39,053 nucleotides of DNA from Acidimicrobiales bacterium (GTDB lineage Bacteria > Actinomycetota > Acidimicrobiia > Acidimicrobiales > JABEUL01), in NCBI GenBank assembly GCA_027371755.1, contig DAHXLF010000006.1:1-39053 (forward strand). The letters are read 5' to 3'. Made by a program: the position numbers and the translations under genes. This document shows, piece by piece, positions 1 to 39,053 of the stretch; positions within the stretch are counted from its first letter, which is position 1; the number at the start of each line of letters is the position of its first letter. The notes beneath the pieces are model-generated. The model saw only the letters and a list, made by a program, of their open reading frames with translations. It was not told where the DNA came from and searched no databases.

Positions 1-930
1 GACTCTGTAAGACGTTGGAGAAAAAGATTTGATGAGCATGGATTAAGTAATTTCGGTGAAGTTCTAAAGGGACGGGGAAGAAAACACAGTATTCCAGATT
101 CAAAAATAGAAGAGGTCGTAAAACTTACACTTGAAACTAAGCCCGAAGGTGAAACTCATTGGTCTGTTAGAACTATGGCTAAAGAAACTGGCTTATCCAA
201 ATCAACGATCCAGCGTATTTGGTCTTCACGAGGAATAAAGCCACATTTGGTAAAGACCTTTAAAGTCTCAAACGATCCAAAATTTGAAGAAAAACTTATC
301 GATGTAGTGGGATTATACTTAAATCCCCCCGACAAGGCAGTAGTCCTCTGTATGGATGAGAAGTCATCTATTCAGGCATTAGACAGAACTCAACCTTCTT
401 TACCTATAAAAAAAGGAAGGGCAGGCACAATGACTCATGACTACAAAAGAAACGGCACCACAACGTTATTTGCTGCTTTAAACGTATTAGACGGTACAGT
501 AACCGGAGAGTGTATGAAAAAACATAGACATGAAGAATTCTTAAAGTTTCTAAAGAAAATAGATAAAGAGGTACCAGAAGAACTCCAAGTTCATCTTATA
601 TTAGATAATTACGCCACCCATAAACATAACAACATAAAACTATGGTTAGATAAACATCCGAGATTTCATTTTCACTTTACACCGACTTCATCATCTTGGT
701 TAAATCTTGTTGAAAGATGGTTTAGAGATATTACAGATAAAGCAATTAGAAGAGGAGTATTTAAATCCGTACCGGATTTAATACAAGCTATAGAAGTCTA
801 TATTAATAAAAACAACAAAGATCCAAAACCATTCAAATGGACTCAGAGTGCAGAAGCAATACTAGAAAAAGTCAAACATGGAAGAGTTGCATTGCAGAAC
901 ACCAGTATCAATACTGGGACACTACAGTAG
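1..930 (+). CDS. IS630-family transposase, 5' end cut by window edge
   Basis: The reading frame is open from base 1, so the first ATG at 175 is internal and the gene begins outside the window. The visible start is the helix-turn-helix part: a WRKRFDEHG segment, then SVRTMAKETGLSKSTIQRIW. The DDE catalytic triad of the IS630/Tc1-mariner superfamily follows: Asp in CMDEKS (codon 119 of the visible frame), Asp in LILDNYATH (codon 202), and Glu in SSWLNLVERWF (codon 238). The 35-residue spacing between the last two fits the family. The last codons run into the element's right terminus at about 929. The frame has no internal stop, so this copy may still encode an active transposase. It has inserted into, or recombined with, an ISL3 element that continues immediately downstream. 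Confidence 0.9.
   Translation, partial: DSVRRWRKRFDEHGLSNFGEVLKGRGRKHSIPDSKIEEVVKLTLETKPEGETHWSVRTMAKETGLSKSTIQRIWSSRGIKPHLVKTFKVSNDPKFEEKLIDVVGLYLNPPDKAVVLCMDEKSSIQALDRTQPSLPIKKGRAGTMTHDYKRNGTTTLFAALNVLDGTVTGECMKKHRHEEFLKFLKKIDKEVPEELQVHLILDNYATHKHNNIKLWLDKHPRFHFHFTPTSSSWLNLVERWFRDITDKAIRRGVFKSVPDLIQAIEVYINKNNKDPKPFKWTQSAEAILEKVKHGRVALQNTSINTGTLQ
902..929. repeat. IS630 right terminal end with subterminal palindrome
   Basis: The palindrome CCAGTATCAATACTGG at 902-917 (7-bp arms, 2-bp centre) overlaps the terminal sequence CTGGGACACTACAGTA at 914-929. A second, decayed copy is at 2290-2317, with 15 of 16 terminal bases identical and its own version of the palindrome. The element probably ends at the TA near 928-929, since IS630 elements insert at TA. 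The opposite end lies outside the window, so the inverted-repeat partner cannot be checked. Confidence 0.7.
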
Positions 931-2086
931 GTCTAGGCTAACTTGTCCTTTGTGTAGTTTTACCACCAAAGCCCGCTATGACACCCGTCCAGTTAGTTCA
1001 ACCTGGCATCATTTAGACTTAGGACGGTGGCAATTAGAGATACAAGCTAATCTAAGACGGATTGACTGTCCAGTCCATAGGATACGTGTGGAAGGTGTAC
1101 CTTATGCGAGAACTTCTTCACATTTTACTAAAGACTTTGAAGATTTGGTAGGGTGGCTCGCTACGACGATGGATAAGAGTTCTCTATGTCGCCTGGTACG
1201 TATCGACTGGGATAGCGTAGGTCGCATTATTGAGAGGGTAATGGCCACTGGATTAGATCAAAGACGCTTAGACAATCTCTTTGTAGCTGGCGTAGATGAA
1301 GTGAGTTGGCGCAAAGGTCACTCCTACATCACATTGGTATCAAACCACGCCACTTCCAAGTTCATCTGGGGCAAAGAAGGCAAGGATAGCGCTACCCTGG
1401 ACTGCTTCTTTGATGAGCTAGGTAAAGAGCGCTCAGCTGAAATAACTGCAATTTCAATGGATATGGGACCAGCTTATGAAAAGTCGGCTAAAAAGGAGCA
1501 CCACGCTATCAATGCAATCATCTGTTATGACCCCTTCCATGTAGTTCAATTAGCCACTACTGCACTTGATAAGGTTCGAAGAGAAATCTGGCAAGAGATG
1601 CATAAACTAAAAGATCAAGATACAGCCAGAAAATTCAAGGGAGCCAGGTGGGCATTACTGAAGAATCCAGGTGACTTAAACGACGACCAAGCTACGACTC
1701 TTCGTAAACTAAAACGACAAGGAGGTACCCTATGGAGGGCCTATAAGCTAAAAGAAGCTTTGCGGGAAGTATTTACTGGAGATCTCACGCAAGAAGAGGT
1801 CAGTGAACTACTCGATCGGTTCTGCTCTATGGCACAACGTTCACGTCTAAAACCTTTCGTCAAAGTTGGTCAAACTATTAGAAAAAGGAAAGCTGGAATA
1901 CTGGCTGCAGTGAGACTTGGTATTAATAATGCAACGCATGAAGGACTTAACCGCAGGGTGCGTCTAATCATCAATCGTGCATATGGTTTTCATTCCGCTA
2001 ATGCAGCACTTGGTCTCATCATGCTAACTCTTGGACCCATCGAACATGTCCTACCGCATGAACGCTATCAAATCCCAGATCCCTGA
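931..2086 (+). pseudogene. ISL3-family transposase, N-terminus lost
   Basis: An ORF runs from 878 to 2086, but its first 18 or so residues come from the IS630 end read in another frame. True ISL3 similarity begins near SRLTCPLC, which is only the second half of the N-terminal zinc-binding region. It continues through WHHLDLGRWQ, the helix-turn-helix region (LVGWLATTMDKSSLCRLVRIDW), and the DDE domain with GVDEVSWRKGHSYITLV (first Asp), ISMDMGPAYEKS and CYDPFHVVQLA, ending at the C-terminal NRAYGFHSANAALGLIMLT. Roughly the first 35-40 residues of a normal ISL3 transposase are missing. It is most simply read as an ISL3 element truncated by the IS630 insertion and probably inactive. The rest of the frame is undamaged, so the truncation looks recent. 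Confidence 0.85.
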
Positions 2087-2136
2087 AGATTACCCACATC
2101 TATGCCTGGAGTCCCAAAAATTGCATCTTTGCTTTA

Positions 2137-2318
2137 TATTGACTTCGTCACCCTGGTTAAATCTTGTTAAAAGATAATAAAGAAGTACCGGAACAAAGCA
2201 ATTAGTAGCTTCCGGCGGAATTTGCAGACTTAGGAGTGTAGAGGTAATATTAAAAACAGTTACGAGGGGTAGAGTTGTGGTAGAGAACACTAGCATCAAT
2301 GCTGGGACACTACACTAG
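2137..2318 (+). pseudogene. decayed 3' end of a second IS630 element
   Basis: The DNA from 2137 matches the intact copy from about 680 on, with many changes. It shows the same TSS-xWLNLV stretch (here followed by a stop codon), then a deleted or scrambled section, then the same right end (GAACACTAGCATCAATGCTGGG...). Several stops and indels rule out function. Its upstream part is replaced by the ISL3 relic, and its right end abuts an istB fragment. The small minus-strand ORF across this stretch is a shadow. Confidence 0.75.
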
Positions 2319-2319
2319 A

Positions 2320-2523
2320 TACCTTAAATCATCAACTATTTTGACAACTAACTTAGGAATTTAATCTTGGGGAAAAGTATTTCAAGATCCAATGGTGGCA
2401 TCTGCAATGTTAGATTGCTTATTGCACAAAAGTGTAGCTTCCAACATTACAGGTGACTCATACAGGATGAGAACATATCAAGCAATATCAAAGTTAATAA
2501 CAAATGGGGGTGAAAGCCAATAA
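2320..2523 (+). pseudogene. C-terminal fragment of IS21 helper ATPase IstB
   Basis: Translating from 2320 gives YLKSSTILTTNLGI, a stop, SWGKVFQDPMVASAML, then DCLLHKSVASNITGDSYRMR and a natural stop at 2521. This matches the IstB C-terminus (the sensor-like TTN segment, the WGxVFxDP motif, the LLDRLLH region and GDSYRxR). One in-frame stop sits where the family has a SE or SD dipeptide. The Walker A and B parts are absent, because the IS630 end at 2318 interrupts the gene. The istA partner is not in the window. Confidence 0.8.
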
Positions 2524-2571
2524 TTAAGAGATCATAATTAAAACAAACTTAATAATTTGCTAGTAATTAGG

Positions 2572-2613
2572 TGGGGAATTTCAATTAGCAGGTCTGGGGA
2601 ATTTCAATTAGCA
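2572..2613. repeat. IS21 end: two 19-bp direct repeats
   Basis: The 19-mer TGGGGAATTTCAATTAGCA occurs twice without mismatch, at 2572-2590 and 2595-2613, separated by 4 bp. Multiple terminal repeats containing GGGGAATTTC are characteristic of IS21-family ends, and this pair lies just after the istB relic, where the right end is expected. The element probably ends near 2616. Confidence 0.75.
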
Positions 2614-2748
2614 TCACCATATCCGCCATAAAATGACCACGAGACGACGTTCATCCTAAAGAGCATGGGATCGTCGCTTTACTCAAATCATAGGACACCC
2701 TTTTAAAAAATGATCTTAATTTTGGCTCAATCGTCACAGTGGACTCTA

Positions 2749-2875
2749 TAGACAATCCCGAGGCGTGAATAGTTTTAAGGCCATGGGCGTTAGAGAAATA
2801 TTCTCATTTGTTTATAAAAAACGTTGCTTGCCTATGGCCTTAAAACCACTAATAACCATTGATGTCGATTGTCTA
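2749..2875. repeat. composite imperfect inverted repeat, 127 bp
   Basis: Outer arms TAGACAATC (2749-2757) and GATTGTCTA (2867-2875) are perfect complements. Inner arms at 2772-2788 and 2830-2846 (GTTTTAAGGCCAT core) match at 16 of 17 positions. The arm-to-arm gaps are 14 bp on the left and 20 bp on the right, so symmetry is imperfect. There is no coding potential. It could be the remains of a small non-autonomous element (MITE-like) or a large hairpin. Confidence 0.6.
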
Positions 2876-2890
2876 AAAGGTACTGTTATT

Positions 2891-2920
2891 AAAAAGCCTG
2901 AAGTTTCCGGGCTGGCTTTA
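2891..2920 (-). terminator. Rho-independent terminator after cbiX
   Basis: Read on the minus strand, AGCC-x(10-11)-GGCT forms a GC-rich stem followed by a T run (GGCTTTTT), starting within 10 bases of the cbiX stop. It is well placed to end the cbi transcript. Confidence 0.65.
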
Positions 2921-2925
2921 TCGTA

Positions 2926-3825
2926 TTAAGCCAAGAGATCTGTATTTAAGGTTCCCACTTTTGATTCAAAACCCGCTATCGGCCATCTATAAATACACAT
3001 ATCGCAGTTCATGTGGGCGCTATCCAGTAAAGCCTCTTTAAACCTTTCAAATATAACTTCTATAATCGATCGATCGCAGCCAAGTTCGGTTGTAATTGAA
3101 ACAGGAATTGCATTATTTTGCGACCAGTCGTTACATTGCTTATATATTCTATTGAGCAGCACTCCCGTAAACAGGAAATACGGTACAGCAATGATCTTAT
3201 TTACCCCTAAGGACTTCAGCTTATCCAAACCCGTTTGAACTTCAGGTTCTGCCAAGGAAACAAATGCAGGCTCAATCAAATTTGGGGTGTCTGGTCGTTC
3301 AATTAATAGCCTTGCAACCTTATAAAGATCCGAGTTTGCATCGGGGTCGGTAGAGCCTCGGCTTACGATAAGAGCACCAGTACCATCATTGGCGGATTCG
3401 AAAGAAGATTCTATCTTTTTTGCGAAAGCGTCAAGAATAAGGTGATGTATACCTATCGCATTTGCATATTTAAAAGTAACATTAGGATGTCGCAGTCGTG
3501 CCTTGGCAAGAGCCACCGGACCGTCATCCTTTAAGTGACCGGCTCCTAGCAGTACCAACGGGATAGCTATTATGGTTTGTATGTTTTGGTCAACTAAACT
3601 ATCTAATCCTTCGTCTAAATTTGGTTTGGCAAATTCGATAAAACCGCCTTGTACCTTAAGTTGTTTGATGTTCTTGTCCTCGGAAGACAAAATTTCGTTT
3701 TTAATGATATCTACCAGTTCCCAAAACTGCTTTATTGCCTCTTGGTCCTGGGAACCGTGACCGATAATAAAAATACCTGTTTTACTGAAATTGATATCGT
3801 GGTTTGTGTGATTATTTAAGTCCAT
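2926..3825 (-). CDS. cbiX: sirohydrochlorin cobaltochelatase CbiX, long form
   Basis: Inserts Co(2+) into sirohydrochlorin, the committing step of the anaerobic cobalamin pathway, in the cytoplasm. The 299-residue protein has two tandem CbiX domains. The first starts with IIGHGSQD, whose His23 is the usual active-site and metal ligand, and carries GAGHLKDD with His97 as the likely second catalytic His. The second starts with LIVSRGSTD, where Arg replaces His, so only the N-terminal half should hold metal, as in other long CbiX proteins. The C-terminus has the family's MNCDMCIYR motif (Cys274, Cys277) followed by AGFESKVG, a possible cluster or metal site. It is the last gene of the locus. A terminator upstream at 4021-4052 separates it from cbiC, so it may also have its own promoter. 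Confidence 0.88.
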   Translation of the reverse strand: MDLNNHTNHDINFSKTGIFIIGHGSQDQEAIKQFWELVDIIKNEILSSEDKNIKQLKVQGGFIEFAKPNLDEGLDSLVDQNIQTIIAIPLVLLGAGHLKDDGPVALAKARLRHPNVTFKYANAIGIHHLILDAFAKKIESSFESANDGTGALIVSRGSTDPDANSDLYKVARLLIERPDTPNLIEPAFVSLAEPEVQTGLDKLKSLGVNKIIAVPYFLFTGVLLNRIYKQCNDWSQNNAIPVSITTELGCDRSIIEVIFERFKEALLDSAHMNCDMCIYRWPIAGFESKVGTLNTDLLA

Positions 3826-4020
3826 CTGTTCTTGCTTTATAGTGGTAATTGATTTTTATCTTGACAGCAAAAAATTAATGCCTACAGACTGGGTTCTATA
3901 CCTAAATATAGGGTCGCGCCTTATCTTGTCGATCATTCTATTTATATAAGTTATAGGTTATCGTAAATTTAAATGGACAATGTGTAGTCTAAGCAAAACT
4001 CGTTACGGTTCACTCATCTT

Positions 4021-4052
4021 AAAATAAAAGAAAACGGTTAATGCCGAACCGT
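4021..4052 (-). terminator. intra-locus terminator between cbiC and cbiX
   Basis: On the minus strand, 36 bases after the cbiC stop, ACGGTT-CGGCATT-AACCGT forms a 6-bp stem followed by the T-rich tail TTTCTTTTATTTT. The same ACGGTTC arm can also pair with GAACCGT at 4005-4011, a longer alternative stem (10 bp with one G-T) that would disrupt the terminator. That arrangement resembles a terminator/antiterminator pair ahead of cbiX, but this is inference. Confidence 0.6.
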
Positions 4053-4087
4053 GACTTAATGAATCTAAAACGAATTCGATTTTAAAT

Positions 4088-4690
4088 TCAAGTGGCAGCC
4101 AATCGGATTAATGCGTTCGTTATGGCTGCGGCCATTGCCGAACCGCCTAGAATAGAACGATTGGTTATTGTTGCTTTGGTTGAGTTTTTAAGTTTTTGCT
4201 TTTGATCAACAGCTCCGACAAAGCCGACGGGGACTCCAATAGTAGCGATATCTTTGGAATTGGCGTAGTCTTCGTTACCCAAAAGTTCGTCGATAGCTGT
4301 TGGTGCGCAACCTACCACAACTATCAAATTGTCTTTAAAACGAGATAGTCCGTGTCTAATACCCAATGCGGACCTAGTCGGGCTTTCTGTTGAATTTTGC
4401 TTCAAATTTACGTCGTCAAGGAAGCAGAATTTGTGAGAATAATTTATGCCCACGGAGGTCATCTTAACATCAGTTAATATCGGGCACCCGTCATTAAGTA
4501 ATTCAATGGCTTTTTCTATGACGTTTGGTGAAAAATCAAAATCGTGTGTCAAATCTAAGTTACCCGTAGCGTGAATTACACGCTTGATAATAGTCTGCTC
4601 TTTATAATCGTATTTAGAAAATTGTTCGTCGTTTTCTAAAAGCTTGTTGATTATTCGGTAGCTTTCGATTTCAATCGGATGTGCCTTCAC
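4088..4690 (-). CDS. cbiC: cobalt-precorrin-8 methylmutase CbiC
   Basis: Moves the C-11 methyl to C-12, converting cobalt-precorrin-8 to cobyrinate. Its 200 residues are typical of the family. Family motifs are HPIEIESYRII near the start, RVIHATGN with the catalytic His40, ILTDVKMTSVGI, TRSALGIRHG and VVVGCAPTAI, and the end IGVPVGFVGAVDQK. In transcription order it sits between the ferredoxin gene and cbiX. It is followed by a strong terminator, so it is probably the last gene of the main cbi transcript. Confidence 0.9.
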   Translation of the reverse strand: MKAHPIEIESYRIINKLLENDEQFSKYDYKEQTIIKRVIHATGNLDLTHDFDFSPNVIEKAIELLNDGCPILTDVKMTSVGINYSHKFCFLDDVNLKQNSTESPTRSALGIRHGLSRFKDNLIVVVGCAPTAIDELLGNEDYANSKDIATIGVPVGFVGAVDQKQKLKNSTKATITNRSILGGSAMAAAITNALIRLAAT

Positions 4691-4843
4691 TGTATGTACG
4701 GTCTCTGTTTTTTCTGTAGTTAATTAACTGTATTGGTGGGCGTAGAAAAGATTTTTAATTGCAATAAATATGCTTGGTTTAATTTTAAATCATTGTGATG
4801 ATGGTTGTCGACGGTTATAATCAGTGATAGAACTCAGGCAAGG

Positions 4844-5110
4844 TCATATCTTACTAAATATCCAATCTTTTGCTGATTTGTCCGCATCAACTGATTTCAA
4901 AACTGAGCTGCAACGACCGGATTCCGAAAGCGATATTGCATCCTTGGGACATATCTCCAAACAATCCAAACATAGCGTACACTTATCAAAGTCGAATTTT
5001 AAATTTATCTTATCGGCTTTAATGGCTTTCGTGGGGCATGTGGTTATGCACGACCCGCAACCGGTGCATTTGCCGACTTCAAAGTTAAGTAATTTTTTCA
5101 ATAAGAGCAC
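4844..5110 (-). CDS. 2[4Fe-4S] ferredoxin in the cbi operon
   Basis: A small (88 aa) bacterial-type ferredoxin. The first cluster motif is CTGCGSCITTCP (Cys15, 18, 21, 25) and the second is CTLCLDCLEICP (Cys44, 47, 50, 54). Each motif also supplies the last Cys to the opposite cluster, as in clostridial-type ferredoxins. About 30 residues after the second motif have no known domain. The gene begins 8 bases after the cbiGH stop, so it is almost certainly co-transcribed with it. Ferredoxin-like genes occur in other anaerobic B12 operons (such as cbiW in Bacillus megaterium), but their role is not settled. Electron supply for cobalt reduction before adenosylation, or for the missing CbiJ step, are guesses. 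The plus-strand ORF overlapping it is a shadow. Confidence 0.88.
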   Translation of the reverse strand: MLLLKKLLNFEVGKCTGCGSCITTCPTKAIKADKINLKFDFDKCTLCLDCLEICPKDAISLSESGRCSSVLKSVDADKSAKDWIFSKI

Positions 5111-5118
5111 TTTTTGAT

Positions 5119-6897
5119 TTAAAGGCTGTACCCGCGAGGGGTATAAAAATATTGCATTACCGGTTTGGCATTAGATGCGCCTACTATCAAGGTTGTGTTC
5201 ATATCAACAGATTCCAGGTCAAAATCTTTAACGTGAACCAATTGGCAAACTTCATTGCTTCTATAGGCATTTTTTACAATTCCAACTAAGGTATTTGCTC
5301 CGCGGATTTCTTTGATTTGGTCAATTAAATATTTTAAGAGTTCTATCCGGTTGCTACTTTTGGGGTTATAGATCGCCATTGCAAAGTCATTGGCTAAAGC
5401 AGCATCTATCCGTTGCTTTATGGCTTTTTTGGAGGTGTGGAGATCCGACAAACTTATAACCGCAAAATCGTTTCCAAGTGGAGCTCCCAACTTACTGGCG
5501 GCACTGGAGGCGGCTGTTATTCCAGGTATGATTTCAATTCTTAAGTTTGAATACTCGTCCGAACCGTTACTGCTTTTTAGGGCACGATCTAGAATTTCAA
5601 AAAATAACGAAGCCATTGCATATATTCCCGAGTCGCCGGAACATATTATTGAAGCGCAGTAGCCCTCTTTTGCGTAACTTAGTGCAGATTCTACCCTCTC
5701 GGTCTCTTCACCGATACTCCAGTCTTCTATAAGTTGTGTTGTATTGGTCAAGCTGGAGATATAGCTGTTATATGCAGAGTATCCGATGATGGCATCTGAA
5801 CTCCTAATGGCCTCAATGGCTTTCGGAGTCAACAGCCCGATGTCGCCGGGTCCGATTCCGATTAAATTAATTTGCTTAGTTGGTTGCAATAGGCTTACGG
5901 CTAAGGTTAAATTAGCGGTCTTGGCTTTGTCTATGACCAGCTTGGAATCTTGATGTGTATTTATCAGTGCGGCAGCTTCTGCCACCGAAGACGTACCTAC
6001 GGTGTCGCTGACTACCTTTGAGGGATTGGGAACAGACACGCTGGCTAATTGCTCCGACGAGTAGTAGTTTATAGGTACATCGAGTTTGTGGGAAAGTTCA
6101 ACGACCGCAGGATGGTCCCTTCGAATATCAATTGTGTTTAATGTAGATATGGCTTTCAGGGATAAGTTTGATTTGTGAAAAGTTTTTTCCACAAAAGCCA
6201 ACAGTTGTTTAAAATTTGCATTTGTCGACAAACCTATACCAACATTTAGATTTTTTTCACGCAACAGGACTTGTGCTTCAGAATTGTCCGTATTGAAGTG
6301 GGGGTCGGAAGTGATTTTAATGTCGGCTGCAGCGGGTGCGTTTTTTACCGATGGAGTTAACTTTGTAAATTGTCTGGACTTGGATATTTTAAGAGGAAGT
6401 CTCGCGTGCCTGTCTTGTTCGTAATAGATCGGCTCACCGTCCGCTATTTTCCGTGATACCTGGGCGATATTTCCTTCACTTTTAAAGTTGCGAAATAAAT
6501 CAATGGAAATTTTCCCGTTTAAGTCAGTTAAGTTAGTTATAACATCCGTGGAATTTAGCAGATCGGCAACGTAACTCGACAGCAAATTTGCGTTGACGAT
6601 CTCTTTGTGTGAACTAATTAAAGACACTGCAAATTTGGAGTCTTCGTCTACGACTACAATTGCCGGATCGTTGTGTTTCGCCTCCAGCAGGGGAGCAACA
6701 AATCTAACGGCGATAGGTACAGCGGTAAAGAATATTATGGCGTCATATTTAAGGAAAGCTTTTTCGATTTCTGACTTAATATACTTTTTTTCTTTGGGCT
6801 CTACGATTTCAAACGGAAGTCTCGTCGCCAAAAGCTTGCCTTTGTTAGAAAAGACAAACGACGTGACTTTGGCGTTAGCAAATATCTGAAAACTCAT
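5119..6897 (-). CDS. cbiGH: CbiG-CbiH fusion: cobalt-precorrin-5A hydrolase and cobalt-factor III C17-methyltransferase
   Basis: The protein has two functions. Residues 1 to about 340 are CbiG, which opens the delta-lactone of cobalt-precorrin-5A and releases acetaldehyde. The N-terminal domain is seen at FFTAVPIAVRFVAPLL and DPAIVVVDEDSKFAVSL, and the C-terminal domain at NVGIGLSTN and VGTSSVAEAAAL. Residues from about 342 are CbiH, a SAM-dependent C17-methyltransferase that drives ring contraction: LIGIGPGDIGLLTPKA, GYSAY, CSGDSGIYAMA, IEIIPGITAASSAAS and the ending TPRGYSL. Some CbiG positions are unusual. The LSGHxGGAN segment expected after the DEDSKFAVSL stretch reads ISSHKEIVN here. 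The start overlaps the cbiET stop by ATGA, which implies translational coupling. No strong Shine-Dalgarno sequence is visible. Confidence 0.88.
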   Translation of the reverse strand: MSFQIFANAKVTSFVFSNKGKLLATRLPFEIVEPKEKKYIKSEIEKAFLKYDAIIFFTAVPIAVRFVAPLLEAKHNDPAIVVVDEDSKFAVSLISSHKEIVNANLLSSYVADLLNSTDVITNLTDLNGKISIDLFRNFKSEGNIAQVSRKIADGEPIYYEQDRHARLPLKISKSRQFTKLTPSVKNAPAAADIKITSDPHFNTDNSEAQVLLREKNLNVGIGLSTNANFKQLLAFVEKTFHKSNLSLKAISTLNTIDIRRDHPAVVELSHKLDVPINYYSSEQLASVSVPNPSKVVSDTVGTSSVAEAAALINTHQDSKLVIDKAKTANLTLAVSLLQPTKQINLIGIGPGDIGLLTPKAIEAIRSSDAIIGYSAYNSYISSLTNTTQLIEDWSIGEETERVESALSYAKEGYCASIICSGDSGIYAMASLFFEILDRALKSSNGSDEYSNLRIEIIPGITAASSAASKLGAPLGNDFAVISLSDLHTSKKAIKQRIDAALANDFAMAIYNPKSSNRIELLKYLIDQIKEIRGANTLVGIVKNAYRSNEVCQLVHVKDFDLESVDMNTTLIVGASNAKPVMQYFYTPRGYSL

Positions 6898-8186
6898 GTT
6901 GGATTATTTTGTCCCCATACTATAAAAACCGGGTTGTGGGCTGTTAAGTGCAAAGTATCGTCAGCAAAAAATTTCCCGGCGTTAATATTAACTTGAATCA
7001 GGTTACCTAACATTTTAGCTAATTTTTGAGCCCTATCTAAACTTGCAAATACTCCGACTACGGTTGCCCCAGGATTGGCGTGTTTGAAAAGCCTATTTAA
7101 CCTCTCCAGCTTTCCGCCACCGATTAGTATTGCGTCGGCTTTTGGGAGCTTTTCTTTGTAGTCATAAAAATCCCCAAGGTGAGTTTCGAAAACAACATTG
7201 TGGTTTTTCATATTCTGTCTTAAGTTGGCATAGGCCACAGAATCTCTTTCGAAAGAGATTACCCTCATTAAAGGGGCAAGCTTAATTGCTTCTATGGATA
7301 TTGAACCGCTACCTGCTCCAATCTCAAGCAAGTTTTTACCATTGTCCAAGTTCAATTTGGACAATACTATGGCCCTTACTTCGGGTTTGGTGATCATTGA
7401 TCTCACGGCTTTGTACGCATCAATTGATTCGCCAAAAACAATCTGTTTTAAAGGCAGGTTGCTTGCAATTTGAGGTTTAGGTAATAGTTGTGAATCCGTA
7501 ACGTTTTTGTTTGAAGGTGAAGATTTAGGTAGTATTAACAGAATTGAGTCAGTAGTGACTTTGGATGCAATTAGGGTCTTAAATGTGTATTTAGTTACAA
7601 TGGGATCGTTGTCTAAATTTGACATGACAAAATATCGTCGATTCGACAGTAGCTTGAAGTCACATTGTTTGGCTAACTGTTCTGCGAGTTCATTAGGCGG
7701 AAGATTCTTAGTGCATAAAACCGCCGATTTGGGTGACTGAGCGACTGCATTCATAACAGGAAACAACGGACGCCCCAAAGTTGAGATTACCGTAGCGTCA
7801 TCCCACGGCTCAGCTAATAACGAAAATGCCAAACTTACCGATGAATCAGCAGGATAGCACGAGATGTTGTGGTCAAAAAAATAATGCTTTACCGATCTTA
7901 GGGCTCCAAAATAACCGGGATCTCCTGAGGCAAAGATAATTTTATCCGATTCAAATTTTGAAAAAGCTTCCAAGGCTTTAAAATAGTCGGGATCGAAGTA
8001 ATGAACCTGCTTATCTGAAAAATCGAATTGATTTGTCAGCTTTGAAAGATTGTATTTACTTGTTAAAATTAGGGAGGTATTTTTGATAATCGATTGCAGG
8101 TTAGAATCGAAACGATTTTCAGTATTGTTCATCAAGCCGATTACCGTTAGATTTAAAGCCGGTTTTTGCCTGTTGGAGGGGTTCAT
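6894..8186 (-). CDS. cbiET: CbiE-CbiT fusion (CobL-like): C5/C15 methyltransferase and decarboxylase
   Basis: Two methyltransferases in one chain, equivalent to CobL. Residues 1 to about 235 are the CbiE-type tetrapyrrole methylase (C5), with FASGDPGYFGAL and the downstream TLGRP segment. Residues from about 250 are CbiT (C15 methylation and C12 acetate decarboxylation), a Rossmann-fold methyltransferase: ESIDAYKAVRSMITKPEVRAI, then LLEIGAGSGSISIEA as the SAM-binding loop, FERDSVAYANLRQN and AILIGGGK. The CbiE half lacks its usual first glycine motif: the start reads LTVIGLMNNTEN where the family has a GxGPG sequence. The gene begins 1.4 kb downstream of cbiD, with an IS607 relic in between, so it now needs its own promoter or read-through. 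Confidence 0.87.
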   Translation of the reverse strand: MNPSNRQKPALNLTVIGLMNNTENRFDSNLQSIIKNTSLILTSKYNLSKLTNQFDFSDKQVHYFDPDYFKALEAFSKFESDKIIFASGDPGYFGALRSVKHYFFDHNISCYPADSSVSLAFSLLAEPWDDATVISTLGRPLFPVMNAVAQSPKSAVLCTKNLPPNELAEQLAKQCDFKLLSNRRYFVMSNLDNDPIVTKYTFKTLIASKVTTDSILLILPKSSPSNKNVTDSQLLPKPQIASNLPLKQIVFGESIDAYKAVRSMITKPEVRAIVLSKLNLDNGKNLLEIGAGSGSISIEAIKLAPLMRVISFERDSVAYANLRQNMKNHNVVFETHLGDFYDYKEKLPKADAILIGGGKLERLNRLFKHANPGATVVGVFASLDRAQKLAKMLGNLIQVNINAGKFFADDTLHLTAHNPVFIVWGQNNPT

Positions 8187-8283
8187 TGTTTATGCAAAAA
8201 GGTTGCTGTCGATTAAATTACTATTCCATTCTACAGTAGGCAAAAATATGGTAGTTCATCCTGCCTCTCAACCAGTTCTACGA

Positions 8284-8311
8284 ACCGATTGACCCTGGGC
8301 GCCTGCAACGC
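8284..8311 (-). ncRNA. possible omega-RNA hairpin at the TnpB element end
   Basis: Just past the TnpB stop, CCCTGG and CCAGGG (with partial GCG/CGC continuation) flank a short loop, giving an 8-bp GC-rich stem with one bulge. TnpB guide RNAs are processed from this part of the element and contain such hairpins. The assignment rests on position and one stem only. Confidence 0.25.
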
Positions 8312-8401
8312 CAGGGACCGCTCCTTCCACCGGCAGCTTCCATCGTTGTCGATGTCTCCTGTCGAGTAGTTGAAGGGTGATTGCACGCCGCTCCAGAAAA
8401 C

Positions 8402-8941
8402 CTAGACATTTCTAGGCATCCTTTTCTTTTCGCTCTCCAGCCGTTGAGTCTCCTCGGTCCATAGCCTGTGAACCGGACTCTGCGAATCGGCACTGAGTGT
8501 GCCTCCCACTGCCGGTTTAATCTGGCGTGGTTTGCTTGGAGTCCTGCCGTGAGCGGTAGTCTTACCATGAACGGCGTGAGTTCGGTCACCATTACTGGCG
8601 GTCCCCGAGGGGACACCCGTACCTCCAGTTCGACTTTCCAATCGGCGTTGGAACCTAGCATCAAGGATTCTCTTTACCTCAGTGTAACTGGTATAGAGTG
8701 TGATATTTGGATCACCAATCCTTTTTGCTAAGTTCATAGCGGCAACCTGGTCCACATCACCCTGCCAGTTGCAATCCCAGTGAGGATTACGGCAGTGAAA
8801 CGTGTCCCCATTGCGGTTGTCTTTGTAGACATAACCACAATCTAAGCTGGGACATGTTTGGCTGGTGTAGGCAGCATTAACCGCTTTTACGGGGGAACAT
8901 CCCCTGAACATCCCCTGTACGTATGCACCACTATACGATCT
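8402..8941 (-). pseudogene. tnpB: TnpB C-terminal fragment (zinc ribbon and RuvC III part)
   Basis: After an in-frame stop at 8942-8944, the open frame reads VKAVNAAYTSQTCP, CGYVYKDNRNGDTFHC and DVDQVAAMNLAKRI. This is the zinc ribbon of TnpB, followed by the segment carrying the last RuvC aspartate (in DVDQVAAMNL). The zinc ribbon is slightly irregular, with extra residues between the paired cysteines (CPSLDC, CRNPHWDC). The first two RuvC motifs (DxG and ExL) are absent, so there is no nuclease. About 110 residues follow the ribbon and look like a low-complexity, basic C-terminal tail. TnpB proteins are RNA-guided nucleases whose guide RNA arises from the element's right end, here at about 8260-8410. 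Confidence 0.75.
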
Positions 8942-9022
8942 TCAAGCTCTGATCTCATCCATGTCGAACACAGACGTGAGAGCTTCTTTGATTTTGCTTT
9001 CCCTCTTAAGTGGGAGAGGTCT

Positions 9023-9238
9023 TCATGAACTAACAGTTTTGGACGTTGGGTAGAGAATGGTCTGGCGTTCTGATGGTGCTTTATGTTTAGTTAAGTGACG
9101 CAGTTTGGCAAGATCGTAACGCCGATTCCCTCCAGGAGTACCTTCGGGAGGCTCGATTTTTCCCTGACTCTCCCATCTGCGCAAAGTTTCAGGACGGACT
9201 CCTAACTCCTTGGCTGCCACTTTAATGTTCACCAACAT
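9023..9238 (-). pseudogene. tnpA: IS607 resolvase TnpA, N-terminal HTH fragment
   Basis: The 71 residues begin with a MerR-type helix-turn-helix: KVAAKELGVRPETLRRWESQGKIEP, then GTPGGNRRYDLAKLRHL. This is the standard N-terminus of IS607 TnpA. The resolvase domain should follow at a sequence like RQTILYARVSS, but here RQTILY is followed by 9 unrelated residues and a stop, so the catalytic serine domain is deleted. If expressed, the fragment could still bind DNA and might repress its own promoter. Confidence 0.8.
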
Positions 9239-9270
9239 GTTTATATATTAGCTAATTTCGCTAAACATGT
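9235..9270. promoter_or_regulatory. nested inverted repeats at the IS607 tnpA start
   Basis: Perfect 9-bp arms ACATGTTTA (9235-9243) and TAAACATGT (9262-9270) enclose a second inverted repeat, TTAGC (9248-9252) and GCTAA (9260-9264), with an AT-rich TATATA between. The left outer arm contains the ATG of tnpA. This is a good candidate for the TnpA-binding operator or recombination end. Confidence 0.5.
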
Positions 9271-9566
9271 CTAGTAGTATCTAGGAATAAACTTACAGCG
9301 AGGAGCCCGCCTTGAAGCGATTCCAGGCTGCCCTATATTGAATTCCATTCCTCTTTGCATACTCTGATAACTTCATAATATAACATGTATCATATACCAC
9401 ATGCATACTACAATCAACCATAGAATCTGGTATTCTTTATCTGCACTTAAAGTTTCCCTCGGGAAAAAGTTCAAATCGACGATTATTTGAACATGAAAGC
9501 AGGTTTGTTCCAAAAACCTACGCTGACTTAAATAAACCATTTTAAAAAGTTAACTGACGCTTTGAA
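9271..9566. other. non-coding stretch between the IS607 relic and cbiD
   Basis: No gene seen. It is AT-rich like the host, with no convincing terminator. It is probably a mix of element flank and the original cbiD-cbiET spacer. Confidence 0.5.
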
Positions 9567-10739
9567 TTACAGCGAGTTTGCAATCTCAGTTGCGCCTTCA
9601 AAATCTGTCATATAAACCGCAACGTCGATGTCGGACCCCGCGTAAGTCCGGCAACTGTCGGCTGCCATTTTGCATAATAAAAATAGTGGTTTGTAAAAAT
9701 TTAAATTCATACAAACCTCGGCAAAATGCCTGGCTGTATTGGTGTCTGTCGCTGCTGACTTTACCTGTTCGGGTGCGTTGGTGAGCATTGCTATCTCTAA
9801 TAATAGATTCGTGTTGACATTACTACGTTTGTAGTGCGTCATCATAATACCGTCAGCTAATTTGACAATTTTGCCGCACATGCCTACGAATGTAATTTTA
9901 TTAAAACCGACCTTCGTGGATCTTTTTATTGCAATTCCCGTAAAGTCTCCGACTTCAACTATTGACAGTTTGTTGGCTTCCGGCCATTTTTTAAAAGCAA
10001 ACTGTTCGGTTCGAAAACCCGTTACCAAAATAACCTCGTTTAGCCTTTGGACTCGCGCAACATTGATTTGTTGTACGACAGAGGCTCTGTAGGCTGCCGT
10101 TGAAAATGGTTTTACTATCCCCGTCGTTCCAAGTATCGATATCCCACCAACAATACCCAGGCGGTCGTTTGTTGTCTTTGCGGCCATTTCGACTCCCCCG
10201 GGCACCGTAATTATTAATACGAAAGATTTTGTCGTGTTGACTTGTCGAATACTTTCACTTATCATCTTCAAAGGAATCTTCGTAATTGAGGGTTTACCTA
10301 CGTCAATTCCCAAGCCATTTAAGGTAACCGTGCCGATTCCGGGACCTGCAACTATATCGATTTCAGGTTTGTCTGATTTGCTTATGCGTTTTTCAAAAGC
10401 AAAAACTGTAATTTCAGCTCCGTGGGTACAATCTGGATCGTCGCCGGCATCTTTAATTACGGTTGCAGCACCATAGTTGTCGGTAGTGACTAATCCCTTG
10501 ACTGATTCTAAGACATCGTGTTTTGGCTTTAATACCGTAAAATCGAACTTTGATTCATTTGGTAGCGTAATCTGGACTGATTCAGGTAACTTTTGGGTCA
10601 TTAAATGTATAATTGCAGCTTTTGCGGCTGCGGCAGCTACGGTGCCGGTTGTAAATCCGGTTCTTAGGCCTGATGGTCTTGCCGATACCTCTTCGGCAAG
10701 ATCCGGTTCGTATGGATTGCTACCTGAAGTTTTTGGCAT
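9567..10739 (-). CDS. cbiD: cobalt-precorrin-5B C1-methyltransferase CbiD
   Basis: SAM-dependent methylation at C-1 of the contracted ring, specific to the anaerobic route. The 390-residue protein opens with the family signature LRTGFTTGTVAAAAAKAA. It continues with KDAGDDPDCTHGAEI, GIGTVTLNGLGIDVGKPSITKIP, TVPGGVEMAAKTTNDRLGIVGGISILGTTGIVKP and FVGMCGKIVKLADGIMMTH. All are well conserved, so it looks functional. It is 77 bases downstream of cbiF. The next gene in the transcript, cbiET, is now 1.4 kb away beyond an IS607 relic. Confidence 0.93.
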   Translation of the reverse strand: MPKTSGSNPYEPDLAEEVSARPSGLRTGFTTGTVAAAAAKAAIIHLMTQKLPESVQITLPNESKFDFTVLKPKHDVLESVKGLVTTDNYGAATVIKDAGDDPDCTHGAEITVFAFEKRISKSDKPEIDIVAGPGIGTVTLNGLGIDVGKPSITKIPLKMISESIRQVNTTKSFVLIITVPGGVEMAAKTTNDRLGIVGGISILGTTGIVKPFSTAAYRASVVQQINVARVQRLNEVILVTGFRTEQFAFKKWPEANKLSIVEVGDFTGIAIKRSTKVGFNKITFVGMCGKIVKLADGIMMTHYKRSNVNTNLLLEIAMLTNAPEQVKSAATDTNTARHFAEVCMNLNFYKPLFLLCKMAADSCRTYAGSDIDVAVYMTDFEGATEIANSL

Positions 10740-10816
10740 CTCAAATAATCAACCTGATTTTAAGTAAGGGTGTCAAATGTTTGACCGTTGAACCATCTAA
10801 TGAAAAAATACTTCAT

Positions 10817-11635
10817 TTAAACCAATTTTCCCGGCGTAGTCCCAGTCGGTCTTCCGACAGTTGAATTTTTACTCGATCGTTTCCTAAATTTATGGGCAAA
10901 ATCAGGCGAATATAGATGTGATCTGGCAATTTCTTCCCCTTTTAAAACATCACCAACGATTACAAGCACAGTGGTATTCTGTCCCGTACTTTTAATTGTT
11001 TTTGCCAATTCGCCGACTGTGGTCAATAAAATATTTTCGTCCGGCCAGCTGACCTTGGAAGCAACTACGGCTGGAGTATATTTGGTGTACAATGACGGAG
11101 GGGCTAAAAGTTCTTTTTGAAGTTTTATGGGGTTTGCGGCCGAGAGATATATTGCGCACGTAGATCCGCTGGCGGCCAAATTGGATAGCTGCTCTGATTG
11201 TGGCATTGAGTTTTGAGTTCTGTTGGCCAGCCTCGTTTGAATTATAGTTTGAGAGATCTTCGGTACGGTTAACTCCGTCGCAACTGCCGCAGCGGTGGCC
11301 GCCAGCGAACTTACTCCGGGCACTACTTCGAAGTCATATTTTGATTCTCTGCAATACTGTATTTGTTCTTGAATTGCGCCGTAGATTGTTGGGTCGCCCG
11401 AATGCAATCTAACAATATTTGAAGATGCTTGTTTATCGTCGTATACCTTAAAGACGTCTTCTAGGGTCATTCCCGATGAGTCGTAAAGTTGGGGATCTTT
11501 GGCACAGTGGTTGAGCACTGAGATTGGAACAAGTGAGGATGCCCAAATGACTACATCGGCTGCCTTCAGCCTTTCTAGTCCCCGTAAGGTAATTAAATCT
11601 TCTGCACCGGGACCGGCTCCCACAAATGAAATCAT
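10817..11635 (-). CDS. cbiF: cobalt-precorrin-4 C11-methyltransferase CbiF
   Basis: Methylates C-11 of cobalt-precorrin-4. The tetrapyrrole methylase motifs are intact: ISFVGAGPGAEDLITLRG at the start, LVPISVL, VRLHSGDPTIYGAIQEQ, VVPGVSSLAATAAA and the C-terminal LVIVGDVL. The 272 residues match the family length. The start codon overlaps the cbiL stop (ATGA), so the two are probably translationally coupled. The C-terminal 35 residues after VGDVL are basic and not part of the fold. Confidence 0.92.
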   Translation of the reverse strand: MISFVGAGPGAEDLITLRGLERLKAADVVIWASSLVPISVLNHCAKDPQLYDSSGMTLEDVFKVYDDKQASSNIVRLHSGDPTIYGAIQEQIQYCRESKYDFEVVPGVSSLAATAAAVATELTVPKISQTIIQTRLANRTQNSMPQSEQLSNLAASGSTCAIYLSAANPIKLQKELLAPPSLYTKYTPAVVASKVSWPDENILLTTVGELAKTIKSTGQNTTVLVIVGDVLKGEEIARSHLYSPDFAHKFRKRSSKNSTVGRPTGTTPGKLV

Positions 11636-12375
11636 GATATCTTTGATGGTATGATTACCGTCGCTAAGTAGCTGGCCGATTCGTCTTCATATTCTGACAG
11701 TTTCATAAAGCTTCCATCTTCTAAACCGAGTTTATTTCCTATGACGGCATTTTCAATTCGATCCGATGAAATTAATGCCTCTTTTATCTGAGATATAAAC
11801 TTACCTCCTTTATATATTATAAGCGTGGTGTTTGTATCTTTAAGTAACTCAATTGCGGCATCTATTTCACTAACGCAAGATATCAGGTAAACCTTATCGT
11901 CGTTGTCAGCCAACATAGTATTGGCACGAGCTGCCAGGTCTTGAAACGCCATAATTCCTGGAACTGAGATTATCTTTAATCCGGGTAATAATTCTTTTAG
12001 GCAAATCTGATACGAAGTAAAAGAAGAATAAAGATTCGGATCGCCGAGAGTAACTATTGCGACGTCTAGATTATTTTTTAGAAGTTCGGCAATCAGTAAA
12101 GAGTTTTGCCTGTAGGACTCGAGAGCGTTATCGTCGAGTGACATCTTTAATCGATGGATATTGATGGTGTTGTCGGCCAACTTTACGATAGTTTCGGCGC
12201 GACCAGGAGTATCAATATCTACGGCAGGAGCAAATACGTAGTCAACGCTCTTTAATATGTCCAGCGCTTTCAGGGTAATCAGCTGCGGGTCGCCGGGTCC
12301 AACTCCGACTCCGTATAGAGTGCCTAGAATCGTTAAATTGTTTGAGTCGATATTTTCGTTGCCTGAAATTGTCAT
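11632..12375 (-). CDS. cbiL: cobalt-factor II C20-methyltransferase CbiL
   Basis: First methylase after cobalt insertion: adds a methyl at C-20, the carbon later lost in ring contraction. The fold motifs are LYGVGVGPGDPQLITLKALDIL, FAPAVD, VTLGDPNLYSSF and ISVPGIMAFQDLAAR. At 247 residues the size is normal. It is the first gene of the cbiL-F-D block, so the promoter should lie in 12376-12532 or inside the upstream ceramidase-like gene. No Shine-Dalgarno sequence precedes the ATG, so translation may be leaderless. Confidence 0.9.
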   Translation of the reverse strand: MTISGNENIDSNNLTILGTLYGVGVGPGDPQLITLKALDILKSVDYVFAPAVDIDTPGRAETIVKLADNTINIHRLKMSLDDNALESYRQNSLLIAELLKNNLDVAIVTLGDPNLYSSFTSYQICLKELLPGLKIISVPGIMAFQDLAARANTMLADNDDKVYLISCVSEIDAAIELLKDTNTTLIIYKGGKFISQIKEALISSDRIENAVIGNKLGLEDGSFMKLSEYEDESASYLATVIIPSKIS

Positions 12376-12532
12376 TAATTAATTTTAAAACAAATATAAA
12401 ATGTTGAAATCGGTAAGTAGTGGAATTGATGGGATTCTTATTGCGTGTTCCTAAGTTGTATGGCTAGACGTATTTATTGCGTATGATCCGAAATTGATGG
12501 GCATTTAGTAGGCGTTATAATTTCAAAATAAA
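12376..12532 (-). promoter_or_regulatory. putative cbiL promoter region with nested repeats
   Basis: Two different words each occur twice in the order A-B-B-A: AATTGATGGG at 12424-12433 and 12492-12501, and TTATTGCGT at 12438-12446 and 12474-12482. AT-rich TATA-like tracts lie near the ATG. I looked for a cobalamin riboswitch box here and found none. If B12 controls this operon, it may be through a protein binding these repeats; that is inference. Confidence 0.35.
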
Positions 12533-14530
12533 TCAATCAAACGGCTCGCTGTGCCATTGTGGTCGATCGCCGTTTTGGTGAAAGAGAAATCTGTGCTTGT
12601 AGCCTCTCTTGAAATGCGGTTCATACCATCTCACTCGGTAGTGATGTCCGCTATCGCTTTGACCCATATGAACAATCTCCAAATCTACATCTTGGTCATC
12701 TGCAATGTAGCCATTACGAGCTGCAAGATGCCAAGTTTGGCCGGTATCACTGTACTGGACTGACACTATGGGCTTGTTCCAATGGATTGCGTCAGGATGA
12801 GCGTCTTGGTAATGGAACTCGTAATACCTTTCAACATTGACCTTGGGGTCATGAAAAACTACTTTTGAGAGCGAGTCTCTTTCGGTATTGGAGCTCATAA
12901 TAGCCGACATGAACTCTTTTGAGTTTAACGCAAATGACCTAACGCTTTCACCTTCATAGACAACACCAGATGCCGCATTGGACAATTCTTGGGACAGATG
13001 AAACACCGCATTGGCAAGAAACGCTTGAGAGTTGGGACCGTAAAGCGTGTGACCGCCTTCGTAATACTGTATACCATACTCCTCTTTCGTTGCAATATAA
13101 CCCGAGTATTCATTTGCAACTGAGGAGACAAGTGATTTCGTAACCCCAATACCTCTAAGCGGTTCGAGTGCCTTTTTTGCAATTCTTTGACCGCTTTCAA
13201 CTGTGATCTCAAAGGGCATGCCGACAATTGCGTAACTGCCGATTCTGATTATTTGGATGGGAAGTATCCGGGGAAAAGAGTTCTTTGACAGCATAATCGG
13301 TTGAAGAAATCTCGATCCAATGACCCATTTTTCACCTTGGGGATCACCGGCTCTGTGAGGTTTTGGGAACCCGGCCTTAAATGGTGGGATTAAATTGATC
13401 ACAGGCGTTGTGTTTTCCTTTGCGCCAGCTACAAGAGCTGCTCCGACTGCGGGTCTATCAGGAATCGTGACTCCATCAATTGTGCGCACTTTGTCCAGAT
13501 TGAGTTCTTTGAAGGCCACACCAAGTTTTACATCACTGCTTAGATCTCCTTCTAGCTCTTTGTAGAGTTCATATGCAGCCTCTCCAATTCCCCTTCCCAC
13601 TCTTTTGGCCTCTAAAAAGCCAGCTTGGCCGGCAATAATTGCGGGCGCTACATCGGCATGGGATCCTTCCATTGCACCAACTATTAATTCGCTACCTAGC
13701 TCTTTCCTGGATCTGACTTTTACTTCTCCACAGATATAGGCCCAAACATCGCTGTGATAAAGATGGTCTTTCACAGGTATGCCAGTACCGTGAACGGAAA
13801 ATATGATTGCAGCACCCATCGGTTTAGTTGACTTACCATCAATTTCATCTATTCTGATAAGTTCCAAAGAAGGGTTTATGGCATGAAACTTCATCTGAGG
13901 ATCCAGCCTTTTATCCTCGACGGTCTCATTTTGAACGTGCGGATGTAGAGATCGATTTCTAGTTAAGCCCCACACCTCCTTGGATCCGATAGCGATCTTT
14001 GCTCTCTTGCGATTTTGGTAGGCATCTACGATCCCATTGGTAATTTCGGTTGCTATGAACTGGGTCCACCTGGCATCAAATCCCGAACGATTAGAAGCGA
14101 ATCGGTTGTAAAAATCTGTTCCTAAGAACTGGCCGGGGGCAGCGTGGGTATGGGTGCCGCCGATCATAATTCCGCCGAGCTTAACATCAGTATTCCCTTC
14201 TACCCCTTTTGCAACTAAATGCTGGATAACAGCTGAACCTCCCAACAAATCACATTGAACGATAGCAAGCGATACCTGCCCTTTACGAAGGTAAAAGATC
14301 CTAGCTCTGAGCCTGGTCCGAAAACCGTTTCCGTTGTGAGCATTTGAAGAGTACCCAGCTTTTGGCATCCCGGGAGGTGGAGTTAGGTCGACTTCTGCGA
14401 CTCCTGCTAGCAGTTCATCTTGAAATGTGACCTCACTGGATTGTTCATGTTTAAAGGAGAATTTTGCCCTAGATCGTTTTCCTGCGAATTGAAGGAGAGG
14501 AGAGTCCGAATTGATATCAAAGTTAGTCAC
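12533..14530 (-). CDS. neutral/alkaline ceramidase homologue, catalytic Ser replaced
   Basis: The whole protein (665 aa) follows the neutral ceramidase family. GVAEVDLTPPPGMPKAGY opens the fold. The zinc-site segments are present: GGTHTHAAPGQF (His127), FSVHGTG-x(8)-HSDVWAY (His247), MPFEITVESGQR (Glu), and EEYGIQYYEGGHTLYGP (the Tyr region). The nucleophile segment differs: the family reads GDVSPN, but here it is ADVAPA, with Ala295 in place of the active Ser. There is no signal peptide, although bacterial ceramidases are usually exported. The start is GTG at 14530 with no clear ribosome site, so it is uncertain. It lies between cbiA and cbiL on the same strand. The true substrate is unknown; it may be a non-catalytic or altered amidase. 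Confidence 0.82.
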   Translation of the reverse strand: MTNFDINSDSPLLQFAGKRSRAKFSFKHEQSSEVTFQDELLAGVAEVDLTPPPGMPKAGYSSNAHNGNGFRTRLRARIFYLRKGQVSLAIVQCDLLGGSAVIQHLVAKGVEGNTDVKLGGIMIGGTHTHAAPGQFLGTDFYNRFASNRSGFDARWTQFIATEITNGIVDAYQNRKRAKIAIGSKEVWGLTRNRSLHPHVQNETVEDKRLDPQMKFHAINPSLELIRIDEIDGKSTKPMGAAIIFSVHGTGIPVKDHLYHSDVWAYICGEVKVRSRKELGSELIVGAMEGSHADVAPAIIAGQAGFLEAKRVGRGIGEAAYELYKELEGDLSSDVKLGVAFKELNLDKVRTIDGVTIPDRPAVGAALVAGAKENTTPVINLIPPFKAGFPKPHRAGDPQGEKWVIGSRFLQPIMLSKNSFPRILPIQIIRIGSYAIVGMPFEITVESGQRIAKKALEPLRGIGVTKSLVSSVANEYSGYIATKEEYGIQYYEGGHTLYGPNSQAFLANAVFHLSQELSNAASGVVYEGESVRSFALNSKEFMSAIMSSNTERDSLSKVVFHDPKVNVERYYEFHYQDAHPDAIHWNKPIVSVQYSDTGQTWHLAARNGYIADDQDVDLEIVHMGQSDSGHHYRVRWYEPHFKRGYKHRFLFHQNGDRPQWHSEPFD

Positions 14531-15147
14531 CTCGATAGTTTACAAGATGTCATTAGGTTGGCTCGTCACCGTAAGAACAAAATAGATTTAGGTTCCAATC
14601 TGTTGCCAGTCTAGGTGCAAAATCCGTCTAGATCTCGCAATTATCCAGTCCGTAAAGGAGGTTGTGTACAAGGTGTGTCTGTCGTAATGGTGGATTGAAA
14701 GTCACGGTCGATATCACAAGAACATGCTGAGAAACTTCTTGTTCCAGAGGACGACCTTACAAAGTACTTAGAAACGAATCCCATCGTGCCGACGTAGATG
14801 AAGTTGTGGTTCTTCCCATTTGCCTTCGAATAGAGATTTTTGTCTTGATAACTAGATTTCATTCTGGTATCTCCAGGCTTCAAGATGACGGATAGGATCG
14901 GAAGCATAAAATTTGAGCAAAGAGCCTGATCCAATGCTCCTTTGTGATGAATGTAGTCCAATGCTCGATTAATGAGCGGATGAAGCCATTTAAATCTATA
15001 GTTCAGCTGGTAATCCTACTTCTGTATAACTACAGATTAGGCATGATTCTATAGAAGTGCTTACGAAGTCTATAGCGGCGTTGGCCTACTCTATAGTTAA
15101 TGGGTAAGCCATATTGCACTTCATTGTTGATTCCAGCATTTGATTTT
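14531..15147. other. 617-bp stretch with no recognised gene
   Basis: The longest ORF (14641-14961, minus, 106 codons) has no recognisable motif, no clear ribosome site and an unusual mix of Ser, Thr and Cys, so I do not call it. The stretch ends with three TCTATAG words spaced exactly 21 bp apart (15048, 15069, 15090) and a fourth at 14995. The ceramidase-like gene's promoter should be near 14531-14640. Confidence 0.5.
15048..15096. repeat. TCTATAG word repeated at 21-bp intervals
   Basis: TCTATAG starts at 15048, 15069 and 15090, two helical turns apart, with unrelated sequence between the copies; another copy is at 14995. Phased short words of this kind are typical of cooperative protein binding, but no known regulator is recognised. 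Confidence 0.4.
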
Positions 15148-16572
15148 TTAAACAGATATGCTTTCGCGGTAGGAATTTTTAAACAGTGAAGCCTTTTTAA
15201 TAAAATGTTCGCCCGGCGTAATGTCGGAGCCTAAATGAAGGTGAAGATACGATCCAAAGGAATTTTTGAATTTAAATCCGGAATTTTTAACTCCGTTTCG
15301 GGATGAAAATTTCGCCACTTTGCCGATTGGTTTGCTTTGGGTGTAGTGATATTCGTGCCCTTTTACAATATCACCTTTATTCGAAATGCAGGTTTCGCTT
15401 AGAAATGTCGCACTTACGTACCCAAGAGTTAGCTTATCTGTGAGATTTATAGTTGTGGGGAAAACATCGGCCATAGATCTGTCATTGAGTGATGTTGATA
15501 AAAGCAGCAGTCCGCCGCATTCGGCAAAAATAGGAAGATTGTTTACAGCTGCACTTTTAATATTTGTCAGCAGCTTTGCGTTCGCCGAGATTTCTTCTGC
15601 GAATATTTCGGGATAGCCGCCACCGATATAAAGACCGTGGATATCTTTCGGTATCGACTTGTCTTTTAGGGGGTCAAAAAATGTTAGTTGGGCGCCCAAT
15701 TGTTCTAATCGTTTCAAATTTATTCCGTAATAAAAATTAAACCCTTTGCTCTTTGCCACTGCGATATTAATGTTTTGGGCAATCGGTTGAACCAACTTTG
15801 TGGCAGATTGTAATTTCGGCGCACTTTTTGAAATTTCAACAAGTTTTCTTATGTCTATGTTTTCTGTGATCTTGTCGGCAATACCTTTGAGTCGATTTAA
15901 AGTAGCGGTATCATATTCGTCAACTGGGATTAACCCCAGGTGCCTGGATTTTAAGGAGAGTCGATCATCTCTATATATATGGCCTACGATAGGGATATCT
16001 AGTGACTTAAAGGCATCGAGTAGCCCATTTAAATGAGCCTTACTGGAGATGTTATTAAAAATAATACCTTTGATTTGTAAAGTCTTGTTGATTTTGCTAA
16101 ATCCGTAAACTGTTGCTACGCATGAGCCTACAGACGACTTGGCGTCGACAACCAATACAACAGGGCTTTTGGTGACCAAAGCAACGTGAGCCGTCGAACC
16201 AAACGGTAAAAAACTATTTAAGTTTCGTTCTCTATAGTCATATCCAAGTTTTTCGTCAATTGACGCACCGTCAAATAGGCCTAATACCCCTTCTATGACC
16301 GTAATGTCGCTTCCAGTAGAATTTTCCGCTAAAAGAGCGTTTACGTTTGCTTCCCCGGACAAAAATATATCAAGATTTATCGAATCTCTGCCGATGGCAA
16401 ATTTGTGGAACATCGGATCTATAAAGTCTGGTCCGACTTTTGCTGCAGAAACCTTATAGCCCATTTTCGCAAGTTTTGCCATAATCGCAGCAGAAATGAC
16501 GGTCTTTCCAGAATTGGAGGCAGTTGCGGCAATAATTACTCTTTTTGGGATGTTGGTTAAATTTGAAATCAC
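15148..16572 (-). CDS. cbiA: cobyrinate a,c-diamide synthase CbiA
   Basis: ATP- and glutamine-dependent amidation of the a and c carboxylates of cobyrinate. The N-terminal dethiobiotin-synthetase-like ATPase has the P-loop ATASNSGKTVIS (about residues 16-27), then KVGPDFIDPMFH and VIEGVLGLFDGAS. The C-terminal class I glutaminase-type domain has GLYIGGGYPEIFAEE, then PIFAECGGLLLLS with the nucleophilic Cys, and GHEYHYTQ and FGSYLHLHLGS with the His. At 474 residues it is a normal CbiA. The start is GTG without a visible Shine-Dalgarno sequence. It lies 56 bases downstream of cobO, so the two probably share a transcript. Confidence 0.93.
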   Translation of the reverse strand: MISNLTNIPKRVIIAATASNSGKTVISAAIMAKLAKMGYKVSAAKVGPDFIDPMFHKFAIGRDSINLDIFLSGEANVNALLAENSTGSDITVIEGVLGLFDGASIDEKLGYDYRERNLNSFLPFGSTAHVALVTKSPVVLVVDAKSSVGSCVATVYGFSKINKTLQIKGIIFNNISSKAHLNGLLDAFKSLDIPIVGHIYRDDRLSLKSRHLGLIPVDEYDTATLNRLKGIADKITENIDIRKLVEISKSAPKLQSATKLVQPIAQNINIAVAKSKGFNFYYGINLKRLEQLGAQLTFFDPLKDKSIPKDIHGLYIGGGYPEIFAEEISANAKLLTNIKSAAVNNLPIFAECGGLLLLSTSLNDRSMADVFPTTINLTDKLTLGYVSATFLSETCISNKGDIVKGHEYHYTQSKPIGKVAKFSSRNGVKNSGFKFKNSFGSYLHLHLGSDITPGEHFIKKASLFKNSYRESISV

Positions 16573-16628
16573 GGTATCTTAATGGGTAATTTTAATTGGA
16601 GCCGAAATACATGTCTAAGGTTGTCATT

Positions 16629-17153
16629 TTAGTACTCGATACCTTTTTTAGCTTTTACGCCTGTGTCGTAAACATGCTTTATCTTTTTCATCTCGGTTAC
16701 GGTGTCTGCAATGTCAATTAATTCCTGCGGGGCATAACGACCCGTCATGACTACATTGGTTTTTGGTGCTCTGCCTTTTACCGCTGATACAACTTCATCT
16801 ATGGGAACCCAACCATATTTAACGATGTAGGTAATTTCATCTAAAATTACCATTTCGTAGTTTCCTGATGCCAATTTGGCCTTTGCCTGCTCAAATGCGT
16901 GCCTGCCTTTTGCTGCAGTTTCGTCTAAGTCTTTCGATTCCCAGGTGAATCCGTCACCCAGGGAATGCCACTCAATTCCAATCTGATCGGCTAGTTTTCT
17001 TTCTCCGATTTTCCACTTTCCTCCTTTTACAAATTGTATTACGGCGACATCCCAGCCTCTAGCCCAGCTTCTTACCATAATACCGAAGGCTGCGGAGGAT
17101 TTGCCTTTACCTTCTCCTGTGTTTAAAAGAACGATTGAATCAACTCGGGTCAT
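16629..17153 (-). CDS. cobO: corrinoid adenosyltransferase CobO (BtuR/CobA type)
   Basis: Transfers the adenosyl group from ATP to Co(I) corrinoid, making the Co-C bond. The 174 residues match the family. The P-loop variant LNTGEGKGKSSAAFG, then AVIQFVKGGKWKIGE, WHSLGDGFTWESKD, MVILDEITYIVKYGW and VVMTGRYAPQELIDIADTVTEMKKIKH are all present, as is the C-terminal GVKAKKGIEY. The starting ATG has no Shine-Dalgarno sequence. The gene lies between cobT (277 bases upstream) and cbiA. The nearby ferredoxin could supply electrons for the Co(II) to Co(I) step it depends on, which is inference. Confidence 0.94.
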   Translation of the reverse strand: MTRVDSIVLLNTGEGKGKSSAAFGIMVRSWARGWDVAVIQFVKGGKWKIGERKLADQIGIEWHSLGDGFTWESKDLDETAAKGRHAFEQAKAKLASGNYEMVILDEITYIVKYGWVPIDEVVSAVKGRAPKTNVVMTGRYAPQELIDIADTVTEMKKIKHVYDTGVKAKKGIEY

Positions 17154-17430
17154 AATTAAACACTACTAAAAATACATGCCTATGTTTGTAAGGTTTAAGC
17201 ACTTCAAATAATGGGTTTTGTAGGGATATTACAGATTGGCATCATCCTACTTATGGTTTATGACTTTATCCAACTAAATGACTTAATCTACCCAAAGTTG
17301 ACTTCTTAATTGTCGTTGACCTCACCTTTACCGTACTTTGTGAGCGACGGTACCTAAAAAAATTGATGATCAAAGATGTTGTCCAAATAAATTTAGTTCA
17401 ATTATCCCAGTAAATTGATTTAGAGTTTGA

Positions 17431-18504
17431 TCAGTCCTTATTTGAAATATTTGCCGATTCAAATGTCGCCATGTCATTCAATATATTGGCTGCAGCTTTG
17501 ATAATTGGTATCGATAATGCTGCACCCGTACCTTCTCCCAATCTCAAGTTTAAATTGACCAAAGGAGATAGATTAAGTCTTTTGAGGGCGATAGCGGCTC
17601 CAGGTTCTACGGACAGGTGTCCCGCAAACGAATATTCGCTGATGGTATTGCACAGTTCGAAGGCAATCAGTGCACCAGCCAATGAGATAACACCATCGAG
17701 AATAACGGGTGTCTTCCTGTTCGCCGCACCAAGGATAAATCCCGCAATTTGTCCTATTTCGAATCCGCCGAGCGCGCTTAACACGTTAATCGGGTCACTA
17801 AGATCGTTATTTGATTTTGCTCTTGTAATTGCGGATTGTATGACTTCAATTTTTTTAGTCAGCATTTGGTCATCGATTCCGGTTCCTCTTCCAGTGGCGT
17901 CGTGAGGGTTTGTATCGGTAATGCACGCGATTATTGCCGCCGACGGAGTTGTGTTGCCTATTCCCATGTCTCCGGTAGCCAAAAGGTCGTAGCCTCTGTC
18001 AATTAGAGTATTCGCAACTCGTATCCCTTCTTCAAGGCAGACTACCGCCGAATCGTAATCCATCGCATTTTCTTGAACAATATTTTTAGTTGAATTACCA
18101 ATTTTTTTAACGATAAAATTTGGATTATTATCTGTGTTGTTTATGTCTAAAGCGACACCAGCGTCAATCACATACACGTCGGCTCCCACCGTATTGGCAA
18201 TTACGTTAACGGCCGCTGTGCCGTTTAGGAAGTTGTATACCATTTCGGCTGTAACCTCCTGAGGCCATGGTGAAACCGATTCATTAAGTACTCCGTGGTC
18301 GCCGGCAAAAATTGCCACAACCGGATTTGAAATGGGCTTTGGAGGACACGAACCTTGAATTTTGGCGAGTTTTATCCCGACGTTTTCGAGTTCTCCGAGT
18401 GAGCCGGCTGGTTTAGTAAGGTTATTTTGTCTCACTTGGGCCAACTCGGCATAGTAAGAATCACCCGTATTTATACCATCTAAAGTATTGTGCAATAAAT
18501 TCAT
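17431..18504 (-). CDS. cobT: nicotinate-nucleotide:dimethylbenzimidazole phosphoribosyltransferase CobT
   Basis: Makes alpha-ribazole 5'-phosphate from nicotinate mononucleotide and the lower-ligand base. The protein is 357 residues, the normal size. Motifs are LTKPAGSLGELE, VVAIFAGDHGVLNESVSPWPQEVT, LLATGDMGIGNTTPSAAI, GRGTGIDD, PVILDGVISLAGAL and AGHLSVEPGAAIALKRL. The Glu in SVEPGA is the family's general base. LRLGEGTGAALSIPIIKAA closes the fold. It is the first minus-strand gene of the locus and is divergent from the permease-kinase gene across 256 bases. cobS and cobU, which act next, are not in the window. Confidence 0.94.
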   Translation of the reverse strand: MNLLHNTLDGINTGDSYYAELAQVRQNNLTKPAGSLGELENVGIKLAKIQGSCPPKPISNPVVAIFAGDHGVLNESVSPWPQEVTAEMVYNFLNGTAAVNVIANTVGADVYVIDAGVALDINNTDNNPNFIVKKIGNSTKNIVQENAMDYDSAVVCLEEGIRVANTLIDRGYDLLATGDMGIGNTTPSAAIIACITDTNPHDATGRGTGIDDQMLTKKIEVIQSAITRAKSNNDLSDPINVLSALGGFEIGQIAGFILGAANRKTPVILDGVISLAGALIAFELCNTISEYSFAGHLSVEPGAAIALKRLNLSPLVNLNLRLGEGTGAALSIPIIKAAANILNDMATFESANISNKD

Positions 18505-18760
18505 GATTCAAATGTAGCTCAAAACTGGTTCGCATCCGAAAAGGTACTTAGGGCATGTCAACTAGGCATAGTTTTAGTATTGTTCGTCGGTATTGCAAGT
18601 TAAAGAATCCGTGGTACAGTTTGTCAGGTCGACTCGGCCGACGGTAACTTATGTCGAAGTCAGTCACTACGTTATAAGATGGAATCTAAAAGTTTTTAAG
18701 AAATGTTTTAAAAGCTTAAAATTAACTACTTTGGGTACATAAGAAGAGGTATGAAGCGAG
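18505..18760. promoter_or_regulatory. divergent promoter region, cobT / permease-kinase
   Basis: 256 non-coding bases between two divergent genes, so it should hold both promoters. The GC-rich GTCG-ACTCGGC-CGAC at about 18627-18641 is partly palindromic. Just before the plus-strand gene, AAGAGGT at 18744-18750 is 10 bases from the chosen ATG (18761) and directly touches an out-of-frame ATG at 18751. No cobalamin riboswitch core is visible on either strand. Confidence 0.35.
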
Positions 18761-21262
18761 ATGAAAAAAGAACTAATAGGAATAGAACAGATCCAAAGCC
18801 ACGAAAAGCAGTCAAGTATCGGTTCTGTTGGGTGGATATGGTTTGGGGCAAATATAGGTATGTTCTCGCTTATTTTGGGAGCGATTGAACGTATCAGCGA
18901 CTTGACAATCTCGCAGGCGATTGTGGTAAGCGTACTAGCTTGCACGTTTTCATTTTTAATTGTAGGTGCAATATCGGCAATTGCGGCAAAGTCAGGTCTT
19001 CCTACCCTGACCGTAAGTCGAAAGTTTTTTGGAATGAAGGGTAACTTTATTACGGCGCTAATTAGTTGGATTTCGATTTTGGGCTGGGAGGTCATTTCTA
19101 CTCTGATCGTCACCTGGTGTATGGGAGCATTTATTAAAAGCGTATTTCGTATCAATGAAACTTCAGCGGTAAACGAAATCTGCCTGTTGGTGGCGATCGG
19201 TATTTCATTGTTGTTGGCGTTTTATGGTTTTCAATTAATTGCACGGGTACAAAAGGTTTTTTCGATCATTTTCGGAGCGCTGACTTTGATCTCAATAGGT
19301 TATCTGTTTTTTTCAAATGTTAGATTAGCTAATGGTGTGAACCGTACGTTTAGCGGAGCTTCCACTTCGGCTTCATTTGAGATGTTGGTGGTAGTATTCG
19401 GGATTGTGGCAGCGTCAACGGGCATCAGCTGGATTAATATAGCCGGTGATTTTAGTCGCTATCTCCCAAAAAATACAAATGGGTATAAGTTGACTTCAGT
19501 AATCGTCTTAAGCGCCTCGGTTCCGTGCATAGTCTTAATTATGGCCGGGTATTTTTTACAGGGATTTCATGGCTCACTGGCTAATTCAATTAATCCCGTA
19601 ACCTCTATTTTGTCTGGAGCGCCGAAAATAATGGTTGATCTTTTACTTATTGCAGGAGCCGGTGGAATGCTATTGGAAACTGATTTGGCGAGTTATTCTT
19701 CAGGGCTTAACCTATTGACAATGGGCGTCAAAATTAAACGATCTCGTACCGTATTCATTGACTTGGGCGTAGTGTTTGTCGCTTGCAACATTATGCTTTT
19801 TGGGTTGACTAATGATATAACCACATTTGAAAACTTTTTATTATTACTAGCCGACGGTTTGATGCCTTTTGCCGGAATCGCCATCGCGGATCTTTATATG
19901 GTTAAGAAGATTGAAATTACGGCCCGACGTGATAAGAATGCAGATATTTTCGTATCGGGCGACTTGAACTCAATTTCAGGCTATGGCACTTCAAAGACAA
20001 ACTATAACTTCTTAGGCATTGTCGCTTGGGTTATTGGTGTCTTGGTTGCATTGTCAACCACCGTATGCCCGTTCTATAGTGGATTTTTGGCAAAAGGTTT
20101 TTTGGCGCAGGGAAACTTCGGACTTTATTTGGGTTTTTTAGTATCTTCGGTAATTTACCTCAGCTTGGACGGATTTAATAAGAAAAAAGAGTTAAAGTCT
20201 CACAATCAAAGCGATAAAAAATTAGCTTCAAGCCGAACTGATCTCAGTTGCAAAGGCAAACCAGATTCTGATTTATCCGAAATCGATAAAATACAGGTTC
20301 CAGTTACCCCTAAGAGATTGGTATTAATTGGTTCAGTAATTGTGGATATATTGATGTACGTGGATCGGTTTGTTGTTTACGGTTCAGATCAGATGGCCAA
20401 AGATAATCATATTTCAACCGGCGGAGGGTTCAATGTGCTAGCTGCGGCCAAGCAAATGGGCTTGTCATGCGTCCTTGGAGGAAAAGTCGGTTCGGGATTC
20501 TTCGGAAGGCAAATAGCCCGTGATTTGGAATTGTATGAAATTGCCATACCGCTGGGATTTGACAAAGATAATGATTCCGGTTTTACTGTCGGAATAGTTG
20601 ATGATTCAAAAGTAAATACTTTTGTGACCTATCCTGGGACTGAATCCAAACTTACAGTTGAAGATCTGAAACAGATTGAATTTCATGACGGAGATGCCGT
20701 CTATATTTCTGGTTATGACTTGCTCTATCCAAAAACCGGTTCGACTATTATGAATTTTATTAGGTCGCTTAACCTTAAGGTTTTAACGGTGGTTGATTCC
20801 GGTCCGTTGCTACCAAAAGAGATTGACGGTGAAATATATGAATTCTTAAAAACTACGGATATTTTCACCCTAAACGAAGCAGAAGCAAAGCTGCTGACCG
20901 ATGTCTCTGATGTTATACAAAGCACCGAATTGATATCACGTTTGTTGTCTGATACCGGTATCGCGATAGTAAGAATGGGTTCTGCGGGATGCTGTATTTG
21001 TCAGAACGGTAGTTCTGCAGTTCGCATTAAGACTTCGTCGGGGATTGATGCAAAAGATACCGTCGGAGCAGGAGATATTCATACGGGTGTGCTGCTTGCG
21101 GCAGTATCACACGAAATTGATTTTATTGATTCAGTTGAAATTGCTAACAGATATGCGACACAATCGATTTCCCATAAAGGTGGATTCGACAGAGGAACTG
21201 CCCTAAAGGCAGCTGAAGATTTTATTGAAACTCTAAAAGGCAGTAATTCATCGCCTGAATGA
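18761..21262 (+). CDS. NCS1 permease fused to PfkB-family kinase
   Basis: A single frame of 833 residues with two unlike halves. Residues 1 to about 475 are an NCS1 (cytosine permease/CodB-like) secondary transporter: the N-terminal WIWFGANIGMFSLILGA, SRKFFGMKGNFITALISWISILGWE, GISWINIAGDFSRYLPKNT, LLETDLASYSSGLNL and about a dozen hydrophobic spans. A polar linker runs from 476 to 518. Residues 519 to about 828 are a PfkB/ribokinase-type kinase: RLVLIGSVIVDIL, then STGGGFNVLAAAK (552-564) for the substrate, and DTVGAGD with the catalytic base Asp772. Both halves look complete. The PfkB half resembles ribokinase or nucleoside kinases rather than ThiD. The substrate is unknown. The gene is divergent from cobT, so a lower-ligand nucleoside is one possibility. 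Other nucleosides or a vitamin precursor are equally open. Confidence 0.88.
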   Translation: MKKELIGIEQIQSHEKQSSIGSVGWIWFGANIGMFSLILGAIERISDLTISQAIVVSVLACTFSFLIVGAISAIAAKSGLPTLTVSRKFFGMKGNFITALISWISILGWEVISTLIVTWCMGAFIKSVFRINETSAVNEICLLVAIGISLLLAFYGFQLIARVQKVFSIIFGALTLISIGYLFFSNVRLANGVNRTFSGASTSASFEMLVVVFGIVAASTGISWINIAGDFSRYLPKNTNGYKLTSVIVLSASVPCIVLIMAGYFLQGFHGSLANSINPVTSILSGAPKIMVDLLLIAGAGGMLLETDLASYSSGLNLLTMGVKIKRSRTVFIDLGVVFVACNIMLFGLTNDITTFENFLLLLADGLMPFAGIAIADLYMVKKIEITARRDKNADIFVSGDLNSISGYGTSKTNYNFLGIVAWVIGVLVALSTTVCPFYSGFLAKGFLAQGNFGLYLGFLVSSVIYLSLDGFNKKKELKSHNQSDKKLASSRTDLSCKGKPDSDLSEIDKIQVPVTPKRLVLIGSVIVDILMYVDRFVVYGSDQMAKDNHISTGGGFNVLAAAKQMGLSCVLGGKVGSGFFGRQIARDLELYEIAIPLGFDKDNDSGFTVGIVDDSKVNTFVTYPGTESKLTVEDLKQIEFHDGDAVYISGYDLLYPKTGSTIMNFIRSLNLKVLTVVDSGPLLPKEIDGEIYEFLKTTDIFTLNEAEAKLLTDVSDVIQSTELISRLLSDTGIAIVRMGSAGCCICQNGSSAVRIKTSSGIDAKDTVGAGDIHTGVLLAAVSHEIDFIDSVEIANRYATQSISHKGGFDRGTALKAAEDFIETLKGSNSSPE

Positions 21263-21745
21263 GCCAAACGTTGACGAACCAAAGCTGAAGTTTTGTCTTT
21301 ATTGGAACAGCAATCGAGTATTTTGTACGTAAATAATTCAAATAAATATTAATAATTTGTACTGCTGCATGTTTTATAGGCAGTAGTCGTAAGTAGAAAT
21401 TGTTCGATAAAATAATGTTTTAAGGTGGTAGGCAGAATAAAGTTCGATTTTAGGGCATAAGTTACTTTAAGTTAAGAGTGAATTTAGTCGATGCGACGTA
21501 GGTTTGCATTGGTAATTTGAATTGAATGTAATTTGATAACGAGTGACATTACTACTGTTGCACTTCGGAATTGAAGTTAGGAAATTATTTAACATCTCAA
21601 GTTAAATTAAGTAAACGAGAAAACAATAGTAATATGAGTAATGTTAAATTAACGGTAGATAGTGGAAATTTGCGTTATAGCCGTTTGCAAAAAAGTTTAA
21701 TTTAGCGGTTATTTAGATATTTTTAAAGGTAGGAATATTAAAATC
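21263..21745. other. 483-bp intergenic region before the FGGY kinase
   Basis: No gene found; AT-rich on both strands. TACTGC (21360-21365) and GCAGTA (21380-21385) form a 6-bp stem with a 14-base loop, possibly a weak terminator for the permease-kinase gene. The promoter of the next gene should be here, since its start has its own good ribosome site. Confidence 0.45.
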
Positions 21746-23332
21746 ATGTCGAGCGTGGAATATATTTTGGCCATTGACTTGGGAACAGGCGGCCCCAAAA
21801 CTGCAATTGTAACTACATTTGGTGAGGTAGTGGCTTCTGAGCTGACAGAGATACCTACGACTCTTTTACCCGAAGGCGGGGCTATCCAAGATCCTAATTC
21901 CTGGTGGAACGCGATTAAAGAATCATCCGTTAAATTATTTAAAGAATCCGGCGTATCTCCGCAAAGCATCGTGGCCATATCAACTACCGGGCAGTGGGCT
22001 TCGACGGTCGGAATCGATAAACAGGGGAAGCCGGTCACGGATTGCATTCTATGGATGGATTCCAGGGGAGGTAAGTATTCACGGAAAGTCCTGGGTGGAG
22101 TGAAGCCCCTTGAGTTCGAAGGATTTGGCTTGGATAAGGTTTATAAGTTTGTGACAAAAACCGCGGGAATTCCTTCAATCGTAGGAAATGATCCTCTCGG
22201 TCAATATCTACTCATTAAAAACGAGTATCCGGAACTTTTTGAAAAGGTAGACAAATTTTTAGAGCCAGTAGATTTTATATCTCAGTGTTTTACAGGAGAG
22301 GCAAAAGCAACCGCCGCTTCGATGATAGCGTCGTGGCTAGTGGACATAAGGGATTTGTCCAATGCAAAATATTCCAAAGATTTAGTTGATATTACTTGCA
22401 GAGATTTTGCTAAGTTACCGGAGTTGATCCCCATTGGAGCCGTTAGCGGAACCGTGACAAAATCGGTAGAGTCGGAGATCGGAATTAAGGCGGGAACACC
22501 CGTAATTTCAGGTACGCCCGATTTGCTGTCGGGATGCATGGGATCGGGCGGGTTGGATAATTATGAGTTTCATATGGCAATTTCCACCACTTCGTGGTTG
22601 TCCTGCCATGTTGACAAGAAGAAGACAGACCCATTTCGCCAAATCGCAACCGTACCGGGACCGATGAAAAATAAGTACATGCTAGTGAATAATCACGATA
22701 CGGCCGGGATATGTTTACAGTGGATTAAAGACGCATTATATTCGACATCCAGCGACGGCGATATAAATTATGGGCAATTGGATGAAATTGTCTCTAAGGT
22801 TAGTCCCGGTGCAAATGGAATGATGTTTACTCCATGGCTTGGAGGGGAGAGGTGTCCCATAGAAGATAGAAATTTAAGAGGTTCATTCTTAAACGTTTCT
22901 CTTGAATCTACAAAATCAGACATGCTAAGAGCGGTTTTTGAAGGTGTGGCATTTAATGCTAAATGGATGCAGGATGCTGTGGAACATTTTGTTAAAAGGC
23001 CAACCGGGGTCATAAGACTAATAGGTGGAGGCGCGGTGTCATCTCAGTGGTGTCAAATACATGCGGATATCATGAATACCGAAATTTGGCAAATAGACCA
23101 ACCTCTGTATGCCAATGTCAAAGGCGCGGCATTGTTTGCCAGCTTTAATCTTTCCAAAATAACCAAAGACGAAATTAAAAAGAATGTAAAAGTGAAAGAA
23201 AAGTTTACACCGGATTCTAAAAATAGAAAAATGTATGACTTGATGTATTCGGAATTTAAAAATATTTATAAATCTCAAAAATCGTTTTTTAAGAATCTAA
23301 ATAATCCAAAGAGTAAATCATTATTTTTGTGA
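21746..23332 (+). CDS. FGGY-family carbohydrate kinase (xylulokinase-like)
   Basis: ATP-dependent kinase of the XylB/GntK group, 528 residues. The N-terminal phosphate loop is LAIDLGTGGPKTAIV, followed by ISTTGQWASTVGID and CILWMDSRGGKYS. The second domain has ISGTPDLLSGCMGSGG, FTPWLGGERCPIEDRNLRGSFLNVS and RAVFEGVAFNAKW. The signature VIRLIGGGAVSSQWCQIHADI and the ending YANVKGAALFA match FGGY signature 2. AAAGGTAGG lies about 12 bases before the ATG and is a reasonable ribosome site. The sugar cannot be read from sequence. The neighbouring permease-kinase makes a salvage route ending in a phosphorylated pentose possible, but that is inference. Confidence 0.88.
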   Translation: MSSVEYILAIDLGTGGPKTAIVTTFGEVVASELTEIPTTLLPEGGAIQDPNSWWNAIKESSVKLFKESGVSPQSIVAISTTGQWASTVGIDKQGKPVTDCILWMDSRGGKYSRKVLGGVKPLEFEGFGLDKVYKFVTKTAGIPSIVGNDPLGQYLLIKNEYPELFEKVDKFLEPVDFISQCFTGEAKATAASMIASWLVDIRDLSNAKYSKDLVDITCRDFAKLPELIPIGAVSGTVTKSVESEIGIKAGTPVISGTPDLLSGCMGSGGLDNYEFHMAISTTSWLSCHVDKKKTDPFRQIATVPGPMKNKYMLVNNHDTAGICLQWIKDALYSTSSDGDINYGQLDEIVSKVSPGANGMMFTPWLGGERCPIEDRNLRGSFLNVSLESTKSDMLRAVFEGVAFNAKWMQDAVEHFVKRPTGVIRLIGGGAVSSQWCQIHADIMNTEIWQIDQPLYANVKGAALFASFNLSKITKDEIKKNVKVKEKFTPDSKNRKMYDLMYSEFKNIYKSQKSFFKNLNNPKSKSLFL

Positions 23333-23383
23333 CGGTGATTGTTGGTTGAAATCCTAAAAATTTGATCCCCGAAAAGATTTCCC

Positions 23384-23423
23384 GGTAATTTTGTTAAGCA
23401 AGATTACCTAAAACAATGTTTTT
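23384..23423 (+). terminator. terminator between convergent FGGY kinase and GGDEF genes
   Basis: GGTAATTTTG-TTAAG-CAAGATTACC forms a 10-bp stem (one G-T pair) with a 5-base loop at 23384-23408. A T run follows at 23419-23423. The poly-A on the other side of the T run gives a matching U tract for the minus strand, so it may work in both directions. Confidence 0.55.
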
Positions 23424-23432
23424 AAAAAAAAT

Positions 23433-24944
23433 TTAATTTTGAACTATCGATTGCTGTTCGGCAATGACATATCTGTTTTTGCCGATTCTTTTAGCCTTAT
23501 ATAAAGCTTGGTCACTTCTGTAAACAAAAGAATCTACGGATTCTCCGGGTTCAAATAAAGCTATTCCACTTGAGAAAGTAACCGACAAGGATTTACTTAA
23601 ATTGATCGAGTCAGTTATTGCTTTGAATTCGCGCATCAATTCTTCAATCAAATTAACGGCACCGTTAACGTCGGTATCCGGCAATATGAGTAAAAATTCC
23701 TCGCCTCCGTATCGGGCCGACATATCTTGCCGTCTGATTCGTGCGGTCATTAGAACCGCCAGTCTTCTTAGTATTTCATCGCCCATCTGATGTCCGTATG
23801 TGTCGTTAATCGTTTTAAAATTATCCAAATCTAACATAACGATAACTAAGGGTGAATTTGATCTGTGAGAGTGGCTGGTTTCAGAATCCAGCCGCAATTC
23901 TAGTGCTCTTCTGTTTGCTAGTCCCGTTAATGAATCAGTTAGACTTTCCTTTGTAAGTCTGCTTAAATTGGCTACTTCAGAATTAATTCTAAGTAACCCT
24001 CCGCCGATAAAATATGCCACCTCATCGGGATATCGTGAAGAATACCCCATAGCTTTTTTTCTGCGCACGACCAAGAAGATTTCTCCGATTTCCGTGAATC
24101 CTGCCGGCATAATTAAGTATTTTGCATTTGTGGTTATTGACGAACTAACCAAAAGTTCTTGAAGTTCGTCATCTTGTAATATATCTTGAGGAACTATATT
24201 TTCTTGTGTCCAAAAGCCTAAAATATTACGATTTGAATCGGGGATTTTTCTCACAAAGGCAACTACGGCCATTGAGGGAACTGCAAATGGAATTAACTTC
24301 ACTGCCTCCGCATATGCCTGTTCCATTGAACTAAATTTACAGCAATGCGCGACCATTGAATTAATTGTTATCCTCAATCTGTTCCTGCCCGCCAAAGTGG
24401 ACATTATTGCGCCAATCATTAGCGTAACAATGAGTAGGGTAGTGGCAAAATATATACTGCCGGCCCAAAAGCTCCCTGAGTGTTGAGTCGATATTACCCA
24501 GTTAGATGTGACGTAGCTTGTAACGGATGCTACCCAAATTAGCAATCTCATGGGATAATTGCCGATAATTCCGACAAGCGAAACTACCAAGAAGTAAGAA
24601 TAGTTATCTATCCCATCTTTATTGTCAAGCCCAACGTTAAAAAATCCGATCGCGATTACTACGGCTATTAATAGAAATATCGCTTCAGTAGCACCAAAAC
24701 TGTTTAAATGTTTTTTATATTGCAGTATGTACCTAAAAGTAATTACCGCACCGACAACAATTACCAACAAACCGCCCTGAGCGACTCTGAGCCAATTGAT
24801 GGATGGTATCCCTGGCGTCGCTAGTAGCAGCATCCGAATTATGAGCGCGCTGGTGGCAAAGTTGGCCAGCAGTAATCCGGTTCTAATCTGTTCCGGACTT
24901 ATCTGCGAATCATAATATCCAAGGCGCAATTGCTTAGTATCCAT
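23433..24944 (-). CDS. membrane-bound diguanylate cyclase (GGDEF)
   Basis: Makes cyclic di-GMP from two GTP. About six hydrophobic segments fill the first 190 residues, so the sensor part is in the membrane. Residues from about 200 to 325 form a soluble linker domain that could be GAF-like, but I cannot assign it. The GGDEF domain starts at LTDSLTGLANRRALE, includes LDLDNFKTINDTYGHQMGDEIL (metal and GTP binding) and has the active-site RYGGEEF with GGEEF at 413-417. An RxxD inhibitory site (RRQD) lies five residues before it, so product inhibition should be intact. The domain ends with SDQALYKAKRIGKNR. No EAL domain or known signal is present. Confidence 0.92.
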   Translation of the reverse strand: MDTKQLRLGYYDSQISPEQIRTGLLLANFATSALIIRMLLLATPGIPSINWLRVAQGGLLVIVVGAVITFRYILQYKKHLNSFGATEAIFLLIAVVIAIGFFNVGLDNKDGIDNYSYFLVVSLVGIIGNYPMRLLIWVASVTSYVTSNWVISTQHSGSFWAGSIYFATTLLIVTLMIGAIMSTLAGRNRLRITINSMVAHCCKFSSMEQAYAEAVKLIPFAVPSMAVVAFVRKIPDSNRNILGFWTQENIVPQDILQDDELQELLVSSSITTNAKYLIMPAGFTEIGEIFLVVRRKKAMGYSSRYPDEVAYFIGGGLLRINSEVANLSRLTKESLTDSLTGLANRRALELRLDSETSHSHRSNSPLVIVMLDLDNFKTINDTYGHQMGDEILRRLAVLMTARIRRQDMSARYGGEEFLLILPDTDVNGAVNLIEELMREFKAITDSINLSKSLSVTFSSGIALFEPGESVDSFVYRSDQALYKAKRIGKNRYVIAEQQSIVQN

Positions 24945-25218
24945 CGTTCAATAATTTTAGGCTAAGGCGGGATAACGAAAGCGACAACTCAAATCAGCTC
25001 ATCCACTTATTTCAATGGTGGAGGCATACTGAATACTATATTTTGAAAGTGTTTACATTAATTGTAAAACTTATTGCATCTAGAGTACCTAAAGAGTTAA
25101 TTGCCTAATTTCCCTTACAATAAATCGTATACGATTCATTGATCAAAACTTACAAAAATCGAATAAAATATATTTTATTTAAATTATCGTTTTGACTTAA
25201 GGTTCGCATCAATTCGAA

Positions 25219-25266
25219 AATCATAACCTTAAATAATCATAACCCTGAATAATCATAACCCTGAAT
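25219..25266. repeat. 16-bp tandem repeat, three units
   Basis: Three adjoining 16-bp units of AATCATAACCCTGAAT. The last two are identical; the first differs at two positions (AATCATAACCTTAAAT). The lack of spacers and the small number of units argue against CRISPR; slippage or a regulatory array is more likely. Confidence 0.8.
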
Positions 25267-25395
25267 GCTGTTCGAACCAAGTTTGGTTTTAGCATCTCTA
25301 ACTCTGCAAAATAATTGATTGATATTACAAATCGATGGCTATTTAACCATTGACCATCAGTAATAATTTATCATCACTGATTGTTAATTATTATC

Positions 25396-25440
25396 TTTGC
25401 AGAAAGCCACTTTGCAGAAAGCCACTTTGCAGAAAGCCAC
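25396..25440. repeat. 15-bp tandem repeat, three identical units
   Basis: TTTGCAGAAAGCCAC occurs three times in a row without a mismatch. The identity suggests recent expansion or strong constraint. It lies 130 bp from the 16-bp array and shares no sequence with it. Confidence 0.85.
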
Positions 25441-25763
25441 TACGCCATTAAGTTATGACAAACAGCCATGACTTTTATTTTGTAGCTTATTTTGACATAA
25501 TTGCTTGCCCTAATTCCTGCAAAATTACTTGCTACGACTTTAATCTCCCGAAATCTAAACTTTTACGTAAATATTAGATTTTTGCAGAGCAAACTAAAAA
25601 AATGTATTTGTATTTTGCTCATAATTAAAACTTTACTCTTGTTATATTATTAAAACAATATGCCGATATATTTTTTGTACAAATGTTTTATAAAAGTTTA
25701 AGGGTTGATTAAAAATTACAGTTGATCGGTGCAAATATTCTATAGATGGGCTAACTTTAAATA

Positions 25764-26438
25764 ATGTATTCAAACAGCGAAAATGAAAAAGTTTTAAGCT
25801 CTTTTTTTCACGTTTGCGAACTTGTCGAATCCGTGCTCAAAGATGAAAAAGTTTCTGCTGACTGGAACAAGTATTCCGTATTGCCCAGTTATAATATAGG
25901 CACGCTTGTTTGTCACATGGCATGTGTCCTTTTGAGAATCGAATCATCAGTACAAAAGAGGGCTCCAGACGGCGCCGTTGAAGTAACGTTTGAATATTAT
26001 TTTGTCAACGATGTGCTGAGAGACCCTGAGGGATTTGAGGATGGAATCTCTACAGTCATGCTTAAAGAGGCTGAGTATAAAGCCGAAGACGGACTGGATC
26101 AAGTTTATAAGTCGGTTGCGATGACGAATGAAAGACTCAAAGAATATTTAAACATTGGTATGTTGAATGATCTAATTCCATTGGTTGCTGTAAGAAACGG
26201 TGCTGCCAAGTTAAAGGATTTTCTGAAAACTAGAATTGCAGATTTGGTAGTTCATTTTGATGACATGATGGCGTCCAGTGAGTCCTTAGATACATACAAT
26301 TTACTGAGTGAAGATGATATCGAAATTGCAATGGACGTATGTCTGCAGACGGTAAAGGCTCGTTACGGGCGAGCTGACTTACTTAGATCGATGGCCAGGC
26401 AAGAACGATGTAATTTTAGCCGGATTATTGCCATGTGA
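25764..26438 (+). CDS. DinB/mycothiol-maleylpyruvate-isomerase-like protein
   Basis: The 224 residues have the four-helix DinB-like pattern of the mycothiol-dependent maleylpyruvate isomerase N-terminal domain family, which is common in actinobacteria. NKYSVLPSYNIGTLVCHMACVLLRIE supplies the first metal-ligand His51. KTRIADLVVHFDDM supplies His164, with Asp160 at the place where the family usually has Glu. The C-terminal helix runs LLRSMARQERC. These proteins use thiol cofactors or metal ions in detoxification, but individual functions are mostly unknown. The Glu-to-Asp swap is conservative and would still bind metal. It stands alone between two non-coding regions. A more specific role cannot be read. 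Confidence 0.7.
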   Translation: MYSNSENEKVLSSFFHVCELVESVLKDEKVSADWNKYSVLPSYNIGTLVCHMACVLLRIESSVQKRAPDGAVEVTFEYYFVNDVLRDPEGFEDGISTVMLKEAEYKAEDGLDQVYKSVAMTNERLKEYLNIGMLNDLIPLVAVRNGAAKLKDFLKTRIADLVVHFDDMMASSESLDTYNLLSEDDIEIAMDVCLQTVKARYGRADLLRSMARQERCNFSRIIAM

Positions 26439-26867
26439 TTCTGTTCCGTTTTTAGTGTGGATATATTGTACTTTAAATTAAAGGTATTAAGCCAATAGAA
26501 ATGGATCAGCCAAATTAATAGCCAATCAAATTTGCTTTTTTTGTTTTTGAGTTTCTGTTTTATAGTAGGGCAACTTCGCTGTATTTCATAAAAGTAAAAA
26601 TGAAAATCAAATAAGAAACACGAAGAGCTGCCCAAATAGTTTTGAAAAGTAATTTTCATACTTATGAATTTAAAAGGATTAAGTGTCATGATTTATAGTC
26701 GTTAGCACGCCGTCGTTAAATTCTAGAATTGTTGCATGTTGTCAATAACGCAGTGTCAGGCACGTAGTCTTCGTAAAGCAGTCCCTTAGCAAATTGTGCT
26801 TTTTGCTACTTTATATAGTAAAATTAATAGCTAAGGTAATTAACTTAGAAATCCCAAGAGGCTTTAA
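26439..26867. other. 429-bp intergenic region with a long hairpin
   Basis: No credible gene; the minus-strand ORF overlapping it is antisense to the neighbour and low in complexity. A long imperfect stem-loop lies at 26568-26633. Before the lipoprotein start there is a TATATAGT box and a good AAGAGG ribosome site. Confidence 0.5.
26568..26633. ncRNA. long imperfect stem-loop, possible structured RNA
   Basis: The left arm GGGCAACTTCGCTGTATTTC pairs with GAAACACGAAGAGCTGCCC on the right, about 17 base pairs with small bulges, around an A-rich loop of about 27 bases. The arms are much more GC-rich than their surroundings. It may be a terminator of the upstream gene, or a small RNA. Confidence 0.35.
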
Positions 26868-27992
26868 ATGAACAAAATATTACAAACCGAATGCTTTAAG
26901 ACAGAAGTCGGGTCAGCCAAGGGTGGTTTCTCATATGGTAATTACGGAATTGGCAAGAGGAAAATTGATCAAGCGAAGACCAATAACCTTTGTGGCGATA
27001 GCCCCAAAGGTTTAAAGATAAGTTCGTCAAAGCTTTTAACCTTGGTTTTGACGATAATGAGCGTATTACTTGCCGCCTGCTCGAGTTCGTCTTCTGGCGT
27101 TGCTCGCAGTTCTAAACCAATTAGCGCTATTGGTAGAGTTCAGCTTGCTTCTGCTCAATTGATTCAAGATAAGACGGTTGCTATAGCTATAAACGGAAAT
27201 GTGCAGGTAACCATGGGGGTGCTATCTTCTTTAGGTGTTAAGGGTGGCAGAATTAATATAGCAATGACTGGTGGCGGAAATATGGATTATACAAACAAAT
27301 ACTTTAGATTGAATCTTAACGTTACACCATCATACGGATCTGCCATAGCGAATGCGAATTCGGGAAGTCAGTTAGGAGCGCTTTCCGAGAAAATAATAGT
27401 GGCAGATGGCACGGCTTATTTCCAGGAACCGTTTATGATGAAGCGAATGGGTAACGTCAATCAATGGTATTCGTTTAAATTCAACAGTACTTCGTGGATG
27501 ACAAATTCTAATGTAATGCAAGTAGAATTGGAGAATCCTACGATGCTATTAAAATTACTTGAATCGGCAGGTTCGGTAACCAAAGAAGGGTCGGTGAATG
27601 AAAACGGCCAGTCTTATTCCAAGTACAAGGTCGTTCTCAGTTCGAATAAGTTAATGTCACTTTACCCGAAAGTTGGTGGGTCAGCCACTAACGGTTGTTT
27701 GGGTAATAAATTTTCAGTGCCGGTTACAATTTTGATTAATTCGCAGAATCAACTATATTCTCTGACTATCGGGTTAGTCTACAATCAAAATAATGGGCTG
27801 AACACAAAGGGTGGATCGACAAGTTTTGATTTAAATTATTCAATGATTTTTACGAACTACGGAAAATCATTTAACGAATTTGTACCTAAGACTAGCAGTC
27901 AACTACCCAGCGGATCTTCTTTCGGTGCTATGGGTTTCGGTAGCAATTCTTCGTCCGCAATTAAGACTCGGACATCAAGTCAATGTTCCTAA
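26868..27992 (+). CDS. secreted lipoprotein, unknown function
   Basis: The 374 residues include an unusually long 49-residue N-terminal part before a normal signal peptide core: KISSSKLLTLVLTIMSVLLAAC, with the lipobox LAAC and lipidated Cys71. The start is chosen from a strong AAGAGG site 6 bases upstream. The mature part is rich in Ser, Gly, Asn and Thr and predicts a beta-rich fold. IINxxG-type repeats are absent. It has the general look of LprG/LppX-type actinobacterial lipoproteins (binding of lipids or sugars), but I see no specific motif and do not assert that. A low-complexity C-terminus (SSFGAMGFGSNSSS) ends the chain. Confidence 0.75.
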   Translation: MNKILQTECFKTEVGSAKGGFSYGNYGIGKRKIDQAKTNNLCGDSPKGLKISSSKLLTLVLTIMSVLLAACSSSSSGVARSSKPISAIGRVQLASAQLIQDKTVAIAINGNVQVTMGVLSSLGVKGGRINIAMTGGGNMDYTNKYFRLNLNVTPSYGSAIANANSGSQLGALSEKIIVADGTAYFQEPFMMKRMGNVNQWYSFKFNSTSWMTNSNVMQVELENPTMLLKLLESAGSVTKEGSVNENGQSYSKYKVVLSSNKLMSLYPKVGGSATNGCLGNKFSVPVTILINSQNQLYSLTIGLVYNQNNGLNTKGGSTSFDLNYSMIFTNYGKSFNEFVPKTSSQLPSGSSFGAMGFGSNSSSAIKTRTSSQCS

Positions 27993-28072
27993 ATCAAGTT
28001 TGTTTTGATAATATTTGAACCTAGCTATACTTTTTAGTAAAGCAAATTGCATTTGTCTTTATTTTGAAGGTC

Positions 28073-28705
28073 ATGTCCGATAGTAGTTTAAATAATCTAG
28101 CCTTGGTGTATGAAAGCCAGGCTGCAGCAATCTATAATGTAGTAGTAGGACCGTTTCTAAACAACGTTTATACGATTTACTGTAAATCAACAGGCGAGGG
28201 GATACTAATAGACGCAGCTGATGAACACGAACTGCTACTTCAAATTTGTAAAAAATATTCGGTTCAGAATGTTTTAGAAACACACGGTCACTTTGATCAT
28301 ATCCAAGCTGTTCCCGAGTTGCGCCAAGCCGGTTTATCCGTATATATAAATAAGGCAGACACGTATATGCTGCCGACATACGACGAGCTCTTGGACGATG
28401 CTCAAGACATTTTGGTAGGTGATCTCAGACTTGTGGCATTGCATACACCGGGTCATACCCCGGGTTCCGTGTGTTTTAAGCTTAATGACGAACCTATTAT
28501 TTTTAGCGGTGATACTTTATTCCCGGGTGGCCCAGGGAACACAAAGCTTCCGGGGTCAAATTTTGTTACAATTATAAATTCAATAGAAACCAAGATATTT
28601 AGGGATTTAGCTGACGACACCATCGTTTTGCCTGGACACGGAGCACAAACTACTATTGGAAACGAAAAGCCGCATTTGGACGAATGGATTCAAAGAGGCT
28701 GGTAG
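28073..28705 (+). CDS. metallo-beta-lactamase-fold hydrolase (glyoxalase II-like)
   Basis: A 210-residue dinuclear metal hydrolase. The HxHxDH motif is HGHFDH (His71, His73, Asp75, His76 counted from this start). LHTPGHTPGSVCF gives the next His, FSGDTLF the bridging Asp, and VLPGHGAQTT the last His. The closest functional groups are hydroxyacylglutathione hydrolase and persulfide dioxygenase; in actinobacteria a mycothiol thioester is more plausible. The ATG at 28073 is preferred over the upstream TTG at 28064, though the GAAGG site is very close to it. Its position just before the suf genes is suggestive but not evidence of function. Confidence 0.85.
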   Translation: MSDSSLNNLALVYESQAAAIYNVVVGPFLNNVYTIYCKSTGEGILIDAADEHELLLQICKKYSVQNVLETHGHFDHIQAVPELRQAGLSVYINKADTYMLPTYDELLDDAQDILVGDLRLVALHTPGHTPGSVCFKLNDEPIIFSGDTLFPGGPGNTKLPGSNFVTIINSIETKIFRDLADDTIVLPGHGAQTTIGNEKPHLDEWIQRGW

Positions 28706-28810
28706 TCACTAGTCGACTCTTGCTGTCTTGTCAATAAAAAAGCTTTGATTTATAATAAGTAATCTCGAATATTGGCAAGCTGTCGGTTTCGTGGTAATAA
28801 ACTTAAATAT

Positions 28811-29575
28811 GTGTCTAATGAAACCCACATACTAACCAACATACTTGATATTAAAGATCTTTATGCCGCAGCTGATTCAAGCGAAATATTAAAGGGAATA
28901 AATCTTACTATTAAGCCGGGCGAGACTCACGTTATAATGGGTCCCAATGGTTCCGGCAAATCGACCTTGGCCAATGTTCTTATGGCAAACCCTAGCTATA
29001 CAGTTGACAGCGGGACAATTTTATTCAAAGGTGAGGACATTTTGCACTGGTCTACTGACCAAAGGGCAAAAGCTGGTATGTTTCTAGCTTTTCAACATCC
29101 TGAAGCCATCCCCGGTGTACCGGTTCATCAATTTTTGAGACAGGCAATGTCGGCTAGAAAAGGCTTTGATTTGTCGGTATTGGAAGCGAGGCTTGAATTG
29201 GCAGATTGGTTGGACAAATTGGAAATGCCGGAAGAATTTGCCAAACGTTCATTGAACGAAGGCTTTTCCGGCGGCGAACGGAAAAGAAACGAAGTGTTGC
29301 AAATGGCATTACTTGAACCCGAATTGGCTATATTAGATGAAACGGATACCGGTTTAGATATCGATGCATTAAAAATTGTAGCAAACGGTGTTAACAAAGT
29401 GAAGCAGATACACAATGATATGGCAATTTTGGTTATTACTCATTATCAAAGACTTTTAAAGTTTTTAGAACCTACTAAAGTGCATGTTCTAATTGGCGGG
29501 AAGATTGTAGAATCCGGAGGCAATGATTTAGTTGAGATTATTGATAAACAGGGCTATGATAAATGGTTGAATTGA
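28811..29575 (+). CDS. sufC: Fe-S assembly ATPase SufC
   Basis: An ABC-type ATPase that drives the SufBCD scaffold. From this GTG start the Walker A GPNGSGKST is at 44-52. The Q-loop is FLAFQHPEAIPGVP, the signature loop is GFSGGERKRNEVLQM, Walker B is ELAILDETDTGLD and the H-loop is LVITHYQRLL. The frame is open back to a TTG at 28772, but the GTG at 28811 fits the usual SufC N-terminus (ILDIKDLYA) better; there is no clear ribosome site for either. It overlaps sufS by 13 bases. SufB and SufD, its obligatory partners, are not adjacent. Confidence 0.92.
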   Translation: MSNETHILTNILDIKDLYAAADSSEILKGINLTIKPGETHVIMGPNGSGKSTLANVLMANPSYTVDSGTILFKGEDILHWSTDQRAKAGMFLAFQHPEAIPGVPVHQFLRQAMSARKGFDLSVLEARLELADWLDKLEMPEEFAKRSLNEGFSGGERKRNEVLQMALLEPELAILDETDTGLDIDALKIVANGVNKVKQIHNDMAILVITHYQRLLKFLEPTKVHVLIGGKIVESGGNDLVEIIDKQGYDKWLN

Positions 29576-30828
29576 ACACCAAACAAGGCTATCTTGATGC
29601 CGATTTGATCAAGAAGGATTTTCCGATTTTTGAATTAAATCCCGTAGGTGAAGAGCTGGTATATCTCGACTCTGCAGCTTCTTCGCAACGACCCAATCAA
29701 GTTTTAGTTGCTATGGATGACTACTACAGAAGGTCGCATGCCAACGTACACAGAGGTGTATACCAAATAGCCGAAAATGCTACCAAACTTTACGAGAAAG
29801 CCCGAGTTAACGTTGGTAAGTTCATCAATGCTCCCGATCCTACCAGAGAAGTTATTTTTACTAAAAATGCAACCGAAGCCATTAATTTAGTTGCAAAGAC
29901 TTGGGGGCAGAGATTTTTAAAGGCTGGAGACAAGGTTGTCGTTACAGTTTTAGAACACCATGCCAATCTTGTCCCATGGTTGATGTTAAAGGAGACTGTA
30001 GGTGTAAGCCTTGAGTTTATTGAAATTGACGGCGATGGCATGTTGGATATAACGGGACTTGAAGAAAAACTCAATAAGGCAAAAGTGGTGGCGGTATCCA
30101 TGGCCTCAAATGTGTTGGGCACTGTAGTCCCGATTAAGATGATAACCGAGGTTGCCCATAATGCTGGAGCAATGGTGTTGGCCGATGGGGCCCAATATGT
30201 TCCGCATCGCAAGGTTGACGTTCGTGATTTAAACTTGGATTTCTTGGCTTTTACGGGACATAAAATGTTAGGTCCAACTGGCATAGGCGTGCTATGGGGA
30301 AGGCGGGAACTTTTAGAATCTATGCCTCCCTTCTTAGGTGGCGGAGAAATGATCTTGGATGTAAAAAGGGACAGATTTTTACCAAATGAACTACCTTATA
30401 AATTTGAAGCCGGTACTCCGCCGATTGCTGAAGCCGTTGGCTTAGACGCTGCAGTTAACTATTTGAATACTATCGGCATGGATGCTGTAGCTTCTCATGA
30501 CAGCATGCTTACACAGTTTTGTATGGAGCAAATGTCTGAGAATTTAGGGGATTTGGTCAACGTTTACGGACCTCCTAAATCCATGAATGAGTTTAGGAAT
30601 GGGTTGGTTTCTTTCGGTTTTAATGAAGTTCATCCGCACGATATAGCCCAGGTGCTGGACAGCTATAATATTTGTGTTCGAGCAGGGCATCATTGTGCGA
30701 AGCCGCTTATGTCAACTTTGTGTACTACGGCAACTACTAGAGCATCGTTTTATATTTATAACACGAAAGACGACGTAAGTAAATTTATTAATGGTTTAAT
30801 AAAAATAAAAGAAATGTTTTTGAGTTGA
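29563..30828 (+). CDS. sufS: cysteine desulfurase SufS
   Basis: A PLP enzyme that removes sulfur from cysteine for Fe-S assembly. The protein (421 aa) has YLDSAASSQRP, NVHRGVYQIAENAT, FTKNATEAINLVA, LEHHANLVPW and VLADGAQYVPH. AFTGHKMLGPTGIG holds the PLP Lys234, and RAGHHCAKPLM holds the persulfide Cys378. These place it in group II (SufS). The start ATG lies inside the end of sufC, so translation is coupled. The product of the next gene, SufU, should accept its sulfur, as in Bacillus and actinobacteria. Confidence 0.95.
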   Translation: MVELNTKQGYLDADLIKKDFPIFELNPVGEELVYLDSAASSQRPNQVLVAMDDYYRRSHANVHRGVYQIAENATKLYEKARVNVGKFINAPDPTREVIFTKNATEAINLVAKTWGQRFLKAGDKVVVTVLEHHANLVPWLMLKETVGVSLEFIEIDGDGMLDITGLEEKLNKAKVVAVSMASNVLGTVVPIKMITEVAHNAGAMVLADGAQYVPHRKVDVRDLNLDFLAFTGHKMLGPTGIGVLWGRRELLESMPPFLGGGEMILDVKRDRFLPNELPYKFEAGTPPIAEAVGLDAAVNYLNTIGMDAVASHDSMLTQFCMEQMSENLGDLVNVYGPPKSMNEFRNGLVSFGFNEVHPHDIAQVLDSYNICVRAGHHCAKPLMSTLCTTATTRASFYIYNTKDDVSKFINGLIKIKEMFLS

Positions 30829-30864
30829 GTTAGCTTAAAATTTATGAAAGGTTAATACTTAAAT

Positions 30865-31335
30865 ATGTCTAATTTGGAAGACTTATATAAAGAAATACTG
30901 TTGGATCATTATAAGTCCCCGCGACACAAGGGAAACTTGCCTTGCCCACCTGCAGTTAAGCAAGAGGGTTTTAATCCTTTTTGTGGTGACGAGATTAATC
31001 TCTATCTTGACAAAACAGATCCAGAAAACATAACCGTTAAAATTGAGGTTAGGGGATGCACTATCTCGCAAGCCTCGGCTTCGTTGATGGCACAAGAAAT
31101 TAACGGTAAGTCGCTAATTTACTCCCTAGAGCTTATTGACAGATTTAAAAATATGATGTCTATCGGAGATCTCGAAAACCCTGAAGAGGTCAGGACGGCA
31201 GAGCCAGTTAAAGAAGATTTTGATTCAATGGGAGAGCTGGCAGTATTGTTGGGCGTAGTGAAATTTCCGTCAAGAATAAAATGTGCGACTTTGGCTTGGA
31301 ATACTCTCAAACTGGCAATCGATGCGGCAAATTAA
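30865..31335 (+). CDS. sufU: SufU, Zn-dependent sulfur acceptor/scaffold
   Basis: Accepts the persulfide from SufS. The 156-residue protein has the three cysteines and an aspartate of the SufU zinc site: NPFCGDEI (Cys40, Asp42), VRGCTISQASASLM (Cys65) and SRIKCATLAWNTL (Cys140). The insertion between the last two cysteines distinguishes SufU from IscU. SufS-SufU pairs are typical of Firmicutes and actinobacteria. It starts 37 bases after sufS and ends the suf cluster; convergent transcription follows from the aminotransferase gene. Confidence 0.93.
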   Translation: MSNLEDLYKEILLDHYKSPRHKGNLPCPPAVKQEGFNPFCGDEINLYLDKTDPENITVKIEVRGCTISQASASLMAQEINGKSLIYSLELIDRFKNMMSIGDLENPEEVRTAEPVKEDFDSMGELAVLLGVVKFPSRIKCATLAWNTLKLAIDAAN

Positions 31336-31395
31336 CAAATCTAGGTTAATTGCATAAAATGTTTTCTAACGTGAACGGCTAGCGGCAGTTTTAAT

Positions 31396-32589
31396 TTAGA
31401 GTTTTACAAGTGTACGCTTTAGATTTCTAACCGCCTGGGAAATGCGGTCTTCATTTTCGATTAAGGCAAATCGAACAAAGTTCTCGCCATCATTGCCAAA
31501 ACCTATGCCGGGCGAAGTGGCAACCTTAGCGTCCAAAACGAGGTGTTTTGCGAATTCTAAAGATCCCATCTCAATATAAGGTTCGGGGATCTTTGACCAT
31601 ACGAACATCGTACCTTTCGGTCTGGGCGTCTCCCACCCAATCTTAGAAAGTCCGTCACATAGTGCATTTCTTCGACTTTCGTAGATACTATTTACATGCA
31701 GCGGATAGTCGGAAGCTTCATTTAACGTTACGATTGCGGCTATCTGAATCGGTTGAAAAGTTCCGTAATCGAGATAACTCTTTAATTTTGCCAAGGCGCC
31801 GACTATTTCAGCATTGCCTACGCAAAATGCAACCCGCCAACCAGCCATCGAAAATGACTTAGTTAGGGTGTAAAGTTCAACGGCAATTTCCTTGGCTCCT
31901 TTTGCTTGAAGAATAGACGGAGGCTTATAGCCGTCAAAGGAGGTATCTGAATATGCAAAATCGTGAACCAAAATTACTTCGCGCTCAAGGGCGAAATCTA
32001 CAAGTTTTTGCATCCACTCAAGATCAACGCAGGATGTCGTTGGGTTATGTGGAAAGCTTAATACTATAACGCGTGGTTTAGGCCAAGTTGATTCCCAATT
32101 TTCCTTGAGTCGCTCGAAAAACATATCTTCAACCGGTGTTTCTCCGGTTGTATCTCCGAGGCGTACTTGGCGGACTTCCGCACCGGCAAAAAGTGGTGCG
32201 TAGATGTGAATTGGATAAGAAGGGGAGGGAACTAAGGCAGTATCTCCGGGACCAACCAGTGTCCACATCAGGTGAGAAAGCCCTTCTTTGGCTCCGATTG
32301 TTGTGACTACCTCGGTCTCGGGATCTAAATCTACGTTGAACTTTCGTGAATATAGATTTGCAATTGCTGATCTCAGCTTTGGTATACCCCTTGAGGCCGA
32401 ATATCGATGATTTTTAGGGTTTCTTGCAGCTTCAGCTAACTTTTCTACGGCGATATTCGGCGATGGAATATCGGGGTTTCCAAATCCGAGATCAATTACA
32501 TCCTCTCCGGCACGCCTCGTCTGAAGCTTAAGATCGTTAACTGCGGCAAAAACATAAGGTGGGAGTCCCGGTATTCTTCTAAATTCCAT
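31396..32589 (-). CDS. class I/II aminotransferase, AlaC-like
   Basis: A PLP-dependent aminotransferase of fold type I, 397 residues. Features are [75 protein letters not shown] and [15 protein letters not shown]. The PLP lysine is in [21 protein letters not shown]. The C-terminal Arg in [14 protein letters not shown] binds the substrate carboxylate. The profile is close to the AlaC (glutamate-pyruvate) and LL-diaminopimelate aminotransferase group. The close match of the GFGNPD and KSFSMAGWR motifs favours AlaC, so alanine formation is the best guess. It is convergent with the suf genes and not obviously coupled to them. Confidence 0.88.
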
Positions 32590-32648
32590 ATATCTACTTT
32601 AGTTCTCATTTTCAAAGCCCGATTTTAGAACGCCAATCAACTACATAT

Positions 32649-33347
32649 TTACTTGGTTTTAGAAATTATATCTGACAAACTTTTAAAGTCAGGTGGCCAC
32701 CCGATAATTATCCAATGGACGTTTAGATCAACCAGTGATTTTAAAAATGTAATGGGGCTATGGGTTAATGAATCAAAAGGCCCAGACCAGCTTATTTTGA
32801 TAGCGTTTGAAATTGATTTTATGAAATCGATATCTTTGTCCCAAACATTTAATCCTATGTCTAGTTCGTGTGCCAATTTTTGAATTAGAGGACCCGAACC
32901 GCCCAACCAAAGGTCGGGTATATTGGGTTTTAATCTTTCGGTTAGTTCCGTCAATGCCTTAATTCGATTTTCAAATGTCAGTTCGGTTGCCGATATGAAT
33001 GAATCTTCGGGTAAAGATTTCTTGTCACCCGCACCTATCGAACACAAAAATCTCGCATTGTATAATTTATAGAGTGTAGCGAGTTTGGAAAACGAAGATT
33101 CAACCCCGCGTGCAGTAACTCGCAACACTATCGGTCCGCTAAATAAGGTCGATGAATTATTTAAAACTGTCGCTGAAGCTATTAAAGAATCCAATGCAGG
33201 TTTTTCGGGGTGACCGTGTGGCCAAAGGTGATCAAAGAAAAATATCCCGTCAATTCCAATGGATTCGGCTCTTTTAATGTAGCTATGCAGTTCATCAAAT
33301 GATACAATGTGTCCCGGTGCTAAAAGTCCAAATTTAACCGTTTGCAT
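32649..33347 (-). CDS. luciferase-like monooxygenase family protein
   Basis: Most likely a 232-residue TIM-barrel protein of the flavin-dependent luciferase-like family. It starts at the ATG at 33347 (MQTVKFGLLAPGH); the open frame runs further, to 33410, but that part only repeats the ROK gene's end in another frame. RAESIGIDGIFFFDHLWPHG and the KPNIPDLWLGGSGPLIQKLAHELDIGLNVW segment are family features. It is shorter than most members (about 300 aa), so part of the barrel may be reduced. The start overlaps the ROK kinase stop by 14 bases. The substrate and cofactor (FMN or F420) are not readable, though F420 would fit an actinobacterium. Confidence 0.68.
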   Translation of the reverse strand: MQTVKFGLLAPGHIVSFDELHSYIKRAESIGIDGIFFFDHLWPHGHPEKPALDSLIASATVLNNSSTLFSGPIVLRVTARGVESSFSKLATLYKLYNARFLCSIGAGDKKSLPEDSFISATELTFENRIKALTELTERLKPNIPDLWLGGSGPLIQKLAHELDIGLNVWDKDIDFIKSISNAIKISWSGPFDSLTHSPITFLKSLVDLNVHWIIIGWPPDFKSLSDIISKTK

Positions 33348-34341
33348 AGGAAATCGAAGTTGATTTGAGCGATACAATCGCTGCACCGACTGCACCAGCA
33401 TTAGCACCATTGGCCGCAGGCACTATTAGCGGTAAGAAGTCGTTGTTTTGAGAGTATTTTTTAAAGCTTTCATAAAGGGTATGTTCGTAGTATCTAAAAT
33501 CCTTGACAATTCCACCACCTAATACTATTAGTTCAGGTGCCAAAATAGAGTTCACTGAGCTGAGTCCAAATCCAACCCAGTCCATCATGGATTCTACCGA
33601 TCGGACTGCGGTTTCTTCGTTCTGAATATATAGTTCCATTACGGCTTGACCGGTAAGCGTCGTACCTAATTCCTGTTTGATGGATTTTTCGAAGTCTAAT
33701 TTGGCAAGTCGCAAAATCTCAGGATTTGACGTTCTTTCATGATTTTTAAAAAATTCATAGTATAAAGGCAGCGTCGAACTTGCGGCATAAGTTTCCCAAC
33801 ATCCTGATTTTCCGCAAACACAAGGATTGCCGTTTTTTGTGACTGCCATATGTCCGATCTCACCGATAAATCCTCTGTGTCCTTTTAAAAAATTGCCGTC
33901 GGTTATTATTGACCCACCAATGCCAGTGCCAAGAGTTACCATAAGTACGTTGTTCTTTCCCTTGGCGACACCAGTAACCGACTCGGCGATTAAGGCACAA
34001 TTGGCGTCGTTTTCGACTTTCAAGGGGCAGTTGAAGTAGTCTTTGAGCTCCTTGGCCAAATTGTGACCATTTAGTGATGCGATATGGGGTGAGAAGCACA
34101 TAGTATCCTGGTCATCCACCATACCTGGAAGTCCTATGCCTATCGACCTGATCTGAACCTTTGAAGTTATCGATTCAATGGAATCGGTAATCGTCGGGTA
34201 AAGTGAATCAAGCTTGTCTGAAACGGCGGACATACTGCTTTTTACAATTTGCAAACTTTCAGAATCAAGTAAAACTGTATTAAGTTTTGTGCCGCCTACA
34301 TCAACTCCGACAATATACTCGCTGTCTTTTGAAGTCGACAT
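33334..34341 (-). CDS. ROK-family sugar kinase (glucokinase-like)
   Basis: An ATP-dependent glucokinase-type enzyme of 335 residues. VGVDVGGTKLNTVLLD is the phosphate loop, IGIGLPGMVDDQ and KVENDANCALIAES the sugar site (Asp as base), and VTLGTGIGGSIITDG, GHRGFIGEIGHM and CVCGKSGCWETYAA complete the ROK signature with its zinc-binding Cys cluster. AAVGAAI near the end closes the ATP fold. There is no N-terminal DNA-binding domain, so it is a kinase rather than a ROK repressor. The next gene downstream in the transcript overlaps it, and the SRPBCC gene lies just upstream. Confidence 0.88.
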   Translation of the reverse strand: MSTSKDSEYIVGVDVGGTKLNTVLLDSESLQIVKSSMSAVSDKLDSLYPTITDSIESITSKVQIRSIGIGLPGMVDDQDTMCFSPHIASLNGHNLAKELKDYFNCPLKVENDANCALIAESVTGVAKGKNNVLMVTLGTGIGGSIITDGNFLKGHRGFIGEIGHMAVTKNGNPCVCGKSGCWETYAASSTLPLYYEFFKNHERTSNPEILRLAKLDFEKSIKQELGTTLTGQAVMELYIQNEETAVRSVESMMDWVGFGLSSVNSILAPELIVLGGGIVKDFRYYEHTLYESFKKYSQNNDFLPLIVPAANGANAGAVGAAIVSLKSTSISYANG

Positions 34342-34357
34342 TAAGGTGTTAAAACTG

Positions 34358-34795
34358 TTATTTGGACTCGGCTCTTGCCTTTAAATCGCGTAAGGCGCTA
34401 TTTATTATTAGTGTCTCGGCACGCCTTTTTATAAACCCTGGAATAGGAATCTTTAATTCGGCTTCCAATTCATAGGTTATTCTGGTTGTCGAATCGGTTT
34501 CATCAAACGTATAACTTCCGTCGAGCTTATTTGTGTGGTCTCCACTGGTCTGGACCCATCTGAGTTTGTTGGGTAGTTCAGAATAATCGTACTTGAGGGT
34601 ATAGTTGGTAGAGCGCCCAAAGGCTGCCGCCCGAAAGGTAACTTCGTCGGGACGACCTTCGCTATCAGTCGATAGAATCCTGACTTCTTTAATATCACTT
34701 ATCCATTCAGGATATCTCTGAATGTCGGTTACTACGTCTAGGCATTTCTGCAAAGAAGCATTTACTTGAGCGGTTTCAGTAGCTATCTCCGCCAT
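34358..34795 (-). CDS. SRPBCC (polyketide cyclase/START-like) protein
   Basis: A 145-residue helix-grip protein with the family start EIATETAQVNASLQKCLDVVTDIQRYPEWISDIKEV (cavity helix and the PEW motif) and the long final helix FIKRRAETLIINSALRDLKARAESK. An unusually good Shine-Dalgarno site, AGGAGGT at 34799-34805, precedes its ATG. The ligand is unknown; close relatives bind lipids or polyketides, or act in lipid transfer. It lies 16 bases upstream of the ROK gene, so the two are probably co-transcribed. Confidence 0.83.
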   Translation of the reverse strand: MAEIATETAQVNASLQKCLDVVTDIQRYPEWISDIKEVRILSTDSEGRPDEVTFRAAAFGRSTNYTLKYDYSELPNKLRWVQTSGDHTNKLDGSYTFDETDSTTRITYELEAELKIPIPGFIKRRAETLIINSALRDLKARAESK

Positions 34796-34909
34796 GGCTA
34801 CCTCCTAATTTAATTGAATATTCGCAAAACATATAATGGTATTGAATTGATTATTGTGGATTTAAAGGTTTTTATTAATTATAGATTAAACAGTATGAAC
34901 CATATTTGT

Positions 34910-36043
34910 TTATTCGCCTAAAAATAAACTAAATTGATTACTTAATTTATCGTAGTTAAAAGTATTTTCGGTTCGAATTCGAGCTTGGCTAGATATTTTA
35001 GTTATTATATCGGGTTGATTGAACAAAAAATTAACTTTACTGGCTATATCGACACTTTGATGGTTCGGTCGAATAAGGTACCCTGTGTTCTCGTCGTCTA
35101 TAGCTTCAGAGGAGCCACCGGATTGGCCTCCGATTTGAGGTAGACCAGAAGCTGCCGCTTCCAAGAATACAATACCAAAACCTTCTTGTTCTAAGTCGAA
35201 CCATCTGTTTTTACAGGCCATGACAAACACGTCACCCGATTGATAGATCTCAGGAAGTTCGTTATAACTAACCTTTCCGATCATCTTTACGGGCCAACCG
35301 TAGCGTTTGTTTATCCTCTCTAGCCTCTTTTTATCCCGCCCCTCACCGCAAATTACAACCTCCAATTCCGGTATCTGCAATTTGAGCTCATCGGCAGCCC
35401 TAATTAGTGCGTCCATTCCTTTTCGTTTAACTAAACGAGATACGCTGATTACAACAAAAGCGTCTTTGTTAAGACCGAATTTTTCTCGTGCAGCCAATCG
35501 TTGGTCTTTCGTAGCCGGTCGGAATCTCTCTATATCCACCCCGGGCGGTATGTTAATTACTTTTGCTGTTGAATTATTCTCGGTCAGTGTTTTAAATTCA
35601 TTAAACGGATATATTCCGGCTGCAATAACATATTTACTGTTTTTAGAGATCGTCTTTAACAAGTGCTTGGTTGCAAATAATCTTGCATAAATTGTAAGTT
35701 CAGCACCGTGAACGATGTAGCCATAATCAAGTCCAGCTTTAGTTAAGTCTTTAGATATTAAACCCAGCGGGAAGATCGGATCTATTAATATTAACGATGA
35801 GTCGAATGCCTTTGATTCTTTAACAACAAAGTCGGTAAGTTTTTTTGTTGGAAGTAAAACTTTAGAAGGGTATCTTATTATTTTATAAGGTTGTGTCTTG
35901 TCAAATGCCTCGGCACCAGGGTATTTGGACGTTATGACAACAAAAGATCTAGGATCTAGGCGTGAATAGATTTCGTATAAATAAGATTGTATTCCTCCGA
36001 TTTTAGGAAAGAAATCATTTGTTAGTAGAATATGTTTTTTCAT
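34910..36043 (-). CDS. GT4 glycosyltransferase, PimB-like
   Basis: A 377-residue GT-B fold glycosyltransferase. The start is MKKHILLTNDFFPKIGGIQSYLYEI, the acceptor-side loop of GT4 enzymes. The nucleotide-sugar half has VSRLVKRKGMDALI and VICGEGRDK. The EX7E-type motif EQEGFGIVFLEAAASGLP marks it as retaining. The full pattern is close to PimB-type phosphatidylinositol mannosyltransferases of actinobacteria, acting at the inner membrane face. Annotation stays at glycosyltransferase level, since the acceptor is not certain. It is a single gene between terminators and promoter space. Confidence 0.85.
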   Translation of the reverse strand: MKKHILLTNDFFPKIGGIQSYLYEIYSRLDPRSFVVITSKYPGAEAFDKTQPYKIIRYPSKVLLPTKKLTDFVVKESKAFDSSLILIDPIFPLGLISKDLTKAGLDYGYIVHGAELTIYARLFATKHLLKTISKNSKYVIAAGIYPFNEFKTLTENNSTAKVINIPPGVDIERFRPATKDQRLAAREKFGLNKDAFVVISVSRLVKRKGMDALIRAADELKLQIPELEVVICGEGRDKKRLERINKRYGWPVKMIGKVSYNELPEIYQSGDVFVMACKNRWFDLEQEGFGIVFLEAAASGLPQIGGQSGGSSEAIDDENTGYLIRPNHQSVDIASKVNFLFNQPDIITKISSQARIRTENTFNYDKLSNQFSLFLGE

Positions 36044-36131
36044 TTTGATTTTAAAGTGATGAACTTAAAAGATCATCCATATTTATTTAAAGTTATGAAG
36101 CTCTAACAAAAAGAATAATTTTAAAAAGTTT

Positions 36132-36163
36132 TATAGTAACTTTGAACCTTCAAAGTTACTATA
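36132..36163. terminator. perfect 15-bp inverted repeat after fumC
   Basis: TATAGTAACTTTGAA and TTCAAAGTTACTATA are perfect complements with CC between, at 36132-36163. It lies about 60 bases after the fumC stop. On the minus strand a weak T tract (ACTTTTTAAA) follows. It is a terminator candidate, although the stem is AT-rich, and it could equally be a palindromic protein site for the glycosyltransferase promoter. Confidence 0.5.
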
Positions 36164-36220
36164 GCTTTACGAAAAAAGTTATAGTCATTGAAAGGAAGCA
36201 TATTCAAAGCTAACAATTAT

Positions 36221-37630
36221 CTATTTTAAAATCCCACCTTTTGTCATTGATAGCACATCTAAGGCCTTATCTACCTCTGCTTCTGTAAGAAGTCCTTCTT
36301 CCAATACAATCGTCCGTATATCCTTGTTTTCCGCCAATGATTTTTTAATTACTTTTGCGGTCGCCTCATATCCAATGTATGGGTTGAGGGAAGTACCAAT
36401 GGATGGCGACGATAGTGCATAGGTTCGGCATTGTTCAACGTTGGCCTCAATGCCGTCAATACATTTTGTAGCAAAAATTCTCGAAACATTGGCGATAAGC
36501 CTAATTGATTCAAGAAGGTTTCTACCTATTACCGGCAGCATTACATTAAGCTCGAGATTTCCAGCTGCGCCTCCGAATGCAACTGCGGCATCATTACCTA
36601 TTACTTGGGCTACAATCTGGCAAACTGCCTCAGGAATAACCGGGTTTACCTTTCCGGGCATTATAGATGATCCGGGCTGAAGATCTGGCAGATGAATTTC
36701 TCTTAAGCCGCATTTCGGTCCAGAGGACATCCATCTTAAGTCATTGGCAATTTTATAAAGCGAAACGGCTATTGTTCTTAAAGTACCCGAGGCTTCGACC
36801 AGTGCGTCTCGTGCTCCTTGGGCCTCAAAGTGATCGCGAGCTTCCACCAAATTCAAGTTGAGATTGTTATTTAATTCAGCGATGACGCCTTGGGTAAATC
36901 CAGCGGGAGTATTTAAACCTGTGCCAACGGCGGTTCCTCCAAGCGGAATCTCTTGAACTCTCTTGAGAACATCATTCAGACGTTCAATCCCGATCGATAT
37001 GGCTGTGGCATAACCGGAGAATTCTTGTCCCAAAGTGACTGGAGTAGCGTCCATTAGATGGGTCCTGCCTGATTTAACCACTAATTGAAAATCATTGGAT
37101 TTGTTTCGAAGGCTTGACGCAAGTAGCTCGAGGTTTGGAATCAGCAATTCCTTAATTTCCACCGTTGCGGCTATGTGAATCGAAGACGGAAACACATCAT
37201 TAGAGGACTGAGAGGCATTCGAGTGATCGTTTGGGCTAACTGTTTTCCCGAGCTTTTCGCTAGCCAAGGTTGCCAAAACTTCATTTGCATTCATATTGGA
37301 AGAAGTCCCCGAACCCGTCTGGTATACATCCAGCGGAAATTGATCCAGAAACTTGCTGTTAATTATTATCTCGTCTGCAGATTCAATAAGAGCATTTGAA
37401 ATTTCCGATTCAAGAATTCCTAATTTATTGTTAACGGCTGCTGCGGCCTTTTTTATGTTTATTAAGGCGATAACTAAGGCTTTTTCAATTGTGGTTCCCG
37501 ATATTGGGAAGTTTTCAACTGCTCGCTGAGTTTGGGCCGCCCATTTGGCATCTATAGGAACCTTAACATCTCCCATCGAATCGTGCTCTACTCTATATTC
37601 GTCGGTTTGGTTTTCGTTTAAATTAATCAT
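36221..37630 (-). CDS. fumC: class II fumarate hydratase FumC
   Basis: A TCA-cycle enzyme interconverting fumarate and malate, active as a tetramer in the cytoplasm. The ATG at 37630 gives 469 residues. The N-terminal [29 protein letters not shown] and [23 protein letters not shown] define the class. [21 protein letters not shown] and [12 protein letters not shown] follow, and the catalytic loop is [11 protein letters not shown] (residues 320-330). No Shine-Dalgarno sequence is seen. It is divergent from the surface-domain fragment, whose open frame begins inside the fumC 5' end. Confidence 0.95.
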
Positions 37631-38014
37631 CAATATAAAAAGGTACTAGAAATTTCTACCCAATATTTTCAAAAATGGAATTTAGCTGTGGGAGGTAAAA
37701 CGCTAACATCAACCAATCCCACCGATACCTACAGTATTCCAACTTCAACAGTACCGTCTAATGCGGTGGCCATAATGTCTAATGTAACCGTAACAAATAC
37801 TACTGCTTGGACCTTTATAACAGTATGGCCGGATAATTTAACAACGGAAACCATAACTTCAGACGTCAACTGGACTGGAGCAAATCAAACTGTAGCAAAT
37901 GCCGATAATATTACACTGCCTCCTATAGGATCAACAAACCAAGGAAAGATTAATCTAACCAATGCATTTGGATCAACAAATCTAATCTTGGATGTATACG
38001 GTTACTACGCTTAG
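37622..38014 (+). pseudogene. fragment of an extracellular beta-domain protein
   Basis: The frame is open from 37622, and no convincing start exists (first GTG at 37688). The C-terminal 110 residues match the repeating actinobacterial surface domain that reads VPxNAVAVxxNVTVTN, FxTVWP, then a GxTVAN-type strand and the terminal ILDVYGYY. Here these are STVPSNAVAIMSNVTVTN, FITVWPDN, NQTVANADNI and LILDVYGYYA. The usual RLLDTR opening of the domain and any signal peptide are missing, so this is a 3' remnant of a larger secreted protein joined to the fumC upstream region. Confidence 0.7.
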
Positions 38015-38276
38015 AGTGTTTAAGTACTGTTATTTGACCATTAAGCCAACTTCACATAGTGAGTGAATTTGTATTTGGATTGACTTAAGTTTATGATCAA
38101 TACATACGGAGCTATCTACGATATAGCTGCTTGACTAATTCTCAACCTTACTTCATGAAGCTATTGCGCCAAGATTGCTTTTAAGTTGTCATTCGATTGA
38201 AACCTTCTGTGTCAACCTTGATTGGGACAGTTATTCTTAAAAAATATCAGAGCAAAGAGGGCACAAAGTAAGAAGA

Positions 38277-38520
38277 ATGTTGGAAACATACAACAACGAG
38301 ATGATAAATGGACTGGTGGCTGAACCAGATTTACTAATATGGGAATTTGGCAAGAAAAGGAAGTTCTCTGCAGACTTCAAGCGTTCAGCAGTTGCTTATT
38401 ATGAATTGCTGCCAGAAGATGGATCAAGGGGTGCTTATTCGTGACGAGCAGGTATCAATTCGTCTCTGATGAGAAATTGCCGAGAAGTGAAAACTCACCG
38501 CATAGGAAGAAGTCCAGTCA
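38277..38520 (+). pseudogene. frameshifted IS3-family orfA fragment
   Basis: From 38277 a frame reads 55 residues ending in GKKRKFSADFKRSAVAYYELL, then DGSRGAYS and a stop at 38442. Just beyond, another frame continues with AGINSSLMRN and REVKTHRIGRSPVSGPK. Together these match an IS3-group OrfA helix-turn-helix protein (RxFSxEFKxxAV, then RxGIxSSLxxxWR), with a frameshift near 38440. The conserved Trp is replaced by Cys. The orfB transposase is not present. Confidence 0.65.
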
Positions 38521-38528
38521 GTGGTCCC

Positions 38529-38601
38529 AAGCATCTTAACTTATTAGCCATATCTGTACTACGCAGTCTACAAAGCGGTCACCAAAGAAGTTAAGATGCT
38601 T
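38529..38601. repeat. 14-bp perfect inverted repeat with 45-bp spacer
   Basis: AAGCATCTTAACTT (38529-38542) and AAGTTAAGATGCTT (38588-38601) are exact complements. It adjoins the IS3 relic and may be what remains of an internal deletion, or a second element's ends. The sequence between the arms is not coding. Confidence 0.7.
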
Positions 38602-38726
38602 ATTCAGAACTCTAGAGCTCTCCTAAATCCCTCTACGATAATGAGCCTTTACTGTTATGTACTCGTTAGTAACTTACTATCATCCGCTTGTCAGAAAGCG
38701 AGTGAATTGTAACTGTCGATTGTAGT
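38602..38726. other. short non-coding stretch
   Basis: Nothing recognisable. It probably contains the 3' untranslated part of the small minus-strand gene that ends at 38727. Confidence 0.4.
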
Positions 38727-38906
38727 CTAGAGATTCTTTCCAGTTTCTTTAGAAGGTGGGCGAATTGGTTTTTGCCCTTTCTCAATGTAACTAATCAAGT
38801 CATAATCCACTTTGAAAGGTGGAGGTTTCGGTCGCTCAACATCTTCAGAAGTTGTTGGTGGACTGTCCTGAGTTTCTTTAGATTCAGATGTGCTCATATC
38901 CTTCAT
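38727..38906 (-). CDS. 59-aa proline-rich small protein, unknown
   Basis: The frame starts at the ATG at 38906 behind a strong AGGAGA ribosome site (5-base spacing) and gives 59 residues: an acidic, Ser/Thr-rich start (MKDMSTSESKETQDS), then ERPKPPPFKVDYDLISYIEKG and a basic, proline-containing end (RPPSKETGKNL). The motif VDYDLISYIEKG, flanked by prolines, looks like a short binding element rather than a fold. I do not recognise a family. It starts 10 bases after the stop of the small membrane-protein gene, which implies an operon. The longer ORF in the opposite direction is a shadow. Confidence 0.65.
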   Translation of the reverse strand: MKDMSTSESKETQDSPPTTSEDVERPKPPPFKVDYDLISYIEKGQKPIRPPSKETGKNL

Positions 38907-38916
38907 TTTCTCCTAT

Positions 38917-39039
38917 TTATAATTTTACGCTTGATATTGAGATTAGAACAATAGCTAGCATTAATGCAGCTAAAGCAACTTTAATCAACCAGCCCTTTTT
39001 CACAAGAAGCCGAGAAATTTCATCTACTCTCGATATCAT
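38917..39039 (-). CDS. 40-aa single-span membrane protein, possibly 5' incomplete
   Basis: From the ATG at 39039 it encodes 40 residues: MISRVDEISRLLVKKG, a transmembrane stretch of about 21 hydrophobic residues (WLIKVALAALMLAIVLISISS), then VKL and a stop. The frame is open to the window edge, so either this ATG or an upstream one outside the window is the start. A positive N-terminal half favours N-inside topology. With the 59-aa gene it forms a two-gene cluster, perhaps a membrane anchor and a soluble partner. No family is recognised. Confidence 0.55.
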   Translation of the reverse strand: MISRVDEISRLLVKKGWLIKVALAALMLAIVLISISSVKL

Positions 39040-39053
39040 AGAGTCTAATATAA

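Follow-up and report, generated by a model that had tools for sequence, protein, structure and literature searches.

The window analyzed here, a 39,053-nucleotide stretch of an Acidimicrobiales genome, encodes a protein in which an NCS1-family permease is joined in a single chain to a PfkB-family kinase. Judging from sequence comparison and gene context, this fusion probably combines an alpha-ribazole importer with an alpha-ribazole kinase, replaces the unrelated CblT/CblS pair and can bypass CobT. The original prediction had linked the protein to B12 synthesis, a reading now supported by linkage to cob genes, loss of CobT among carriers, cobalamin riboswitches upstream of unfused relatives, and loci in which the permease is paired with CblS. 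Beyond this link, we infer that both halves act on alpha-ribazole and that joining them couples transport with phosphorylation.

The fusion gene (18,761–21,262, + strand) is a single open frame of 833 codons with fused homologues in other genomes. Two domains, and only these, exceed the Pfam cut-offs: an NCS1 permease domain at residues 11–442 (18,791–20,086, + strand; PF02133, 104.3 bits against a gathering score of 23.5) and a PfkB kinase domain at residues 519–807 (20,315–21,181, + strand; PF00294, 117.3 bits against 25.8). In an AlphaFold2 model built from 32 aligned sequences (mean pLDDT 83.8), the permease half is predicted to contain 12 transmembrane helices, of which helices 1 and 6 are broken (20–30/34–45 and 206–219/222–232), and the last helix extends beyond the end of the Pfam domain to about residue 490. 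The C-terminal half adopts a predicted ribokinase-like fold, with ribokinases as the best matches among solved structures (TM about 0.8 to the target). The open frame, the Pfam matches and the model thus confirm the claim that a complete NCS1 permease and a complete PfkB kinase share one frame. The polar linker between them was also correctly foreseen (about residues 491–518; 20,231–20,314, + strand; pLDDT below 50 at residues 491–504), but not its length: since the last helix ends near residue 490 and the kinase begins near 518, the flexible part is closer to 25–35 residues than to the 40 first proposed.

The PF02133 match and the 12 helices, two of them broken, are features that the window protein shares, in its predicted model, with CodB/Mhp1-type NCS1 symporters, from which it differs in its fused C-terminal kinase; CodB itself is placed very far away in the permease tree. 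By sequence, the window permease is a divergent branch of the NCS1 family, scoring 70 bits against the NCBIfam subfamily model TIGR00800, below its cut-off of 353.1.

The kinase half resembles E. coli ribokinase RbsK in its fold, GG loop, GAGD-type catalytic aspartate and NxxE motif, although the two are only about 20% identical. In the kinase alignment, the catalytic residues of ribokinase are retained, with equivalents of its Asp16, GG, Asn46 and Asp255 at Asp529, residues 555–556, Asn558 and Asp772. The catalytic Asp772 (21,074–21,076, + strand) and the GGG substrate loop (residues 554–556; 20,420–20,428, + strand), both originally described as intact, are invariant in an alignment of eight fused or paired sequences, as are the whole GAGD motif (G769–D772) and N705/E708 of NxxE. 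A difference from ribokinase lies in the segment containing Glu143, whose position is occupied in the window protein by an SGYD motif (residues 650–653; 20,708–20,719, + strand). The form SGY[DE] is found in both the B12-linked kinases and those linked to ADP-ribosylglycohydrolases, and SGYQ in YegV. Because SGY[DE] stands where ribokinase has Glu143, plain ribose is an unlikely substrate, and the segment would suit a ribose bearing a bulky aglycone. Fixed differences separate the B12-linked from the hydrolase-linked proteins, among them those at permease Asn226 and at kinase Phe608 and Tyr656.

These features bear on whether the fusion might salvage an unrelated nucleoside, a pentose or a vitamin such as the thiamine pyrimidine, a reading that we consider very unlikely. 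The family matches that favor it, TIGR02152 ribokinase for one half and TIGR02358 CytX for the other, are broad and fall far under their curated cut-offs (96.5 bits against 299.65 for TIGR02152), and the genomic context is that of B12 rather than of thiamine or pentoses. Ribose was rejected as a substrate on account of the absent Glu143, and the thiamine pyrimidine (a CytX/ThiD-like role) on account of the low scores and the lack of a thiamine context.

Full-length in-frame fusions of 810–942 residues, about 35–42% identical, occur in other genomes of the same order and are present in at least four families of Acidimicrobiales. A scan of named genomes returned 71 loci, 16 of them fused, all 16 from actinobacterial metagenome-assembled genomes (MAGs), several titled Acidimicrobiales or Acidimicrobiaceae; this result rests on an alignment query, a single-protein query of genome contigs having given no match. 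Since such fusions recur in independent genomes, a sequencing error, a frameshift or a chance join was ruled out as the origin of the fused frame. In the permease tree, the fused permeases form one branch of 15 rows (support 100/99), which also holds L148 and L149, two loci with separate permease and kinase genes that overlap by about 4 bases. In Photobacterium, Klebsiella, Serratia, Paenibacillus and Lactiplantibacillus, the permease and the kinase are likewise adjacent separate genes.

In the window, the fusion gene lies next to a corrin-ring cluster spanning about 4.1 to 18.5 kb. It is divergent from cobT, as originally stated, with 256 bp between the two genes (18,505–18,760, a shared intergenic region with no assigned strand and no Rfam match). 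CobT, the nicotinate-nucleotide:5,6-dimethylbenzimidazole (DMB) phosphoribosyltransferase (17,431–18,504, − strand; TIGR03160, 423 bits, over cut-off), is followed by the corrinoid adenosyltransferase gene cobO/btuR (16,629–17,153, − strand; TIGR00708, over cut-off) and the a,c-diamide synthase gene cobB/cbiA (15,148–16,572, − strand; TIGR00379, over cut-off). NCBIfam models identify the rest of the cluster as precorrin-8X methylmutase, cbiG-cobJ, cbiE-cbiT, cbiD, cobM and cobI (4,088–12,375, − strand). A neutral ceramidase-like protein (12,533–14,530, − strand) adjoins the cob cluster, and IS630- and ISL3-family transposase genes lie at the window edge (175–2,086, + strand). Downstream of the fusion is an FGGY carbohydrate kinase gene (21,746–23,332, + strand), nearest to xylulokinase but below its cut-off; it was rejected as a partner of the fusion, no such gene being found near other fusions.

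To place this arrangement in context, 20 fusion loci were compared: the 16 from the alignment scan, one cut by a contig end (L147), the window, G001 and G694. Adjacency to cob genes, named in the original prediction as support for a B12 role, was found in 13 of the 20, in several arrangements and often inside cob operons. The fusion is the last gene after CobN and a chelatase subunit in L138, L139, L142 and L147, lies between a chelatase subunit and CobB in L133, is divergent from a CobI/CobM operon in L135, L137, L145 and L146, stands beside CobQ, upstream of it, in L134 and G694, and is convergent with CobK (PF02571) in L143. By our estimate, which takes a cob cluster to span about 25 kb of a roughly 3-Mb genome, a random gene would rarely lie beside cob genes, although the fusion loci are related rather than independent. 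Cob genes are absent from L131, L132, L136, L140, L141, L144 and G001, three of these seven contigs being shorter than 6 kb; four of the seven loci, L131, L132, L140 and G001, come from the family of the window, in which only the window's fusion is cob-linked. In G001 and G003 (L037, 4,480–8,537; L038, 4,449–8,652), the genes after the fusion encode a radical-SAM/SPASM protein and a molybdopterin oxidoreductase. The outcome that had been set against the original prediction, halves lying apart in all relatives and never near cob genes, was not what we found: fusions recur, and many are cob-linked.

The distribution of CobT further connects the permease–kinase unit with lower-ligand metabolism. 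In one and the same set of 397 genomes of the order, CobS was found in 228 and CobT in 209. Among the CobS-positive genomes, all taken from incomplete MAGs, CobT is missing in 11 of 17 carriers of an NCS1-PfkB fusion or gene pair, versus 19 of 211 others (Fisher p = 2.4e-7, uncorrected for phylogeny), and the difference persists at 90% completeness or above (6/11 versus 12/162; p = 1.8e-4, likewise uncorrected). The 11 carriers without CobT represent six families, so the number of independent losses is smaller than 11. When 15 genomes scored as CobT-less were searched again with a profile that included divergent CobTs, only two partial matches with E about 0.004 appeared. CobT-less genomes retain CobU, CobS, CbiB, CobQ and CobN (for example CobU-CobS-CbiB-CobD-CobQ-CobN in G530), and all six genomes with the permease only (G065, G093, G048, G124, G121 and G555) have CobT. 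The association holds across the order but not for the window's own genome (82% complete), which has CobT, as do its family members G001, G003 and G004; no BluB over cut-off was found in the window's genome, G003 or G004. It had been objected at the outset that CobT would make salvage redundant. This objection stands for the window's genome and fails across the order, where carriers tend to lose CobT and keep CobS.

The same distribution weighs on two readings in which CobT would be the partner of the fusion. The adjacent cobT in the window would be in keeping with import and phosphorylation of nicotinate riboside or nicotinamide riboside, supplying the mononucleotide used by CobT, and nicotinamide riboside is a cargo of the yeast NCS1 protein Nrt1. 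Yet NCS1-PfkB units are enriched in CobT-less genomes and show no link to NAD genes, and this is the least probable of the readings considered. Alternatively, the cargo of the NCS1 half could be a free benzimidazole base, whether 5,6-dimethylbenzimidazole or another, for use by CobT, while the kinase acts on a different B12 intermediate. NCS1 proteins are classically nucleobase carriers, the window's cobT adjoins the fusion, and unfused relatives share operons with CobT (L060, L155 and L158), where the base would be useful cargo; because the permease also pairs with CobT alone, it may carry the base rather than the riboside. Against this, most NCS1-PfkB genomes that keep CobS lack CobT and could not activate an imported base, and a riboside kinase, CblS, is another partner of the permease. 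We therefore regard free-base transport as unlikely, albeit the strongest of the competing readings.

The pairing with CblS became apparent from permease relatives that lack a PfkB partner. CobT lies before or after the permease in L060, L155 and L158, and the permease is within a cob cluster in L163 and L165. In five loci (L160, L162, L163, L165 and L193), all from Alicyclobacillaceae and other Bacillota, the permease is directly 3′ of an AIRS-family gene, defined by a PF00586 match that in L163 scores just under the cut-off. A plasmid search matched this gene to positions 22,416–23,072 of plasmid pMF1298-5 (CP013155.2), whose operon has been described as CblT, CblS, CobS and CobC (PMC6722938) and whose annotated gene order is ECF S component, hypothetical protein, cobS and phosphatase. 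Listeria and Cytobacillus show similar cob contexts for AIRS/CblS homologues. Given the homology of the AIRS gene to the CblS of pMF1298-5, the NCS1 permease in these loci occupies the place of CblT beside the alpha-ribazole kinase. In L163 (8,361–9,788), and likewise in L165, both from Alicyclobacillus, the CblS-like AIRS domain is fused to a precorrin-2 dehydrogenase-type NAD-binding domain. Other arrangements among the relatives include a permease with two SEC-C-tailed radical-SAM/SPASM genes after it (G093; L058, 6,661–9,469) and a permease of the same group between ruvB and queA-tgt that overlaps queA by about 95 bases (L059, 7,648–10,285) and might carry a queuosine precursor instead. 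BluB-CobT fusion proteins were observed in G550 and G736 (L118, 901–2,673; L116, 1,598–3,328), and G678 is alike by its open frame.

Cobalamin riboswitches (Rfam RF00174) are located just upstream of, and on the same strand as, 13 unfused permease units, with a plausible start codon at most about 130 nt from the riboswitch end. These units comprise NCS1-PfkB gene pairs (L040, L105 and L106), units with CobT (NCS1-CobT in L060; CobT-NCS1 in L155 and L158), CblS-NCS1 units (L160 and L193) and lone NCS1 genes (L062, L107, L151, L157 and L159). No riboswitch was found directly before a fused gene among the fused loci scanned, where the riboswitches of the clusters face neighboring operons, and an Rfam scan of the window, including the cobT/fusion intergenic region, returned no recognizable cobalamin riboswitch.

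Homologous permeases and kinases also occur in cassettes with an ADP-ribosylglycohydrolase. Such cassettes are widespread (L032, L033, L034, L108 and L152–L200), many with a GntR regulator and some on plasmids, and may be compared with E. coli yegTUVW. The ADP-ribosylglycohydrolase-NCS1-PfkB-GntR cassettes of Plesiomonas, Klebsiella, Serratia and Lactiplantibacillus resemble the fusion in having homologous permease and kinase genes side by side and the SGY[DE] segment, but they are unfused, have their own hydrolase gene and, in the seven hydrolase-linked loci scanned, no cobalamin riboswitch. As ADP-ribosylglycohydrolases cleave alpha-N-ribosidic bonds and alpha-ribazole is an alpha-N-riboside, we speculate that alpha-ribosides may be a theme common to the B12-linked and hydrolase-linked groups. 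The fusion might serve catabolism of an alpha-riboside or nucleoside, like these cassettes of gammaproteobacteria and Bacilli, its proximity to cob genes being incidental. Outside the B12-linked set, no relatives are nearer than the cassettes, and in the kinase tree those of Paraburkholderia and G482 contribute kinases to the 17-row branch (85/91) that holds the fused kinases. This reading nevertheless appears improbable, given cob linkage and riboswitches far beyond the incidental, the lack of cobalamin riboswitches in the seven hydrolase-linked loci, and a search of the window's genome (82% complete) that found no PF03747 hydrolase.

The route best fitting these observations is most likely lower-ligand salvage, known in kind but built from proteins other than CblT and CblS. 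The NCS1 half would import alpha-ribazole, the alpha-N-riboside of 5,6-dimethylbenzimidazole, and possibly other benzimidazole alpha-ribosides, together with a cation. As such folds have their C-terminus on the cytoplasmic side, the tethered kinase would meet the transport product and convert the riboside to alpha-ribazole-5′-phosphate, trapping the cargo; the phosphate would then pass to CobS, which joins the lower ligand to the corrin ring. Such a route could bypass BluB and CobT. In the window's genome, which also has CobT, the fusion would be a second ligand supply, plausible if BluB is truly absent. Several observations count against this reading: the window's genome and three relatives in its family keep CobT, other fusions in that family lie away from cob genes, and riboswitches stand before unfused units but not directly before fused genes.

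CblS and CblT are an alpha-ribazole kinase and transporter, respectively (PMC6461909, PMC5064896), and their salvage role in Listeria innocua is credited in those two papers to Gray and Escalante-Semerena (2010). In Lactobacillus coryniformis, cblS-cblT is present and CobT is missing (PMC5064896). The predicted job of the fusion, import and phosphorylation of alpha-ribazole for CobS, is the same, and its carriers are also often without CobT; the known pair, however, consists of an ECF S component (CblT) and an AIRS-family protein (CblS), whereas the window encodes an NCS1 symporter and a PfkB kinase in one chain. A literature search, with subscription papers mostly outside its scope so that an earlier description is possible, found no NCS1-PfkB fusion and no NCS1 protein tied to B12 lower ligands.

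A wider proposal, on which we see the balance as even, is that a previously unrecognized NCS1 branch takes up B12 lower ligands in Actinomycetota and Bacillota, where CobT, CblS and a new alpha-ribazole kinase of the PfkB type are its interchangeable partners; that Acidimicrobiales fuse permease and kinase such that the riboside is phosphorylated on entry; and that alpha-ribosides in general are the substrates of the hydrolase cassettes and perhaps of E. coli YegU/YegV. Seawater and bacterial exometabolomes contain free alpha-ribazole, the uptake of which has been proposed as a means of rescue for B12 auxotrophs (PMC9296465). In a survey of cobamide pathways across genomes, such salvage is recognized by CblS only, which is present in 3.2% of species, most of them Firmicutes (PMC6461909). 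If our reading is correct, genomes currently judged incapable of completing a cobamide could complete one from an imported ligand, and a genetic marker for lower-ligand exchange would become available outside Firmicutes. The fusion itself would be an unusual case of a secondary transporter covalently joined to a kinase that traps its cargo.
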